From Cryobacterium sp. HLT2-28 (GTDB taxonomy: Bacteria > Actinomycetota > Actinomycetes > Actinomycetales > Microbacteriaceae), in the NCBI RefSeq assembly GCF_004402495.1, contig NZ_SOFH01000023.1, forward strand, positions 1 through 64,000: 64,000 bases of DNA. Reading direction: 5' to 3'. The notes beneath the pieces were generated by a model. It was not told the origin of the DNA. It saw nothing but the letters and a program-made list of their open reading frames with translations, and searched no databases. How positions within the stretch are numbered: the first letter of the stretch is position 1; every line of letters begins with the position of its first letter. Below are positions 1 to 64,000 of the stretch, one piece after another. Made by a program: the position numbers and the translations under genes.

Positions 1-9
1 TTCAATTCG

Positions 10-81
10 AGCGGATGACGAGATTCGAACTCGCGACCCTCACCTTGGCAAGGTGATGCGCTACCACTGCGCCACATCCGC
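10..81 (-). tRNA. tRNA-Gly (GCC)
   Basis: Read on the minus strand this folds as a full cloverleaf: 7-bp acceptor stem (GCGGATG with CATCCGC), a D-arm with the GCAGTGGTAGCGC box, anticodon loop CTTGCCA with anticodon GCC at 47-49, and a T-arm with GAGTTCGAATCTC. No CCA is encoded. It decodes GGC/GGU glycine codons, which are abundant in this genome. Confidence 0.95.
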
Positions 82-236
82 AACTGCCCGCATTTCTGCG
101 CGCTTGAAGACTCTAGCCGATACTCCGGTGCATATTCAAACCGAGCCGGCCCGGCGTGTTGTGCCCCTCTCGATGTGCGCCGCATCCCTGCTCTGGGCTA
201 GTATCAGAACTCGTGGTCGAAGCTGTGGCCGCGCAA

Positions 237-309
237 GGGCGATTGGCGCAGTTGGTAGCGCGCTTCCTTCACACGGAAGAGGTCATCGGTTCGAGTCCGG
301 TATCGCCCA
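237..309 (+). tRNA. tRNA-Val (CAC)
   Basis: Acceptor stem GGGCGAT pairs with ATCGCCC. The D-arm contains GCAGTTGGTAGCGC, the anticodon stem CTTCC/GGAAG encloses loop TTCACAC with anticodon CAC at 270-272, and the T-arm has GGTTCGAGTCC. The discriminator is A and CCA is not encoded. It is followed at once by a rho-independent terminator, so it is probably transcribed alone. Confidence 0.95.
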
Positions 310-317
310 CAAACAAA

Positions 318-342
318 AGCCCCGGTCATGCGGGGTTTTTTT
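318..342 (+). terminator. Rho-independent terminator of tRNA-Val
   Basis: Stem GCCCCG / CGGGGT with a short loop (GTCATG), followed by seven T. It begins 9 bases after the tRNA-Val gene and fits a canonical intrinsic terminator. Confidence 0.85.
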
Positions 343-403
343 CTGCCGTCTCCACCCCGGCAGCCCCGCGCGTGCAAGACTGACACGACGGAAGGAACAG
401 CCA

Positions 404-700
404 GTGGACGACCCGCGCGCGAACATGGAGGGCAACGGCCTCCTCGGACTCGGCGCCCCTCGGGTCGACTGGTCGAAGACGCCGGGACGGGTCCCGGGGT
501 TCTGGCTGTCACTGTCCGGGATCATCCTGGCCGTGCCTGTTCCCTCTGCCGGGCTCATCCTTGCGACCATCGCCGTCATGCTCTCCGGCAAGGCCTTCGG
601 CGTCATCCCGGCCGGCGCGCGCGGCCGCAGGCTGACCCTGGCCGCGATCATCCTGGCCCTTATCGCGATCCTCGTGGCCCTGGTCCGCATCTTCGTGTAG
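404..700 (+). CDS. Small two-helix membrane protein, function unknown
   Basis: A 98-residue protein starting at GTG 404, preceded by a GAAGGA ribosome-binding site about 8 bases upstream. The N-terminal ~30 residues are hydrophilic. Two hydrophobic segments follow (about residues 33-55, LSLSGIILAVPVPSAG, and 75-96, LTLAAIILALIAILVALVRI) separated by a short basic loop (ARGRR). This is the layout of small DUF4190-like membrane proteins, but I do not recognise a family. Its 3' half lies antisense to the open tail of the convergent acyltransferase frame, an unusually long overlap that makes one of the two ends uncertain. Confidence 0.6.
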   Translation: MDDPRANMEGNGLLGLGAPRVDWSKTPGRVPGFWLSLSGIILAVPVPSAGLILATIAVMLSGKAFGVIPAGARGRRLTLAAIILALIAILVALVRIFV

Positions 701-1972
701 CCGAACCGGTAATTGCAGGAGCACTGCCACCGTGAGCAGCACCTCACTGATCACGGCGATGCCCAGGTTGAGGCCGAAAAGCACGATCGTGAACGGCGGA
801 ACGATCATCAACGCGGTCGACACTCCGACGCGCCAGTCGCGCACCGCCACCGCGGCGTCGGCTGGAGACGTGGCCGGATGCTCGAAGCGGCCGAACAACG
901 CCGCGACGCCGATCAGGACACCCACGGCTACAAGGAGGACGAGAGGGCGGGTCAGCCACCAGTCGGCGCTTCCCGGGGTCGGCTCCGGCACCGGCAGGAG
1001 CAGCATCGTCCCCACGATGAGGCCGAGGACGGGAAGATGCCAGAGGTACACCGTCATCGTCCGCGCCCCGATGCCGGCCACGGCGCGTTGCACGAGCGCA
1101 CAGCGCATCAGGCGCTCCAATTGCGGGCGCGCGGCCATCAGAAGGGAGAACTGCCCGACGGCCAGGACCGCGAGGGCCACGGTCGGCGGGTTGAGGTTCT
1201 CGAGCATGTTCGCCGGGTACGGTCCGACGGTCGTGATCAATCCGAGCAGCGCGTAGCTCGCGCCGGCAAGAACGAGCAGGAATCGTCGTCCCCTCCGGCC
1301 GAACCAGCCATCGGCGGCCCACAGCCCCAGTTGCTGCACGAAGAGCCAGACGAAGATCATGTTGAGCAGGCCGAGCTCCGGCGTGTGCGTCCCCAGCCGC
1401 ACGGCGTCGACGACCACCATCGCCCCGGCAAGGCCGGCCAGCAGCCGAACCGGCCAGCGCGCGTGCACTGTCGCCATCCCCGGCAGGAAGGCCTGGCAGA
1501 AGGTGTACGCGGCAAGGAACCACAGGGGCGAGACGACCCCGGTGGCGATCTCCGCCACGGTGTCGGAGGCCAGTCCGGCCAGGTGCATGACGAGGATGGC
1601 CAGCGCCAGGAATGCGAACAGCGGCAGGGTGGGCCACGCCAGGCGAAGCACCCGTGCGCGAATGAAGACGGCAGCGGTTCCTCCCCGCGCCTCTGTGCGG
1701 CGCCAACTCATCACCCCGGCAAATCCGCCCACCACGAAGAACAACGGCATGACCTGGGCGATCCAGGTCACCGGCGTGAACCAGGGCTGCAGGGTCAGTG
1801 TGCGCTGGACCACCAGCCGGTGGTCACCGGCAACGGATGCGCCCAGCATCAGCAGGTGCCCGATCACGACGACGACGAGGCCGGCGACCCGGGCGAGGTC
1901 CATCACCGGATCTCGCGGCGCAAGCCGGCCAGAGGCCACCGCGGTGACCTGTCCGCGCGTCGACTTGCCCAA
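509..1972 (-). CDS. Acyltransferase family 3 membrane protein
   Basis: Integral membrane acyltransferase (acyltransferase_3/OafA-like), which typically moves acyl groups onto cell-surface sugars or lipids. About ten hydrophobic segments are visible. An early RxxG-type element is present (MDLARVAGLVVVVIGH, where the family has an arginine then histidine), as is the FFVVGGFAGVMSW segment typical of this family. I chose the TTG at 1972 because GGAGG lies 6 bases upstream; an in-frame GTG-ATG about 60 bases inside is an alternative. The last ~65 residues (from about base 700 on) are a charged, low-complexity tail antisense to the small membrane gene at 404-700. That tail may be non-native, so the true C-terminus is uncertain. 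Confidence 0.75.
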   Translation of the reverse strand: MGKSTRGQVTAVASGRLAPRDPVMDLARVAGLVVVVIGHLLMLGASVAGDHRLVVQRTLTLQPWFTPVTWIAQVMPLFFVVGGFAGVMSWRRTEARGGTAAVFIRARVLRLAWPTLPLFAFLALAILVMHLAGLASDTVAEIATGVVSPLWFLAAYTFCQAFLPGMATVHARWPVRLLAGLAGAMVVVDAVRLGTHTPELGLLNMIFVWLFVQQLGLWAADGWFGRRGRRFLLVLAGASYALLGLITTVGPYPANMLENLNPPTVALAVLAVGQFSLLMAARPQLERLMRCALVQRAVAGIGARTMTVYLWHLPVLGLIVGTMLLLPVPEPTPGSADWWLTRPLVLLVAVGVLIGVAALFGRFEHPATSPADAAVAVRDWRVGVSTALMIVPPFTIVLFGLNLGIAVISEVLLTVAVLLQLPVRLHEDADQGHEDRDKGQDDRGQGQPAAARAGRDDAEGLAGEHDGDGRKDEPGRGNRHGQDDPGQ

Positions 1973-2177
1973 CTCCCACCTCCGTTCCGGCGGAGCTGCT
2001 GTTGCGCCCAGTGTGACACCGAATCGCACGCACGTCGTGGGCCGCGCTCTGGGCCGAAGCGCTCCGGTTTTGGTCGAACGTGAAGAATCTCTTACGGTTG
2101 AGCACGGTGACGCGCCAGCCCTGCTGCTCACTGCCACTCGGCACACACCCGGGAATTGCGAACGAAAGAGAGCGACC

Positions 2178-3128
2178 ATGACGCAGAACACCGCGCACGC
2201 CCCTTTCCTCAGCCCGCAGCCGCCCGCCAACCCGTCGACTGCAGGGCCGGCCCAGCACGGGTGGCAGGGGCAGGTGGTGCGGCTGACCCGCGGACTCATC
2301 GCCTGCGGCCCCGGTCGCGCCGAGCGCGTGCACCGCCGGGCGATCACCGGAGTCCAGCGCGGCTTCGACGGACCGAGGACGATCGTGGTGCTCAATCCGA
2401 AGGGCGGAGCGAATAAGACGACCGCGACGTTGCTGATCGCCGCGACCATGGGCATGTACCGCGGCGGCTACACCCTCGCCTGGGACAACAACGAGTCGAT
2501 GGGCAACCTCGGAGTGCGGATCATGACCACCGGGCACACCAATACCGCCATGGATCTTCTGCGGGACCTCGGCCGTTTTGACAACGGACACTCGATTCGG
2601 CTCGGTGACCTGGACAATTACGTACACCCCCAGGGAGACGCCCAGTTCGACGCGCTGGCATCCGATCTCGACCCGGCGGGCGTGTCCACCATCGACGGAC
2701 CGGCATACCGCAGGCTCTTCGGCATTCTCAGCCGGTTCTACCGGGTTCTGATCGTCGACACCGGCAACAACATGCGCGCCTCCAACTGGGAGGCCGCTGT
2801 CGAAACGGCGGACCAGCTCGTCGTCGTCTCCACGATTCGCGAGGACACCGGCTACGGCGCGGCCGCGCTCCTGGAGGGACTGCGCCAGAAGGGACACGCC
2901 GACAAGGTGGCCCAGGCCGTCACGATCCTCACCATGCCGGCCACGGCCGTCGACCCCGCGCTCTCCAGGCGGCTGCACGACCACTTCGGCCAGCTCACCC
3001 GGGCCGTTTGCGACGTGCCGTACGACCCGGCCATCGTCACCGGTGGACCGCTGAACATCCATTCCCTGGCCCCGCAGACCCGCCGGGCCTGGCTGCACGC
3101 CACGGCGACGATCGCGGAAGGCCTCTGA
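2178..3128 (+). CDS. ParA/MinD-type P-loop ATPase
   Basis: A 316-residue cytoplasmic ATPase. After a ~75-residue Pro/Gln-rich leader, strand VVVLNPKGG opens a deviant Walker A (NPKGGANKTTATL). The switch region reads AWDNNESMGNLGVR, where ParA/MinD proteins have the conserved D, and a Walker B-like strand reads YRVLIVDTGNN. This is the SIMIBI fold used for positioning chromosomes, plasmids, septa or secretion machines. No ParB partner lies beside it. The next gene, 4 bases downstream, is an M50-like membrane protease, so the two are probably co-transcribed. Start ATG 2178 is the first Met before the conserved part; its ribosome-binding site is weak. The cargo is unknown. Confidence 0.8.
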   Translation: MTQNTAHAPFLSPQPPANPSTAGPAQHGWQGQVVRLTRGLIACGPGRAERVHRRAITGVQRGFDGPRTIVVLNPKGGANKTTATLLIAATMGMYRGGYTLAWDNNESMGNLGVRIMTTGHTNTAMDLLRDLGRFDNGHSIRLGDLDNYVHPQGDAQFDALASDLDPAGVSTIDGPAYRRLFGILSRFYRVLIVDTGNNMRASNWEAAVETADQLVVVSTIREDTGYGAAALLEGLRQKGHADKVAQAVTILTMPATAVDPALSRRLHDHFGQLTRAVCDVPYDPAIVTGGPLNIHSLAPQTRRAWLHATATIAEGL

Positions 3129-3132
3129 ACCG

Positions 3133-3843
3133 GTGGACGCACTTCTCGAGTTCTGGGGGCGCGTCAGCGCCCACCAGGACCCGCTCCCCGCCGCGACGAC
3201 ACTGCTCACCGTTCTCACGGCCGGCCTGTTCGTCCTGGTCCCGGCGTTGTGGCGGCGCGCACGCCATCTGGTGACCATTGCGCACGAGGGCGGCCACGCC
3301 CTAGTGGCCACGCTGACCGGCCGTCGGCTGGGCGGCATCCGGCTGCACTCGGACACGTCGGGACTCACGGTCAGTCGCGGACGGCCGCGCGGATTCGGCA
3401 TGATCCTCACCCTGCTCGCCGGATACACCGCCCCGGCCCTGCTCGGCCTCGCGGCTGCCACGATCCTGGGCGCCGGCTACGCCGGCGGACTGCTCTGGCT
3501 GCTGCTCGCCGCCCTCGCCCTGATCCTCGTGCAGATCCGCAATTGGTTCGGGCTGTGGTCCGTGCTGGTCACCGGCGCCCTGATCCTCGCGCTGACCTGG
3601 TTCGGCACTCCCCTGGTCCAGGGAATCGGCGCACTGCTGATCACGACGTTCCTGCTGCTGGGCGCCGTGCGGACCGCCATCGAACTGCAGGTGTCACGGT
3701 CCCGCCGCGGCGGGCTCTCCTCGGACGCCGACCAGCTCGCCCGGCTCACCCACGTTCCGGGCATCGTCTGGGCTGCGCTGTTCGTCCTGGTCGCGGTTCT
3801 GTGCGTCGGACTCGCGGCGAGCGTCCTGCCGATCACCGCCTGA
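3133..3843 (+). CDS. M50-like membrane metallopeptidase
   Basis: A 236-residue polytopic membrane protein with about six hydrophobic segments. The zinc-binding HExxH motif is present as IAHEGGHALVATLTGRRLGGI near residue 53, inside or beside the second membrane helix, as in the M50B-like family (site-2-protease relatives). A GLWSVLVTGALILALTWFG helix follows. I did not find a clear second catalytic Asp motif (NxxPxxxLDGG), which matches the short M50B-like group rather than RseP. Start GTG 3133 lies 4 bases after the ATPase stop codon. Membrane processing or regulated proteolysis is inferred; the substrate is unknown. Confidence 0.75.
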   Translation: MDALLEFWGRVSAHQDPLPAATTLLTVLTAGLFVLVPALWRRARHLVTIAHEGGHALVATLTGRRLGGIRLHSDTSGLTVSRGRPRGFGMILTLLAGYTAPALLGLAAATILGAGYAGGLLWLLLAALALILVQIRNWFGLWSVLVTGALILALTWFGTPLVQGIGALLITTFLLLGAVRTAIELQVSRSRRGGLSSDADQLARLTHVPGIVWAALFVLVAVLCVGLAASVLPITA

Positions 3844-3861
3844 CCGGAGAGTTCGCCGGGG

Positions 3862-4313
3862 CTACTCCCTGTCCCGCGACACCGTCCCAGCTGCCCCGCT
3901 CGGCGACGAGGCCCTGGCCGGCGCCTGAGCGGACTCGCCAGGGCAGGCACCACGAACACCCAGCGCAGGAATCCGATCAGCGACAGCAGCACCGATGCGG
4001 CTCCGATCGAGGTGGCGGCCTTGAGCACGGGGTCGCCCGTCCGCCGGAGCACCGCCGGCAGCAGGAGGAGCGGGACGGCAAGGATGGCGTAGGTCCAGGC
4101 GGTCGCGAACCAGGTCCAGACGAGAGCCTGGCCGCCCGCGGCGAAGGCCGGCAGGACCACGTCTGCAGGTTCCCGCAGGATGTCCGGCCAGTCGAAGGTC
4201 GAGGACAGCACCGTCGCGGCCGCGGCGAAGGCCACGGCGCCGACGACGAACAGGCCGCCGGTGGTGCGCCGGAGGCCGGCGGGCAATGGGGTGGGCGAAG
4301 GGTTTTCGGTCAT
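3862..4313 (-). pseudogene. DUF4386-like membrane protein, C-terminal part lost
   Basis: Starts at ATG 4313 with a GGGAGAG ribosome-binding site. The first ~130 residues look like DUF4386: a first helix, then a LREPADVVLPAF element, helices, and the hallmark GFLRWVFVVPALA. Directly after this the frame degenerates into Arg-rich sequence (SPLRRRPGPRRRAG) and runs antisense through the M50 gene to a stop at 3477. The +1 frame instead stops at 3862. The expected C-terminal third of the family is absent, so I read it as a frameshifted or truncated gene. It is divergent from the TetR gene and probably its target. If translated as is, the product would be 278 residues ending at 3477. Confidence 0.5.
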
Positions 4314-4331
4314 TTTATCTCTCCCAACAGA

Positions 4332-4370
4332 TAATGTACGTTGTACGACATTGGGTAATGTACGCTGTAC
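4332..4370. promoter_or_regulatory. Double TetR operator
   Basis: Two near-identical 15-base direct repeats, TAATGTACGTTGTAC (4332-4346) and TAATGTACGCTGTAC (4356-4370), are spaced 24 bases apart start to start. Each contains GTAC-N3-GTAC. They lie between the divergent DUF4386-like gene and the tetR gene, where an autoregulatory TetR operator is expected, and probably overlap both promoters. Confidence 0.7.
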
Positions 4371-4389
4371 ACACAGAGGAGTCAACCCC

Positions 4390-5079
4390 ATGCCGAAGAC
4401 CTACCCGCCCGTCGCTCGCCAGCGTCTCCCCCGCAGCTCGGTCACACCCGAGGGGATCCTCGACGCCGCCGAACGAGTGTCCACTGGGGGCCTCGACGCC
4501 CTCACGATCCGGGCCGTTGCCACCGAGATGGGCTCGTCGCCGATGGCCCCCTATCGTTGTTTCGCGACCAAGGACGACCTCGTCGACGCGCTCCTCGACC
4601 GAATCCTCGGAGGCCTCGCCGCTCCGGAACCCAGCGAGGATTGGGCGGCGGACCTGGCCGGTTTCGCGCGAGCACACCGGATGCTGCTGGCCCTACACCC
4701 CTGGGCCATCGTCCCGCTCTTCACCCGCCCCAACCCCGGCCTGAACGCCACCCGGATCGGCGAACTCGCCCTGGAGATCCTCAGCCGCGGGGGGATCACG
4801 GGCGGGGACGCCGTCGCCGACTTCTGCGGCATCCTGGCGCTCAACTACGGGTGGTCTGCGTTCGCCTCCGCCCGCAGCGCCGCGACCCGAATCGACCAGG
4901 ACCCCGGCGTGGCCATCGGCGCCGCTATCGCGGCACTGCCGGCCGGGCGCTTCCCGCGCACTCGCGCCGTCGCCGATCAGATGAGCGCGTACGGCAGTGA
5001 CGAGCACTACGAGCGCGCGCTACGGCAACTGGTCGCCGGGATCCGGGACAGCGCCGGCGTCACCGACGGCACCAGGTAG
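4390..5079 (+). CDS. TetR family transcriptional regulator
   Basis: A 229-residue repressor. The N-terminal helix-turn-helix runs from about residue 20 to 65 (GILDAAERVSTGGLDALTIR, then AVATEMGSSPMAPYRCFATK), followed by the family's ALLDRIL helix and an all-helical C-terminal ligand domain with AFASARSAA and HYERALRQLVAGI (TetR_C type). Start ATG 4390 has GAGGAG about 9 bases upstream. The paired repeats just before the gene are its likely operator. The ligand is unknown. The target is probably itself and the divergent membrane gene. Confidence 0.85.
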   Translation: MPKTYPPVARQRLPRSSVTPEGILDAAERVSTGGLDALTIRAVATEMGSSPMAPYRCFATKDDLVDALLDRILGGLAAPEPSEDWAADLAGFARAHRMLLALHPWAIVPLFTRPNPGLNATRIGELALEILSRGGITGGDAVADFCGILALNYGWSAFASARSAATRIDQDPGVAIGAAIAALPAGRFPRTRAVADQMSAYGSDEHYERALRQLVAGIRDSAGVTDGTR

Positions 5080-5120
5080 CGCCCCGGCTCCAGGCCGGAG
5101 CCGCGAACGGGCGACGCGCC

Positions 5121-5843
5121 TCAGCCCGCTCGCCCGAACCACGTGGTCACCCCAGGCGAGTAGAGCACGGAATCGGGCGGCCGGGCCGCCACGTCCGGGA
5201 ATCCGGCCGCGTCGAGGAGCGTGTCGTCGAGCCGCACCAGTTCGGCCTTGAAAAGGGGCCACGGCTCATGGTGGTTGCGCAGGTGCACCGTGCGGCCGCG
5301 CACCGTGCTGAAAAGCGCCCAGCGCGCGGTGAGGAAATCGGCCAGGGCGTCGCCGACGACGGGCTGGTCCGTGCGGCGCGCCACGATGTCAGTCCGGGCG
5401 GACACCGCCAGGTGCCTGCGGGAGGTGTACTGGAACTCCCCCGCCGAGCGGGTGAGCGTGGTGCGCGACCAGCGGTACGGGATCCGGAACAGGGTCCGGG
5501 CGGCAATCACCGCTGCGAGCCTCGAGGCCTCCAGGGACACGAAGACCACTCCGCGATGGCCGTCGGCATCGACCGCGTAGAGGCGCACGTTGACTTCGAC
5601 GAAACTGCCGAAGTACGGCACCGGCGGGCTTCCCCAGACCGTCGCCCGGTCAAGCACGAACGGGATCAGGCCGACCCAGCTGCTGCCGTCGAACTCGTCC
5701 GGAACGAGCCCGGCGGGCAGGAGAGGGGCCACCTGCGCCGCCTCCACCCGCCAGTGCAGGAAGACCAGGTGCGACCACCGCTGGCTGGCCGAGGCGCGGC
5801 CCGCAAGCGGCGGCGCGATGACCGAAATCGGTTCCGGTCCCAC
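5121..5843 (-). CDS. DUF2071 (YqjF-like) protein
   Basis: A 240-residue protein of the DUF2071/YqjF family. Typical elements are QRWSHLVFLHWRVEAAQVAPLLPAGL near the N-terminus, then SSWVGLIPFVLDRATVWGS, FVEVNVRLYAVDADG and a C-terminal LYSPGVTTWFGRAG. The biochemical function of the family is not established. The start is assigned to GTG 5843 because it lies one base after the flotillin stop, giving a 240-residue protein of the usual family length. The two genes are therefore probably translated together. The larger open frame reaching 5960 runs inside the flotillin gene and is not supported. Confidence 0.8.
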   Translation of the reverse strand: MGPEPISVIAPPLAGRASASQRWSHLVFLHWRVEAAQVAPLLPAGLVPDEFDGSSWVGLIPFVLDRATVWGSPPVPYFGSFVEVNVRLYAVDADGHRGVVFVSLEASRLAAVIAARTLFRIPYRWSRTTLTRSAGEFQYTSRRHLAVSARTDIVARRTDQPVVGDALADFLTARWALFSTVRGRTVHLRNHHEPWPLFKAELVRLDDTLLDAAGFPDVAARPPDSVLYSPGVTTWFGRAG

Positions 5844-5844
5844 G

Positions 5845-7293
5845 CTACTGGCTCTCGGTGCGGGTCCAGGTCGAGTCTTCAGGAGACGCGGCATCGGGTG
5901 CCCGCTCCCCGGCCGGCTCAACGGTCGCTGCCTTCGCGAGCCCCTGCCCGGCGACTGCACCGCCCACGAAACTGCCGAGCAGGTCGCGGATGCCGACCCC
6001 CATGGTGGAGGAGAGCATGGCGTCGACCTCGCTGAAACCCGCGGCCACGTTCTTGCTGAGTTGACTCGCGCCGTCGGTCGAGATGACGGTCAGGTTGTCG
6101 ATGTTGCTCATCGGCGCCGCGAGCTCGTGGGCGATTCGCGGCAGCATCTCCACCATTCGCAGCTGGATGAGCGCCTCCGACTGCTGGGCGACGGCCTCCG
6201 CACTGAGCCGGGTCGACTCGGCCTCGGCGGCACCGCGGGCGAGGATGGCGTCGGCGTTGGCCTGGCCCTCGGCCCGGATCGCTTCGGCAATGGACTTGCG
6301 GCTGTCCCGGTCGGCGTTCGCCGCGGTCACGGCCGCGTCGGCGGCCGCCACCGCGGTGACCCGGATGCGGTACGCCTCGGCATCCGCGACGGCGTTCACT
6401 TCGGATTCCAGCTCCGCCTTGCGCAGGCTCGCGCGGCGCTGGGCGGTGAGTTCCTGCTCCTGCACGATCGCCTGCTGGGTCTTGGCCTCGGCGAGCGGCC
6501 TGGCGCCGGCAGCCTCCGCCGCGGCCTTGTCGGTATCCAGCTGCAGGGCTGCGCGGCGCAGGGCGAGTGTGTTCTGCGCGACGGCGATGGCCTGTTCGGC
6601 GGCGATCGCAGCCTCCTGGGCCTCCCGGTTGGCCTGGTGTTCGGCGACCTCGGCCTGGCGGCGAACCTTGGCCTGCTCCGCGCGGCCCATGTCCTTGATG
6701 TAGTCGTTGGCGTCGCTGATGCCCTTGATCTCGAACGAGTCGACGTCCAGGCCCTGGTTGGCGAGCGATTCGCGGGCCGTGGCGAGCACCGACGCGCCGA
6801 GTTCGTCGCGCTTCTGGATGATCGTCATCACATCGGTCGCGCCGATGGAGGAACGCAGGGAGCCCGACAGGACCTCGAGGGCGAAGTTGTCGATGTTCTT
6901 GTCCTGGCCGAGGAAACGCTGGGCGGCCGCGCGGATGGCATCCGGGTCGTCGCCGACCTTGACGATGGCGACCGCTTCGACCGTGAGGGTGATTCCCATC
7001 TTGTCCTGGGCGATGGCCGTGATCTCGATGGCACGGCTGCGCAGGCTGATCTTGAAGGCCTTCTGGAAGAACGGGGTGATGAATACGCCCTGGCCGTGCA
7101 CGACCCGCTGCCCGGACTGCTCGAGGGTGGCGCCGTCGACGACGGTCTTCTTCGATTTCTTGCCCGTGATGATGAGAGCCTCATCCGGGCCGGCGTTCTT
7201 GTAGATCGACCGGGCGTACAGCAGCACGATCAGGAAGGCGAGGACCGCCAACAGGATGAGCCCGGGAATGGGGCTGAGCAGGAAATCGAACAT
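5845..7293 (-). CDS. Flotillin / SPFH domain protein
   Basis: A 482-residue membrane scaffold protein. It has one N-terminal hydrophobic segment (PIPGLILLAVLAFLIVLLYA), then an SPFH/PHB domain (about residues 30-200: ADEALIITGKK-type entry, HGQGVFITPFFQKAFKISL, then IGATDVMTIIQKRDELGASV). A long alanine/glutamate-rich coiled coil covers about residues 205-400, and there is a flotillin-type C-terminus. Such proteins oligomerise and organise membrane domains. Start ATG 7293 has GGAAGGA 7-8 bases upstream. It is followed by the DUF2071 gene with one base between them. Flotillin genes often pair with an NfeD protein; none is seen here. Confidence 0.9.
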   Translation of the reverse strand: MFDFLLSPIPGLILLAVLAFLIVLLYARSIYKNAGPDEALIITGKKSKKTVVDGATLEQSGQRVVHGQGVFITPFFQKAFKISLRSRAIEITAIAQDKMGITLTVEAVAIVKVGDDPDAIRAAAQRFLGQDKNIDNFALEVLSGSLRSSIGATDVMTIIQKRDELGASVLATARESLANQGLDVDSFEIKGISDANDYIKDMGRAEQAKVRRQAEVAEHQANREAQEAAIAAEQAIAVAQNTLALRRAALQLDTDKAAAEAAGARPLAEAKTQQAIVQEQELTAQRRASLRKAELESEVNAVADAEAYRIRVTAVAAADAAVTAANADRDSRKSIAEAIRAEGQANADAILARGAAEAESTRLSAEAVAQQSEALIQLRMVEMLPRIAHELAAPMSNIDNLTVISTDGASQLSKNVAAGFSEVDAMLSSTMGVGIRDLLGSFVGGAVAGQGLAKAATVEPAGERAPDAASPEDSTWTRTESQ

Positions 7294-7368
7294 TGGATCC
7301 TTCCGGCCCGCGATGGGCGCGGAGCTACGGGCACAGTCTGGCAGCCGAGAGGGCCGGACCGCGCGCAG

Positions 7369-7390
7369 GCTCGCGGTCACGCGCGCGAGC
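7369..7390 (-). terminator. Possible terminator hairpin after the protease gene
   Basis: A 7-bp perfect GC-rich stem (GCTCGCG / CGCGAGC) with an 8-base loop lies just downstream of the protease stop at 7399 and before the flotillin start. There is no U-run, so intrinsic termination is uncertain. Confidence 0.3.
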
Positions 7391-7398
7391 AGCCGTCG

Positions 7399-10300
7399 TC
7401 AAGTGAGATCGAAAGCGTCTACTTCGAGGTTGTCGGAGGCGCCGAGGCCGTGCGCGGTGCCGTCGAAGTAGACCGACCAGACGCCGTTGTTGAAGTAGAC
7501 GACGTCTTCGTCCTGGACCGCCCCCAGTGCCGGCACGGTCGTGTCAGCGCTGAAGGACAGGTAGAAGCGGGTGGCGTCGACCCTGACGAAGCCATCGACG
7601 TTGGCGCCGTTCGCCAGGCCGTCGGCGGACGCGTCCCAGAACCGGGCGAATACCGTGCCGTTCCAGCTGTAGATATCGGCATCGTCCGCCACGCCGGCGA
7701 CGCCGGGCGGGTTGGTGTTCCCCAGGGTCGAGAAGTACAGAGCGCCTCCGACGATGCTGATCGCATCAAGGTCCTGATTCGCGGCCGTCAGGCCGCGGGC
7801 AGTGCCGTCGAAGTACACCGACCAGGTTCCGGCGTCGTAGAACACGACGTCCTCGTCCTGCACTGCGCCCAGGCCTGGCACGGTCGTGTTGGCCGCGCTG
7901 AACGACAGGTAGAAGTGGGTGGCATCGACCCGGTCGAAGCCGTCGACGTTGGCGCCGCCGGGCAGGTTGTACGGCGGAACGCTGACGTCGATCGCCCGGC
8001 TGAAGGCTGTGCCGCTCCAGTTGTAGATATCCGCGTCATCGGCTGTACCGGCCACGCCGGACGGGTTGGTGTTCCCGAAGGTCGAGAAGAACAGCGGTGC
8101 CCTCACCTGGAGCACCGTGCCGGCGTTCACGCTCCAGTTGCCGGCCGCGTCGCGCACTCGAACGGTGAGAGTGTAGGCACCCTCGTTCCAACTGCTCACG
8201 TTGATCGGACTGGCGGACAGGCCCCATGGGCCGGTCCCGCTGACCGCCATCGGCGTCGCATTGCCCAGGCCGGGGTCGGCGCCGGTGAACCACTCGGCCC
8301 GGGTGACCGCGGTGAGGGCATCCGTCGCCTGCGCCGTCAGACTCACCGTGCTGGCGCCCAGGGCCGGGTTCGGTGTTGCACTGACGAGGCTGACCACCGG
8401 CTTGATCTTGTCGACCAGCAGGGTCGTCGTCGCCGTCGAACCCCAGTTTCCCGCCGCATCCTTCGCGTGGACGAAGATGGTGTGGCTGCCGTCCGCGAGT
8501 GCGGACACGATCGCGGCGGGGATCGTGGCGTCCAGGCTGGCGACGGGCGCAGGAGGGGCGACGGTCATCGCCGTCCCCGCCCCATCGGCCCCGAGGGTGT
8601 CGGTGAAGTACTCGGCTGCAGCGACGTTGGAGCCGCCGGTTGCGGCGTCGTCGCCGATGGCGTGCAGATTGGCGTCAGCCGAACCGTTGGCGGGACTCGG
8701 CGTCAGGGTCGGGGACGTCGTCGCCGGACCGATGAGGTCCCCCACGCTGGGCTCCGTGATGGCGAGAATGCCGGTAGAAGTCCTGCTGGTGGTGCCGTTG
8801 CTGGCCGTGATCGTCAGCGGGTGGCTGCCGGACGGGATCGCCGACGACGTGGCGACCGTCAGTTGGGACGTGCCCGAGCCCGCGGGCACCACCGTCGGTG
8901 TGAAAGTCCAGTCCGCCTGTTCCGCGCTCAGGCCGGACAGCGACAACGAGACGTCCCCGCTGAAGCCGTACGCTCGGGTGACCTGGACGGTGTAGGTCAC
9001 GCTGCCCCCGGCGATCGAACTCGCCTCGGCCGGTGTGAACGTTACTCCGAAGTCCTGCTGTCCCTTGAGCCACTGGTAGGCGGATAGGACGTCGAGCCGG
9101 CCGTTGCCATATGCGACGTCCGGACCGGCGAGGCCCAGATCGAGCGCAGTGCCGATGAGGGCAGCCTGCGCCTGGTCGGCGGAGAGCCCAGGGATCGCAC
9201 CCAGGAGCAGGGCCAGCGCCCCGGTGGCGTGCGGAGCGGCCATCGACGTGCCCGAGGACGTCTGGTACATCCCGTAGAGGTCGGTGGTGCGTATGGTGAC
9301 GCCTGGTGCGACGAGGTCCGGGAAGACCCTGGTACGGGCCTCGCAGGCGGATGGTCCGCGACTGCTGGGCGAGTAGATCAGATCGGTGCCGGTGACCGCG
9401 CCCACGGCCAGGGCTTCGGGGTAGTTGGCCGGACTGACGCTGGTCGAACCACCCGAGCCGTAGTTCCCGGCGGCGAAGACGGGCAGGATGCCGGCCGCTC
9501 GCAGCGCTTGCAGGTCAGGCTGGAACGACAGGTCGCACCCCGGACCGGCACCGATGGACCAGGACCCGTTCACGATCTGCGGAGCGTCCGGGGTGTTCGG
9601 ATCGTGATCGGGGTCGAGCACCCACTGGAATGCCTGGTGGATCGCCGTGGCCGTTGCCGCTCCCCTGTCGTTGAAGATCTTTGCCGCGATCCATCTGGCG
9701 CCGGGGGCCATCCCGATGGACGTGCCGCCTGCGTCACCGGCGACGATCACACCGGTTGTCGCGGTGCCGTGGCCGGAGAGGTCGGTCGGTGTGGTGGGAT
9801 GCTCGCCGTACGGGTCATACCAGCTGTCCGTGCCGCCCCGCCAGCGGCCCGCGAGGTCCGGATGCGTGATGTCTACGCCGCTGTCCAGGCTCGCAACCAC
9901 AACGTCCTGCCCGGTGAAGCCGAGGTCCCACAGAGCGGGTGCGCTGACCTTGGTGACGTTCGGTTCCGGGATCCCGACGGAAGGGACCACCACGACCTGG
10001 TCGGCGGTGATGCTCGAAACATCAGGGCGCACCGCCAGGGCCTGGATGACGTCCGCGGTGGCGGTCACTGAGATCCCGTTGACGACCCAGAGGGGTGTGC
10101 TCCTGGCGACCCTGCCCTCGACGGCCCGGGCGCGCAACAGAGTTCGAATCGGCACCTGCGAGGCGTCCGCCTTGGCCTTCAGCGCCAGGATCGTGCCCTT
10201 CAGACGAGCCGCACGTCGATCGCCCGGGACGTGTTTCAGGTCAGCCTGATCGCGCAAGGTCACGACGACGGTGGTCATGTCTCCGGGAGGGAGGGAATCG

Positions 10301-10428
10301 AGGATCGCCTGGACTTCCGGGGTCAGGCTGCCGGTTCTCGGAGTGGCGAGGTTTCGGGCCGACGCCGCCGGGGCGAGCCCGGCCAGAAACAGGGCGACCA
10401 TCACAGTCACGGCCAGGGTCTTCCTCAT
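7399..10428 (-). CDS. Secreted subtilisin-like protease (S8) with Ig-like and repeat domains
   Basis: A 1009-residue secreted serine protease. It has a signal peptide (residues 1-24, ending ASA), an inhibitor I9-like propeptide (~50-145), and an S8 catalytic domain with Asp182 (SLDSGVDITHP), His220 (SGHGTATTGV), Asn322 (FAAGN) and Ser395 (SGTSMAAPHATG). Next come a beta-sandwich region (~455-560) and two bacterial Ig-like units (~570-775) with EYFTDTLGADGAG and HAKDAAGNWG. Two ~115-residue repeats close the protein (~778-1009), carrying DDADIY and DEDVVY. The triad is intact. ATG 10428 overlaps the CopC-CopD stop (ATGA). It is the last gene of the copper block and may mature the other secreted proteins, which share its C-terminal repeats (inference). 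Confidence 0.9.
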   Translation of the reverse strand: MRKTLAVTVMVALFLAGLAPAASARNLATPRTGSLTPEVQAILDSLPPGDMTTVVVTLRDQADLKHVPGDRRAARLKGTILALKAKADASQVPIRTLLRARAVEGRVARSTPLWVVNGISVTATADVIQALAVRPDVSSITADQVVVVPSVGIPEPNVTKVSAPALWDLGFTGQDVVVASLDSGVDITHPDLAGRWRGGTDSWYDPYGEHPTTPTDLSGHGTATTGVIVAGDAGGTSIGMAPGARWIAAKIFNDRGAATATAIHQAFQWVLDPDHDPNTPDAPQIVNGSWSIGAGPGCDLSFQPDLQALRAAGILPVFAAGNYGSGGSTSVSPANYPEALAVGAVTGTDLIYSPSSRGPSACEARTRVFPDLVAPGVTIRTTDLYGMYQTSSGTSMAAPHATGALALLLGAIPGLSADQAQAALIGTALDLGLAGPDVAYGNGRLDVLSAYQWLKGQQDFGVTFTPAEASSIAGGSVTYTVQVTRAYGFSGDVSLSLSGLSAEQADWTFTPTVVPAGSGTSQLTVATSSAIPSGSHPLTITASNGTTSRTSTGILAITEPSVGDLIGPATTSPTLTPSPANGSADANLHAIGDDAATGGSNVAAAEYFTDTLGADGAGTAMTVAPPAPVASLDATIPAAIVSALADGSHTIFVHAKDAAGNWGSTATTTLLVDKIKPVVSLVSATPNPALGASTVSLTAQATDALTAVTRAEWFTGADPGLGNATPMAVSGTGPWGLSASPINVSSWNEGAYTLTVRVRDAAGNWSVNAGTVLQVRAPLFFSTFGNTNPSGVAGTADDADIYNWSGTAFSRAIDVSVPPYNLPGGANVDGFDRVDATHFYLSFSAANTTVPGLGAVQDEDVVFYDAGTWSVYFDGTARGLTAANQDLDAISIVGGALYFSTLGNTNPPGVAGVADDADIYSWNGTVFARFWDASADGLANGANVDGFVRVDATRFYLSFSADTTVPALGAVQDEDVVYFNNGVWSVYFDGTAHGLGASDNLEVDAFDLT
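7402..8094 (-). repeat. Two C-terminal ~115-residue repeats in the protease
   Basis: Two tandem copies of a module with the order FSTxGNTNPxGVAG, DDADIY, NVDGFxRVDATHFYLSF, TTVPxLGAVQDEDVV, WSVYFDGTA. Copies are also similar at DNA level to those in the genes at 12872 and 18632. The acidic DDAD and DEDV clusters suggest metal (perhaps calcium) binding, which is not shown. Confidence 0.85.
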
Positions 10429-12302
10429 GATCGGCTCCCTCTGTTGCCACGCAGTGCGAATTCCGGAATTAGTGATGTCGGCCGTACGGTCTCCGTCTTG
10501 CGGCGGAGGGTGAGGCCGACGGTGCCCAGCATCGCGGCGAGCAGCAGGACGGCCAAACCGGAGGTCACGATCTCCAGCGGGCGGGCACCATCAGAGCTCG
10601 CGGCGGAGACGGTCCATCCGACCTGCGTGACCGCGGCGGGGAGGCCGTCCCGTTGCAGGGCCACGGTGGCCTTCCAGGCGCCGGTAGCGGGTCTGGCTAT
10701 CTCTGCCTCGTAGCGTCCCGGCTCGATACCCTTGAGCAACACGTCGGTCGTCGTCCCGGACGGGGCGGCGAGGGTGACGGAGACCCCGTTGACGGGAGCC
10801 TGCTCCAGCTTGACGATCGAGCGCGCGCGGACGATCAGACGGCTCTGATCCGGTCCGGCGGGCAGCTGCTCGAAGGTGACGAAGAGTCCGTCGACGGTAG
10901 CGGTGTGGAGCACAGTCTGCCGTGTCGCCGTGGCGATCTCCCGAGCGGTGGGAACCGAGGTGAGCACGCTCGCCGCACCCACCGCTATGACCAGAACGAG
11001 GATCTCAGTCGCCACGACGATGGTGAATCGACGCAGCGACACCGGCGGCCACCCCACAGGCCTGCCCAGGAAACGGCCCACCCGAGCGGCCAGGCGGGGA
11101 TTGACGAGCAGCGTGTTGATCACCGCCAGGGTCAGCGCCACGGCGATCAGGGCCACTTTTCCGGCCACGGCGCCGCCGTAGACGGTCGAGGCCACGGAAC
11201 GCAGGTCGGGGATGTGGCGGCCCGCTTCGTAGAGCCCCGTTGCCAAGAGGACCACGGTTCCGATTGCGGCCATCGGGCTGAAGGCCCGCCAGGCAGAGGC
11301 GAGAATCCGACCGCGCAGGTCCGGGTGGTGGCGCATCACCGGGATCAGGCAGATGGCAAGAATGGTGAGGCCGCCGGCCCAGACTCCGGCGGCGACGAGG
11401 TGGGAAGCGGAGGCAAGGGCAGCCAGTGCGGATCGGCTGGGCAGGGTCGAAGCGTGGCCGGCCCACGCTTCCAGGCAAACTACTGCCGCCAGTGCGACGG
11501 CGGCGATCTGGACCCGCCCGCCGGCGCCGCCCGGACGAGTCGCCCGGACCAGCGCAGCCGCCGCGATCACGATCGCAATCTCTCGCGCAAGCCACAGGTG
11601 ACCCCAGGGAGTGCCCGTCAGGGTGGCCCAGGTGGCGTCGAACCAGAGCCCGAGGGAACTGCCGCCGCGCTGCGTGAGGAGAAACGGGGTGATCGCTCCG
11701 GTGACGACCGCGACGCATACAGCCAGCGCCCCGATGACAAGCGCGCGCCGACGCAGAGTGTTCCCGATCTCGCCCATCGAATCGAAGACCCGACCTGAGA
11801 CGGCCAGCGCGCCGATCGCGAGCATGATCGCCGACAGGTCCAACCAGCGGAGGATGAGTCCTGGAGGGTCCGGGGCATCTGCCGCTGCGGACGCGACCGC
11901 CCCGGGGCGAGTCCCGGCGCCGAACAGTAACGACCCGCTGGTCGAGTGACCGTCCTCGGTGGAGAAAACCTTCCAGTTCAGCAGATAGGTGGCCTTGGCA
12001 AGCGGTTGCGTTCCGATCCGGACGATGCCCCCGCCGTCCGTATCGGACACGGACGCTGTCACGTCCACCCGCACTCCGTTGGAAGTCTGGAGCTCGAAGG
12101 TGCTGGCGCTTTCGGCGATGGGTTCCGTGAACCAGAGGGTGAGGGCGGATCTACCGATGGCGACCACCCCGCCATTGGGAGGGTCGGAGCGCTCGAGCCC
12201 GCCGTGCGCCCAGGCCGGCGACGCCCCGAACAGGAGCACTACGAACGCGGCGAGCAGGATCGCAGTCACACGGCTCCCCACTCGGAGCCAGCCCCGGGTC
12301 AT
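10425..12302 (-). CDS. CopC-CopD fusion copper protein
   Basis: A 625-residue protein. The signal peptide ends at AWA, leaving His33 as the mature N-terminus (HGGLERSDPPNGG). With Asp117 and His119 (STEDGHSTSG) this reproduces the CopC Cu(II) site (His1, Asp, His). An eight-helix CopD domain follows (~150-450, with WAGHASTLPSRSALA and HLVAAGVWAGGL), then an extracellular YtkA-like domain (~460-580) and a last helix near 590-610. The known role of the family is periplasmic or surface copper binding and copper transfer across the membrane. Both gene ends overlap neighbours by 4 bases, so it is translationally coupled to the anchor protein and the protease. In this block it probably supplies or handles copper for the oxidases. 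Confidence 0.92.
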   Translation of the reverse strand: MTRGWLRVGSRVTAILLAAFVVLLFGASPAWAHGGLERSDPPNGGVVAIGRSALTLWFTEPIAESASTFELQTSNGVRVDVTASVSDTDGGGIVRIGTQPLAKATYLLNWKVFSTEDGHSTSGSLLFGAGTRPGAVASAAADAPDPPGLILRWLDLSAIMLAIGALAVSGRVFDSMGEIGNTLRRRALVIGALAVCVAVVTGAITPFLLTQRGGSSLGLWFDATWATLTGTPWGHLWLAREIAIVIAAAALVRATRPGGAGGRVQIAAVALAAVVCLEAWAGHASTLPSRSALAALASASHLVAAGVWAGGLTILAICLIPVMRHHPDLRGRILASAWRAFSPMAAIGTVVLLATGLYEAGRHIPDLRSVASTVYGGAVAGKVALIAVALTLAVINTLLVNPRLAARVGRFLGRPVGWPPVSLRRFTIVVATEILVLVIAVGAASVLTSVPTAREIATATRQTVLHTATVDGLFVTFEQLPAGPDQSRLIVRARSIVKLEQAPVNGVSVTLAAPSGTTTDVLLKGIEPGRYEAEIARPATGAWKATVALQRDGLPAAVTQVGWTVSAASSDGARPLEIVTSGLAVLLLAAMLGTVGLTLRRKTETVRPTSLIPEFALRGNRGSRS

Positions 12303-12811
12303 CCCCGGGCCACAATGTGCTCGAGCCGAGCGTCCCCCATCACCAAAGTCACCTGTGAACCGGCATGAATGGCATTGTGAGCGTTGGCGAACAGGAAGAA
12401 GTAGGTTCCGCCCAGCTGGGGCTCGGCGGCGTGGTGGGGCCTGGAGATGACCATCGTCGCCCCGGATTCCTCGACGACGACGATCGGAAGCAGTGTGGTG
12501 TCATTCATCATCCGGTCGGCTTTGTCGGGGTCGACAACCTGGTAGCGGAACTCGATCAGTCCACCTGCCGCCGTCACGCCGATCAGGTTGACGTCGATCC
12601 CGTAGCGAGCCGCCATGCCCTCGGCCGTGACCAGGGTGGTCCCCGCGCGAACGTCGGCCTTCTGTTCCGGCCACCAGGCGCGTGCGGCACCTGCCCCGAG
12701 CAGAAGGACCGCCACCACGACGATCGCGACCAACCGGCCGCGGCCGGGTCGCTTCGTGTCCGCTTCAGTGCCGGGTTCAGTGTTCGCCTCGGGCATGGTT
12801 TCGGTGATCAC
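12299..12811 (-). CDS. Membrane-anchored His-rich protein of the copper block
   Basis: A 170-residue protein that I do not recognise. It has a hydrophilic N-terminus (~1-27), one transmembrane helix (LVAIVVVAVLLLGAGAARAW, ~28-47) and a ~120-residue extracytoplasmic domain. The C-terminal half carries RPHHAAEPQLGG, FANAHNAIHAGSQ and ARLEHIVARG, several histidines that could bind metal. Beta-rich spacing such as GGTYFFLFANAHNAIH vaguely recalls a cupredoxin-like fold, but no Cys ligand is present. Its stop overlaps the CopC-CopD start (ATGA). A role in presenting copper to, or tethering, the secreted oxidases is inference from position only. Confidence 0.75.
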   Translation of the reverse strand: MITETMPEANTEPGTEADTKRPGRGRLVAIVVVAVLLLGAGAARAWWPEQKADVRAGTTLVTAEGMAARYGIDVNLIGVTAAGGLIEFRYQVVDPDKADRMMNDTTLLPIVVVEESGATMVISRPHHAAEPQLGGTYFFLFANAHNAIHAGSQVTLVMGDARLEHIVARG

Positions 12812-12871
12812 GGTGTCGCCTTCCTTCCGCCAGTCGGCTTGCAGGGGTATCCGGCCTGCCGACGGACGTTG

Positions 12872-15841
12872 CTACGGGACATCGAACGCGTCCACGTCGA
12901 GGGTGTCGGCGGTGAGGCCGTGCGCGGTGCCGTCGAAGTAGACCGACCATCTGCCCGCGTTGTAGTAGACGACATCCTCATCCTGGACCGCACCCAGAAC
13001 CGGCACTGTCGTGTTGGTCGCACTGAACGACAGGTAGAAGTGGGTGGCATCGAGCCAGACGAATCCATCCACGTTGGCGGCGGCCGGCAGACTGTAGGGC
13101 GCGGCGCTGGCGTCGATCACCCGGCTATAGGCGGTTCCGTTCCAGCTGTAGATGTCGGCATCATCGGCGACGCCCGCCACTCCGGGCGGGTTGGTGTTGC
13201 CCAGCGTGGAGAAGTACAGGGTGGTACCCACGACGCTGATCGCATCGAGATCCTGGTTCGCTGCGGTCAGGCCGTTCGCGGTGCCGTCAAAGTACACCGA
13301 CCAGGTACCGGCGTCGTAGAACACGACGTCCTCATCCTGCACCGCGCCCAGGCCCGGCACGGTCGTGTTGGTCGCGCTGAATGACAGGTAGAACGAGGTG
13401 GGGCTGACCCGGTCGAAACCATCGACGTTGGCATTGCCCGGCAGGTTGTACGGCGGGACGCTGACGTCGATCACCCGGCTGAAGGCGGTGCCGCTCCAGT
13501 CGTAGATGTCCGCGTCATCGGCCGTGCCGAGCACGCCGGGCGGGTTGGTGTTCCCGAATGTCGAGAAGGACAGCGGCGCGCTCACCTGGAGCACGGTGGA
13601 GGCGTTCACGCTCCAGTTGCCGGCCGTGTCCCGCGCCCGCACCGTGAGCGTGTACGTGCCCTCGCTCCAACTACCGACGTCGATTGGGGTCGAGAGGGTC
13701 CATGGGCCGGTCCCGGTGGCCGTCATCGGTGTGGCTTTGCCGACGCCCGGGTCGGCACCGGTGAACCACTCGCCGCGGCTGACCGCCGTGAGGCCGTCAG
13801 TCGCCTGCGCCGTCAGGCTCACCGATCTGGCACCCTGGGTCGGGTTGGGAGTTGCGCTGACGAGACTGACCTCAGGCTTGATCTTGTCGATCAGCAGGGT
13901 CGTGCTTGCCGTCGTGCCCCAGTTGCCCGCCGCATCCTTGGCGTGGACGTAGATGGTGTGGTTACCGTTCGTGAGCTGGGCGATGGTGGCCAGTGGGATG
14001 TCGGCGTAGCCGGCCTCTTCAGGGCTGTTGTAGACACCGTCGGTGGCCCTGACGACGATGCCTGCGCCGTTTGCCCCGACCGTGTCGAGGAAGGCCTCGG
14101 CCGCGCTGATGTTGCTGTTGACCGTGGCCACGATCGCATCCGACATGCTGGCCACCGTCACCCGGACCGCCGGCGTGCCGCCGTTGACCGCCAGCGTGCC
14201 GTTGTTGGGAGTGGGCGCTGCCGAGACGCCGGACGTGGTGGGCGCGGTCCTGTCGATCACCAGATTGATGGTGGTCGGGGCGCCCCAGTTGCCCGCTGCG
14301 TCCTGACTGTGGATCGACACGAGATGGGTGCCCTCGGCCAGGGCGGTCACGGTCGAGGCGGGGATCGTGCCATCCAGGCTGGCGATGGGTGCGGCAACGT
14401 TGACCGCCAACGACGCTCCCGAACCATTGGCGCCGACGGCGTCGATGAAGTACTCGGCGGCGGTGATGTTCGAGCCGCCGGTTGCGGTGTCGTCCCCGGT
14501 GGCGTGAACTGCGATGCCCGCAGTACCCAAACCATTCGTGAGGCTCGGCGCCAGCGACGGCGACCGGGTGGTCGGGCCGGTGGCGTCGCCACCGGTGACC
14601 AGCACCGAGCTGAGGACCCCCCAGTTGCCGACGGAGTCCTGGCCCCGTAGATAGACGATGTGCTCACCGGACGGGATGATCAACGCAGCAGTGACACTCA
14701 CACTGCCGGTGCCACTGCCCGTCATCGGGGTGCCCGTGCCGACCACCGTGTCGATGAAGTACTCGGCCCCGGCGATACTGGCTCCGCCGGAGGTGGTGTC
14801 GTCGATCGTGGCGCTCAAGGTGCCGGCCACGTAGGCGACCGCGCTGGTGACCGGCCCGGTGGTGTCGGATCCGACAACGCCGGCCGGGACCGTGACGAAG
14901 GTGAGCATCCCACCGGTGCCGGCCGTGTTGCTGTTGTGCAGCAGCAGGCTGCCGTCGTAGATCGCCAGCCGGTTGATCTGGGCGATCGCGGACGGGGTGG
15001 TGACGATGGCATCCGCTGTCTGGCCCGGACCGAAGGTCTCGGCGACGTAGCGACGTGAGAAGTTCAGCGGGCTGCCGTCCAGGGCGATGATCCTCTGTTC
15101 CGCGCCCAGCGATGCCACTGAGTGGTACTGATTGCCGGCATTGACGTAACGCAGAAGCACCTTGTTGCCCGGGGCCGTCGCGGCGATGGGGTCGGTGTTC
15201 GGGTGGGCCTTCCCGTTGATCAGGGAGTACCGGGGGGCGTACTTGCGCATGTCGTAGGTCGCCGGGTTCGCGGAGTTGTTGAGAGCCGGGTCGATCTCGC
15301 TGAGCACCAGGACGGCCTCGTCGTCATAGGCGGTGGTCGTCGCATCGTAGGCCTGGTTTGCCGTCGCCGGACGCACGATCAGGGCGCCGTAGAGGCCCAT
15401 CGCCACCTGGTGCTGGCCGTTGGGAACGAGACCCGCCTCGTAGAGGTAGGTGCCGGGCCGGCTGGCCGTGAATGTGTACGGCGTGGTTGTGCCGGGCGCC
15501 GCGCCGGTTCGGTCGGGGATCATCTGCTGCCCTTGGAAGAGCAGGGCCGTGTTCTCGGCCAGCTGGTTGTGCAGCGTGATCGTGACCGTGTCGCCGGCGG
15601 TGACACACAGCGTCGGCCCGCCGGGGCGGGTCACGCCGGCAACCGTCGTGCTGTAGCCCCAGACGTTTACGGTCTGGGCGCCGAGGGTCGTGGATCCCGA
15701 GACCGCGTACAAGTCGCCGGGTGCCGTGCAGTCCACCGTCGCGGCCTGTGCGGCCGTGGCCGGCACGACGAGGGCCACCAGCACGGCCAGCCCTCCGCCG
15801 GCCAACAGCCCCGTCAAAATGGAGGAGGCTACCTTCTTCAT
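12872..15841 (-). CDS. Cupredoxin-like protein without copper ligands, with Ig-like and repeat domains
   Basis: A 989-residue secreted protein. It has a signal peptide (1-35, MKKVASS start, ending AQA) and two cupredoxin-like domains (~45-320) clearly parallel to the neighbour at 15880 (GPTLCVTAGDTVTITLHNQL; GTYLYEAG; MGLYGALIVRP; SEIDP; GPGQTADAIV). Where that neighbour has HPH and HNH, this protein has QYHSVASLG (His240) and LLHNSNT (His302), so the His-X-His pairs are gone. Several Ig-like units follow (~330-750: AEYFIDT, DAAGNWG), and two ~115-residue repeats (~756-989). ATG 15841 is preferred over 15859 because AGGA lies 5 bases upstream and the signal peptide then starts with MKK. It is probably a structural paralogue, not an active oxidase. 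Confidence 0.85.
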   Translation of the reverse strand: MKKVASSILTGLLAGGGLAVLVALVVPATAAQAATVDCTAPGDLYAVSGSTTLGAQTVNVWGYSTTVAGVTRPGGPTLCVTAGDTVTITLHNQLAENTALLFQGQQMIPDRTGAAPGTTTPYTFTASRPGTYLYEAGLVPNGQHQVAMGLYGALIVRPATANQAYDATTTAYDDEAVLVLSEIDPALNNSANPATYDMRKYAPRYSLINGKAHPNTDPIAATAPGNKVLLRYVNAGNQYHSVASLGAEQRIIALDGSPLNFSRRYVAETFGPGQTADAIVTTPSAIAQINRLAIYDGSLLLHNSNTAGTGGMLTFVTVPAGVVGSDTTGPVTSAVAYVAGTLSATIDDTTSGGASIAGAEYFIDTVVGTGTPMTGSGTGSVSVTAALIIPSGEHIVYLRGQDSVGNWGVLSSVLVTGGDATGPTTRSPSLAPSLTNGLGTAGIAVHATGDDTATGGSNITAAEYFIDAVGANGSGASLAVNVAAPIASLDGTIPASTVTALAEGTHLVSIHSQDAAGNWGAPTTINLVIDRTAPTTSGVSAAPTPNNGTLAVNGGTPAVRVTVASMSDAIVATVNSNISAAEAFLDTVGANGAGIVVRATDGVYNSPEEAGYADIPLATIAQLTNGNHTIYVHAKDAAGNWGTTASTTLLIDKIKPEVSLVSATPNPTQGARSVSLTAQATDGLTAVSRGEWFTGADPGVGKATPMTATGTGPWTLSTPIDVGSWSEGTYTLTVRARDTAGNWSVNASTVLQVSAPLSFSTFGNTNPPGVLGTADDADIYDWSGTAFSRVIDVSVPPYNLPGNANVDGFDRVSPTSFYLSFSATNTTVPGLGAVQDEDVVFYDAGTWSVYFDGTANGLTAANQDLDAISVVGTTLYFSTLGNTNPPGVAGVADDADIYSWNGTAYSRVIDASAAPYSLPAAANVDGFVWLDATHFYLSFSATNTTVPVLGAVQDEDVVYYNAGRWSVYFDGTAHGLTADTLDVDAFDVP
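12875..13573 (-). repeat. Two C-terminal ~115-residue repeats in the cupredoxin-like protein
   Basis: Two tandem copies of the FSTxGNTNPPG - DDADIY - DATHFYLSFSATNTTVP - DEDVV - WSVYFDGTA module, ending in LDVDAFDVP. The protease and the giant protein end almost the same way (VDAFDLT, VDAFDLPTP). Confidence 0.85.
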
Positions 15842-15879
15842 GCTCGTCCTGGGAATCATGGCTCTCTACGCCTTCCGGG

Positions 15880-17244
15880 TCAGCCGCAGTTGTTGGGCGT
15901 CGGTGGATCGATCCGCATATAGGTGATCGGTCCGGTCATATTCGTGCCCCACGACGTGATCTGGAACAGGGCGTGGTTGTGGGAGATGATGTAGTACTCC
16001 CCGCACTGGTTCACGCTCTGAATGCCAGGCGGCAGGGCTTCCTTGGTGCCGAGGTAGGGACTTCCGCTGTAGAAGACGCCGATCTCCTCGTTGGCCAACT
16101 GAGGCACCGTCACCGGAACCGGGTTGGACGGGGAGTAATTCTCGGCGTCGTACCACTTGAAGATCACGTCCCAGGTTTGACCTGGTCCGATGTTGATGGC
16201 GAACTTCTCGAAGGAGAGGTCCTCCCCCGCCGGACCCTCCAGGGCACGGCCATCTCGAGCTACGACGAGGCCGTTGTTACCGTGCGGGTGGAACGGGAAG
16301 TCCTCGGTGCCCACGTTCAGGTAGCGAGCCATCCCCGGCTGGTCCGCCGGGACTGCCGCCCGGTCAAACTCACCCACTTTTGCGAGGGCCCCATAGGGCT
16401 GCGTGGGCAGCCAGCTCGCACCGTTGTCGGCGATGCTGTCGGGGAAGCCTCGCCCATTGATCAGCCAATAGCGTGGGTGGTAGGTGTTCATGTTGAAGCT
16501 CTTGTTGTTTTCGACGGCCTGATGCTGGTACGGGTCGATCTCGCTCAGGAGAACCATGAACTCCTCGGCGGGGTTGAACCGGCTGTCTGCCCGGTTGTTG
16601 GCGTATTCGCTCGCGATCGAGCCAGCTGCTGCGCCAGCCGGCACGGCCGACGGGCGCACGATCAGAGCCCCGAACAGTCCCATCCGGACCTGTTTCTCGG
16701 GGTTGGTGCCAGACTCGTACAGGTATGTGCCCGGGTCGCCGGCCACGAAGCTGTAGGTGGCGGTCCCGCCTCCGGCCGCGGCCGTGTTGGTCAGCGACGT
16801 GGTCGCGCCGGCCCCGCTGAGCTCGGGTTGGGCTGGGGTCCCGTTGGCGAGAACGTTTACCTGGCCCGGGAAGACGATCGAGGCGGCCTCGGGCAGGGTG
16901 TTGCGCAGGATCACGGTGACCGTATCGCCGGCGTTGACACAGAGAACGGGGCCGGGGTGCTGGAAAGAGCCGAATCCGCTGGAGTACCCCCACATGAACG
17001 CCGTGTTGCCGTCGGGCAGGCTGATGTATCCGGTCTTGGTGGTCAGGTTGAAGATCGGAGTGGTGGCACCTCCCCCGACCCCGGTGGTGCAGGCGATGCC
17101 GACCCGCGACGGAGTCTCGGCGGTCGCCGCCGGGACGAATGTGGTCATCGTCGCGCCGACCAGGGCCAGAGCGACCAGCAGAGTCGGCCGGCGCAGGCGC
17201 CGGTTGCGGGCCTTCCCAAGCATCACGGCGTCACCTCTCATCAT
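15880..17244 (-). CDS. Multicopper oxidase subunit-like protein B (HPH and HNH motifs)
   Basis: A 454-residue secreted cupredoxin protein with a basic N-terminus, a signal helix (LLVALALVGATMTTFVPAATA) and two or more cupredoxin domains. The copper motifs seen are FPFHPHGNNG (His319, His321) and IISHNHALFQITSWG (His422, His424). The usual type-1 signature (HCH...H...M) is absent. The first domain has GPVLCVNAGDTVTVILRNTL and FPGQ where active enzymes have HxHG. Its two His-X-His pairs complement the HWH and HCH pairs of the preceding gene, so the two may form one trinuclear centre together. ATG 17244 was chosen; GTG 17253 overlaps the upstream stop and is an alternative. Tight linkage suggests joint translation. 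Confidence 0.85.
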   Translation of the reverse strand: MMRGDAVMLGKARNRRLRRPTLLVALALVGATMTTFVPAATAETPSRVGIACTTGVGGGATTPIFNLTTKTGYISLPDGNTAFMWGYSSGFGSFQHPGPVLCVNAGDTVTVILRNTLPEAASIVFPGQVNVLANGTPAQPELSGAGATTSLTNTAAAGGGTATYSFVAGDPGTYLYESGTNPEKQVRMGLFGALIVRPSAVPAGAAAGSIASEYANNRADSRFNPAEEFMVLLSEIDPYQHQAVENNKSFNMNTYHPRYWLINGRGFPDSIADNGASWLPTQPYGALAKVGEFDRAAVPADQPGMARYLNVGTEDFPFHPHGNNGLVVARDGRALEGPAGEDLSFEKFAINIGPGQTWDVIFKWYDAENYSPSNPVPVTVPQLANEEIGVFYSGSPYLGTKEALPPGIQSVNQCGEYYIISHNHALFQITSWGTNMTGPITYMRIDPPTPNNCG

Positions 17245-17249
17245 GGCTC

Positions 17250-18584
17250 TCACACTCCCAAGTCGTTCGGATAGGCCTGCGCAGGCACGCCACCCGCCGC
17301 ATACACTCGAACCTCTGTGGCCTGGCCGCCGAACCCGCCCGGCGCCAGGTTGTTCGCCCGCAGGTAATTGCGGTTGTAGAGCATGTACGTGTCGTACCCC
17401 GGACCGGTGTGCCCCGGCGCGGTGAAGACCACGTCGAAGCTCTCGCCCGGGCCGATGTTGATCGTCTCGGTTTCGTAGGACGTGTCGGTGCCGTCGCGCC
17501 CGCGCATCGGGGTGGCGTCACGGCCGACCACGCGCATTCGGATCCCCGCCAGGGTCATCGCCTGTTCCCGGAATCCGAGGTTGGCAAACCGCAGCGCGAC
17601 CGTCTCGCCTGCGTTGCAGTTCACCAGCGAAGACTGCGGCTGGTACTGCAGCTCGGGGTGCCCGACGGGGGCGACCAGGTCGCCGGTCACGGGGTCGGTC
17701 TCCACGGCAAGACGGTGGGTGGATGCCGCGGCATTGATCGGCGCGTTGGGAGCGACGGTGTCCGGGTAGACCCTGCCGTTGAGCAGGCTGAAGTCGGCCC
17801 GGTAGTCGCTCCACTCCGGCAGCTGGATGTGAGCGTCCGCCCAGTGCGCCTCGGCCCACACCTCCGAGAGGAACATCGCAAACTCGCGCTCGAAGCCGGT
17901 CGAGCCGTCACCGTCGTTGTAGAGGAACTTTGTGTGTCCGGCGAGGGTCTGGCCGTCCTGCAGGGGGCGGACGAAGACCAGCCCGGTCATGCCCATCTGG
18001 ACGTGCTCGACGTCCTCCACGTGGCAGTGGAACATGTAGGTCCCTGGCTCGCGGGGACGGTACACGTAGGTGAAGATTCGTCCGGTTCGCACCGCCACCG
18101 AACCGCTCGGTTCGCCGTCGAAGAACGGGATCACGTTGCGGAACCCGTGCCAGTGGAGGGTGTGGGCGTCGAACAGGTCGGGCCGCAGCGCCAGGCCCAG
18201 GTTGGTCAGTTGCACCTTGAAGTCGACCGGGTGGGCCGGGTCGAACTGGTTGGCCCAGAACAGCGGAGCGGAGTGCTGGGCCTTGTTCTGCTGGTTCGAC
18301 AGCTGAATGTCGGTCAGACCGGTGACTTCGCGGAACCCGAAGATGTAGGTCGTGAGTAGACCCGGGGCCAGAACGTCGGGGTGGAATGGCGGGATGGCCG
18401 GGGTCTTCGGTAGGTAGATCCAGCCGTCGGTCCCGGCCAGGTAGAGGTCGGGATCCCCGAGGGCCGCAATGGCGGCTTCGGGCATGAGCACGTTGCCCGC
18501 CCAGATGCCGGTGCCGACGACGGCCACCGCGCCGCCGGCGAACTTCAAGAGGTCTCGGCGGCTGAAAGGCTGCTTAAAGATCAT
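17250..18584 (-). CDS. Multicopper oxidase subunit-like protein A (HWH and HCH motifs), Tat-exported
   Basis: A 444-residue cupredoxin protein with a twin-arginine signal (FSRRDLLKFAGGAVAVVGTG). Copper motifs: HTLHWHG (His141, His144, His146) and MFHCHVEDVEHVQMGM (His186, Cys187, His188, His194, Met199), that is a type-1 site plus half of a trinuclear centre. The second half has cupredoxin-like strands (GETVALRFANLGF, NIGPGESFDVVF) but no second set of His-X-His pairs. In complete multicopper oxidases four such pairs are needed; the other two are in the next gene. Tat export fits folding with copper in the cytoplasm. ATG 18584 has AGGGAG about 8 bases upstream. An in-frame ATG at 18635 overlaps the giant gene's stop but has no ribosome-binding site. 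Confidence 0.88.
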   Translation of the reverse strand: MIFKQPFSRRDLLKFAGGAVAVVGTGIWAGNVLMPEAAIAALGDPDLYLAGTDGWIYLPKTPAIPPFHPDVLAPGLLTTYIFGFREVTGLTDIQLSNQQNKAQHSAPLFWANQFDPAHPVDFKVQLTNLGLALRPDLFDAHTLHWHGFRNVIPFFDGEPSGSVAVRTGRIFTYVYRPREPGTYMFHCHVEDVEHVQMGMTGLVFVRPLQDGQTLAGHTKFLYNDGDGSTGFEREFAMFLSEVWAEAHWADAHIQLPEWSDYRADFSLLNGRVYPDTVAPNAPINAAASTHRLAVETDPVTGDLVAPVGHPELQYQPQSSLVNCNAGETVALRFANLGFREQAMTLAGIRMRVVGRDATPMRGRDGTDTSYETETINIGPGESFDVVFTAPGHTGPGYDTYMLYNRNYLRANNLAPGGFGGQATEVRVYAAGGVPAQAYPNDLGV

Positions 18585-18631
18585 TCCCGTATCTCCCTGG
18601 GGATCGTCTGTAGCGCGGCTGGATGAATGGG

Positions 18632-21600
18632 TCATGGGGTCGGAAGGTCGAAGGCGTCAACGTTCAGGCTCCCGGTGGCACCGAGACCGTGTGCGGTGCC
18701 GTCGAAGTAGACCGACCAGGTGCCCGCGTTGTAGTAGATGACGTCCTCATCGTGGACCGAGCCCAGTACCGGCACCGTGGTGTTCGCGTTGCTGAATGAC
18801 AGGTAGAAATGGGTGGCATCTATCCGCACGAATCCATCCACGTTGGCGGTGCCCGGCAGGCTGTAGGGCGCGGCGCTGGCATCGATCACCCTGCTGTAGG
18901 CGGAGCCGTTCCAGCTGTAGATGTCGGCATCGTCGGCGGCACCTCCCACTCCGGGCGGGTTGCTGTTGCCCAGAGTGGAGAAGTACAGGGTTGTCCCCAC
19001 GACGCTGATCGCGTCGAGGTCCAGGTTGTCATTGCCGCCCAGACCGTGCGCGCTGCCGTCGAAGAACAGCGACCAGGAGGTGCCGTTGAAGTACACGACG
19101 TCCTCGTCCCGCACGTTCCCCAGACCGGGCACGTTCACCAGGGCGGTGAAGGAGAGATAGAAGTGGGTGTCGTCAACCCGGTCGTAGCCGTCGACGTTGG
19201 CGGTGGCCGGCAGACCGTAGGGCGCAGTGGTCATAGCGTTCACCCGGCTGAAGGTGCCGCCGTTCCAGAGGTAGACGTCCGCGTCGTCCGCCGTACCACC
19301 GACACCGGGCGGGTTGGTGTTGCCCTGGGTCGATAAGTACAGGTCCTGGCCGGCCGGCGGCGGCAGGGGCGGCAGGGCCCCGCTGGCGAACGCGATCGCG
19401 TCCAGATCCTGGGCGGCCGACGTGAGGCCGTGGCTGCCACCGTTGAAATAGAGTGACCAGGACGTGCCGTCGAAGTAGACCACGTCCTCGTCGTTCACGG
19501 CGCCCAGACCGGGGACGGTAGTGGTCGTGTTGCTGAACGACAGGTAGAAGTGCTTTGCGTCGCGCCAGATGAGACCGTCGACGTTGGGGTTGGTCGCTCC
19601 GGTGGCCGACCCGCTGTTCGGCAGGTTGTACGGCGCCGCCGTGGCGTCCAGGACTCGGGTGTAGGAGCTGCCGCCATCCCAGCGGTAGACGTCGGCGTTG
19701 TCGCCGTAACCCCCTGCACCCGGAGGTACCGCATCGTTGCCGGTGGAGAAGAACAGCGTGTTACCGACGACGCTGACAGCGCCCAGGTCGATGTTGCCGC
19801 CGACCCCGTGCGCGCTGCCGTCGAACCACAACGACCACGCGGTGCCGTTGAAGTACACGACGTCCTCGTCGGCCACCGCGCCGATCCCCGGCAAGGTGAC
19901 GTTCCCGGTGAACGAGGCGTAGAAATGGGTGGCGTCGACTCGGGAGAAGCCGTCCGTGTTGGCAGCGCCCGGCACGTTGTAGGGCGCGGCGGTGACATCG
20001 ATCGACCGGCTGAAGGCGGTGCCGTTCCAGAGGTAGATGTCGGCGTCGTCGGCAGTTCCGGCTACGCCGGGCGGGTTGGTGTTTCCTGCTGTCGAGAAGT
20101 ACAGGTCCGAGGATGGCGGTGGTGGCGTTACGGCACCGAACTCGTCAGCACCGCTGTCGAAGCCACCCAGCGCCGGCCGGGCCTGGTTGTCGAAGTCCGT
20201 TGCCGGCGCGTTCACTCCGCCCCTGCTGGCCGCGCCGAGGTTGCAGGCGGGTGAGCCGGGGCAGTTGGCCAGGTGGTAGTTGCCGAGCAGGTTCGGCGGC
20301 GCTTCCAGGGTCACGAGCGTGGCGTCCACGAACGCCGGGTTCTGACGCCAGGTGGCGAAGGAGACCGAGACGTCGTAGGTCGAGACCACTGCCGGATCGG
20401 TGGAGCTGTTGGTCGGACTGGTCGTGAATGGGTGAGAAGCGGTGTTCTGTTGTACGACCGAGTTGCTCGGCGCGAGCACGCCCGTGCCGTCGGCCACGCC
20501 CAGATCCCAGTTGTTGATGTCGGTGGCACCGGCCAGGCCGATTCCGGTGACGGTGGTGCCGGCCCGGGTGCCGGCCCGGTTGTCCCAGAGAATGTTGTTG
20601 AACATCAGCGGGTTGCTGAAGGTCGGCGAGCCGCCCGGCAGGGTCGCCTGCAGCTGGTCGCTGTTAGCCGAGGTTGACAACCCGGCGGGGGCGGGCTGGC
20701 CGTTCGAGGTCACCGCGGTGGCCGTCGACAGGTTCTTCATGATCGTGTTGTTGAAGACCCGCACGTTGGGGGCGTCATTGATGCCGATGCCGCCGCCCTC
20801 GTGCGTCGACACGTTGTTGACGATCATGTTGTTGTAGACATTCATCGGGTAGTCGCCGGCCATCAGGAAGCGGATGCCGCCACCGTCGTCATTGGCCATG
20901 TTGGCCTGGATCTGGTTGGCATAGATGTCCACCGGACCGGAGCCGGGCGAGAGCGCGCCGACCGTCGCCGGCAGCTGGCCCGCGATCATGATGGCGCCGC
21001 CCTCATCGTTGGAAGAGTTGAAGTACATGCGGTTGTGGTGGATCTTGCCGCCCGGGCTCAAGCCGTAGGCGCTCAGCCCGCCGCCGTACTCCAGCGAGAA
21101 GTTGCCGCAGATGTCGTTGGCAGCCACCTCGTAGCCGTCCGAGCCCGCGTAGAGACCGATGCCGCCGGCCAGGTTGGTGCCGGCGTTGGCGATTATCCGG
21201 TTGTTGGCGATCCGGACGTTCTCGTTGTGTTGGCTGGTGTTCGGCGCGGCCAGGTCAGGGGTGCCGATGCGGATTGTCCCGTAGCCGCCTCCATTGTTGT
21301 CGACAACGTTGTTGGTGATCTGCAGGAATCGGGCGTAGGCGTTGGCAAAGATCGCTCCGCCCTGGGTGGTGATGTTCGGCGGAAGGCCGGTCGGCCCACC
21401 GGTGAGACCGTCGACGTTGCCCGGGAAGCCCACCTGATCGCCGCCGCGGATGTCGAAGCCGTCGATGGAGGCCTTGAAGCCGCTGGTGAACTGGCGCGCG
21501 GCCCCCGACGCGGTGGTGGCGTTCTCCGAGGCCAGTACGTAGATGGCCTCGCCGTCGTTTACGGCCTGGTTGCCGTCCCAGGTGAGGCCGCCGACCTTGG

Positions 21601-24600
21601 TGAACCAGGCCGCGGCCAGGGCAGTGTCACCGCCGAACGCGCCGGCGTCAATGATTGATCCCGGCACGAAAGCCGTGCCCTGGAAGCCACCGGAGCCGAC
21701 GCCCTGAAGCTTGACCGGCGAAGCGACGACCAGGTTCTCGTAGTAGGCGCCCCGGGGGTTGGCCGTGGTGGAGGGTGCCGGGTAGACGACCACCAGATCG
21801 TCGCCGTTGTTGGTGAACGCGGCGTCGAGCGCGGCTTGGATCGTGGCGTAGGAGCGGCCCGGGCCGACCTCACGCAGGGCAGGATCGTACCCGGTCCCCA
21901 GCACATGGAAGGTGAGCCCGTTGACCGTGCTCTGCCCGTTGTCGGCCATGATCCCCAGCTGGTGCGCCCCAACCGGGACCGCGCCAGGCACAGTGGCCGA
22001 GATCGAGGTGTCGCTCCAGGCGGTGATATCCAGGGGCGTGTTGCCGAGAGTGACCTGACCGGTGCCCCTGTTGGCGCCGAAGCCGGTCCCGGCGATCGTG
22101 AACGAGCGGGTTCCGTTCGCGGCCACGTAGGGCTTCGAGACGGAAAACAGCTGTGGCGTGGCACCGTCGAGGGTGCAGGCGACCGCCGTGTTGACCCCGG
22201 TGGTCGGCGACCCGACATAGACACCGACCTGGGTCGGAGCAAGGTCAGTGGGGATGGTCACGCCTGGTAGGGCCTCGAACTCGGTCGCAATGGAGCGATA
22301 CCGCGGGTTGTAGTTTGCGTTCAGACGCCCAGGGATCCCCGGGTCGTTGCCCACGAAGCGGTACATGTTGGCGCAGACACCCGAGGGGGTGGGGCAGCTG
22401 ATGTGATTGGTGGAGGGAAGCAGGACATCGTACGAGCCGTTGAAGTCGGACTCGACGGTCGTGACCAGCCGGTTGGCGAAGTCATAGATGCCGACCGGCG
22501 CGAAGGCCACGCCGGTCTTCTCCCCGTAGAGCGTCGAGCGCGAGTCGGTGGAGAAGTTGATGTCGTCCACGATCAGGCCGCGAAGGCGGGACGGGATCGG
22601 CACTGCGGTGAAGATATTGAACATGGGCACGACCGATTTGCCGTTGTTCACTCGCACCAGCTTGGTGTCACAGGACGGCTTGGCTGAGCCTTCGTAGGGC
22701 GACCCACCGATGTCGAGGAAGGTGGCGTTGGCGACCGGAGTCGAGGCCGGCACGGTGACCCCGGTGGGGGCGCCGTTGGTATCGTTGCCGACCAATGCGG
22801 GGTAGTTGTCCGCTGCGGCACCAAGAAGGTCAACGGTGTGAAGCGTTCCGGCACAGGACGGCGGCGGCACCTGAGGGACGATCTGGTCGCCGTTGCCGAT
22901 GTTGATGTCCTCTTCCCCGGTCACCTTGTACATAGGGTTCCCGGTGGCGTCTTTCGGGATCGCGACCCTGACCAGGTAGTCCCCGCTCGTCAGGGGCTCG
23001 AAGGTTCCACCGTTGCAGACGGGAGCGGACGGATCCGTGGCGACGAGTGTGCCGGTACAGGCGTCACCGAAGCCGTAGTTGCCGTCCACGGCCGCACCGA
23101 AGTTGGCGGCGGCTGTGCCCTGGTCGGTCGGGTAGGGCCCGAATTGCACGCCCTGCATGAAGCTCGAGATGCACTCTCCGTCTGTCTCCTGATTGGGCAC
23201 GAGCACGTTCTCGTCGTAGGCCGCGGGGTTGTCTTTGGCGTGGACGAGCGGGTTGCCGTCCACGTCGCGAGCCACGCACCCGGTCGGGCGGCTCCAGTGT
23301 TCCGAGAGGTAGGTGTTCAGCAGTTTGCCCTTGGCCAGGGAACCGTCTGATGCCAGCTCGTACGCGTCGTTGGTGCCACCACACGGCGTGTTCGCGTTCG
23401 TACCGCAGTCGACCGTGGCGTACAGCTCTACGGGCACATCGGAGACGCCCGGCTGCCAGTCCTCGGAGGCGGCGTACTGCGGGTCGAGCTCGTTGCGGGT
23501 CGTGTCGTAGCTCACCGAGCCGACGATGCCGCCGTTGCGAGGGTCGATGCCGTTGGCACCGGTCGGATCGTAGGTGTGAACGCCCCAGTCCATCCGGCCG
23601 CTGAGCCCGATGATGCTGAGCACGCTGACGTCGACACCGGCACCCTTGACCGTGGTCGGGGTCGGCTGGTTGTCGGCCTGGTAGGTGACCCCGGTGGTGT
23701 AGAAGGAGTCCTTGTAGTTCTCCATCACGGTCCACTCACTGAGCGGGTACGCGCTCTCGAAGTGGTAGTAGCCCGTGCTGTCGCTGGTGACGACGTTCGT
23801 GCCCCGGTCCATCAAAGAGTTGTCCTGCTTGCGCATGGTCAGGGTGAAGTTGGGCAGGCCGCTCTCGCCGGGGTCCCTGACCCCGTTGCGGTTGGTGTCG
23901 TTGAAGACGTACCCGTCGTATTCGGTCCACCAGCCGCTGATCGGCACGTTGCCCATCTGCACCGTCTGGCCGCCGCTTACGGTCACGTTGACCAGGTTGA
24001 GGAAGTAGTTCTGCGGCTCGTCCCACCAGCTCAGGCTGTAGTTGCCGTCGGGCACGCCGGAGATGTCGAAGGCGCCGTTCGCGTCGCCCTGCCCCACCCA
24101 TACGGCCTGGTCACCATTCTGCAGGTCGGCGAGGGAGAGCCATGGCCTGACGATAGGCTTGCCCATCTTGCTCCCGGTCATCCCCAGCCAGTAGTTGAAA
24201 TCGCCGCCCTTGGGCGGGGTGTACTGCTTTGCGGTGACGACCACGCCCGTGATGCGCCCGGCGGCACCGGCGGCCAGGGTGTTCGTGGGCGGAACGAAAC
24301 CGAAGATCGGCCCGGGGACAGGCTCGCCGGCCACCAGTGCCTCGGTGTCGTAACCGGTGCTGCCTTCCATGAGCCAGGTGTCAAAGTCGTGGTTGCCTTC
24401 CAGCGTCGTCGTCTGGATCCAGATCTGCCCGTCGGGGGGCGTAGCGGTCAGCACGTAACGGTTACTGCCCAGGTGCGGCATGGTCAAAAGGCCATCGGCG
24501 TCGCTGACACAGCGGCCCCCTGTCCCGGCAATCGGCACTGGGGACATAGTCGCGTCCAGGCTGGCCAGAGGGATCAGATGCGTGTCCGGATTCTCGCCAA

Positions 24601-25312
24601 CATAGACGGTGCACAGGGGGTTGCCGTAGACGTCGGTCTGCAGTTCGCCCAGGGTGTCGGCGACGTGTCCGACGAAGCCGGCCAGGCCGGGCTCACCCTG
24701 ATCGTTGGCTCCGTTGGTCGGCGCGGTGTCCCGGAAGATGAAGGCCCGCAGTGTCGAGTCGGGCAGGGGGTTGGGCTGGAGCTCGACGGTGACCAGACCC
24801 GTAGCCGGCAGAGGCACGCTGAAGTGCGCCCCGTCGATCTTGTAACCGTCGGCGAGCACGGAGATCAGGTAACGCCCGTCCGGCAGGGTGAGACCGCCCA
24901 CGAAGTCGGCCTGGTCGCCCTGGCGCACGATCGGGCTCGTGGTGTGCGGCACCTCCTTGATCGACGGCCAGTCGCAGCTGGCCGGATACAAGGGGTCGGT
25001 TGCCGCGCAGCCGCTGTCGGGCGCCGGGCTCCGCTGGGCGGTCGTCCCGGTGTTGTCCTCGTTGATGATGTAAGTGAAGTTCGGGATGTCGTCGCCCTTG
25101 ACGACGCCAGTACCCGCGAACGCGCGGGGTTCCGTGCGCGCGCTGATCACGTTGAGCGACAGGTCGCTCGTCGTCGCAGCCTGGGCCGGCAGTGCGGGCA
25201 GGGCGACGAGCATCGCAACCGGCATGGCCAGGGCAGTGGCGGCGTTCACAATGCGCTGCCAGAGAGGCCGCTTCGGCGGTTTGACCCCGGTCGAGTGCTT
25301 CATCGCTTCCAT
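18632..25312 (-). CDS. Giant secreted beta-helix surface protein with SdrD-B, IPT and repeat domains
   Basis: A 2226-residue exported protein. It has a signal peptide (~1-45, ending PAQA) and carboxypeptidase-regulatory/SdrD B-like domains in the first ~900 residues, for example YVFNDTNRNGVRDPGESGLP (~480) and DANGAFDISGVPDGNYSLSW. An IPT/TIG domain follows (~1050-1140: FTIAGTGFGANRGTGQVTLG), then a right-handed parallel beta-helix (~1150-1700: YATIQAALDAA, then many NNxIxxN-type rungs). Four ~115-130-residue repeats run from ~1737 to the end. No sortase motif is seen. ATG 25312 has a perfect GGAGG 5 bases upstream, which decides the start over upstream Mets. First gene of the copper block; likely its surface scaffold (inference). 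Confidence 0.88.
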   Translation of the reverse strand: MEAMKHSTGVKPPKRPLWQRIVNAATALAMPVAMLVALPALPAQAATTSDLSLNVISARTEPRAFAGTGVVKGDDIPNFTYIINEDNTGTTAQRSPAPDSGCAATDPLYPASCDWPSIKEVPHTTSPIVRQGDQADFVGGLTLPDGRYLISVLADGYKIDGAHFSVPLPATGLVTVELQPNPLPDSTLRAFIFRDTAPTNGANDQGEPGLAGFVGHVADTLGELQTDVYGNPLCTVYVGENPDTHLIPLASLDATMSPVPIAGTGGRCVSDADGLLTMPHLGSNRYVLTATPPDGQIWIQTTTLEGNHDFDTWLMEGSTGYDTEALVAGEPVPGPIFGFVPPTNTLAAGAAGRITGVVVTAKQYTPPKGGDFNYWLGMTGSKMGKPIVRPWLSLADLQNGDQAVWVGQGDANGAFDISGVPDGNYSLSWWDEPQNYFLNLVNVTVSGGQTVQMGNVPISGWWTEYDGYVFNDTNRNGVRDPGESGLPNFTLTMRKQDNSLMDRGTNVVTSDSTGYYHFESAYPLSEWTVMENYKDSFYTTGVTYQADNQPTPTTVKGAGVDVSVLSIIGLSGRMDWGVHTYDPTGANGIDPRNGGIVGSVSYDTTRNELDPQYAASEDWQPGVSDVPVELYATVDCGTNANTPCGGTNDAYELASDGSLAKGKLLNTYLSEHWSRPTGCVARDVDGNPLVHAKDNPAAYDENVLVPNQETDGECISSFMQGVQFGPYPTDQGTAAANFGAAVDGNYGFGDACTGTLVATDPSAPVCNGGTFEPLTSGDYLVRVAIPKDATGNPMYKVTGEEDINIGNGDQIVPQVPPPSCAGTLHTVDLLGAAADNYPALVGNDTNGAPTGVTVPASTPVANATFLDIGGSPYEGSAKPSCDTKLVRVNNGKSVVPMFNIFTAVPIPSRLRGLIVDDINFSTDSRSTLYGEKTGVAFAPVGIYDFANRLVTTVESDFNGSYDVLLPSTNHISCPTPSGVCANMYRFVGNDPGIPGRLNANYNPRYRSIATEFEALPGVTIPTDLAPTQVGVYVGSPTTGVNTAVACTLDGATPQLFSVSKPYVAANGTRSFTIAGTGFGANRGTGQVTLGNTPLDITAWSDTSISATVPGAVPVGAHQLGIMADNGQSTVNGLTFHVLGTGYDPALREVGPGRSYATIQAALDAAFTNNGDDLVVVYPAPSTTANPRGAYYENLVVASPVKLQGVGSGGFQGTAFVPGSIIDAGAFGGDTALAAAWFTKVGGLTWDGNQAVNDGEAIYVLASENATTASGAARQFTSGFKASIDGFDIRGGDQVGFPGNVDGLTGGPTGLPPNITTQGGAIFANAYARFLQITNNVVDNNGGGYGTIRIGTPDLAAPNTSQHNENVRIANNRIIANAGTNLAGGIGLYAGSDGYEVAANDICGNFSLEYGGGLSAYGLSPGGKIHHNRMYFNSSNDEGGAIMIAGQLPATVGALSPGSGPVDIYANQIQANMANDDGGGIRFLMAGDYPMNVYNNMIVNNVSTHEGGGIGINDAPNVRVFNNTIMKNLSTATAVTSNGQPAPAGLSTSANSDQLQATLPGGSPTFSNPLMFNNILWDNRAGTRAGTTVTGIGLAGATDINNWDLGVADGTGVLAPSNSVVQQNTASHPFTTSPTNSSTDPAVVSTYDVSVSFATWRQNPAFVDATLVTLEAPPNLLGNYHLANCPGSPACNLGAASRGGVNAPATDFDNQARPALGGFDSGADEFGAVTPPPPSSDLYFSTAGNTNPPGVAGTADDADIYLWNGTAFSRSIDVTAAPYNVPGAANTDGFSRVDATHFYASFTGNVTLPGIGAVADEDVVYFNGTAWSLWFDGSAHGVGGNIDLGAVSVVGNTLFFSTGNDAVPPGAGGYGDNADVYRWDGGSSYTRVLDATAAPYNLPNSGSATGATNPNVDGLIWRDAKHFYLSFSNTTTTVPGLGAVNDEDVVYFDGTSWSLYFNGGSHGLTSAAQDLDAIAFASGALPPLPPPAGQDLYLSTQGNTNPPGVGGTADDADVYLWNGGTFSRVNAMTTAPYGLPATANVDGYDRVDDTHFYLSFTALVNVPGLGNVRDEDVVYFNGTSWSLFFDGSAHGLGGNDNLDLDAISVVGTTLYFSTLGNSNPPGVGGAADDADIYSWNGSAYSRVIDASAAPYSLPGTANVDGFVRIDATHFYLSFSNANTTVPVLGSVHDEDVIYYNAGTWSVYFDGTAHGLGATGSLNVDAFDLPTP
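18635..20104 (-). repeat. Four C-terminal repeats in the giant protein
   Basis: Four tandem copies of the module also found in the protease and the cupredoxin-like protein. Copies 1, 3 and 4 keep FSTxGNxNPPG and DDAD(I/V)Y. Copy 2 is more divergent (GDNADVYRW, with an insertion near NSGSATGATNPNVDG). A proline-rich linker (LPPLPPPAG) separates copies 2 and 3. All keep DEDV(V/I)Y and W-S-(V/L)-(Y/F/W)-F. Confidence 0.85.
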
Positions 25313-25390
25313 GCTGACCTCCATTGTCTGGACGTCTCCATGGTGATCGGCAGCGACCGGTTGGCTAAGCCCCGGGTGAGGGATGCTCAT

Positions 25391-25408
25391 CTCCCCAAAA
25401 TTGGGGAG
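25391..25408. promoter_or_regulatory. Operator-like palindrome ahead of the copper block
   Basis: CTCCCCAA-AA-TTGGGGAG is a perfect 8-bp inverted repeat with a 2-base spacer, about 80 bases upstream of the first gene of the seven-gene block and just downstream of a weak promoter-like pair. It would suit a dimeric regulator, but I do not recognise the motif. Confidence 0.45.
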
Positions 25409-25444
25409 GCCTCCTCCCGCATACGGCGTCGGTGGGCCGGGCAC

Positions 25445-25489
25445 AAAAAATCCCCGACACGGCTTCGTTGAACGAAACCGTGACGGGGA
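25445..25489 (-). terminator. Strong rho-independent terminator
   Basis: On the minus strand, a stem of about 18 bp with two or three mismatches (TCCCCGTCACGGTTTC against GAAGCCGTGTCGGGGA) is followed by TTTTTT. It separates amtB (or an unseen small transcript) from the copper block. Confidence 0.8.
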
Positions 25490-25608
25490 ATCTCGCGATG
25501 TTCGGGTTCATCGCCAGCAGGTCGAGCATCCCTCAGGTCCGGCGCCGCCGCAAGGGCTGGACAGCGACCGTGGAAGGGACTACAGCACATCGGGAGCTAC
25601 GAAACGGT

Positions 25609-25642
25609 GGGGCGGAGCCCGGTCGAAACCGGACTCCGCCCC
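25609..25642 (-). terminator. Hairpin after amtB
   Basis: A 14-bp stem with one mismatch (GGGGCGGAGTCCGG / CCGGGCTCCGCCCC, minus strand) and a short loop, 22 bases beyond the amtB stop. There is no U-run, so it may stabilise the 3' end or act with the terminator further down. Confidence 0.6.
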
Positions 25643-25664
25643 GCGCGTGCCGAGCTACGGCGGG

Positions 25665-26936
25665 TCAGACAGCGTCGAGTGCGTAGCCCTCTTCGCCGTG
25701 AACGATGGTGTCGACTCCGGCGACCTCGTCTTCGTTGTTGATCCGGAAGCCGATCGTCTTCTGGATGACCCAGCCGATGGCGTAGGCCATCACGAACGAG
25801 AAGATCGCGATTCCGAAGGCGGCCAGCGCCTGCACACCGAGCTGCTTCAGGCTGCCCGTGTCGAGGAGGCCGATGCCGGAACCGAAGATGCCGATGAACA
25901 GCGTCCCGATCATGCCGCCGATGAGGTGGATGCCCACCACGTCGAGCGAGTCGTCGAAGCCCCATTTGAACTTGAGGTCGATGGCGACAGCGCAGACCGC
26001 GCCGACCAGCACGCCGAGCACGATCGCCCAGCCGGGGGTGAGGATGTTACAGGCCGGGGTCACAGCGACCAGGCCGGCGACGGCACCGGACGCGGCACCG
26101 ATCGACGTGGGCTTGCCGTCCTTGATCTTCTCGACGATCAGCCAGCCGAGGATTCCGGCGGCGGGCGCGGCGAGCGTGTTCACCCAGGCGAGGGCGGCGA
26201 TTCCGTCGACGGCGGCTTCCGAGCCGGCGTTGAAGCCGAACCAGCCGAACCAGAGGAGAGCGGCGCCCAGCAGCGTCAGCGGAACGTTGTGCGGCTTGGA
26301 GATGCCCTTCTTGAAGCCGACCCGCTTACCGAGGACCAGTGCGAGGGCCAGCCCGGCGGCGCCGGCGTTGATGTGCACCGCGGTGCCACCGGCGAAGTCG
26401 TTGACCCCGAGTGCGGCCGGAGCCCAGCCGTCGGCGAGGTTGAAGACCCAGTAGGCGACCGGGAAGTAGACCAGCGTCGACCAGACGGCGGCGAAGATGA
26501 GCCAGGCGCCGAACTTCGCCCGGTCGGCGATCGCGCCGGAGATCAGGGCGACGGTGATGATGGCGAAGGTCGCCTGGAAGCCCGCGAAGGCGAGACCGTT
26601 GAGGTCCGGCGCCAGAGCGCCGTCCTTGCCTGCGCCGAGCAGCCCGCTCAGACCGAGCAGCGACGACGGGTTGCCCAGGAAGCCGGGGATGAGCGCAGGC
26701 CCGAACGCCAGGCCGTACCCGTAGAGCACCCAGAGCACGCCGACGACGCCCATGGCGCCGAAGCTCATCATCATCATGCTGATGACGCTCTTCGCCTTGA
26801 CCATGCCACCGTAGAAGAACGCGACTCCGGGCGTCATCAGCAGCACAAGGGCCGCAGCGACGAGCAACCACAGGGAATTGAGGTTCAGGGTCAGTTCGTC
26901 CGTTGTGGCGTTCGCCAGGACTGACAGTTCAACCAT
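25665..26936 (-). CDS. amtB: Ammonium transporter AmtB
   Basis: A 423-residue polytopic ammonium channel of the Amt/MEP/Rh family, with eleven expected helices. Seen features are the FFYGGMVKAKSV N-terminal helix, twin pore histidines His188 (FAGGTAVHINAGAAG) and His337 (VVGIHLIGGMIG), and the RADDSLDVVGIH-type signature here as WGFDDSLDVVGIH. ATG 26936 has AGAGAGG upstream. In many actinobacteria amtB is followed by glnK and glnD; here it is followed by terminator hairpins and no PII gene. A GlnR-type operator about 100 bases upstream suggests induction under nitrogen limitation. Confidence 0.96.
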   Translation of the reverse strand: MVELSVLANATTDELTLNLNSLWLLVAAALVLLMTPGVAFFYGGMVKAKSVISMMMMSFGAMGVVGVLWVLYGYGLAFGPALIPGFLGNPSSLLGLSGLLGAGKDGALAPDLNGLAFAGFQATFAIITVALISGAIADRAKFGAWLIFAAVWSTLVYFPVAYWVFNLADGWAPAALGVNDFAGGTAVHINAGAAGLALALVLGKRVGFKKGISKPHNVPLTLLGAALLWFGWFGFNAGSEAAVDGIAALAWVNTLAAPAAGILGWLIVEKIKDGKPTSIGAASGAVAGLVAVTPACNILTPGWAIVLGVLVGAVCAVAIDLKFKWGFDDSLDVVGIHLIGGMIGTLFIGIFGSGIGLLDTGSLKQLGVQALAAFGIAIFSFVMAYAIGWVIQKTIGFRINNEDEVAGVDTIVHGEEGYALDAV

Positions 26937-27038
26937 GGGGATGGTTACCTCTCTCTAACTAAGGATCGCCGTCGACGTGCACAGGGTGAGCAGTTGATCG
27001 TGTCTCGGCGGGTACAAGAGTTAGTTTGGAACTGCCAC

Positions 27039-27076
27039 GTTTCGGCGAATGCGCGCGGATGTTTCGGCCACGTTAC
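27039..27076 (-). promoter_or_regulatory. GlnR-type operator upstream of amtB
   Basis: On the minus strand it reads GTAAC-N6-GAAAC-N6-GCGCA-N6-GAAAC. The actinobacterial GlnR consensus is GTnAC-n6-GAAAC repeated with a 6-base spacing. Three of the four elements match fully with exact spacing; the third is degenerate. It lies ~100 bases before the amtB start. Confidence 0.75.
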
Positions 27077-27145
27077 GCGGTCGGCGAACGTGTTAACATC
27101 GCGTTTCAGACCCGCCCGGCCAGCGGAGACGGGCCCAGGCGCCGA

Positions 27146-28195
27146 TCAGTCGTGCGGCGGGAGCTCCCCCGTGGTCAGCGCCACCAGGCGCGACTGGGAA
27201 CGCTGGTACTTCTTGCGGTACCCGCCGGACAGCATCTCGTCGTCGAAGATCTCGTTGAGCGGCTGGCCGCTGGCGATGATCGGGATCTCCGCGTCGTAGA
27301 CCCGGTCGATGAAGGCCACCAGGCGCAGGGCATCCGTCTGGTCAGTCAGCAGGTAGGCGTCGGTGAGCACGATCACGTCGATGCCGTCGATGATCTTGAT
27401 GTACTTCGACGGATGCACCGTGCTCAGATGCCGGATCACGGCGCCGAAATCGTCGAGGGTGACGGTCGAGCCCCGCTCCACGAGCGCGCCGACCAGGTGC
27501 TCGAGCACCTCCGCGGGCACGGCGATCGCGTGGCCCTCGATGTCACGCCGGCGGTAGTCGAGGCCGTCGATCCGCACGATCTCGAAGTTCGCCGACATCG
27601 CCTGGATCTCCCGGAGGAAGTCGATCGCCGCGAAACGGCCCTCGCCCAGGGAATTCGGCGGGGTGTTCGAGGTGGCGGCGACCCGGGTCCCCGACGCGAC
27701 GAGTTCCGCGAGCAACCGGGTCATCAGCATCGTATCGCCCGGGTCGTCGAGCTCGAATTCGTCGATGCAGATCAGGCGGGCGCCGGAGAGCTGCTTGACT
27801 GTGGCCGCGTAGCCGAGGGCGCCGACCAGCGCCGTGTACTCGATGAAGGTGCCGAAGTACTTGGGGCCGGGAGCCGCGTGCCAGAGCGCGGCGAGGAGGT
27901 GCGTCTTACCCACTCCGAAGCCGCCGTCGAGGTAGATGCCGGGAAGCTCAGGTTTGGGCTTGCGGGTGCGGGAGAAAAATCCGCTCGGACGCTGGGGCAG
28001 CCACGCGCCGGCGAAAGCGTTCAGCCGTTCGACGGCCGCCCACTGCGACGGAAAGTCGAGGTCCGGCCGGTAGGAGTCGAACGAGGCGTGCTCGAACTGG
28101 GGCGGCGGGACCAGCTCGGCGACGATTTCGGCTCCGGTGATGCTGGGGGAACGATCGATCAGCCGAGGCTGACGGCGAGGCACCTCTGGAGCCAT
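27146..28195 (-). CDS. zapE: Cell division ATPase ZapE (AFG1 family)
   Basis: A 349-residue AAA+-like ATPase. Walker A is [11 protein letters not shown] (~90-100) and Walker B is [11 protein letters not shown] (~141-151), with the family signatures [14 protein letters not shown] and [11 protein letters not shown]-type C-terminus. The AFG1/ZapE family acts at the division site in proteobacteria; in actinobacteria its role is less clear. ATG 28195 begins MAPEVPRR. A longer frame reaches 28282 but has no better start. It is divergent from the sulfurtransferase gene. Confidence 0.9.
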
Positions 28196-28371
28196 GGTGG
28201 AACACCCGCGTTTCTGTGTCGATTGATGGGGACACGCCCCGGGATCATCACGTGACCGGCCGGATGCGTTCGCCGCCCACACCGCGTAGATTCGAAGTGC
28301 GGGCGGTGACCAGCCTAAACCGCAGCCAAATCAATCCTGTGTCGTTCCGACGCTCCCCGGAGGTAATTCCC

Positions 28372-29274
28372 ATGTCCGTCGCACTCGATCCGGCCCCCAA
28401 ATTCGCCGGCTACGCCCATCCCGAGCGCCTGGTGTCCACCGAGTGGCTGCAGGCGCACCTCGGCGAGCCCGGCGTCGTCGTGGTGGAAACCGACGAGGAC
28501 GTGCTGCTCTACGAGACCGGGCACATCCCCGGCGCCGTCAAGATCGACTGGCACACCGACCTCAACGACCCGGTGGAACGGGACTTCGTCGACAGCGCCG
28601 CGTTCGCCGCCGTGCTCGGCTCCAAGGGGATCGCACGGGACACGACGGTCATCATCTACGGCGATAAGAACAACTGGTGGGCCGCCTACGCCCTGTGGGT
28701 GTTCACCCTCTTCGGGCACTCCGATGTGCGTCTGCTCGACGGCGGCCGCGACAAGTGGATCGCCGAGGGACGGGAGACCACGACCGCCGCCAGCCAGGTG
28801 ACCGCTGTCGGCTACCCGGTCGTCCCGCGCAATGACGCACCGATCCGCGCCTTCAAGGACGACGTGCTCGCCCATTTCGGCAATCCGCTGATCGACGTGC
28901 GGTCGCCGGAGGAATACACCGGGGAGCGCACGCACATGCCGGCCTACCCGGAGGAGGGCGCCCTCCGCGGCGGCCACATCCCGTCGGCGGCGTCGGTGCC
29001 GTGGGCCCGTGCCGCCGCACCGGATGCGACCTTCCGAACCCGCGAAGAGCTCGACGCCATCTACCGCGGAGAGGCCGGCCTCTCCGACGGCGACAGAGTG
29101 ATCGCCTACTGCCGGATCGGGGAACGCTCCAGCCACACCTGGTTCGTGCTCACCCACCTGCTCGGTTTCGAGGGCGTGCGCAACTACGACGGCTCCTGGA
29201 CCGAATGGGGCAATGCCGTGCACGTGCCGATCGCGCTCGGCACGGAGCCGGGCGCCGCCCCGCTCCCCCGCTGA
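28372..29274 (+). CDS. Thiosulfate/3-mercaptopyruvate sulfurtransferase
   Basis: A 300-residue two-domain rhodanese. The inactive N-terminal domain (~20-135) contains [15 protein letters not shown] and LLDGGRDKW. The C-terminal catalytic domain (~155-285) has [24 protein letters not shown] and the active-site Cys247 loop CRIGERS. The CRxGxRS loop is typical of thiosulfate sulfurtransferases (CysA/SseA type in mycobacteria). ATG 28372 has CGGAGG 8 bases upstream. It is followed 74 bases later by sufE, a common pairing in actinobacteria, which links it to persulfide transfer. Confidence 0.93.
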
Positions 29275-29348
29275 CCGTTTGCCACCGGTTGACCCCGGCT
29301 CAGCTGCGTACGCGCCGCCCTTCAGCGGCGCGTGGCAGAATACTTCCG

Positions 29349-29792
29349 ATGACTTCCACCGAATTGCCCGCGAAACTGGCTGAGATCCGCGACGACTTCC
29401 TCGCCCTCGAGCAGCCCGACCGGCTGCTGCTCCTGCTCGAGTTCGCGGGCGAGTTGCCGGCGCTCCCCGCTCGCTACGAGGAGCATCCCGACCTGCTGGA
29501 ACGGGTCGTCGAGTGCCAGTCTCCCGTGTTCATGTTCGTCGAGGTCGATGACGACGCTCGCAGGTCGGTGCACCTGTACGCGACCGCGCCCCGGGAATCG
29601 CCGACCACCAGGGGGTTCGCGTCCATTCTCGCCCAGGGTCTCGACGGTCTCAGTACCGAAGAGGTGCTTGCCGTTCCCGACGACTACCCCAATTCGATCG
29701 GCCTGACCAAGGCGGTGTCGCCGCTGCGGATCCGCGGGATGACGGCGATGCTCGCCCGCACGAAGCGACGGCTCCGTGCGAGTGCCGTCTGA
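29349..29792 (+). CDS. sufE: SufE family sulfur acceptor
   Basis: A 147-residue SufE-like protein. The conserved Cys56 lies in VECQSPVFMFVEVDD. The usual N-terminal LAEIRDDFLAL helix and C-terminal GFASILAQGLDGLSTEEVLAVP and RIRGMTAMLARTKRRL are present. SufE takes persulfide from a cysteine desulfurase for Fe-S cluster assembly. In actinobacteria a copy next to a rhodanese is common, as here. ATG 29349 follows a weak TTCCG spacer without a clear ribosome-binding site. Confidence 0.92.
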   Translation: MTSTELPAKLAEIRDDFLALEQPDRLLLLLEFAGELPALPARYEEHPDLLERVVECQSPVFMFVEVDDDARRSVHLYATAPRESPTTRGFASILAQGLDGLSTEEVLAVPDDYPNSIGLTKAVSPLRIRGMTAMLARTKRRLRASAV

Positions 29793-29858
29793 ACGCGAGC
29801 GTCGTCTGAACGCGAGCGCCGTCCGAGGTGCCGGTGTGCTCGGAGGCGTCCGCCGGGG

Positions 29859-31046
29859 TCACCTGGCCGGGAGTGCGGCCAACCAGTTCGTGATGGCCTG
29901 GTTCCAGCTCTCCCGGTCGTAGTTCCACAGCTTGGTGTGGCGGGCGACCGTGAACGGCAGGAAGGTGACGATGTCGGGTCGCCGCACGGCCAGCGCCCGG
30001 GAACCGGTCGCCGGCACATAACCGTCGTCGTCGCTGTGCATGAGCAGGACCGGCAGGTCGAGTTCGCCCGCCCGCGACACGAAGTCCAGCCGGCCGAAGT
30101 CGATCGGGGCGCCCTGCCCGGTGATCCGCCCGCCCCAGCGCCGGCCGAGCACCTGCATCGCGCCGCTGGACACCATCCCGGGCAAGCCCAGGCTTCCACC
30201 CTGGTAGGCGACGACATCGGCCCAGTCGATCACGGGCGAGTCCAGCACGATCCCGACGACCAGTTCGCGGAGCCGTGACCGGGTGGCCGCCTGCAGCACG
30301 ATGGCACCACCCATCGACCACCCCATCAGCACTATCTCGGTTGCCCCGCGGCGCGCGGCGAACGCCATGGCCGCCTCGGCATCCTGCCATTCGGTGTCTC
30401 CCAGGCCGTAGCGCCCGTCCGCGCTCTCCGGGGCTTCACCGTCGTTCCGGTAGGAAATGAGAAGGGAGGTGAAGCCCGCGTCCCGGAAAACCGGTACGGC
30501 ACGCAGCGTCTCCTGCCGGCGCACGCCGCGGCCGTGCACCTGGATCACCCAGCGCCCGCCGGGCATCGCGGCCGGGATCAGCCAGGCCGGGGCATCCCCG
30601 CCCCTGGTGGGTACGAGCAGGTCCTCGTAGTCGACCGCGAGGTCCCAGGGACCCAGGAAGGAGTAGCCGCCGAGGCGGCCGCGCCGCGCCGCGGCCAGGT
30701 CACCGTAGTCGACCCGCAGGATGCGCCGAGTCACCGCGTCCGGCGTGCTGCGGAGGACCTCCCCCAGGTGCGCATGCCCGCGGTCGCCGGAAAACCAGAA
30801 GCTGTAGTCGCCCTGGAGCACGGAGTCGGGTGTGGGCTGCAGCGTGATCGTGCCGGCCGCGATGTCGACGAACTCAACCCGCACATCGTCGGCGCGTTTC
30901 GTCGACGGGGTGACGATGCGGCGCGCCATCACGCCGGACAGCACGCTCGCCGCCAGGGCGGCGACGGCCAGCACCGCGACACCGATCAGCCCGGTCACCG
31001 CTGCAATCCGCGCCGGTTGTGCGCCTCGTTCGAACCGTCTGCCCAC
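29859..31046 (-). CDS. Membrane-anchored alpha/beta hydrolase
   Basis: A 395-residue protein with an N-terminal helix (ARIAAVTGLIGVAVLAVAALAASVL, ~13-37), then a beta-rich region and an alpha/beta-hydrolase fold (~160-395). Catalytic elements seen are the nucleophile elbow MGWSMGGAIVLQAA (Ser), an acid in LLMHSDDDGYVP and a histidine in TVARHTKLWN. The oxyanion strand is VIQVHGRGVRRQET. This matches serine aminopeptidase/prolyl-oligopeptidase-like hydrolases. The active site is expected outside the membrane; the substrate is unknown. GTG 31046 begins MGRRFERG. Confidence 0.85.
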   Translation of the reverse strand: MGRRFERGAQPARIAAVTGLIGVAVLAVAALAASVLSGVMARRIVTPSTKRADDVRVEFVDIAAGTITLQPTPDSVLQGDYSFWFSGDRGHAHLGEVLRSTPDAVTRRILRVDYGDLAAARRGRLGGYSFLGPWDLAVDYEDLLVPTRGGDAPAWLIPAAMPGGRWVIQVHGRGVRRQETLRAVPVFRDAGFTSLLISYRNDGEAPESADGRYGLGDTEWQDAEAAMAFAARRGATEIVLMGWSMGGAIVLQAATRSRLRELVVGIVLDSPVIDWADVVAYQGGSLGLPGMVSSGAMQVLGRRWGGRITGQGAPIDFGRLDFVSRAGELDLPVLLMHSDDDGYVPATGSRALAVRRPDIVTFLPFTVARHTKLWNYDRESWNQAITNWLAALPAR

Positions 31047-31111
31047 CCGCTACCTCCCGCTGCCCGGCGTGCCTCGCGTGCGGCACCCTGAAAAAACTCT
31101 AGTCTGCAGTC

Positions 31112-31702
31112 GTGCCCGAAACACTGGAACCGCTCCCGCCGGAGTTCGCCGCAGCCCTCGAGGCCGTCCGCCGTGCCCAGTCCCGGGTCGAACTGATCGT
31201 GAACGAGATCTCCGCGCCCGGCAACCTCGCCCCGCACGCCGTGGCGCTCTCCGCCGACATCACGCCGAGCCGGCATGGCGGAAACTCCGATTTCGGCACC
31301 GGCCGCTTCATCCTGCTCTACGACCCCGACGAGCCGGAGGCGTGGGGTGGGGCCTTCCGCGTCGTCTGTTTCGCGCAGGCCCCACTCGAAACGGACATCG
31401 GCCTCGACCCTTTCCTGGCCGAGGTCGCCTGGGCCTGGCTGGTCGACGCGCTCGACGCGCACGGCGCCCGATATACCGCTGCATCAGGGACTGCGACTAA
31501 GATCATCTCGTCAGGCTTCGGCGAACTTGCCAAGCAGGGCGATGGCGCACAGATAGAGTTGCGAGCTTCGTGGACACCGCTGGACCACAATCTCACCGCC
31601 CACGTCGAAGGATGGGGTGAACTGCTCTGCATGCTCGCCGGTCTTCCACCCACTGGCGAAGGAGTCAGCATGTTGTCCACACGCCGAACCGGACGTGGTT
31701 GA
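31112..31702 (+). CDS. DUF3000 family protein
   Basis: A 196-residue soluble protein of the actinobacterial DUF3000 family. Typical segments are LPPEFAAALEAVRRAQ, VELIVNEISAP, LAPHAVALSADI, GTGRFILLYDPDEPEAWGG and VAWAWLVDAL. The function is unknown. In actinobacteria it sits directly ahead of the RNase D gene, as here, where the two overlap by 8 bases, so co-translation is likely. GTG 31112 begins the conserved part. Confidence 0.88.
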   Translation: MPETLEPLPPEFAAALEAVRRAQSRVELIVNEISAPGNLAPHAVALSADITPSRHGGNSDFGTGRFILLYDPDEPEAWGGAFRVVCFAQAPLETDIGLDPFLAEVAWAWLVDALDAHGARYTAASGTATKIISSGFGELAKQGDGAQIELRASWTPLDHNLTAHVEGWGELLCMLAGLPPTGEGVSMLSTRRTGRG

Positions 31703-32891
31703 TCACCACGTGATAGACACGCGGGAAGCCTACTTGACGGCGACCGCGGCGATTGTGGGCGGCACCGGCCCGATCGGCGTTGACGCCGAGCGGGCCTCCG
31801 GGTTCACCTACTCGCAGCGCGCGTACCTGATCCAGGTCTACCGTCGCGGCGCGGGCACGTTCCTGTTCGACCCACCGGCGATCGGCGACTTCCACGAGTT
31901 GAACGATGCCCTCGTCGAGGAGGAATGGATCTTCCATGCGGCCAGCCAGGACCTGGCCTGCCTGCGCGAAGTCGGCCTCGACCCGGCACGGATCTTCGAC
32001 ACCGAACTCGCCGCCCGCCTGCTCGGCCTGCCCAGGGTCGGTCTCGGCACCGTCGTCGAGGAACTGCTCGGCATCCACCTGGCCAAGGAACACTCGGCGG
32101 CCAACTGGTCGACCCGCCCGCTGCCCGAGGCCTGGCTCGTCTACGGCGCGCTCGACGTCGAGTTGCTGCCGGATCTGCGCGACCGGATGGTCGAGATGCT
32201 CGCCGCAGACCAGAAGACCGTCATCGCCGAGCAGGAGTTCGCCGCGGTGCTGACCCGCGACCCGAAGCCCGCAAGCGCCGAACCGTGGCGACGGCTTTCC
32301 GGCGTGCACTCGCTCCGGGCCCAGCGCAACCTGGCCGTGGCCCGTGAGCTCTGGCTCGCCCGGGACCGGCTGGCCCAGGCCATCGATGTCTCACCGGGCC
32401 GTCTCGTGCCGGATGCGTCCCTCCTCGCCGCGGCCCGGACGCTGCCGGTGACCCGGCAGGCCCTCGCCGACCTCCGCGAATTCAGCGGACGGGCGAGCCG
32501 CAGCGAACTCGACCGCTGGTGGGCCGCCATCCAGGCCGGCCTGGCCACGACCGATCTGCCCTCACTCCGGGCCACCGGGGATGCCCTGCCCCCGCCACGA
32601 GCCTGGGCCGACCGCAATCCCGACGCCGATCTGCGTTTCAAGGCCGCGCGTGCGGTGCTCGCCGTGATCTCCGACGAGTTCGCGATCCCCCTGGAGAACC
32701 TGGTGACACCCGATTATGTGCGCCGGATGGCGTGGACTCCGCCGGAACGGATCGACTCCGGATCAGTTGGCGAGGCCCTCGCCGCCCTCGGGGCCCGGGC
32801 CTGGCAGATTGACCTGACCGCACAACGAATAGCCGATGCCTTTGTCGAGGTCCACCAAACGATCGACGCGGCCTCGGAAGAGGATTCGTAG
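31695..32891 (+). CDS. rnd: Ribonuclease D (HRDC domain)
   Basis: A 398-residue 3'-5' exonuclease. The DEDD domain (~1-190) shows IGVDAERASGFTYSQRAYLIQVY (Asp30, Glu32), FHAASQDLACL and WLVYGALDVELLPDL, i.e. the four acidic metal ligands with the Tyr of the DEDDy group. An HRDC domain (~215-290) follows, with AVARELWLARDRLAQAIDVSPGRLVPD. It processes structured RNA 3' ends. GTG 31695 lies inside the DUF3000 3' end (8-base overlap); GTG 31710 is an alternative start. The longer frame to 31617 is antisense to no gene but lies in DUF3000 and is not supported. Confidence 0.92.
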   Translation: MVDHHVIDTREAYLTATAAIVGGTGPIGVDAERASGFTYSQRAYLIQVYRRGAGTFLFDPPAIGDFHELNDALVEEEWIFHAASQDLACLREVGLDPARIFDTELAARLLGLPRVGLGTVVEELLGIHLAKEHSAANWSTRPLPEAWLVYGALDVELLPDLRDRMVEMLAADQKTVIAEQEFAAVLTRDPKPASAEPWRRLSGVHSLRAQRNLAVARELWLARDRLAQAIDVSPGRLVPDASLLAAARTLPVTRQALADLREFSGRASRSELDRWWAAIQAGLATTDLPSLRATGDALPPPRAWADRNPDADLRFKAARAVLAVISDEFAIPLENLVTPDYVRRMAWTPPERIDSGSVGEALAALGARAWQIDLTAQRIADAFVEVHQTIDAASEEDS

Positions 32892-32967
32892 GAACCGTCC
32901 AACGATTCTTCCGCCCCAGGGTGTCACCTTAGGATCGACCGACACCCGTTGGATTGATGGAGGCAAA

Positions 32968-34167
32968 GTGGCCGATAGAGCAGAAGTCGTCTTCGTGGAC
33001 GGGGTTCGCACCCCGTTCGGGAGAGCCGGCGAAAAGGGAATGTACTGGAACACCCGGGCCGACGACCTGGTGGTCAAGGCCATGATCGGGCTGTTGGAAC
33101 GCAACCCGGCTGTGCCCGGGGAACGGATCGATGAGGTCGCCATCGCGGCCACCACCCAGACCGGCGACCAGGGCCTCACCCTCGGTCGCACGGCGGCACT
33201 GCTCTCCGGGCTGCCGAAGTCGGTGCCGGGATTCGCGATCGACCGGATGTGCGCGGGCGCCATGACCGCCGTCACCACTCTCGGTGCGGGGATCGGCTTC
33301 GGCGCCTACGACCTGGCCATCGCCGGCGGCGTCGAGCACATGGGGCGCCACCCGATGGGTTCCGGCGTCGACCCGAACCCGCGTTTCCTGTCGGAGCGCC
33401 TCGTCAGCGAGGACGCCCTCAACATGGGCGCCACGGCCGAGCGCATCCACGACCGGTTCCCGTCGTACACCAAGGAACGCTCCGACCGCTTCGCGCTGCG
33501 CAGCCAGCAGAAGGTCGCCGCGGCCTACGCCGCCGAGAAGATCCAGCCCGACCTCATCCCCGTGGCCATCCGCAGCGACGCCGGCTGGGGACTGGCGACC
33601 AGGGACGAGGCACCGCGCCCTGAAACCACCCTCGAGGGACTGGCCACGCTCAAGACCCCGTTCCGTCCCTTCGGCCGGGTCACCGCCGGCAACGCGTCCG
33701 GCCTCAACGACGGTGCCAGCGCCTGCCTCCTCGCCAGCGGCAAGGCTGCCAAGGAACTCGGCCTCACGGTCAAGATGAAGCTGGTCAGCTTCGCTTTCGC
33801 CGGGGTCGAGCCTGAGGTCATGGGCCTCGGACCGGTGCCGTCGACGGAGAAGGCCCTGCGCAAGGCGGGCCTCAGCATCACCGACATCGGTCTCTTCGAA
33901 CTCAATGAGGCCTTCGCCGTGCAGGTCATCTCGTTCCTGGACCACTTCGGCATCGACGACGACGACCCGCGGGTCAACGAGTACGGCGGCGCGATCGCGA
34001 TCGGCCACCCCCTCGCATCCTCCGGCGTGCGCCTGATGAACCAGCTTGCCCGCCAGTTCAGCGAACACCCCGAGGTGCGCTACGGCCTGACCGCCATGTG
34101 CATCGGCCTCGGCCAGGGCGGCACCGTGATTTGGGAGAACCCACACTTCAACCGAAAGGCCAAGTAA
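32968..34167 (+). CDS. fadA: Acetyl-CoA C-acyltransferase (FadA-type thiolase)
   Basis: A 399-residue thiolase, the beta subunit of the fatty-acid oxidation complex. The nucleophilic Cys95 lies in DRMCAGAMTAV. The C-terminal motifs are LFELNEAFAVQ, IAIGHPLASSGVRL (His) and MCIGLGQGGT (Cys). It cleaves 3-ketoacyl-CoA to acetyl-CoA. GTG 32968 has GGAGG 6 bases upstream. The fadB gene starts 3 bases after its stop, giving the usual fadA-fadB pair of high-GC actinobacteria. Confidence 0.95.
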   Translation: MADRAEVVFVDGVRTPFGRAGEKGMYWNTRADDLVVKAMIGLLERNPAVPGERIDEVAIAATTQTGDQGLTLGRTAALLSGLPKSVPGFAIDRMCAGAMTAVTTLGAGIGFGAYDLAIAGGVEHMGRHPMGSGVDPNPRFLSERLVSEDALNMGATAERIHDRFPSYTKERSDRFALRSQQKVAAAYAAEKIQPDLIPVAIRSDAGWGLATRDEAPRPETTLEGLATLKTPFRPFGRVTAGNASGLNDGASACLLASGKAAKELGLTVKMKLVSFAFAGVEPEVMGLGPVPSTEKALRKAGLSITDIGLFELNEAFAVQVISFLDHFGIDDDDPRVNEYGGAIAIGHPLASSGVRLMNQLARQFSEHPEVRYGLTAMCIGLGQGGTVIWENPHFNRKAK

Positions 34168-34170
34168 ACG

Positions 34171-36333
34171 ATGAGCGACTACTCCGCACTCGATTTCTCC
34201 CCGCTGGTCGCCCTGTCGGCCGACGAGGTCGTCACGCATTCCTTCGTTCGGGATGTCCCCCTCTCCCACGGCCGCGTGCTCGCCCTGGTCACGCTCGACA
34301 ACGGCCGGGACCACACCCGCCCGAACACCCTCGGCCCGGTCACCCTGCTCGAATTCGCCGCCACCATGGATGCGCTGAAGGCGCGGGCGGCACGCGGGGA
34401 GATCCACGGCGTTGCAGTCACCGGCAAGCCGTTCATCCTCGCTGCGGGCGCCGACCTGAGCAAGGTCAGCGAGATCCCGTCCCTGGAGACCGGCAAGCTC
34501 CTCGCCCAGCTCGGCCACCACGCCCTCGGCAAGCAGTCGGAGTTGGGCGTGCCGTCCTTCGTCTTCATCAACGGGCTAGCGCTCGGCGGAGGGCTCGAGA
34601 TCGCCCTGAACGCCGATTACCGCACCGTGGACGCCTCCGTGCCTGCGATCGCGCTGCCGGAGGTATCCCTCGGGCTGATCCCCGGCTGGGGTGGCTCCTA
34701 CCTCCTGCCGAACCTGATCGGAATCGAGAACGCCCTCAAGGTGATCATCGAGAACCCGCTCAAGAACCGGGTGCTCAAGGCCGCGGATGCCCTCGAACTC
34801 GGAATCGCGGACGTCCTGTTCGCCTCGGCTTCCTTCCTCGAGAACTCCATCGCCTGGGCCGAGAAGGTCATTGCGGGGACCGAGACCGTGGCCAGGCCCA
34901 ATCTGCCGGGCAAGATCGAGCGCCTCGTGAAGTGGGACGCTGCCGTGGGAATCGCCCGCCGGATGCTCGAAAACCGGATCGGCACCGTCGCCATGTCGCC
35001 CCACGTCGCGCTCGACCTGCTGAAGGCCGCGAAGAGCGGCACCCGCCAGGAAGGCTTCGAACGAGAGGACGACTCACTCGCCGGCCTCATCTCGGGCGAC
35101 CAGTTGCAGGCGAGCATCTACGCGTTCAACCTGGTGCAGAAACGCGCCAAGCGTCCAGCCGGCGCCCCGGACAAGGCACTGGCCCGCCCCATCACGAAGG
35201 TCGGCGTCATCGGCGCCGGGCTGATGGCCAGCCAGTTCGCCCTCCTCTTCGTTCGCAGGCTGCGCGTCCCCGTCGTGATCACCGACCTCGACCAGGCCAG
35301 GGTCGACAAGGGCGTCGCCTACATCCACGACGAGATCCTCGCCCTGGAGAACAAGAAACGGATCACCTCCGACGAGGCGAACCGGCTCCGCGCGCTGGTC
35401 ACCGGGACCACCGACAAGGCGCAGTTCGCCGACGCCGACTGGGTGATCGAGGCCGTCTTCGAGGAGCTGGGCGTCAAGCAGGATGTCTTCGCCGAGATCG
35501 AGAAGCACATCGCCCCCGACGCCATCCTCGCCACCAACACGTCGTCGCTCTCGGTCGAGCAGATCGGTGCGAAACTCGCCCACCCCGAACGACTGGTCGG
35601 CTTCCACTTCTTCAACCCCGTCGCCATCATGCCCCTGATCGAGGTCGTGAACACCCCGCAGACCAACGACGTCACCCTGTCCACGGCGATGGTCGTCGCG
35701 GGCAAGCTGAAGAAGAACGCGGTGATCACCCGGGACACCCCAGGGTTCGTCGTCAACCGGATTCTGGCCAAGGTTCTCGGCGAAGCGATGCACGCCGTCG
35801 ACACCGGCACCCCGTTCGACGTCGTCTCCGAGGCGATCGCACCGTTCGGGCTTCCGATGACGCCGTTCGAGCTGCTCGAACTGGTTGGCCTCAAGGTGGG
35901 AGCGCACGTTCTGGACACGCACCACGCCGCGTTCCCCGACCGGTTCTTCGAGAGCGAGAACCTGCACAAGCTCGCCGAGCACGGCAAGCTCCTCGAGCGG
36001 GACGCCAAGGGCAAGATCAAGGGCTACGACAAGGCGGCCCTGAAGATCGTCGCCGGCGGCACCACCCCGATGACGGCCACGGATCTCCAGCGCCGGTTCG
36101 AAGACGGCCTCGCCGACGAGATCAAGCGGATGCTGGACGACGACGTGGTGCACGCGGCCGAGGACATCGACCTGTGCATGATCCTCGGCGCGGGCTACCC
36201 GTTCCAGATGGGCGGGGTCACCCCCTACCTCGACCGGGTCGGCGCGAGCGAACGGGTCTTCGGCGGCACGTTCCACACTCCCCCGATCCGCGGCGTCGGA
36301 GCGGTTCCGGCCCTGGCCGGCGCGGCCGAGTAG
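34171..36333 (+). CDS. fadB: Fatty-acid oxidation complex alpha subunit (hydratase/3-hydroxyacyl-CoA dehydrogenase)
   Basis: A 720-residue multifunctional protein. The N-terminal crotonase domain (~10-300) has PFILAAGADLSK and INGLALGGGLEIAL (oxyanion hole). The NAD-binding 3-hydroxyacyl-CoA dehydrogenase domain starts near 345 with KVGVIGAGLMASQFAL and ends with the HFFNPVAIMPLIEVV and DTPGFVVNRILAKVLGEA signatures, followed by a C-terminal dehydrogenase domain. It does hydration and oxidation steps of beta-oxidation, passing product to FadA, encoded 3 bases upstream. A strong hairpin follows the stop. Confidence 0.95.
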   Translation: MSDYSALDFSPLVALSADEVVTHSFVRDVPLSHGRVLALVTLDNGRDHTRPNTLGPVTLLEFAATMDALKARAARGEIHGVAVTGKPFILAAGADLSKVSEIPSLETGKLLAQLGHHALGKQSELGVPSFVFINGLALGGGLEIALNADYRTVDASVPAIALPEVSLGLIPGWGGSYLLPNLIGIENALKVIIENPLKNRVLKAADALELGIADVLFASASFLENSIAWAEKVIAGTETVARPNLPGKIERLVKWDAAVGIARRMLENRIGTVAMSPHVALDLLKAAKSGTRQEGFEREDDSLAGLISGDQLQASIYAFNLVQKRAKRPAGAPDKALARPITKVGVIGAGLMASQFALLFVRRLRVPVVITDLDQARVDKGVAYIHDEILALENKKRITSDEANRLRALVTGTTDKAQFADADWVIEAVFEELGVKQDVFAEIEKHIAPDAILATNTSSLSVEQIGAKLAHPERLVGFHFFNPVAIMPLIEVVNTPQTNDVTLSTAMVVAGKLKKNAVITRDTPGFVVNRILAKVLGEAMHAVDTGTPFDVVSEAIAPFGLPMTPFELLELVGLKVGAHVLDTHHAAFPDRFFESENLHKLAEHGKLLERDAKGKIKGYDKAALKIVAGGTTPMTATDLQRRFEDGLADEIKRMLDDDVVHAAEDIDLCMILGAGYPFQMGGVTPYLDRVGASERVFGGTFHTPPIRGVGAVPALAGAAE

Positions 36334-36353
36334 CGCGGTAACCATCCGGCAAC

Positions 36354-36398
36354 GGTGGTGGAGCCGGTCGAGACCCGGTCTCGTCCGGCTCCACCACC
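36354..36398 (+). terminator. Long perfect hairpin after fadB (REP-like)
   Basis: GGTGGTGGAGCCGG pairs perfectly with CCGGCTCCACCACC (14 bp). The 17-base loop is itself palindromic (CGAGACC-CGGTCTCG), so the stem can extend. There is no U-run. The GGTGGT(T/G)GAGC...GTCGA(G/A)ACC pattern resembles a palindrome I remember as frequent between genes in Micrococcales genomes. Confidence 0.6.
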
Positions 36399-36408
36399 GG
36401 CGCCGCGG

Positions 36409-36650
36409 CTACCGGTTGACCGGCGACATGTCCGAGAAACGGTCGCCGACAGGCGCGCCGAGGGCGGCAAGCTGGTCTGCGCTGAGCCGATGCGCATCCG
36501 CCGCCATGTTCTCCTCGAGGCGGCTGACCCGCTTGGTGCCGGGAATCGGCGCGATGTCATCACCCTGCGCGAGCAGCCACGCTAGGCGGTGTCGAAGAAG
36601 GTGACCCCGAGGCCGATGCCACGGTGGATGGTGCGGATCGACTCGGCGGC
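36409..36650 (-). pseudogene. Aldo/keto reductase remnant
   Basis: Two pieces of one aldo/keto reductase are joined by an internal deletion. The N-terminal piece reads [19 protein letters not shown] (normally followed by D-x-YG) and then hits a stop at 36582. In another frame the C-terminal piece begins at once as [19 protein letters not shown] and continues through [15 protein letters not shown] to a stop at 36409. Roughly 200 residues, including the catalytic Tyr and Lys, are missing. It cannot be functional. Confidence 0.75.
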
Positions 36651-36842
36651 GTCGTGCCGTTGCAGCAGTTCGAGGCGGTCCGCGCTGCTGCCGTCGCCCT
36701 GGCGGGCGAGTTCGGCGTAGTCGCGGATCCTCGCGATCGGCAGCGATGTGGACCGGAGCCTGGTCAGGAACTGGATCCAGCCCACGTCACTGGCCGAGTA
36801 ACGGCGATGGGACGACGGCGCACGATCGACCGGCTCGAGCAT
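36651..36842 (-). pseudogene. MerR regulator remnant
   Basis: The minus strand encodes [20 protein letters not shown] then [20 protein letters not shown] and [20 protein letters not shown], the second half of a MerR-type DNA-binding domain and linker. The first helix-turn-helix (…LRYYE) is missing and the frame runs directly into the aldo/keto reductase remnant. It looks like the relic of a MerR-aldo/keto reductase pair, a common actinobacterial arrangement. Confidence 0.7.
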
Positions 36843-36873
36843 GAGCCCGGCCCGTGACCACCCGTCCCAGCGC

Positions 36874-36937
36874 CGCCGAACTGTGAGTTCTGCACCGAAA
36901 TCCACGGGCACAGGGCGGCCCAACTCACAGTTCGGCG
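36874..36937. repeat. 16-bp perfect inverted repeat
   Basis: CGCCGAACTGTGAGTT (36874-36889) and AACTCACAGTTCGGCG (36922-36937) are exact inverted copies separated by 32 bases. They lie between the MerR remnant and the dxs 3' end. It could be a transcript-end hairpin for dxs or a small mobile palindromic element; no transposase is near. Confidence 0.75.
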
Positions 36938-36969
36938 CGCCAGGACGACCGCGTGGAGACGGAGGCCGG

Positions 36970-38925
36970 TCAGTCCTTCTGGGCGCGGTTGACCGTGACC
37001 CCGCCGGTGTCGGTGTGGTCGGCCGGCAGGGCCCTGGCGTGCGGGATCTTGCTGCCGAGCACCATGGCGACCACGTCGCGGGCGATGTGCTGCGGGGTCA
37101 GGCCCACCTGCTCGAGGATCTCCGCCCGGGTGCCGTGGTCGAGGAACTCGTCGGGCAGGCCCAGCTCGGTGACCGCGGTGTCCACGCCGGCCTCTCGCAG
37201 GTCCTGACGGATCCGGGTGCCGATGCCGCCGACACGGATGCCGTCCTCGATGGTGACGACGATCCGGTGCTCGGCCGCCAGCGCGATGATGCTCCGCGGC
37301 ACCGGCACCACCCAGCGCGGGTCGACGACGGTGGCGCCGATCCCCTGCGCGGCGAGGCGCTGCGCCACGTCGAGGCCAATCCCGGCCATCGGTCCCACCG
37401 TGACGATGAGCACATCCTTCTGGCTGGATTCCAGCAGCACGTCCACCCCATCGTCGAGACGGCGGATGGCGTCGAATTCGACCCCCGTGCTGCCCTTGGG
37501 GAAACGCAGCACGGTCGGTCCGTCGTCGATCTTGACGGCCTCCTCGAGTTCCTCCCGCAGCCGGATCGAGTCCCGGGGCGCGGCGAGACGGATGCCCGGC
37601 ACGACCTGCAGGATGGCCAGGTCCCAGATCCCGTGGTGGCTCGGACCGTCCGGCCCGGTGACTCCGGCCCGGTCGAGCACGAAGGTGACGCCGGCCTTGT
37701 GCAGCGCGACATCCATCAGCACCTGGTCGAATGCCCGGTTGATGAAGGTGGCGTACAGCGCGACGACCGGGTGCAGGCCGCCGAAGGCGAGACCGGCCGC
37801 GCTGGTCACGGCGTGCTGCTCGGCGATCCCCACATCGTGGACGCGGTCGGGGAAGCGTTCGGCCATCTTGTGCAGTCCGGTGGGGCGGAGCATCGCGGCG
37901 GTGATGCCGACAATCTTCTCGTCGAGGGTGGCGAGGCGGAGGAGCTCGTCGGCGAAGACGGAGGTCCACGACGGCGCACCGGCCGACTCGATCGATTCGC
38001 CGGTCTCCGGGTCGATCTGGCCCACGGCGTGGAACTGGTCGGCCTCATCCTGCATGGCCGGGTTGTAGCCCTTGCCCTTCTGGGTGATCGTGTGCACGAT
38101 CACCGGGGCGCCGTAACCCTTGGCCTGGCGCAGAGCCTCGAGCATGGCAACCATGTCGTGGCCGTCGACCGGTCCGATGTATTTGATGTCGAGGTTCGAG
38201 TACAGCGCCTCGTTGTTGGTGACGCGGGCGAGGAAGCCGTGCAGCCCTCCGCGAACACCGCGGAAGAACGCCCGTGCGGGGGCCCCCATGTGGTCGAAGG
38301 CCTGGCGGCTGGTCAGGTAGGCGGCCCGGTAGCTCCTCCGGGTGCGCACGGTGTTGAGGAACCGGGCCATGCCGCCGATGGTGGGCGCGTAGGAGCGGCC
38401 GTTGTCGTTGACGACGATGATCAGGCGGCGGGTGTTGTCGTCGCTGATGTTGTTGAGGGCTTCCCAGGTCATTCCGCCGGTGAGGGAGCCGTCGCCGACC
38501 ACGGCGATCACGTGGCGGTCGCTCTGCCCGGTCATCTCGAAGGCACGGGAGATCCCGTCGGCCCAGGACAGCGAGCTGGAGGCGTGGGAGCTCTCGACGA
38601 TGTCGTGCACCGACTCCGAACGCTGCGGGTAGCCCGCGAGGCCGCCTCGCTGCCGCAGCTTGCTGAAGTCCTGCCGCCCGGTCAGCATTTTGTGCACGTA
38701 GGTCTGGTGGCCGGTGTCGAAGACGATCGCGTCACGGGGCGATTCGAAGACCCGGTGGATGGCGATCGTCATCTCGACGACGCCTAGGTTGGGTCCCAGA
38801 TGCCCACCGGTCTTGGCGACCTCGTTGACCAGGAACGCGCGCACTTCGGCTGCCAGCTCGATGAGTTGCTGGTTCGAGAGACGATCGAGATCGCGGGGAC
38901 CGGAAATTGTCTCCAGAAGACCCAT
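36970..38925 (-). CDS. dxs: 1-Deoxy-D-xylulose-5-phosphate synthase
   Basis: A 651-residue thiamine-diphosphate enzyme condensing pyruvate and glyceraldehyde 3-phosphate, the first step of the MEP isoprenoid pathway. Seen features are the N-terminal LVNEVAKTGGHLGPNLGVVE, the cofactor motif AVVGDGSLTGGMTWEALNN, the transketolase region VHDVGIAEQHAVTSAAG and GVTGPDGPSHHGIWDL, and a C-terminal domain with VTIEDGIRVGGIG. ATG 38925 has AAGGTG about 6 bases upstream and gives the MGLLETISGPRDL start; GTG 38934 is an alternative. It lies downstream of acnA on the same strand, separated by a palindrome. Confidence 0.96.
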   Translation of the reverse strand: MGLLETISGPRDLDRLSNQQLIELAAEVRAFLVNEVAKTGGHLGPNLGVVEMTIAIHRVFESPRDAIVFDTGHQTYVHKMLTGRQDFSKLRQRGGLAGYPQRSESVHDIVESSHASSSLSWADGISRAFEMTGQSDRHVIAVVGDGSLTGGMTWEALNNISDDNTRRLIIVVNDNGRSYAPTIGGMARFLNTVRTRRSYRAAYLTSRQAFDHMGAPARAFFRGVRGGLHGFLARVTNNEALYSNLDIKYIGPVDGHDMVAMLEALRQAKGYGAPVIVHTITQKGKGYNPAMQDEADQFHAVGQIDPETGESIESAGAPSWTSVFADELLRLATLDEKIVGITAAMLRPTGLHKMAERFPDRVHDVGIAEQHAVTSAAGLAFGGLHPVVALYATFINRAFDQVLMDVALHKAGVTFVLDRAGVTGPDGPSHHGIWDLAILQVVPGIRLAAPRDSIRLREELEEAVKIDDGPTVLRFPKGSTGVEFDAIRRLDDGVDVLLESSQKDVLIVTVGPMAGIGLDVAQRLAAQGIGATVVDPRWVVPVPRSIIALAAEHRIVVTIEDGIRVGGIGTRIRQDLREAGVDTAVTELGLPDEFLDHGTRAEILEQVGLTPQHIARDVVAMVLGSKIPHARALPADHTDTGGVTVNRAQKD

Positions 38926-38959
38926 CAAGAACACCTTTCACGTTGGCCGGCACCGAAGG

Positions 38960-39004
38960 AAACCGGCGCGTAGATACGGTTATACCCAGTCTACGCGCCG
39001 GTTT
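38960..39004 (-). promoter_or_regulatory. 15-bp perfect inverted repeat between acnA and dxs
   Basis: AAACCGGCGCGTAGA (38960-38974) and TCTACGCGCCGGTTT (38990-39004) are exact inverted copies around a 15-base loop. On the minus strand the loop reads CTGGGTATAACCGTA and contains a -10-like TATAAC. It may end the acnA transcript, start the dxs transcript, or do both. Confidence 0.6.
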
Positions 39005-39020
39005 GGGAGCCAGCCGGGAG

Positions 39021-41843
<2,823 letters not shown>

Positions 41844-41976
41844 GTTGCCCTCTCCTTCGTGGAAACCGACGGGAAACCGTCCGCAATCCCCAATCCTGAC
41901 GACCGGACGCCTGCCCCTGCCAGCAAGGGTAACCTAACCAGCGGGCACGGCACCCGGTCGATGCTGTCCGCCAAAC

Positions 41977-41994
41977 TATCTTGACGTAGAGATA
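41977..41994. promoter_or_regulatory. Operator-like near-palindrome upstream of acnA
   Basis: TATCTTGACGTAGAGATA is an 18-base near-palindrome (7 of 9 pairs) followed by an overlapping second one, TAGAG-ATAA-CTCTA (41987-42000). It lies in the 203-base gap between acnA and the P-type ATPase stop, ~135 bases before the acnA start, a good position for a regulator of acnA. Confidence 0.4.
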
Positions 41995-42046
41995 ACTCTA
42001 GCGTGGCGGCTCCGGACCGGCCGCATTCCGGGCGGCATTTCCCGAA

Positions 42047-44440
42047 CTATTCACGGTCGAAGATCAGGCCGCGGCGCCGCGCGAACCGGTACATCAGCTC
42101 GATGGCGGCGGCGCCCAGCAGGCCGACGAGGATGCCGAAGGCCAGCGCCGGGTTCGGCGACACCGAAATGGCGAAGAAGATCCGGCCGAACCCAACGGTG
42201 CAGGCGAGCACCATGGCCGCCGCCATGGAGAGCACGAGAGCCAGCCGCGGCCCGGTGAGAGGCCGGGCCAGCGCGGCCAGGATCGCCAGAGAGACGACGA
42301 ACAGGGCGACCGTGGTGACGCTTCGGGCCTCGTTCAGGGGAATCCGGTGATAGAGCGGCAGGAAGGCCGCCAGCACGGTCGCGGCGGCGATCACCCCGGT
42401 CGGCACGGCGTAGCGGATGATCCGGCGCAGCACACCGGGCGTGTAGATGCGCCGGTTCGGGGCGAGGGCGAGCACGAACGACGGGATCCCGATCGCGAGG
42501 GCGGAGACCAGGGTCAGCTGACGCGGCAGGAATGGGAACGGCAGCGACAGGGCGGCCATCGTCAGGGCGATCAGGATGCCGTAGACCGTCTTGGACAGGA
42601 ACAGGTTCGCCACCCGCTCCACGTTGCCGATCACCCGGCGGCCGAGGTAGAGCACCTCGGGCAGCCGGTCGAATCGGTTGTCGAGCAGCACCAACCGGGA
42701 TGCCGCCTTGGTGGCGGGGGTCGCCGCGCCCATGGCGATGCCGAGGTCGGCGTCCTTGATCGCCATGGCGTCGTTGACCCCGTCACCGGTCATCGCGACG
42801 GTGCGGCCCTCGGCCTGGAGGATGGCCACGGCCTTCCGTTTCTGCTCGGGGCCCACCCGGCCGAACAGGCTCGCCGTGCCGAGGGCCGCCGCAAGGGCGG
42901 CGTCATCGGCCAGACCCGCCGCGTTCACCGTCTCCCCGGCGAGGCCGAGCCGGCGGGCGAGCGCCGCGACGGTGACGGGGTTGTCCCCCGACATCACGAT
43001 CACGCGCACTCCCTGGCCCGCGAAGTAGCGGAGCGTCTCGGCGGCGTGCGGGCGCACCGATTCACGGAACACCACGAGGGCGGCCGGGGTGAGGTCGTGG
43101 TTGCCCGGGTCGTCGGCGGCATCCGTCGAAAGGTCGCCGGCCAGCCTGACCAGGGCGAGGGTGCGTTCGCCCGCGGCGGCGATGACGTTCGCCGCGGCGA
43201 GCCGGTCCGGGTGCCCGGCGAGGAGCCGCTCCGGCGCCCCGAGGAGCCACGCGGACGTGTCTCCGTCGTGCTCGAGGGCGACGCCGCTGTATTTCCGCGC
43301 CGAGCCGAACGGCAGCCGGGATCGCACCGTGGCCCCGTCAGCGGAGAAGTGGCCGCCGAGCACGCGGGCCGTGAGGTTGGCGGCATCGTCGGCACCGAAG
43401 GCGCCGAGGGCCCGGCTCACCCCGGCTTCGAGTGCCGGATCGAGCCCGGCCTGCCGGTCGAGGACGAGCCGGTCGAAGACCAGCTCGCCGCTGGTGAGCG
43501 TGCCGGTCTTGTCGAGGCAGAGCACGTCGACGCGGGCGAGCACCTCGACCGCCGCCAGCTCCTCGATCAACACCTTGTGCCTGGCCAGCTGGATCGCGGC
43601 CACGCCGAAGGCCAGGCTGATCAGCAGCACGAGGCCCTCCGGAATCATGCCGACCACGCTGGCCACCGCGTCGCGGAGGGCGGCGCGCCAGTCCCCGTCG
43701 CTGAAATCCGCCAGGGCCGCGATCCCGCCGTAGGTCGAGACCCGGCCCAGCAGGGTGACCACGATGACGGGCCCGAGGATCCAGGACAGCACGACGAGGA
43801 TGCGGTTGGTCGCCGCCCGCAACTCGGAGTGGACGAGGGAATGCCGTTTGATCTCCGCGGTCAGCTTGTTCGCGTAGGAGGCCGCACCGACGGCGGTGAC
43901 GACCCCGTAGCCGGACCCTCCCGCCACGTGCGAGCCGGACAGCAACGGGTCGCCCGCCACCTTGACCTGCGGTTCGGACTCCCCCGTGAGCATGGCCTCG
44001 TCGACGACGAGGTCGTCCCCGCCCAGCACCCGGGCGTCGGCGGGCACCTGGTCGCCCGGCCGCAGCACGAGGATGTCATCCAGGACGACCCCGGCGAGCG
44101 GCACGATCTGCCGCAGCCCGTCGCGCTTGACCGCGACCTCCGGGGTGGACAAAAGCGCCAGCCTGTCGAGCACGACCTTGGCTCGCACCTCCTGCACGAT
44201 TCCGATCAACGCGTTCGCGACGACGACCCCGTAGAACAGTCCGTCGCGCAGGTCGCCGAGGAGCAGCACGGCCGCGAAGCACACCGTGAGGATCGCGTTG
44301 AAGAGGGTGAAGACGTTCTCCCGCAGGATGTCCGCCACGGTGCGCGAGGTCGGCTGCGGCGCATCGTTGCCGCGACCGTCGGCGAGCCGCTGGGCTGCCT
44401 CCCCGCCGGTGAGACCCGGAAGCTCATCGCCGAGGGCCAT
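42047..44440 (-). CDS. Cation-transporting P-type ATPase (CtpE-like)
   Basis: A 797-residue P2-type ATPase. Motifs are MLTGESEPQVKVAG (actuator), GMIPEGLVLLISLAFG (M4), LCLDKTGTLTSGEL (phosphorylated Asp) and AMTGDGVNDAMAIKDADLGI (hinge). There is no N-terminal heavy-metal domain or CPx motif, so it is not a copper or zinc pump. The layout resembles mycobacterial CtpE, implicated in calcium uptake; the ion here is not certain. ATG 44440 lies 4 bases after the DUF3159 stop, so the two genes are probably one transcript. Confidence 0.88.
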   Translation of the reverse strand: MALGDELPGLTGGEAAQRLADGRGNDAPQPTSRTVADILRENVFTLFNAILTVCFAAVLLLGDLRDGLFYGVVVANALIGIVQEVRAKVVLDRLALLSTPEVAVKRDGLRQIVPLAGVVLDDILVLRPGDQVPADARVLGGDDLVVDEAMLTGESEPQVKVAGDPLLSGSHVAGGSGYGVVTAVGAASYANKLTAEIKRHSLVHSELRAATNRILVVLSWILGPVIVVTLLGRVSTYGGIAALADFSDGDWRAALRDAVASVVGMIPEGLVLLISLAFGVAAIQLARHKVLIEELAAVEVLARVDVLCLDKTGTLTSGELVFDRLVLDRQAGLDPALEAGVSRALGAFGADDAANLTARVLGGHFSADGATVRSRLPFGSARKYSGVALEHDGDTSAWLLGAPERLLAGHPDRLAAANVIAAAGERTLALVRLAGDLSTDAADDPGNHDLTPAALVVFRESVRPHAAETLRYFAGQGVRVIVMSGDNPVTVAALARRLGLAGETVNAAGLADDAALAAALGTASLFGRVGPEQKRKAVAILQAEGRTVAMTGDGVNDAMAIKDADLGIAMGAATPATKAASRLVLLDNRFDRLPEVLYLGRRVIGNVERVANLFLSKTVYGILIALTMAALSLPFPFLPRQLTLVSALAIGIPSFVLALAPNRRIYTPGVLRRIIRYAVPTGVIAAATVLAAFLPLYHRIPLNEARSVTTVALFVVSLAILAALARPLTGPRLALVLSMAAAMVLACTVGFGRIFFAISVSPNPALAFGILVGLLGAAAIELMYRFARRRGLIFDRE

Positions 44441-44444
44441 CGGG

Positions 44445-45284
44445 TCAGTCCCCGCTCGCCTCGGCAGCCGTCGCACCCGGTCGGCCCTGCGCCGGATAGA
44501 CGGAACGCACCATCAACCAGGACACAACCAGGAGCGGGGCATACAACGGGATGCCCATGATCAGCTTGGCCGCGCCGAGCCATTCGACGTTGTTCGAGAA
44601 GTACAGCGGGAGCTGCACGATCAGGCGGAGGGCGAAGAGCGCGGCCCAGCACAGCGTGAGCACCGTGAGCACCCGACGCTTCGACGGATCGTCCCGCCAG
44701 GCGATCCCGTCGTTCATCAGGAAGCCGACGGCGAGGCCGAGGATCGGCCAGCCGACCAGGGCCGACACCAGGAGGACTGTGCCATAGGCGCCATTGGTCC
44801 AGAAGCCGGGCAGGAAGGCATCCGCGGCGTTGCCGGAGAACAAGGCCAGCACGGCGCTGAAACCGGCGCCGAGCAGGCCACCGATGGCCGGGGTCACGGT
44901 CTGGCGCACCGCGCGGCGGAGCACCGCGAACACGACGCCGATGATCACAGGGGCGATCAGGGAGAGCAGGAGGGACTGGTCAGGGACGGTGGACCGGGTG
45001 AACGTGTAGACGATGAGGAAGACCAGGCCCGGCAGGACCGCCTCGACCAGGCCGCGGATGCCGCCCATCGCCGCGAGCAGGGCGTGGCCGGTGATCGGCT
45101 CGCCGTCGGCGGCCGAGGCGAAGCCGGCGCGCCGTGCCGCCGCGGCCATTCCCTGGGCGAAAGTCTCCGAGACCGCGGGGCCGGCAGCGGAGCCCGGCGT
45201 CTGGGCAGGGGCGGCCCCGCCCGGGGCATCCGCCGACGTCGACTGGGCCGGGGACTCGTCTGGAGGTAGCGGTGCGTCCGTCAT
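44445..45284 (-). CDS. DUF3159 membrane protein
   Basis: A 279-residue protein with an acidic, Pro/Ala-rich N-terminus (~1-60), then about six transmembrane segments. DUF3159 elements are seen: GGIRGLVEAVLPGLVFLIVY, LRRAVRQTVTPAIGGLLG, FLPGFWTNGAYG and LMNDGIAWRDDPSKRR. The family is actinobacterial and of unknown function, usually found near dut and DUF3710, as here. It is probably an integral cytoplasmic-membrane protein. ATG 45284 begins MTDAPLPPDES. Confidence 0.88.
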   Translation of the reverse strand: MTDAPLPPDESPAQSTSADAPGGAAPAQTPGSAAGPAVSETFAQGMAAAARRAGFASAADGEPITGHALLAAMGGIRGLVEAVLPGLVFLIVYTFTRSTVPDQSLLLSLIAPVIIGVVFAVLRRAVRQTVTPAIGGLLGAGFSAVLALFSGNAADAFLPGFWTNGAYGTVLLVSALVGWPILGLAVGFLMNDGIAWRDDPSKRRVLTVLTLCWAALFALRLIVQLPLYFSNNVEWLGAAKLIMGIPLYAPLLVVSWLMVRSVYPAQGRPGATAAEASGD

Positions 45285-45312
45285 TCGGGCGTTCTCCCTG
45301 CGGGGAGGCCGG

Positions 45313-45942
45313 TCAGCCGTCGGTGGGCTCGGCGGCGCCGGTCGCGGTGGACGGCATCCGGAGCGGGATGAGATCGCGGGGCGGCATCGGCGCCGACCCG
45401 CGCACGACGACGATGCTGCGGAAGAGGTCTTCGATCTGGGCGGCCGCCTCCGGGTTGACGGCGCCCTCCCCCGCGATCACGCCGCGGAGGAACCACCGGG
45501 GGCCGTCGACGCCGATGAAGCGGGCCAGCCGACTCGATTCGTCAGCGCCTGAGCCGGCCGCGACCGGGATCTCCGCGACGAGTTCGGGGCCGAACGGCCC
45601 CTCCCGCAGGGTGGTGGTGCCGCCCTGCTTTCCGATCTGGTCGGCGATCTGGTCGCGGATCTCGTGCCAGAGGCCGCTCGACCGCGGGGCGGCGAACGGC
45701 TGCACCTGAAGGGTCGAGCCGGCGTAGTCGAGCCCGATCGCGACGACCCGCTTGCTGCCCTCTTCGATCTCCAGGCGCAGGTGGAGACCCTCTCGGGGAA
45801 GGATCTTCACGCCGCCGAGGTCGACATACGGGCGCACGGGGTTCGCCTCGATCTCGTCGAGGGGACCTTCGGTCTCACGGTCTTCCGGTGCCGACTTGGC
45901 AAATGATTCCGGGAATTCTTCCGGTTCCACGATGTCACTCAC
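45313..45942 (-). CDS. DUF3710 family protein
   Basis: A 209-residue soluble protein of the actinobacterial DUF3710 family. Seen segments are YVDLGGVKILPREGLHLRLE, LQVQPFAAPRSSGLWHEIRD, REGPFGPELVAEIPV and RFIGVDGPRWFLRGVIAGEG. The function is unknown. GTG 45942 overlaps the dut stop by 4 bases (GTGA), showing translational coupling with dut. The arrangement dut-DUF3710 is highly conserved in actinobacteria. Confidence 0.9.
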   Translation of the reverse strand: MSDIVEPEEFPESFAKSAPEDRETEGPLDEIEANPVRPYVDLGGVKILPREGLHLRLEIEEGSKRVVAIGLDYAGSTLQVQPFAAPRSSGLWHEIRDQIADQIGKQGGTTTLREGPFGPELVAEIPVAAGSGADESSRLARFIGVDGPRWFLRGVIAGEGAVNPEAAAQIEDLFRSIVVVRGSAPMPPRDLIPLRMPSTATGAAEPTDG

Positions 45943-46430
45943 GGGTTGTCTCCTGATTCTGGGGTGCCGGCCGGCCCGGCGGCGCCGGCGCTCTTCCGGC
46001 CGAGCCCGGTCGATCCGAATCCGCCTTCCCCGCGCTGGCTGCCTGGCAGCCGTTCGACGGGGATGAAGGAGGCCCGGGCGACGGGCATGATGATGAGCTG
46101 CGCGATGCGATCGCCGACGGCGATCGGAAATGCGGCAGAACTGTCGGTGTTGAGCAGCGTGACCTTGATCTCGCCGCGATAGCCGGCGTCCACGGTGCCC
46201 GGCGCGTTGACGATGGTGATGCCGTGCTTCACGGCGAGGCCGCTCCGGGGCACCACGAACGCGGCGTAACCGTCGGGCAGCGCGATGGCGACACCGGTTC
46301 CGACCAGGGCACGTTCACCGGGGGCCAGGACGAGCGCCTCCGAGGAATGCAGATCTGCCCCGGCATCGCCTGGATGCGCGTAATTCGGGAGGACGGACGC
46401 GGTAATCAGGACTTCGACGCTTTCTGCCAC
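45939..46430 (-). CDS. dut: dUTP diphosphatase
   Basis: A 163-residue trimeric dUTPase. All five conserved motifs are present: PGDAGADLHS (1), VVPRSGLAVKHG (2), APGTVDAGYRGEIKVTLLN (3, with catalytic Asp and substrate Tyr), GDRIAQLIIMPV (4) and QRGEGGFGSTG (5, which closes over the nucleotide). It hydrolyses dUTP to dUMP, keeping uracil out of DNA. It is divergent from the DUF3093 gene, 38 bases away, and heads the dut-DUF3710 unit. Confidence 0.97.
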   Translation of the reverse strand: MAESVEVLITASVLPNYAHPGDAGADLHSSEALVLAPGERALVGTGVAIALPDGYAAFVVPRSGLAVKHGITIVNAPGTVDAGYRGEIKVTLLNTDSSAAFPIAVGDRIAQLIIMPVARASFIPVERLPGSQRGEGGFGSTGLGRKSAGAAGPAGTPESGDNP

Positions 46431-46468
46431 GTGTCGAGGCTAGTGCAGAAGTCTGATCGAATAGAGCC

Positions 46469-46924
46469 ATGCCTGAATATCGCGAAAAACTCTGGGCGTC
46501 ACCTGCGCCTTACGTCGCCACAGCACTGGTCATCCCCGCGAGCATCCTCGTCTTCGCGCCGATTTCGATGCCGGCCGGAATCATCATCGCCGCCTGCCTG
46601 TATGCAGCCTGTGTCCTGACCCTGGTGCTCACCTCGCCCGTCGTCCAGGTGAAGGACGGGACGTTGACGGCCGGGAAGGCGAGGATCGCGACCGACCTGG
46701 TCGGCGCGGCCGCCGCGTTCGAGGGCGCGGAGGCGACGCTGGAGCGGGGGCGCCGGCTCGATGCCCGCGCGTGGCTGCTCATCCGTGGCTGGGTAGGCCC
46801 GGTCGTGCGCATTCCGATCGAGGACGCGACCGACCCCGCGCCGTACTGGCTGGTGTCGACCCGCCATCCACAGAAATTGGCCGCCGCGATCAATGGATCG
46901 CGACGGCCAGCATCAAGTGACTAA
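46469..46924 (+). CDS. DUF3093 membrane protein
   Basis: A 151-residue protein with two N-terminal transmembrane helices (YVATALVIPASILVFAPISM and GIIIAACLYAACVLTLVLTS), then a cytoplasmic domain with VQVKDGTLTAGKARIATDL, RGWVGPVVRIPIEDATDPAPYW and STRHPQKLAAAI, matching DUF3093. The function is unknown. It lies divergent from dut and convergent with DUF4193 (6 bases between stops), the usual actinobacterial context. Confidence 0.88.
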   Translation: MPEYREKLWASPAPYVATALVIPASILVFAPISMPAGIIIAACLYAACVLTLVLTSPVVQVKDGTLTAGKARIATDLVGAAAAFEGAEATLERGRRLDARAWLLIRGWVGPVVRIPIEDATDPAPYWLVSTRHPQKLAAAINGSRRPASSD

Positions 46925-46930
46925 GCGCGC

Positions 46931-47224
46931 TTAGGCGTCGCACTCCAGGCAGACCGGACCGAGCTTGGTCTCGTGCGACATCTGCGAGCGGTGCTTCACG
47001 AGGAAGCACTCAACGCAGGTGAATTCGTCGGCCTGCGGAGGCAGGACGACGACATCGAGGTCGAGGTCGGACAGATCGGCGCCGGGAAGATCGAAACCAC
47101 CGGGGTTGTCTGAGTCGTCGACATCCACGACTCCGGACATCTTGTCGGGTACGCGCTCCTTGAGGGCCTCAATCGACTCAGAGTCGTCTTCGGTCTTTCG
47201 CGGTGCGTCGTAATCGGTTGCCAT
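46931..47224 (-). CDS. DUF4193 zinc-ribbon protein
   Basis: A 97-residue acidic protein. The N-terminus MATDYDAPRKTEDD and the DUF4193 core DLPGADLSDLDLDVVVLPPQ precede a C-terminal zinc ribbon, FTCVECFLVKH then CLECDA (CxxC...CxxC). The family is restricted to actinobacteria and its role is unknown. ATG 47224 fits the family's usual start; in-frame upstream codons are not needed. It is divergent from sepH across a 197-base gap. Confidence 0.9.
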   Translation of the reverse strand: MATDYDAPRKTEDDSESIEALKERVPDKMSGVVDVDDSDNPGGFDLPGADLSDLDLDVVVLPPQADEFTCVECFLVKHRSQMSHETKLGPVCLECDA

Positions 47225-47421
47225 ACCCATCCATTTCTTTATCGCCGATAAACGAAATCGGCGGGCATAGTTTCCAACAATCCCGACGGAATAGCAAACT
47301 ACGCGCCGTCCGTGTTCACCGGCACAGTCATCAACTTGCGGCACGCCCGGCGTATTCCCCGGAAAAGCGGTGATTGCATGGCAGTCTTGGCGACATCAGT
47401 GATCGCGAGAGGGCTTTCGAG

Positions 47422-48504
47422 ATGCAGGAATTGAAAGTTATCGGAGTTGAGAACGGCGCGCTGCTTGCAGCAAGCGAGGATGGTGATCGTTTCCGGATCC
47501 CCATCGACGAGGTTCTCCAGTCCCGGCTTCGCCAAACCCAGACCGAGTCGACGTCTGGACCGAAGCTGTCCCCACGCGAGGTGCAGGCGCACATCCGCTC
47601 GGGCATGTCCGCCGAGGACGTCGCGGCCGTGACGGGAGCACCCATCGACTTCGTTCGCCGCTTCGAGGGACCTGTCGTCGCCGAGCGCGAATACATCGTG
47701 TCCTGTGCGCTGAGCGTGCCCGTGCACACGGCCATCGACCCTGACCCGCTGGAGGGCGGCGCCAACTTCGGCAGCGTCATCCGGGAACGCCTCGCGTCGC
47801 TCGGTGCCACCAATGAGCGCTGGGCCAGTTGGAAAGAGCCGGGCGCCGGGTGGATCGTGAAGCTCGCCTTCACGGCGGACGACATCGACCACGATGCCCG
47901 CTGGGGCTTCGAACCGAAGAAGAACTCCCTCTCGCCCGTCGGCAACGAGGCCATCGCGCTCTCCCAGCAGGGCGAACTCAAGGGCGCACTCATCCCCCGC
48001 CTTCGCGCCGTCGGCGCGGAGACGAGCATGGCCGACGTGTCCCGCTTCGACAGCGGAGCGTTCACGTTCAAGGAATCCTTGGCCGACGACCTGCTCGCCG
48101 ACACCGCGCCGCTGCTGGACCCGATCCCCTACTCGCGCCCGGCCGGCACGACGGATGCCGTCTCCAAGGCCGCGATCAAGCGCGCCGCCGAGCCGCCCCA
48201 GAGCCTGAGCGAAACCGCCGACCTCCTCGAGTCCCTCCGTCGCCGGAGAGGCGAGCGGGAAGCCGCCGTGTTCGAGCACGACGAGGCCCCCGTGGTGCCC
48301 TCGCAGGGCATGCGACTGCTGGAGACCCCGGCCCCGGCACCCGTCGTCGAACCGGCCACCGATCCGTCCAGGAATGCCTGGTCGAACCAGGCCGCCACCG
48401 GTCAGCCCCGCAACACCGGCAGCCACGGCAAACGCGGCCGGGCCTCGATGCCCAGCTGGGACGAGATCGTCTTCGGCGCGCGCACGGACGACGACCTCGC
48501 CTGA
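47422..48504 (+). CDS. sepH: Septation protein SepH
   Basis: A 360-residue protein. The N-terminal DUF3071 domain (~1-165) starts MQELKVIGVENGALLAASED and contains SPREVQAHIRSGMSAEDVAAVTGAPIDFVRRFEGPV, a helix-turn-helix-like part. A long low-complexity linker and a short conserved C-terminal RGRASMPSWDEIVFGA follow. In Streptomyces SepH binds FtsZ and promotes its assembly. ATG 47422 begins the conserved domain. Its position beside DUF4193-DUF3093-dut is conserved in the phylum. Confidence 0.92.
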   Translation: MQELKVIGVENGALLAASEDGDRFRIPIDEVLQSRLRQTQTESTSGPKLSPREVQAHIRSGMSAEDVAAVTGAPIDFVRRFEGPVVAEREYIVSCALSVPVHTAIDPDPLEGGANFGSVIRERLASLGATNERWASWKEPGAGWIVKLAFTADDIDHDARWGFEPKKNSLSPVGNEAIALSQQGELKGALIPRLRAVGAETSMADVSRFDSGAFTFKESLADDLLADTAPLLDPIPYSRPAGTTDAVSKAAIKRAAEPPQSLSETADLLESLRRRRGEREAAVFEHDEAPVVPSQGMRLLETPAPAPVVEPATDPSRNAWSNQAATGQPRNTGSHGKRGRASMPSWDEIVFGARTDDDLA

Positions 48505-48611
48505 ACCCGGCAGCCCCGGGTGTCGGGCCGGGGTCAACCGGGATAGTCCAATTCCCGACGGGACCCGACGCGCACTGGCGGTGAACCGGCCAACGGAGTT
48601 ATAGTTCTGTA

Positions 48612-48627
48612 TCGAACATACGTTCGA
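48612..48627. promoter_or_regulatory. LexA/SOS box
   Basis: TCGAACATACGTTCGA fits the actinobacterial LexA consensus TCGAAC-N4-GTTCGA exactly on both half-sites. A TATAGT element at 48600-48605 just upstream may be the -10 box, so a bound repressor would cover the transcription start. The box precedes DUF6504 and the glycosylase gene. Confidence 0.88.
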
Positions 48628-48654
48628 TTCGGGATGGTGATGAGGTGGTGCCCC

Positions 48655-48945
48655 GTGTCCAGGGTGGATGAACCGATCAGGGTCTGGACGAGCGCGGCCG
48701 GAGAACCGCAGCGGATGGTCTGGCGCGCGCGCCGGTTCCGGGTGACGGACACCCCGACGGCCCTCGTCGGGACCTGCGACTGGTGGCGACCGTTCTCGCC
48801 GCACGACTTCGGCATCGGGCATCCGCCGCTCCGGATCGCGGGCTGGCGTTTCCAGGCCACCGCCGACGACGGCGAAACCCACGTCTTCGACGTCGAGCAC
48901 GGCGAGACCGACGCGGACTGGCAACTGCTGCGCACGTTCGACTAG
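48655..48945 (+). CDS. DUF6504-like protein under SOS control
   Basis: A 96-residue protein. Segments RVDEPIRVWTSAAGEPQRMVWRARRFRV, DWWRP, RIAGWRFQA and DWQLLRTFD fit DUF6504, whose members are often found beside the error-prone polymerase genes imuB/dnaE2. Those genes are not here. GTG 48655 is chosen because GAGGTGG lies 6 bases upstream and because an SOS box at 48612-48627 leaves little leader for the earlier ATG/GTG codons at 48634-48640. It is followed 19 bases later by a DNA-glycosylase-like gene, so the two are probably one damage-inducible unit. Confidence 0.75.
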   Translation: MSRVDEPIRVWTSAAGEPQRMVWRARRFRVTDTPTALVGTCDWWRPFSPHDFGIGHPPLRIAGWRFQATADDGETHVFDVEHGETDADWQLLRTFD

Positions 48946-48964
48946 TGTCCGGCATACTGATCCG

Positions 48965-50152
48965 ATGGCACTGACCGCCTCCGCTCGGGACGTCGCCCGG
49001 CTGCGCCTGGTCCGGCACGGCCTCGGCCCCGTCACCGGCGGCTCGCCGGACGGGCCTGTCGAGGTCGTCGAGCGACTCCTCGCCCTGCAGGCGCAGGATT
49101 TCACGGCCGCCCGGTGGGCCGTCGGCGTTCGGGCGCCCGGATCATCCGCCGACGACGTGCGCCGGGCGATCGACGACGCAGAGATCGTGCGGTCCTGGCC
49201 GATGCGCGGCACCCTCCATTTCGTGCCGGCGGCAGACCTGGGCTGGATGCTCGGCGTGACGGCCCCGAGGGTGCTGGCCGGGATGAGAACCCGCCGCGGC
49301 CAGCTCGACCTGGACGAGGCGACCCTCGAACAGGCGAGAGGCGCTGCCCTCTCCTCCCTCGCCGAGGGTCGACAGCTCTCCCGGGCCGGCTTCCTCGCCG
49401 CCCTCGAGGCGGCCGGGATCAGTACGGCGGGCCAGCGCGGCTACCACCTGATCGCCCACCTCGCCCTGACCGGCACGATCTGCTGGGGCAGGCAGGTCGG
49501 CTCGCAGCAGCAGCTGGTGCTGCTGGAAGGGTGGGTGCGCGCGCCACGACGGCTGGAGCGCGAGGAGGCCCTGGGCGAGTTCGTGCTGCGCTATTTCTCC
49601 GGCCATGGGCCGGCCACCGTGCAGGACTTCGTCTGGTGGTCCCAGCTCACCGTCGCCGACGCCCGGGTCGGCCTCGATGTCGCTCGCGACCGGTTGACCG
49701 AACTGCAGGTGGAGGGCATCGCGCATTACTGGGCCGCTGCGGCCGACACCGGCGAGACCGGGCGCCCACCGAAGCAACGCACACCGGTGCTCGCGCTTCC
49801 CGGCTTCGACGAATACCTGCTCGGCTATCGCAACCGCGGATTCGCGGTGGCCGACGCCGACTTCCCGCGCGTCGTGCCCGGCAAGAACGGGATCTTCCTG
49901 CCCCTCGTGCTCGTGAACGGCCGGGTGGCCGGCACCTGGCGCCGGAAGTCCGGCCCGTCCGGAAGCCCGGGCTACGAGGCCATCGCGTTCACCGGCCTGA
50001 CGGAGCGTCAGCGCACCGGGTTTGACCGGGCAGTCCGGGACTACACCCGCTTCTTCCAGCCTCACGGCGCCCCGGCAGCCGCCGGGCAGGGCGAACCTCG
50101 GGAACACGTCGAACGGCCCGGACTGCCCGAGGGCCCGCTCGCGCTACCCTGA
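48965..50152 (+). CDS. AlkZ/YcaQ-like winged-helix DNA glycosylase
   Basis: A 395-residue protein of the HTH_42 family (tandem winged helices). Family elements are the QxQ pair LLALQAQDFTAARW (Gln42, Gln44), matching the catalytic Gln motif known in AlkZ, then SWPMRGTLHFVPAADLGWML, GPATVQDFVWWSQLTVADA, LLPGFDEYLLGY-type LALPGFDEYLLGYRNRG and GTWRRK. Characterised relatives unhook DNA interstrand crosslinks or remove bulky alkylated bases; many family members are uncharacterised. It lies 19 bases after DUF6504 behind an SOS box, which supports a DNA repair role. ATG 48965. Confidence 0.82.
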   Translation: MALTASARDVARLRLVRHGLGPVTGGSPDGPVEVVERLLALQAQDFTAARWAVGVRAPGSSADDVRRAIDDAEIVRSWPMRGTLHFVPAADLGWMLGVTAPRVLAGMRTRRGQLDLDEATLEQARGAALSSLAEGRQLSRAGFLAALEAAGISTAGQRGYHLIAHLALTGTICWGRQVGSQQQLVLLEGWVRAPRRLEREEALGEFVLRYFSGHGPATVQDFVWWSQLTVADARVGLDVARDRLTELQVEGIAHYWAAAADTGETGRPPKQRTPVLALPGFDEYLLGYRNRGFAVADADFPRVVPGKNGIFLPLVLVNGRVAGTWRRKSGPSGSPGYEAIAFTGLTERQRTGFDRAVRDYTRFFQPHGAPAAAGQGEPREHVERPGLPEGPLALP

Positions 50153-50156
50153 GCAA

Positions 50157-51194
50157 GTGAGACTAACGGCCCGCCTGCAATCCACGAGCCGGATCCCGCT
50201 CCTCCAGGCCGTGAAGACCTCCGTTGCCGTCGGGCTGGGCTGGCTGCTCTCGCAGTTCCTGCTCCAGACCGACCTGCCCATCTTCGCCGCCATCGCGGCG
50301 CTGCTGGTCGTGCAGCCCAACATCAACCAGACCCTGGGCCGGGCGGTCGAACGCAGCCTCGGGGTCATCGGCGGCGTGCTCATCGCCTATGCGGTCGGCA
50401 TCGCGTTCGGTCAGTCCAGCTGGATCGTGCTGCTCGCCATCGTCTTCTGCATCATGCTGGCCTGGGCGCTGCGCCTCGCCCCCAGCTCGGCAAGCCAGAT
50501 CCCGATCAGCGCGATGCTCGTGCTCTCGATCGGGGCGACGACCCCCGAATACGCGCGTGACCGCATCCTGGAAACGATCATCGGGGCGGCCGTCGCGCTC
50601 GTCGTCAACGCGCTGATAGTGCCGCCCGTGCTGCTCGCGCCGGCGCATGACGCCGTGGTGCGGCTCGCCCTCGAGGTCGCCGACACCCTCGACCGCATTG
50701 TCGACGCCCTCCGTTTTCCGCAGCAGGCCGGCCAGATCGAAGAGATGATGATCAAGGCGCGGCTGCTGCGCCCGATGCTGAGCAAGGCCGAGAAGGCGAT
50801 CAAGCAGGCCGAGGAGAGCCTCACGCTCAATCCCCGGCACGGGATGCACCGGCGCCTGCTCGACATCGACGAGGAGTTCTACAACCGGCTGATCTCCCTG
50901 GTCACCCGCACCATCGGCATGACCAGGTCGCTCAGGGACCACTACGACCACTCGCTCCACCTCGAGCCGACAGTGCTGGCGATCACCGTGGAGCTCAGCC
51001 GGGCCGCCCATGACCTGCGGCTGCTGGCGTCGGAGGTCGACCATCCCGACCGCGAGAAGGTGTCCCTGCCCGTGGAGCCGCCGGCCCTGACGGCTCCGCT
51101 GATCATCGCGACACCGCATCCGCAGCACTGGATTCTGATCGGCTCACTGATGGAAGACCTCCGCCGGGTGCGCGAGGAGATCAAGGGCGACTAG
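50157..51194 (+). CDS. FUSC / aromatic acid exporter family membrane protein
   Basis: A 345-residue protein. Five or six helices in the first ~170 residues (VKTSVAVGLGWLLSQFLL, FAAIAALLVVQPNINQTLGRAVERSLG, IVLLAIVFCIMLAWAL, ISAMLVLSIGATTPEYARDR, AAVALVVNALIVPP) match the FUSC/ArAE_1 domain, followed by a ~170-residue cytoplasmic helical domain (LRFPQQAGQIEEMMIKARLL). The family is linked to export of aromatic or other small organic acids; the substrate is unknown. GTG 50157 lies 4 bases after the glycosylase stop, so it may be in the same transcript. Confidence 0.85.
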   Translation: MRLTARLQSTSRIPLLQAVKTSVAVGLGWLLSQFLLQTDLPIFAAIAALLVVQPNINQTLGRAVERSLGVIGGVLIAYAVGIAFGQSSWIVLLAIVFCIMLAWALRLAPSSASQIPISAMLVLSIGATTPEYARDRILETIIGAAVALVVNALIVPPVLLAPAHDAVVRLALEVADTLDRIVDALRFPQQAGQIEEMMIKARLLRPMLSKAEKAIKQAEESLTLNPRHGMHRRLLDIDEEFYNRLISLVTRTIGMTRSLRDHYDHSLHLEPTVLAITVELSRAAHDLRLLASEVDHPDREKVSLPVEPPALTAPLIIATPHPQHWILIGSLMEDLRRVREEIKGD

Positions 51195-51316
51195 GTTCGA
51201 GGCTGCGGTGGGGGCTCGGCTGAGTTCCGAGCTGCACTCCTGAACTCGGGACAGGACTTGCGGATGGGATCGGAGGCCGGGCAGGTGCGGTGACGGTGGC
51301 GACAGGGGCACAACGA

Positions 51317-51342
51317 AGGGGCCCCGCCGTAGCGGAGCCCCT
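51317..51342 (-). terminator. Terminator hairpin of the YceI gene
   Basis: On the minus strand AGGGGC-T-CCGC pairs with GCGG-G-GCCCCT around a TACG loop, 15 bases after the YceI stop. The tail is not U-rich, so strength is uncertain. It may also serve the convergent FUSC gene. Confidence 0.55.
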
Positions 51343-51356
51343 GTCGAAAGTGCCCG

Positions 51357-51917
51357 TTACGCCTGGTTCAGCGCAGCCTGGAGTTCAAGGGTGATGGTGA
51401 CCTTCTCGCCGAGGAGCAGGCCGCCGGTCTCGAGGGCCGCGTTGTACTCGAGGCCGAAGTCTGCACGGGTGACCTCCGTCTTGGCGGTCGCGCCGGCCTT
51501 GTAGTTGCCGTAGGGGTCCATGCCGAAGCCGCCGAACTCGAAGTCGAAGGTGACCGGCTTGGTGACGCCCTTGATGGTGAGGTCGCCGTCGACGAGGAAG
51601 TCGCCCTTGACGCTGCGTACACCGGTGGAGACGAAGTTGATGCTGGGGAAAGTCTCGGCGTCGAAGAAATCGCCGGTACGGAGGTGACCGTCGCGGTTGG
51701 CCTCGTTGGTGTTGATCGAGGCGACCTCGGCGGTGGCGCTGACAGTGCTGTCGAGCGGGTTCACTGCGGTCACGAAGGTCGCGTCGAACTTCTCGAACTT
51801 GCCCTTGACCTTGCTGATCATCAGGTGACGGATGCTGAAGCCGACCTCGCTGTGGGTCGGGTCGATGGTCCAGGTCCCAGCCTTGTAGCCGGGGATGTTC
51901 GTGATGGTGTCAGTCAT
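51357..51917 (-). CDS. YceI family protein
   Basis: A 186-residue lipocalin-like beta-barrel protein. YceI elements: YKAGTWTIDPTHSEVGFSIRHLMISKVKG, ANRDGHLRTGDFFDAETFPSINFVST, GDLTIKGVTKPVTFDFEFGG and RADFGLEYNAALETGGLLLGEKV. There is no signal peptide, so it is probably cytoplasmic. Relatives bind isoprenoid lipids. ATG 51917 has GAGGAGA 6 bases upstream. A perfect 12-base palindrome 46 bases before the start suggests control by a MarR-type regulator; no such gene is adjacent. Confidence 0.93.
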   Translation of the reverse strand: MTDTITNIPGYKAGTWTIDPTHSEVGFSIRHLMISKVKGKFEKFDATFVTAVNPLDSTVSATAEVASINTNEANRDGHLRTGDFFDAETFPSINFVSTGVRSVKGDFLVDGDLTIKGVTKPVTFDFEFGGFGMDPYGNYKAGATAKTEVTRADFGLEYNAALETGGLLLGEKVTITLELQAALNQA

Positions 51918-51962
51918 GGGTTCTCCTCGAGTCTCAGGCGGTGGATTGTCGCCGTCAATTAC

Positions 51963-51974
51963 ATGCAATTGCAT
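51963..51974. promoter_or_regulatory. Palindromic operator-like site before YceI
   Basis: ATGCAATTGCAT is a perfect 12-base palindrome, extended partly on both sides (ttac...agga). It lies 46 bases upstream of the YceI start, in the promoter region. AT-rich palindromes of this kind are typical MarR-family sites. Confidence 0.5.
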
Positions 51975-52024
51975 AGGATCCCGGTTTATTCCGAATCCGC
52001 GGTTATTTCTTTCGTTCCGCCTCG

Positions 52025-53278
52025 CTATCGGAGCAGCCGGCGGCAATCCACGCCGCACGGTTCTCCGTGCGCCGAGCGCACCGCGAGCCCCCGGCGCACC
52101 ACGAGCAGCCGGTAGGCCGCGTCGTCGATCTGAGCCTCCGTGATCCGCCCGGATTCGACGGCACCGGCGATTCCGTTAATCAGGGCCGGAATGACCATCC
52201 CGACCCGCGCAGGGTCGGCAGGCGTGACGTAGAGCAGCATGGTGTTGCCGGCGGCGATCGCCGCGATCGCGTTCTCGGTCGGGTCGGCGTACTCGGCAAG
52301 CCCCGTGTCCTGAAGCATCAGCAGGTCGTCGGTGATCGCAATTCCGGTGAATCCGAGCGTGCGGCGCAGGATCGTGTGCCAGGCCGGGGAGAGACTGGCC
52401 GGCCGGGCATCAACGGCCGGATAGGCCAGATGCCCGAACATGACCACCTGCGCGCCGGCTGTGATCCCGGCCCTGAACGGCGGTGCCACCTGGCTGAGCC
52501 AGTCCCGATAGCCCAGCCCGGTCGACGGGATGCTCCGGTGCGAGTCCCCCGGTGCCGCCCCGTGCCCCGGGAAATGCTTGAGGGTGCTCAGCACCCGGCC
52601 ACGTTCGCCGGCGACGGCTGCGGCCACGCGCACGGATGCCGCGGAAGGGTCCGTGCCGAGCACGCGGCCGTACAGGAACGAGTTCGGATCGGCGGTGACG
52701 TCGGCCACGATTCCGAAGTTGACGCTGATCCCGGCCGACTGAAGCAGGGCGCCGCGACTGCGGAAGGCGTCCTCGGTGGCCTGCACCGGCTGGGGACGCA
52801 GAGCCTCCGCACCCGGGGCCTCGTCATTCCGCAGCCGGTCCACCTCGCCGCCCTCCTGGTCGATCCCGATCACGAGGGGAAGCGCGGCGTCGGCGCTCAG
52901 CGCCGAGGTCAACGCGCCGAGGTCCTCCGGTGCGGGCGGCACGTTGTCGCCCATCAGGATGAGCCCGCCGAGGCCGTTGTCGGCGGCGAAGGAGCCGAGC
53001 GCGGCGGCATCCGTTCCCGGCTGGTGAAGCATCAGCAGGCTGGAGATCTTCTCGGTCAGGGTCATGACGGACAGGCGCCGCCGAGCGTCGGCAGCGAGCG
53101 GGTCGACCGGGGCGCTGGTGCGGGCCGGCGCGGCCTGCGCGTGGGTCCCGGTGCCCCCGGAGGGCGAGACCGGCGAGCAGCCGGCCAGCGCCATCGACAG
53201 GGCGACAGCGGCTGCCACAGCGGCGGCGAGCGCCGCGCTCCCGGATGGGCGGCCATGTCGTCCTCCACCGGTGATCAT
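52025..53278 (-). CDS. Lipoprotein glycoside hydrolase family 3 (NagZ-like)
   Basis: A 417-residue lipoprotein. The signal peptide ends in the lipobox LAGC (Cys34). The GH3 beta-N-acetylhexosaminidase domain (~70-400) has LTEKISSLLMLHQPGT, LPLVIGIDQEGGEVDRLR, the catalytic loop STLKHFPGHGAAPGDSH and nucleophile region GIAITDDLLMLQDTGLAE (Asp). Enzymes of this type remove N-acetylglucosamine from peptidoglycan fragments. Being exported, it probably acts on the cell wall or on turnover products outside the membrane. ATG 53278. Confidence 0.9.
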   Translation of the reverse strand: MITGGGRHGRPSGSAALAAAVAAAVALSMALAGCSPVSPSGGTGTHAQAAPARTSAPVDPLAADARRRLSVMTLTEKISSLLMLHQPGTDAAALGSFAADNGLGGLILMGDNVPPAPEDLGALTSALSADAALPLVIGIDQEGGEVDRLRNDEAPGAEALRPQPVQATEDAFRSRGALLQSAGISVNFGIVADVTADPNSFLYGRVLGTDPSAASVRVAAAVAGERGRVLSTLKHFPGHGAAPGDSHRSIPSTGLGYRDWLSQVAPPFRAGITAGAQVVMFGHLAYPAVDARPASLSPAWHTILRRTLGFTGIAITDDLLMLQDTGLAEYADPTENAIAAIAAGNTMLLYVTPADPARVGMVIPALINGIAGAVESGRITEAQIDDAAYRLLVVRRGLAVRSAHGEPCGVDCRRLLR

Positions 53279-53385
53279 CGGTCAAGGTTAGCCCCGCGAG
53301 CCGGCGCGGGCACCCGGTCCCACGACGCGGCCGAGTCGCACTACACTCGGCATTCACAACGGGAGGCACCCGACGGGAGGAACCA

Positions 53386-54189
53386 GTGGCACGTCGCGAC
53401 CTGGGCATGCGGGACATCGCCGGCGAAGGCGCGCTCATCGCCGCCGGCGGACGGTCCATCCTGCTGCAGATCGCGAATCCGGCCATCGGGCACGGCGTCG
53501 CGCACCACAGCGATTTCGCTTCGCGGCCCCTCGACCGGCTGCGCGGCACACTGACCTACGTCTACGCCGTGGTCTTCGGCACCCCGGCAGAGGCGGCGAG
53601 CGCCAGCCGGCGGGTCAACCGCGCTCACGGCCCGGTCGTCGGCGAGGCCGCTGATGGAGCCCCGGCCTACAGCGCGTTCACCCCGGAATTGCAGCTCTGG
53701 GTGGCGGCGACCCTGTACGACTCTGCCATCACGATGCGCGAACTGGTCTTCGGGCCGCTGGAAGACGACGTCGCCGACGCCCTCTACCTGGACTACGCCG
53801 TTCTCGGAACGGCGCTCCAGGTGCCGGCCGACCTCTGGCCGGTCGATCGCGCGGCGTTCGCCGGGTATTTCCGGGACCGGGTCGCCGAACTTCGCACCGA
53901 TGCCACCACTCGGGCCGTGGCGAATGAGCTCCTGCACCCGCAGGCCGGACCGGTCTGGCTGCGGATGCTGATGCCGCTGGGCCGTCTCCTCACCGTGGGG
54001 CTGCTCCCGGCGCGCGTGCGGGAGCTGTTCGAGCTCGACTGGTCACCGCGGTCGCAGCGGCGGTTCGACCGGCTGCTGGCCATCACGGCAGTGGTCTACC
54101 CGCTCCTGCCGATGCGGCTTCGCCATTGGCCGAAGAACCACTACCTGCGCGCGGTGCGCCAATCCATGGCTGAGCCGGCGGTAGTCTGA
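53386..54189 (+). CDS. DUF2236 / oxygenase MpaB family protein
   Basis: A 267-residue protein with DUF2236 features: GEGALIAAGGRSILLQIANPAIGHGVAHHSDFASRPLDRL, then RLRGTLTYVYAVVFG, VNRAHGPVV, YDSAITMRELVFGPL and WPVDRAAFAGYFRD. Related proteins (latex-clearing protein, MpaB) bind haem b and oxidise lipophilic substrates. Several histidines here (GHGVAHHSDF, VNRAHG) could serve as ligands. GTG 53386 has GGGAGGAA about 6 bases upstream. The substrate is unknown. It is followed by the Lrp gene after 40 bases. Confidence 0.85.
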   Translation: MARRDLGMRDIAGEGALIAAGGRSILLQIANPAIGHGVAHHSDFASRPLDRLRGTLTYVYAVVFGTPAEAASASRRVNRAHGPVVGEAADGAPAYSAFTPELQLWVAATLYDSAITMRELVFGPLEDDVADALYLDYAVLGTALQVPADLWPVDRAAFAGYFRDRVAELRTDATTRAVANELLHPQAGPVWLRMLMPLGRLLTVGLLPARVRELFELDWSPRSQRRFDRLLAITAVVYPLLPMRLRHWPKNHYLRAVRQSMAEPAVV

Positions 54190-54229
54190 AGCCTCCCGAA
54201 CTGAGGACCACAATGACGCAGCCGCCGGT

Positions 54230-54724
54230 ATGAGCGAGCACTCCCCATCGCCCGCGCCCGCCGGCCTCGACGCGATCGACCGGCGAATAGTCGCCGAACT
54301 GAGCAGGGACGCGCGCCTGTCGATGCGCCAGGTCGCCGCCCTCGTGCACATCTCCCGCACGGCGGCCCACACTCGGGTGCAGAACCTCGTGCGCCACGGG
54401 GTCATCACCGGCTTCGGTGCCCAGATCGATCCGCGCGCCCTCGGCCTGCACGTGTCCGCCCTGGTCGTGGTCAAGATCGGCGACGTCTCCTGGACGGATA
54501 TCGCGTCCCGGCTCAGCAAGCTGCCCTTCGTCGAGAAGGCCCAGGCGGTCAGCGGGGACATCGACATCATCCTCACGGTCAGCGCGCCCGACCACGAGCA
54601 GCTCAGCCAGGCCATCCTGCGCGACATCCACAGTATGCCCGGCGTCATCTCCACCCGGTCCCACCTGATTCTGGAGGAGATCGCCGGTCACGCGCCCGCC
54701 GAAGCACCGGACATCTGGCACTGA
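54230..54724 (+). CDS. Lrp/AsnC family regulator (BkdR-like)
   Basis: A 164-residue regulator. The helix-turn-helix (~13-60) is LDAIDRRIVAELSRDARLSMRQVAALVHISRTAAHTRVQNLVRHGVI. A RAM/ligand-binding domain (~75-150) has SALVVVKIGDVSW and EKAQAVSGDIDIILTV. It sits 111 bases ahead of an E1alpha-E1beta-E2 operon on the same strand. Lrp-type activators with this position (BkdR) induce branched-chain ketoacid dehydrogenase genes in response to branched-chain amino acids; that assignment is from context. Confidence 0.88.
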   Translation: MSEHSPSPAPAGLDAIDRRIVAELSRDARLSMRQVAALVHISRTAAHTRVQNLVRHGVITGFGAQIDPRALGLHVSALVVVKIGDVSWTDIASRLSKLPFVEKAQAVSGDIDIILTVSAPDHEQLSQAILRDIHSMPGVISTRSHLILEEIAGHAPAEAPDIWH

Positions 54725-54835
54725 ATCCGAGTTGGATATCGGACGTTTGGCACGGCGACGGGCCTGTTCGAGCCAATCGTTCACATCCGTCGCCGCGGTG
54801 TCGTGACCGGCCGACGGATGCCCCACGATTGCGTC

Positions 54836-55996
54836 ATGAGCCTCAATGTCGAGAGCCCGGTCGTGTCCACCGCGTCGGCGCCGCAGCCCCTCCGCCTGAT
54901 CGATGACACCGGGCATGCCGTGACGGACGACGCGGGCGGTTTCACCCTCCCCGACCCGCTCACGCTGCTCGGCCTGTACCGCCAGATGGTGGTGGCACGC
55001 CGGTTCGACGTGCAGGTCACCGCCCTCACCCGGCAGGGCCGTCTGGCCACCTACCCGTCGGCCCTCGGCCAGGAGGCCTGCGAGATCGCGGCCGTCGCGT
55101 CGCTCGATCCGGGCGACTGGCTGTTCCCCACCTACCGGGACAGCATCGCCCTGCTCACCCGAGGCGTGAAGCCCGAACACATCCTCGCCTCGTTCCGCGG
55201 CGAGTGGCACAGCGGCTACGACCAGTACGAGCACCGGATCGCGCCGCAGGCCACCCCGCTCGCCACCCAGGCGCTACACGCCGTCGGCCTGGCCACCGCG
55301 TCCAAACTCAAACGGGACAGCACCGTCGCCCTCACCCTGCTCGGTGACGGCGCCACGAGCGAGGGCGACGCGCACGAGGCGTTCAACTTCGCCGCCGTCT
55401 GGCAGGCGCCGGTCGTGTTCGTGGTGCAGAACAACCAGTTCGCGATCAGCGTGCCACTCGACAAGCAGATGCGCTGCCGCACCATCGCCGACAAGGCCAT
55501 CGGCTACGGCATGCCCGGCTTCTACGTCGACGGCAATGACGTCGCCGCGATGTACGCGGTCACCTCCGCGGCCGTCGACCGTGCCCGCACGGGGGGCGGG
55601 CCGACCCTGGTCGAGGGGCTGACCTACCGGATAGAGGCGCACACGAACTCAGACGACCCGAGCCGGTACCGCACGGCGGGCGACGTCGACGTCTGGCGGC
55701 GTCGCGACCCGATCGAACGACTGGAGACCTATCTGGTGTCAATCGGCGCCCTGAGCGACCGGGAGCGGGCCGGCATCCGTGACGAAGCCGAGGACCTCGC
55801 CGCGGCCACCCGGGACTGCATGACGCTGCCCGTGCAGGCGGACCCGCTCGAGCTGTTCGATCACGTCTATGCCACCCCGCGGCCCGCTCTCGCCGAACAG
55901 CGCGCCTTCCTGGCCGCCGAGCTGGCCGAACACGCTGCGCTCGCCGGGCACACCGCGCCCCCGCCCGTTTCCACCCCGTCAGGAGCCCCCGCATGA
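54836..55996 (+). CDS. bkdA: Branched-chain 2-oxoacid dehydrogenase E1 alpha subunit
   Basis: A 386-residue thiamine-diphosphate decarboxylase subunit. Seen features are PLTLLGLYRQMVVARRFD, TYPSALGQEACEIAA, and the cofactor motif LLGDGATSEGDAHEAFNFAAVWQAPVVFVVQNN (GDG...NN). The phosphorylation-loop region YRIEAHTNSDDPSRYR follows. With E1beta it decarboxylates 2-oxoacids from valine, leucine and isoleucine and reductively acylates E2. ATG 54836 begins MSLNVES; no clear ribosome-binding site is seen, and ATG 54818 is an alternative. Its stop overlaps the E1beta start (ATGA). The substrate could in principle be pyruvate; the Lrp neighbour favours branched-chain acids. Confidence 0.9.
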   Translation: MSLNVESPVVSTASAPQPLRLIDDTGHAVTDDAGGFTLPDPLTLLGLYRQMVVARRFDVQVTALTRQGRLATYPSALGQEACEIAAVASLDPGDWLFPTYRDSIALLTRGVKPEHILASFRGEWHSGYDQYEHRIAPQATPLATQALHAVGLATASKLKRDSTVALTLLGDGATSEGDAHEAFNFAAVWQAPVVFVVQNNQFAISVPLDKQMRCRTIADKAIGYGMPGFYVDGNDVAAMYAVTSAAVDRARTGGGPTLVEGLTYRIEAHTNSDDPSRYRTAGDVDVWRRRDPIERLETYLVSIGALSDRERAGIRDEAEDLAAATRDCMTLPVQADPLELFDHVYATPRPALAEQRAFLAAELAEHAALAGHTAPPPVSTPSGAPA

Positions 55997-57009
55997 CGCT
56001 GCAGAGCACGGCCCCGCACGTCGGTGCCCGCCCACCGGCCACCCTCACCATGGCCGCCGCCCTCAACGCGGCCATCCAGGACTCGATGCGGGACGACCCG
56101 ACCGTGGTGCTGTTCGGGGAGGACGTCGGTCCCCTCGGCGGCGTCTTCCGGGTCACCGACGGGCTCTATGCCGAGTTCGGCGAGACCCGGGTGAGCGATT
56201 CCCCGCTGGCCGAGTCCGGCATCGTCGGCACCGCGATCGGCATGGCCATCTACGGGCTGCGCCCGGTGGTGGAGATGCAGTTCGACGCGTTCAGCTATCC
56301 CGCGTTCGAGCAGATCGTGTCGCACCTGGCCAAGATGCGCAATCGCACCCGGGGCCGGATCTCCCTCCCCATCGTCATCCGCATCCCCTACGCCGGCGAC
56401 ATCGGCGGAGTGGAACACCACTCCGACTCGTCCGAGGCCTACTGGTGCGCCACTCCCGGCCTGACGGTCGTGTCGCCGTCCAACCCGGCGGACGCGTATT
56501 CGATGCTGCGCGAGGCCATCGCCAGCGACGACCCGGTGATCTTCATGGAACCCAAGAGCCGGTACTGGATGAAGGAGCAGCTCACTCTGCCCGTGCAGAC
56601 CGCACCGATGAACACCGCCGTCGTGCTCCGGGAGGGCACCGACGTCACGCTCATCGCCTACGGCCCCACGGTGAAGACCGCCCTGGCCACCGCGGAACTG
56701 GCGATGGAGGAGGGACTGTCGATCGAGGTCATCGACCTGCGCAGCCTGTCACCGTTCGACGACGAGACCGTCGGCGCGTCCCTGCGCAAGACGAGCCGGG
56801 CCGCGGTCGTGCACGAGGCCGCTCAGTTCGGCGGGTACGGCGCGGAGGTCGCGGCACGGCTCACCGAACGCAACTTCTTCCACCTCGCCGCGCCCATCCT
56901 GCGGATCACCGGATTCGACATCCCCTACCCGTCGCCCAAACTCGAGGAGTACTTCCTGCCGACCCCCGACCGGATCCTCGCCGCACTCGGCACCTGGGAG
57001 TGGTCATGA
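55993..57009 (+). CDS. bkdB: Branched-chain 2-oxoacid dehydrogenase E1 beta subunit
   Basis: A 338-residue partner of E1alpha. Segments LTMAAALNAAIQDSMRDDPTVVLFGEDVG, FGETRVSDSPLAESGIVGTAIGMAIYGLRPVVEMQF, GGVEHHSDSSEAYWCATPGL and HEAAQFGGYGAEVAARLTERNF are diagnostic. The Glu of FGEDVG region activates the cofactor. ATG 55993 overlaps the E1alpha stop (ATGA) and its own stop overlaps the E2 start, so all three subunits are translationally coupled. Confidence 0.94.
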   Translation: MTLQSTAPHVGARPPATLTMAAALNAAIQDSMRDDPTVVLFGEDVGPLGGVFRVTDGLYAEFGETRVSDSPLAESGIVGTAIGMAIYGLRPVVEMQFDAFSYPAFEQIVSHLAKMRNRTRGRISLPIVIRIPYAGDIGGVEHHSDSSEAYWCATPGLTVVSPSNPADAYSMLREAIASDDPVIFMEPKSRYWMKEQLTLPVQTAPMNTAVVLREGTDVTLIAYGPTVKTALATAELAMEEGLSIEVIDLRSLSPFDDETVGASLRKTSRAAVVHEAAQFGGYGAEVAARLTERNFFHLAAPILRITGFDIPYPSPKLEEYFLPTPDRILAALGTWEWS

Positions 57010-58514
57010 TGACGAACGACTTCATCCTGCCTGACCTCGGCGAAGGGCTGACCGAGGCGGAGATCGTTTCCTGGCTGGTGAGCGTCGGCGACACCATCGC
57101 GATCGACCAGCCCGTGGTCGAGGTCGAATCCGCCAAGTCGATCGTCGAGCTGCCGTCACCGTTCGGCGGCGTGGTGAAGGCGCTCTTCGGCGAGGCCGGC
57201 CAGGTGATCCACTCCGGCCAGGTGCTGCTGAGCGTGACGGATGCCGGGGCGCCGCCCACGGAGAGCACGCTGTCGGGGTCCGCGCCCGCGGCTACGCCCG
57301 GGGCCGCGCCGGCCCCCGCACTCGCGGCGTCGGCGCCCGCGTCGTCGGCGTCCTCTGCCGAGCCGAGCGGGGCATCCGGCGCCGTGCTCGTCGGCTACGG
57401 CACGAGTGAGAACACCCGGCCGGTCCGGCGGCCGTCCGCGGCGCGGTTCGGCGCCAGGGCCGGCCAGCCTGCTCCCGCGCCGGTTCCCTCGGCCACCGCA
57501 GCGGTGGTCGCTCCCGCGGCCGCCCCTGCAGCCGCCCCCGCGCCCGGCCCTGTAGTCACCCCGGAAGCCGGCCCTGCAGCCGGCCCGACCAGCCTCGGCC
57601 GCCCGTCACCGGTCGTCTCCCCGATCGTGAGACGGCTCGCCCGCGAGAACGGCTTCGACGCGAGCACCCTCCGCGGCAGCGGGCCGAACGACCTGGTCCT
57701 GCGTCGTGACGTCGAGGCCCGGATCCGCGCTGCCGAGGCACCGGTGCCCGCCGTGGCGGCAGCGCCCGCCCAGGCGGCAGCGCCGGCCGTGGCAGCACCG
57801 GCCGTGGCAGCACCACCGACGACCGGGGACACCCGCATTCCGATCACGGGGCTCCGCAAGGTCGTCGCCGAACGCCTGGCCCAGTCCCGGCGGGAGATCC
57901 CCGAGGCAACGATCTGGCTCGACGTGGACGCCACGGAGCTGTTCGCCGCCCGGGACCGGTTGCTCGCCGACACCGGGGAACGCTTCAGCGTGACCGCCCT
58001 GATCGCGCGTTTCGTCGTGGCCGGCCTGCGCCGCTACCCGCTCCTCAACGCATCCGTCGACACCGCCAGCCAGGAGATTCTCGTGCGCGGGGACATCAAC
58101 CTCGGCATTGCCGCGCAGACTCCGCGGGGCCTGATGGTCCCGGTCGTGCAGGGCGCTCACGCCCTGACCACCCGTCAGCTGCGGGACGCCATCGCCGGGC
58201 TGGTCACACAGGCCGGCGACGGTGCGTTCTCCCCCGGAGCCCTGGCCGGGGGAACCTTCACCCTGAACAACTTCGGTTCCCTCGGGGTGGACGGGTCGGC
58301 GGCGATCATCAACCACCCGGAGGCCGCGATCCTCGGCATCGGCCGGATGATCGAACGCCCGTGGGTGGTCGACCACCAGCTCGCCGTGCGCACCGTCGTC
58401 GAGCTGTCCATGGTCTTCGACCACCGGGTCTGCGACGGGGACACGGCGGCGGGGTTCCTCACCTACGTCGCCCGGTGCATCGAATCCCCCGTCTCCCTGC
58501 TCGCCGACCTCTGA
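57006..58514 (+). CDS. bkdC: 2-Oxoacid dehydrogenase E2 (dihydrolipoyl acyltransferase)
   Basis: A 502-residue transacylase. One lipoyl domain (~1-77) has lipoylated Lys44 in VEVESAKSIVELPSPF. A Pro/Ala linker (~80-200) carries repeated AP-rich blocks. The peripheral subunit-binding domain (~205-240) reads SPIVRRLARENGFDASTL and GPNDLVLRRDV. A second linker precedes the catalytic domain (~275-502), which has the active-site motif MVFDHRVCDGDTAAGFL. ATG 57006 overlaps the E1beta stop. No E3 (dihydrolipoyl dehydrogenase) gene follows, so E3 must be shared from elsewhere. Confidence 0.94.
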   Translation: MMTNDFILPDLGEGLTEAEIVSWLVSVGDTIAIDQPVVEVESAKSIVELPSPFGGVVKALFGEAGQVIHSGQVLLSVTDAGAPPTESTLSGSAPAATPGAAPAPALAASAPASSASSAEPSGASGAVLVGYGTSENTRPVRRPSAARFGARAGQPAPAPVPSATAAVVAPAAAPAAAPAPGPVVTPEAGPAAGPTSLGRPSPVVSPIVRRLARENGFDASTLRGSGPNDLVLRRDVEARIRAAEAPVPAVAAAPAQAAAPAVAAPAVAAPPTTGDTRIPITGLRKVVAERLAQSRREIPEATIWLDVDATELFAARDRLLADTGERFSVTALIARFVVAGLRRYPLLNASVDTASQEILVRGDINLGIAAQTPRGLMVPVVQGAHALTTRQLRDAIAGLVTQAGDGAFSPGALAGGTFTLNNFGSLGVDGSAAIINHPEAAILGIGRMIERPWVVDHQLAVRTVVELSMVFDHRVCDGDTAAGFLTYVARCIESPVSLLADL

Positions 58515-58575
58515 GCCCGCCGGCCCCGGCACCCGGCAGCCGGCAGCCTGGGGCCGGAAGCCGGGAGCCGGCGCG

Positions 58576-58660
58576 GTCAAATTCGACGGACTTTTTCCGG
58601 TTTCAGGCCCGAAATGGCGTTCTCAGCCGGCCGTGGAGCAAAATCTCCGTCGAATTCGAC
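58576..58660. repeat. Inverted repeat between E2 and paaZ
   Basis: GTCAAATTCGACGGA (58576-58590) and TCCGTCGAATTCGAC (58646-58660) are inverted copies with one mismatch in 15, separated by 55 bases. They lie in the 196-base gap between the convergent bkd and paa operons. They could form a two-way transcript-end structure, or the ends of a small non-coding mobile element. Confidence 0.65.
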
Positions 58661-58710
58661 GGGGCCTCGGGCCCACGGCTCACACCCCGGCGGACCGGAG
58701 CCGGCCGCCC

Positions 58711-60756
58711 CTAGTTCTTGCTGACCAGGGTGAGCACGTCGTAGCTGGCGACGACCTCATCGTTCTGGTTGTGCAGCACGGCGTCCCAGCAGACCTCGCC
58801 GTAGTCCTCCGTCTCCCGCGGCGTGATCCGCTTGGCGGTGAGGGTGACCCGGATGCTGTCGCCCGGGGAGACCGGGGTAAGGAACCGGAGTCGTTCCAGC
58901 CCGGAGTTCGCGAGCACGGGCCCGGGAGCCGCATCCACGAACAGCCCGGCCGCCCAAGAGACCAGCAGGTACCCGTGGGCGACGATCCCGGGGAAGAACG
59001 GGTTCGCCGCGGCCGCTTCCGCATCGGTGTGCGCGTAGAACTTGTCCCCTGTCGCCTCGGCGAACGCGGTGATGTCGGCGAGGGTCACGGTGCGCGGTCC
59101 GCCCTGCACCTGGTCGCCCACCCGGAGCACGGCCAGAGACTTGCGGAACGGGTGGATCCCGTGCCGCACCGCGGCACCGGTGTGCCACTGGCCGGTGATC
59201 GCGGTGAGCATGTCGGGCGAGCCCTGGATGGCGGTGCGCTGCATGTGGTGCAGCACCGAGCGGATGCCGCCCAGCTCCTCGCTGCCGCCGGCGCGGCCGG
59301 GGCCGCCGTGCACCAGGTGCGGCACGGGAGCTCCGTGGCCGGTGCTGCTGCGCGCGTCGACCCGGTCGAGCATCAGGACCCGCCCGTGGTGGGCGGCGAT
59401 GCCGAGCACCAGGGCTCGGGCGACGTTCGGGTCGTGGGTCGCGACCGTGGCCACCAGCGAGCCGCCGCCGAGGGCGGCCAGGGCGACTGCGTGGTCCAGG
59501 CCGGTGTACTCGATGATCGAAGCGACGGGACCGAACGCCTCGATCTCGTGCACGGCGGGGCTTTCGGCGTCGTCGAAGGCCAGGAGCAGCGGCCCCACGA
59601 AGGCGCCGTTGGGGTCGGTGCCGGCCGGGGCATCCGTCGACCCCATCACGATCCGGCCGCCGCCGCCCTGCAGTCGGGCGACGCTCGAGAGCACCTCCCG
59701 GCGCTGGTCGAGGCTGGCCAGGGGGCCCATGGTGACGCCATCGGCACGCGGGTCGCCGATCCTGACCCGGCGCTCCACCCGCTCGGCCACGGCCGCGACG
59801 ATCTCGTCGCGCCGCCCGGCCGGCACGATCAGCCGGCGGATGCTCGTGCACTTCTGGCCGGCCTTGCTGGTCATCTCGGTGACGGCGGATGCGACGTAGG
59901 CGTCGAACTCGGCCGTGCCCTTGGTGGCGTCAGGGCCCAGGATCGCCGCGTTGAGGGAGTCGGTCTCGCTGGTGAACCGCACGCCGCCCTCGACCACGTT
60001 CGGGTGCGCCTTGAGGCTGCGCGCGGTGCCGGCCGAGCCGGTGAAGGCGACGAGGTCGCGGTAGTCGAGGTGATCGATCAGGTCACGGGCGCTGCCGGAG
60101 ACGAGTTGCAGGGTTCCGGCCGGCAGGATTCCGGAGGCGATGATGTGGCGAACGACCGCCTCGGTGAGGTAGCCGGTGGGAGAGGCGGGCTTGACGATCG
60201 AGGGTACCCCGGCGATGAACGCGGGGGCGAACTTCTCCAGCATCCCCCAGACCGGGAAGTTGAACGCGTTGATCTGGCAGGCCACCCCGGGGATGCGGGT
60301 GTAGATGTGCTGGCCGCTGAACGAGCCGTCCCGCGACAGCGCCTCGACGTCGCCGTCGACGTAGACCTGGCTGTTGGGCATCTCCCGCCGGCCCTTCGAC
60401 GACAGGGTGAACAGCACGCCGATGCCGCCGTCGATGTCGACCATCGAGTCGTACCGGGTCGCACCGGTGCGCGCGGAGAGCGTGTACAGCTCCTCCTTGA
60501 CCCCGCTCAGGTACTGCGCGAGCTGCTTGAGCAGGATGGCGCGCTGGTGGAAGGTGAGCCGGCCGAGCGAGGCCTGGCCGACCGTGCGGGCGTGCTCGAC
60601 CACGTCGGCGAGGTCGAGTCCCTCGCTGCTGACCGAGGCGACCTCCTCGCCGGTGCTCGCGTCGAGCACCAGCTGGGACCGGGAACCGTCCGCCGGGGTC
60701 CACCAGGAGTCGAGGACGTAGCTGGGCACGATCGTGCCGGTGCTGAGGAGAGTCAT
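58711..60756 (-). CDS. paaZ: PaaZ, oxepin-CoA hydrolase / aldehyde dehydrogenase
   Basis: A 681-residue bifunctional enzyme of phenylacetate breakdown, the same length as E. coli PaaZ. The N-terminal aldehyde dehydrogenase domain (~1-520) has NAFNFPVWGMLEKFAPAFIAG, VAFTGSAGTARSL, RFTSETDSLNAA and the catalytic Cys in SKAGQKCTSIRRLIVP. The C-terminal MaoC hydratase domain (~540-681) has the hot-dog motif FAEATGDKFYAHTDAEAA and FFPGIVAHGYLL. It opens the oxepin ring and oxidises the resulting aldehyde. ATG 60756 has GGAAGGA 6 bases upstream and overlaps the paaH stop (ATGA). Last gene of the unit. Confidence 0.95.
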   Translation of the reverse strand: MTLLSTGTIVPSYVLDSWWTPADGSRSQLVLDASTGEEVASVSSEGLDLADVVEHARTVGQASLGRLTFHQRAILLKQLAQYLSGVKEELYTLSARTGATRYDSMVDIDGGIGVLFTLSSKGRREMPNSQVYVDGDVEALSRDGSFSGQHIYTRIPGVACQINAFNFPVWGMLEKFAPAFIAGVPSIVKPASPTGYLTEAVVRHIIASGILPAGTLQLVSGSARDLIDHLDYRDLVAFTGSAGTARSLKAHPNVVEGGVRFTSETDSLNAAILGPDATKGTAEFDAYVASAVTEMTSKAGQKCTSIRRLIVPAGRRDEIVAAVAERVERRVRIGDPRADGVTMGPLASLDQRREVLSSVARLQGGGGRIVMGSTDAPAGTDPNGAFVGPLLLAFDDAESPAVHEIEAFGPVASIIEYTGLDHAVALAALGGGSLVATVATHDPNVARALVLGIAAHHGRVLMLDRVDARSSTGHGAPVPHLVHGGPGRAGGSEELGGIRSVLHHMQRTAIQGSPDMLTAITGQWHTGAAVRHGIHPFRKSLAVLRVGDQVQGGPRTVTLADITAFAEATGDKFYAHTDAEAAAANPFFPGIVAHGYLLVSWAAGLFVDAAPGPVLANSGLERLRFLTPVSPGDSIRVTLTAKRITPRETEDYGEVCWDAVLHNQNDEVVASYDVLTLVSKN

Positions 60757-61658
60757 GATGCGTCCTTCCAATCGAAGAATCCTTGGCCGCTCTTGCGTCC
60801 GAGGTCACCGCGGGCGACGAGGTCGCGCAGCAGCTGCGGCGGGGCGAACCTCTCACCGAGGGTGGAGTGCAGGTGCTCGGCGATGCCGAGGCGCACGTCG
60901 AGTCCGACCAGGTCGGTGGTGCGCAGCGGCCCGACCGGATGCTTGTAGCCGAGCACCATGGCCGCGTCGATGTCGGCGGGGCTGGCGACGCCTTCTTCGA
61001 CCATCCGGATGGCCTCCAGCGCGATCGCGACGCCGAGCCGGGAGCTGGCGAATCCGGGTGAGTCGCGCACCAGGATCGGCGTCTTGCCGAGGGCGGAGAC
61101 CCAGCCGGCGGCCAGGCCGACGAGCTCAGGGCTGGTGACCTCCCCCATGACGACCTCGATCAGGGTCGAGACCGGCACCGGGTTGAAGAAGTGCAGCCCG
61201 ATGAACCGGTCCGGGCGTTCGAGCACCCCGCCGAGTTCGGTGATCGAGAGCGACGAGGTGTTCGAGGCCAGCCAGGCGTCGGGGGCCAGCTGCGCCTCCA
61301 CGCTGCGGAGCGCCTCCGTCTTCAGCGCCACGACCTCAGGCACGGCCTCGACGACGAGGCCGGCGCCGGCGAGAGCCGAGGCATCCGTCGCCACGCTCAG
61401 CCGGTCGGCGTAGCTGGACCGTTCGCCCTGGATCGCGCCGAGGCGGAGGGCTGTGTCGACGGCGCCGAGCACGCGCTCCCGTGCCGCGGCGGCCGCGTCG
61501 GCGCCCCGCTCGACGACGGTGACGTGCGCGCCGGCGACGAGGAAGGCGTGGGCGATGCCCGCGCCCATTCGTCCGCCGCCGAGCACGCCGACCTGGGTGG
61601 GCACGGTGGTGGGCGCGGGCGCGGGCTGATGGTCCGTGCTGCCGGGGGCGAGCGTCAT
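60753..61658 (-). CDS. paaH: 3-Hydroxyacyl-CoA dehydrogenase PaaH
   Basis: A 301-residue NAD-dependent dehydrogenase. The N-terminal Rossmann fold has TQVGVLGGGRMGAGIAHAFL (GxGxMG). The signatures IGLHFFNPVPVSTLIEVVMGEVTSP and DSPGFASSRLGVAIALEAIRMVEEG follow, with the C-terminal domain containing MVLGYKHPVGPLRTTDLVGLDVRL. In the paa pathway it oxidises 3-hydroxyadipyl-CoA. It is coupled by 4-base overlaps to paaF upstream and paaZ downstream. Confidence 0.93.
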   Translation of the reverse strand: MTLAPGSTDHQPAPAPTTVPTQVGVLGGGRMGAGIAHAFLVAGAHVTVVERGADAAAAARERVLGAVDTALRLGAIQGERSSYADRLSVATDASALAGAGLVVEAVPEVVALKTEALRSVEAQLAPDAWLASNTSSLSITELGGVLERPDRFIGLHFFNPVPVSTLIEVVMGEVTSPELVGLAAGWVSALGKTPILVRDSPGFASSRLGVAIALEAIRMVEEGVASPADIDAAMVLGYKHPVGPLRTTDLVGLDVRLGIAEHLHSTLGERFAPPQLLRDLVARGDLGRKSGQGFFDWKDAS

Positions 61659-62401
61659 CGTTTCTTCCTTTCCAGGAATGCGGTCATTCGGGCGAATTTC
61701 TCTTCGGATTCGAAGAGGACGGCCTGGGCCTCGTTGTCGGCGCGCGGATGCCGGGCGCGCGGCACGTGGAAGACCTCCTTGGCGAGCTGGGTGGCGAGGG
61801 GGTCCTGGGCGGCGATCCGGTCCGCGAGGGAGTGCGCGGCGGCGAGCAGCCGTTCCGCCGGGTGCACCTCGGTGACCAGGCGCACGGCGAGCGCCTCCTC
61901 AGCGGTGAGGATGCGGCCGGCCAGGATGATCTCCTTGGCGACGGGTTCGCCGACGAGCTCGGCCAGTCGCCAGAGCGCCCCGGCGGCGGGGATGATGCCG
62001 AGGGAGGTCTCCGGGTTGCCGAGGCGAGCCGTTTCGGAGGCGATCCGGAAGTCGGCGGCGTAGGCCAGTTCGGCCCCGCCTCCCAGCGCCCAGCCGTCGA
62101 TCGCGGCGATGACCGGCATCGGCAAGCGGGCGATCCGCTCGAACAGCTCCGAGTTGATGCCCGTGAGGGCGTCGTCGCGGCGGCGCTCCCTCAGCTGGGC
62201 GATGTCGGCGCCGGAGGCGAAGACCCCGGCTGCGCCGCACAGGATCAGGATCCTCGGCCCGCGTTCCAGTTCGCTGCAGAGCAGGTGCAGTTCGTCGACC
62301 ATGGCCTGGTCGATCGCGTTGCGCACGTCGGGGCGGTTCAGCTGTACCTGCACCCGGTCGGGGCGGCGTTCGACGAGCAGGGTGCTGAATTCCCGGGGCA
62401 T
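61655..62401 (-). CDS. paaF: Enoyl-CoA hydratase PaaF
   Basis: A 248-residue crotonase-family hydratase. Oxyanion-hole segments are VFASGADIAQLRER and AAIDGWALGGGAELAYAADFRIAS. Catalytic-region GNPETSLGIIPAAGALWRL keeps the first of the usual two Glu positions in this region. Position between paaJ and paaH supports 2,3-dehydroadipyl-CoA hydration. ATG 62401 immediately follows the thiolase stop (TAGATG), and its own stop overlaps paaH by 4 bases. Confidence 0.9.
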   Translation of the reverse strand: MPREFSTLLVERRPDRVQVQLNRPDVRNAIDQAMVDELHLLCSELERGPRILILCGAAGVFASGADIAQLRERRRDDALTGINSELFERIARLPMPVIAAIDGWALGGGAELAYAADFRIASETARLGNPETSLGIIPAAGALWRLAELVGEPVAKEIILAGRILTAEEALAVRLVTEVHPAERLLAAAHSLADRIAAQDPLATQLAKEVFHVPRARHPRADNEAQAVLFESEEKFARMTAFLERKKR

Positions 62402-63586
<1,185 letters not shown>

Positions 63587-63615
63587 GGCTTCATCACCTT
63601 TGATCGCCGTATTAC

Positions 63616-63637
63616 TTACTGACCGTTCGTTCCGTAA
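63616..63637. promoter_or_regulatory. Candidate PaaR (TetR family) operator
   Basis: TTACTGACCGTTCGTTCCGTAA is an imperfect palindrome just upstream of paaJ. The ACTGACCGnnCG half resembles the PaaR motif I recall for actinobacterial paa operons. No regulator gene is in the window; it could be beyond the end. Confidence 0.5.
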
Positions 63638-63705
63638 AGAATGACACAGAAACAGCGGATGCGGCAACCGACCCTCCGGTCGGGCAGGTCGGGCACAATG
63701 GAGTC

Positions 63706-64000
63706 GTGACTGCCCGACCGAAGGATGCGACCCATCCGTCCACGCCCGCGCTCGGGCTCCGCCGCGATCTCGCCCGGCCCGCCGACCACCCGCGCACCGA
63801 CCGGGTCACCTACATCGAGTTGTTCTTCGACCTCGTCTTCGTGTTCGCCCTCACCCAGCTGTCCCGCTTCCTCTACGAGAACCAGTCCTGGGTCGGCGCG
63901 CTCGAATCCGCGACCCTGGTGCTGGCGCTGTGGTGGGTGTGGGTGCACACGACCTGGGTGACGAACGTGCTCGACCCGGCCCGGTTGCCGGTGCGCCTGG
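63706..64000 (+). CDS. Low-temperature-requirement A (LtrA) family protein, partial
   Basis: The first 98 residues of a membrane protein cut by the window end. After a basic N-terminus, HPRTDRVTYIELFFDLVFVF is the LtrA signature, followed by helices ALTQLSRFLYENQSW and ESATLVLALWWVWVHTTWVTN. LtrA proteins are polytopic and of unknown function; the name comes from a Listeria cold-growth mutant. GTG 63706 is the only start ahead of the conserved part. It is divergent from paaJ. Confidence 0.88.
   Translation, partial: MTARPKDATHPSTPALGLRRDLARPADHPRTDRVTYIELFFDLVFVFALTQLSRFLYENQSWVGALESATLVLALWWVWVHTTWVTNVLDPARLPVRL

Follow-up and report, generated by a model that had tools for sequence, protein, structure and literature searches.

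Two-domain multicopper oxidases bind their trinuclear copper centre with residues of two protomers, domain 1 of a protomer contributing together with domain 2 of its neighbour in the case described; type B enzymes exist as homotrimers, and type C is defined by a type-1 site in the N-terminal domain (PMC13151041). Six-domain oxidases (ceruloplasmin, hephaestin, MnxG) consist of three two-domain units and have at most one trinuclear centre, the other sites being lost, and in the bacterial six-domain oxidases domain 2 carries the type-1 site and the centre is placed between it and domain 3 (PMC3600357). Within the literature covered, which is mostly without subscription papers and includes PMC12509749, PMC3578206, and PMC8218464, no multicopper oxidase was found whose cluster is split between different gene products.

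Gene run around the oxidase-like genes

The locus analyzed here lies in a window of 64,000 nucleotides from Cryobacterium sp. HLT2-28, whereby "window" means the whole stretch of DNA that was analyzed. The original prediction named two adjacent oxidase-like genes, which we term A and B, and both open reading frames (ORFs) are found where it had put them on the minus strand, overlapping by 4 bp (Table 1). They belong to a longer minus-strand run with the gene order D, A, B, C, 170-aa protein, CopC-CopD fusion, and subtilase, in which four of the six junctions are 4-bp overlaps and the remaining two are gaps of 20 and 60 bp. Taking A and B as the system was right with respect to the pair but incomplete, since protein D and the ligand-free paralogue C had been overlooked. 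The same genome contains another long ORF with a Cu-oxidase_3 match (6881-9574, minus strand, of stretch L043 from contig C30 of G000).

Table 1. Genes of the minus-strand run, with positions in the window.
Feature	Position	Strand	Remarks
Subtilase with Ig-like domain	7399-10428	-	last gene of the run
CopC-CopD fusion	10425..12302	-	copper handling
Small protein, 170 aa	12299..12811	-	no Pfam match; apparently membrane-anchored
Subunit C	12872..15859	-	third paralogue, directly after B
Subunit B	15880..17253	-	start at 17253, or ATG at 17244
Subunit A	17250..18635	-	start at 18635, or ATG at 18584; two cupredoxin domains, domain 1 with type-1 Cu, HTLHWHG, and HCHVEDVEHVQMGM, domain 2 ligand-free
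Protein D	18632..25444	-	2270 aa; SdrD_B and TIG over cut-off; surface-type

Copper ligands, folds, and signals of the subunits

Domain 1 of A carries HTLHWHG and FHCHVEDVEHVQMGM, which provide two His-X-His (HxH) pairs plus the type-1 ligands His/Cys/His/Met. In the profile alignment these motifs line up with the same motifs of 3g5w (Nitrosomonas europaea) and 2zwn (metagenome), two type-C two-domain oxidases. Solved chains of this class are the best matches of the A, B, and C profiles (3g5w for each) as well as of the A and B models. Relative to 3g5w, the A profile keeps the domain-1 motifs HTIHWHG and HCH...EH..M and has lost HAIHTHGH of domain 2. Subunit B holds the pairs FPFHPHG (FHPHGN) and ISHNHAL (SHNHAL), both in domain 2, and is without a Cys-His-Met site. 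Its domain 1 aligns at the ligand positions of 3g5w with the ligands there replaced; compared with 3g5w and 2zwn, both domain-1 motifs are lost and the first domain-2 pair is kept. The second, HNH-type pair falls on HDH of 2zwn in an alignment piece that scores -1.0, and the sequence match of this domain to solved chains is weak (about 12 bits). In subunit C, residues of about 40-330 form a two-cupredoxin unit without copper ligands, which is followed by Ig-like and other repeats. The first 330 residues match Cu-oxidase_3 (1.7e-11), and the C profile has its best solved match in 3g5w over both domains, with all ligand motifs lost.

The AF2 model of A (mean pLDDT 83.7) aligns to 3g5w_A with a Z of 24.8 and an rmsd of 3.1 over 271 residues, and that of B (mean pLDDT 76.9, with residues 381-416 under 50) to 2zwn_A with a Z of 28.7 and an rmsd of 2.9 over 279 residues. 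A and B thus resemble type C over about 270-280 residues, which is nearly the whole of the solved chains, and have their HxH pairs at the same positions, with the type-1 site in domain 1 of A only. The difference is that the known type-C enzymes carry all ligands in one gene product, whereas here no product holds four HxH pairs: A has two in domain 1, B two in domain 2, and C none. The two proteins had been taken for complementary halves of one oxidase; they are indeed complementary but not half chains, as each of them is a two-domain unit. Three other readings were rejected. A complete oxidase formed by A or by B alone would be without half of the ligands, B as a pseudogene does not fit its conserved HxH pairs, and a single frameshifted gene does not agree with two-domain units that each have their own start.

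In common with the six-domain oxidases, the locus offers six cupredoxin domains from three two-domain units, with at most one trinuclear centre and the other sites lost; unlike those single chains, it comprises three chains, and the type-1 site is in domain 1 of A. Within 88 loci compared (see below), no ORF reached more than 200 bits with any two of the three subunit profiles, as a six-domain single chain would. A further likeness is that to the Mnx complex (MnxE/F/G), reportedly a Mn(II) oxidase, which is also a multi-subunit multicopper oxidase assembly. There, however, the full centre is in MnxG by itself, MnxE/F being small subunits of a different type, whereas A and B would divide theirs. 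In copper nitrite reductases, a type-2 copper lies between the subunits instead of a trinuclear centre. The folds of A and B match nitrite reductases nearly as well as oxidases, and the eight cluster-type His are kept as in oxidases.

With regard to export, a Tat signal had been proposed for A and a Sec-like one for B. A has the motif SRRDLLKF, for which TIGR01409 is over its cut-off and the Pfam model TAT_signal (E 0.00038) is below its own, and B has a Sec-like start as judged by eye. A loose motif search found a twin-arginine motif in 82 of 85 A rows of the alignment versus 5 of 88 B and 8 of 84 C rows, whereby two of the three A rows without the motif are truncated. This distribution suggests that, in these loci, A would cross the membrane in folded form and B and C before folding, with the centre being completed outside. 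The motif is absent from most betaproteobacterial and several gammaproteobacterial A proteins in the further stretches described below, so such a division of export would not be universal.

Conservation, co-occurrence, and relatives

The comparison covers 88 loci (the window, L030-L036, and L047-L126), of which 86 are distinct, as L033 and L124 are from the same contig and so are L034 and L092; L034-L036 are pieces of one draft genome (G061). The scan of species genomes with the B alignment kept the best 80 of 140 relatives and yielded Actinomycetota, Chloroflexota, Methylobacter-like, and Oxalobacteraceae records. Since the 80 database loci were found by patterns of B domain 1, the absence of His in this domain is partly selected there; A, C, and domain 2 of B are outside these patterns. 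The order A-B-C is present in 81 of the 88 loci, that is, C is adjacent in every locus free of a contig-end cut, and the other seven are cut by a contig end. In L035, B is split into two ORFs. A single-chain A-B or A-B-C fusion was not met in the 88 loci, fusions of D with A and of C with D being found elsewhere.

The type-1 site together with two HxH pairs is complete in 82 of 85 A rows, and the individual ligand columns have the ligand in 83 or 84 of them. The three remaining rows are a truncated one (L065), one with Leu in place of the type-1 Met (L107), and a degenerate one (L125). According to the alignment columns, the four domain-2 His of B are present in 87, 86, 86, and 86 of 88 rows, with gaps in the other rows apart from a D in L125. 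What had been claimed for both proteins, a type-1 site with two pairs in A and HPH plus HNH without a type-1 site in B, is therefore borne out by the solved homologues as well as by conservation, and columns that are so nearly invariant argue against a chance pattern. Some A and B rows contain extra HxH stretches off the ligand columns. C is without any HxH in 82 of 84 rows (exceptions L089 and L121). Wherever the gene is present, the same A/B/C ligand pattern recurs in 23 further stretches, among them Cupriavidus metallidurans CH34 and Paraburkholderia, whereby this set includes repeats (L167 equals L081, L169 equals L071) and overlaps (L239/L248 and L240/L249). In the degenerate locus L125, A retains Cys, Met, and one His but has lost both type-1 His, three of the four cluster His, and the Tat motif; among all B rows, that of L125 alone has a motif-3 His replaced (by D). 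If the site is shared, both proteins should lose ligands together, as is the case here, in a single event.

A and B were searched separately over the same four samples, 983 genomes in total, whereby the thresholds for having A or B were placed after gaps in the scores were visible. Strong matches to A occurred in 26 genomes and to B in the identical 26, a number that includes the sample centres (the window's genome, G298, G299, and G297). In the window's class, 6 of 296 genomes have A, and the same six have B (A up to 5.5e-180, B up to 3.7e-98; next B match at 7.7e-15, with 9 further genomes that have ordinary oxidase ORFs). The phylum of G298 (Thermoflexus, Chloroflexota) gave 7 of 251 genomes, again the same for both (per genome, A up to 8.1e-176 and B up to 8.0e-174), followed by G544 (4.0e-46 and 1.1e-46), G485, and, for B, G365. 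For the order of G299, the Oxalobacteraceae genome of L058, both were found in the same 6 of 250 genomes (A up to 2.3e-45, B up to 6.9e-58; next 2.9e-19 and 4.6e-25), with uncounted weaker matches in 12 further genomes for A and 50 for B. The order of G297 (Methylobacter tundripaludum), with matches listed to 1e-30, had both in the same 7 of 186 genomes (A up to 1.8e-94, B up to 5.9e-68). The weaker matches that were inspected are other oxidases. A strong homologue of only one of the two genes was thus not seen among the 983 genomes, except for an ORF of G867 (1.4e-37, the next B match in the last sample), which was set aside as a fragment: it is B-like (L259, 5436-6524, plus strand), comprises a ligand-free domain 1 only, with no second domain seen beside it, and is perhaps the remnant of a lost cluster. 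A plasmid search at 1e-20 matched A in 8 records and B in only 2. On reading, B and C were found beside A in each of the six records other than L174 and L175, with the same ligand pattern, so that A, B, and C are together in all 8 records matching A. Viral contigs scanned with B gave one pattern match and no relative.

Several relatives lie outside this family. The 374-aa chain encoded by G544 combines all four HxH pairs with a type-1 site in its domain 1, and the A and B profiles match it about equally. In G485, a single 815-aa chain (L152, 31-2475, minus strand) joins an A-like and then a B-like unit, of which the A-like unit has an intact domain 1 and a degenerate domain 2 and the B-like unit the reverse. 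A plastocyanin-type domain apparently follows the two units of this chain. A second pair of adjacent genes of about 340 aa each, here called a2 and b2, was found in L226, L227, L228, L229, and L233 (G786, G756, G685, G672, and G803, respectively). The a2 protein has a type-1 site and two pairs in domain 1, and b2 has two pairs in domain 2; there is no C beside the pair, and the neighbouring gene resembles, by eye, one for a heavy-metal efflux adaptor. Within the family of G786, a2 and b2 occur in the same 4 of 10 genomes. As b2 starts with a Tat-like motif and a2 has no visible signal peptide in its frame, a2 would be expected to cross the membrane with b2, which suggests Tat hitchhiking of a cuproenzyme subunit.

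In the phylogenetic tree, A, B, and C each fall on one side of a branch (100/99, 98/95, and 99/96, respectively) and together on one side of another (97/96), on whose other side are a2, b2, the G485 units, G544, and ordinary two-domain oxidases. C groups with B (100/99, with the midpoint root that was used for drawing), and a2 and b2 are on long branches (1.9 and 1.7). Because the A-B-C branch is apart from a2/b2 and the G485 units, the division of ligands probably arose more than once, that is, likely at least twice.

A putative heteromeric oxidase and its alternatives

The sequence data make it highly probable that A and B share one trinuclear cluster. That the centre forms between the two proteins, as the original prediction had it, agrees with the complementary loss of ligands, the known inter-subunit site, the co-occurrence in 26 of 26 genomes, the joint loss in L125, and the fusion in G485. 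The position of the A-B interface we infer from homology: with ligands retained in domain 1 of A and domain 2 of B, a ring has exactly one complete interface, and the other two have none. Since C is adjacent in all uncut loci, the likely unit is A:B:C rather than two halves. It is probable that the paralogous two-domain proteins A, B, and C are subunits of one heteromeric oxidase, most likely an A:B:C trimer with one active centre, while for a 1:1:1 ring as such we have only a mild preference. Such a ring would have the geometry of the type-C two-domain trimer. Electrons would be taken up by the type-1 copper of A domain 1 and pass via the Cys-His link of A to the trinuclear cluster, half of whose eight His would come from domain 1 of A and half from domain 2 of B, and there O2 would be reduced to water. 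With ligand-free B/C and C/A interfaces, there would be one active centre per trimer, and C would be structural. If A is exported by Tat and B and C by Sec, the cluster could form only outside the membrane. The substrate may be, as a guess, a reduced metal such as Cu(I), Mn(II), or Fe(II).

It could also be that A and B form separate homotrimers, as type B two-domain oxidases do (PMC13151041), with A being a type-1 electron carrier with leftover His pairs and B a copper-binding or storage protein. A usually having its own Tat motif, which B and C do not have, would fit this idea. We consider it improbable, because the interface of an A or a B homotrimer would give four of the eight cluster ligands, yet these are kept across phyla, and because A and B are strictly linked in the genomes and have both lost ligands in L125. 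Still less credible is a decayed oxidase that is retained for surface structure and no longer uses copper. Although most of the A ligands and one of the B ligands are gone from L125, the other rows keep theirs, save the truncated ones and the Met-to-Leu exchange of L107, the Tat motif of A persists, and CopCD relatives are near 41 loci, so that we regard this reading as very remote.

The role of C is less clear-cut. An A-B centre might be formed in a heterodimer or in A3B3, with C as a surface anchor and not a ring member, since the a2/b2 pair without C indicates that a third unit is not always needed and C, with its long repeats or its fusion to D, may be a separate scaffold. Against this, C has its own two-cupredoxin unit, is placed with B by the tree, occurs in the 81 uncut loci, and has lost exactly the ligands that a one-centre trimer does not need. 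We thus regard C as an anchor only as doubtful and retain the A:B:C trimer as the preferred reading.

Taken further, it seems reasonably likely that a symmetric trimeric oxidase turned into an asymmetric heteromer with a cluster from two gene products, probably at least twice. One case would be D-A-B-C, which occurs in Actinomycetota, Chloroflexota, and Pseudomonadota and would correspond to ceruloplasmin with three chains in place of one, A being exported after folding and B and C before it. The other would be a2/b2, with a2 riding Tat together with b2. If true, the shared cluster would show how a symmetric oligomer can specialise into subunits and provide a present-day parallel to the three-unit ancestor that has been proposed for ceruloplasmin-type proteins, and genomes with what look like two or three partial or inactive oxidases would hold one working enzyme. 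It would also raise the question of how copper is loaded into a site that exists only once two exported proteins meet.

Regarding copper supply, 54 loci have a relative of the 170-aa protein after C and in the same orientation, and 41 have a CopCD relative, almost always in the orientation of C; both counts include the window, and besides it the sequence extends beyond C by more than 1 kb in 71 loci and by more than 3 kb in 67. This recurrence near C points to copper supply, whereby copper would plausibly be provided via CopCD and the 170-aa protein is a candidate copper chaperone or assembly factor. Protein D, probably a secreted surface protein, was detected in 80 of the 88 loci. Seven of the eight loci without D have no upstream sequence, and the remaining one (L118) has about 2 kb of it. 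Relatives of D form fusions with A in L260 and with C in L174, L175, L224, and L225, which ties the four proteins together and supports one surface assembly, in which D would act as the surface tether of the enzyme. The C-termini of C and D (12872-13500 and 18632-20100 of the window, minus strand) contain the same long repeat, NTNPPGV..ADDADIY..DEDVVYYN..SVYFDGTAHGL, which is perhaps a shared surface module.
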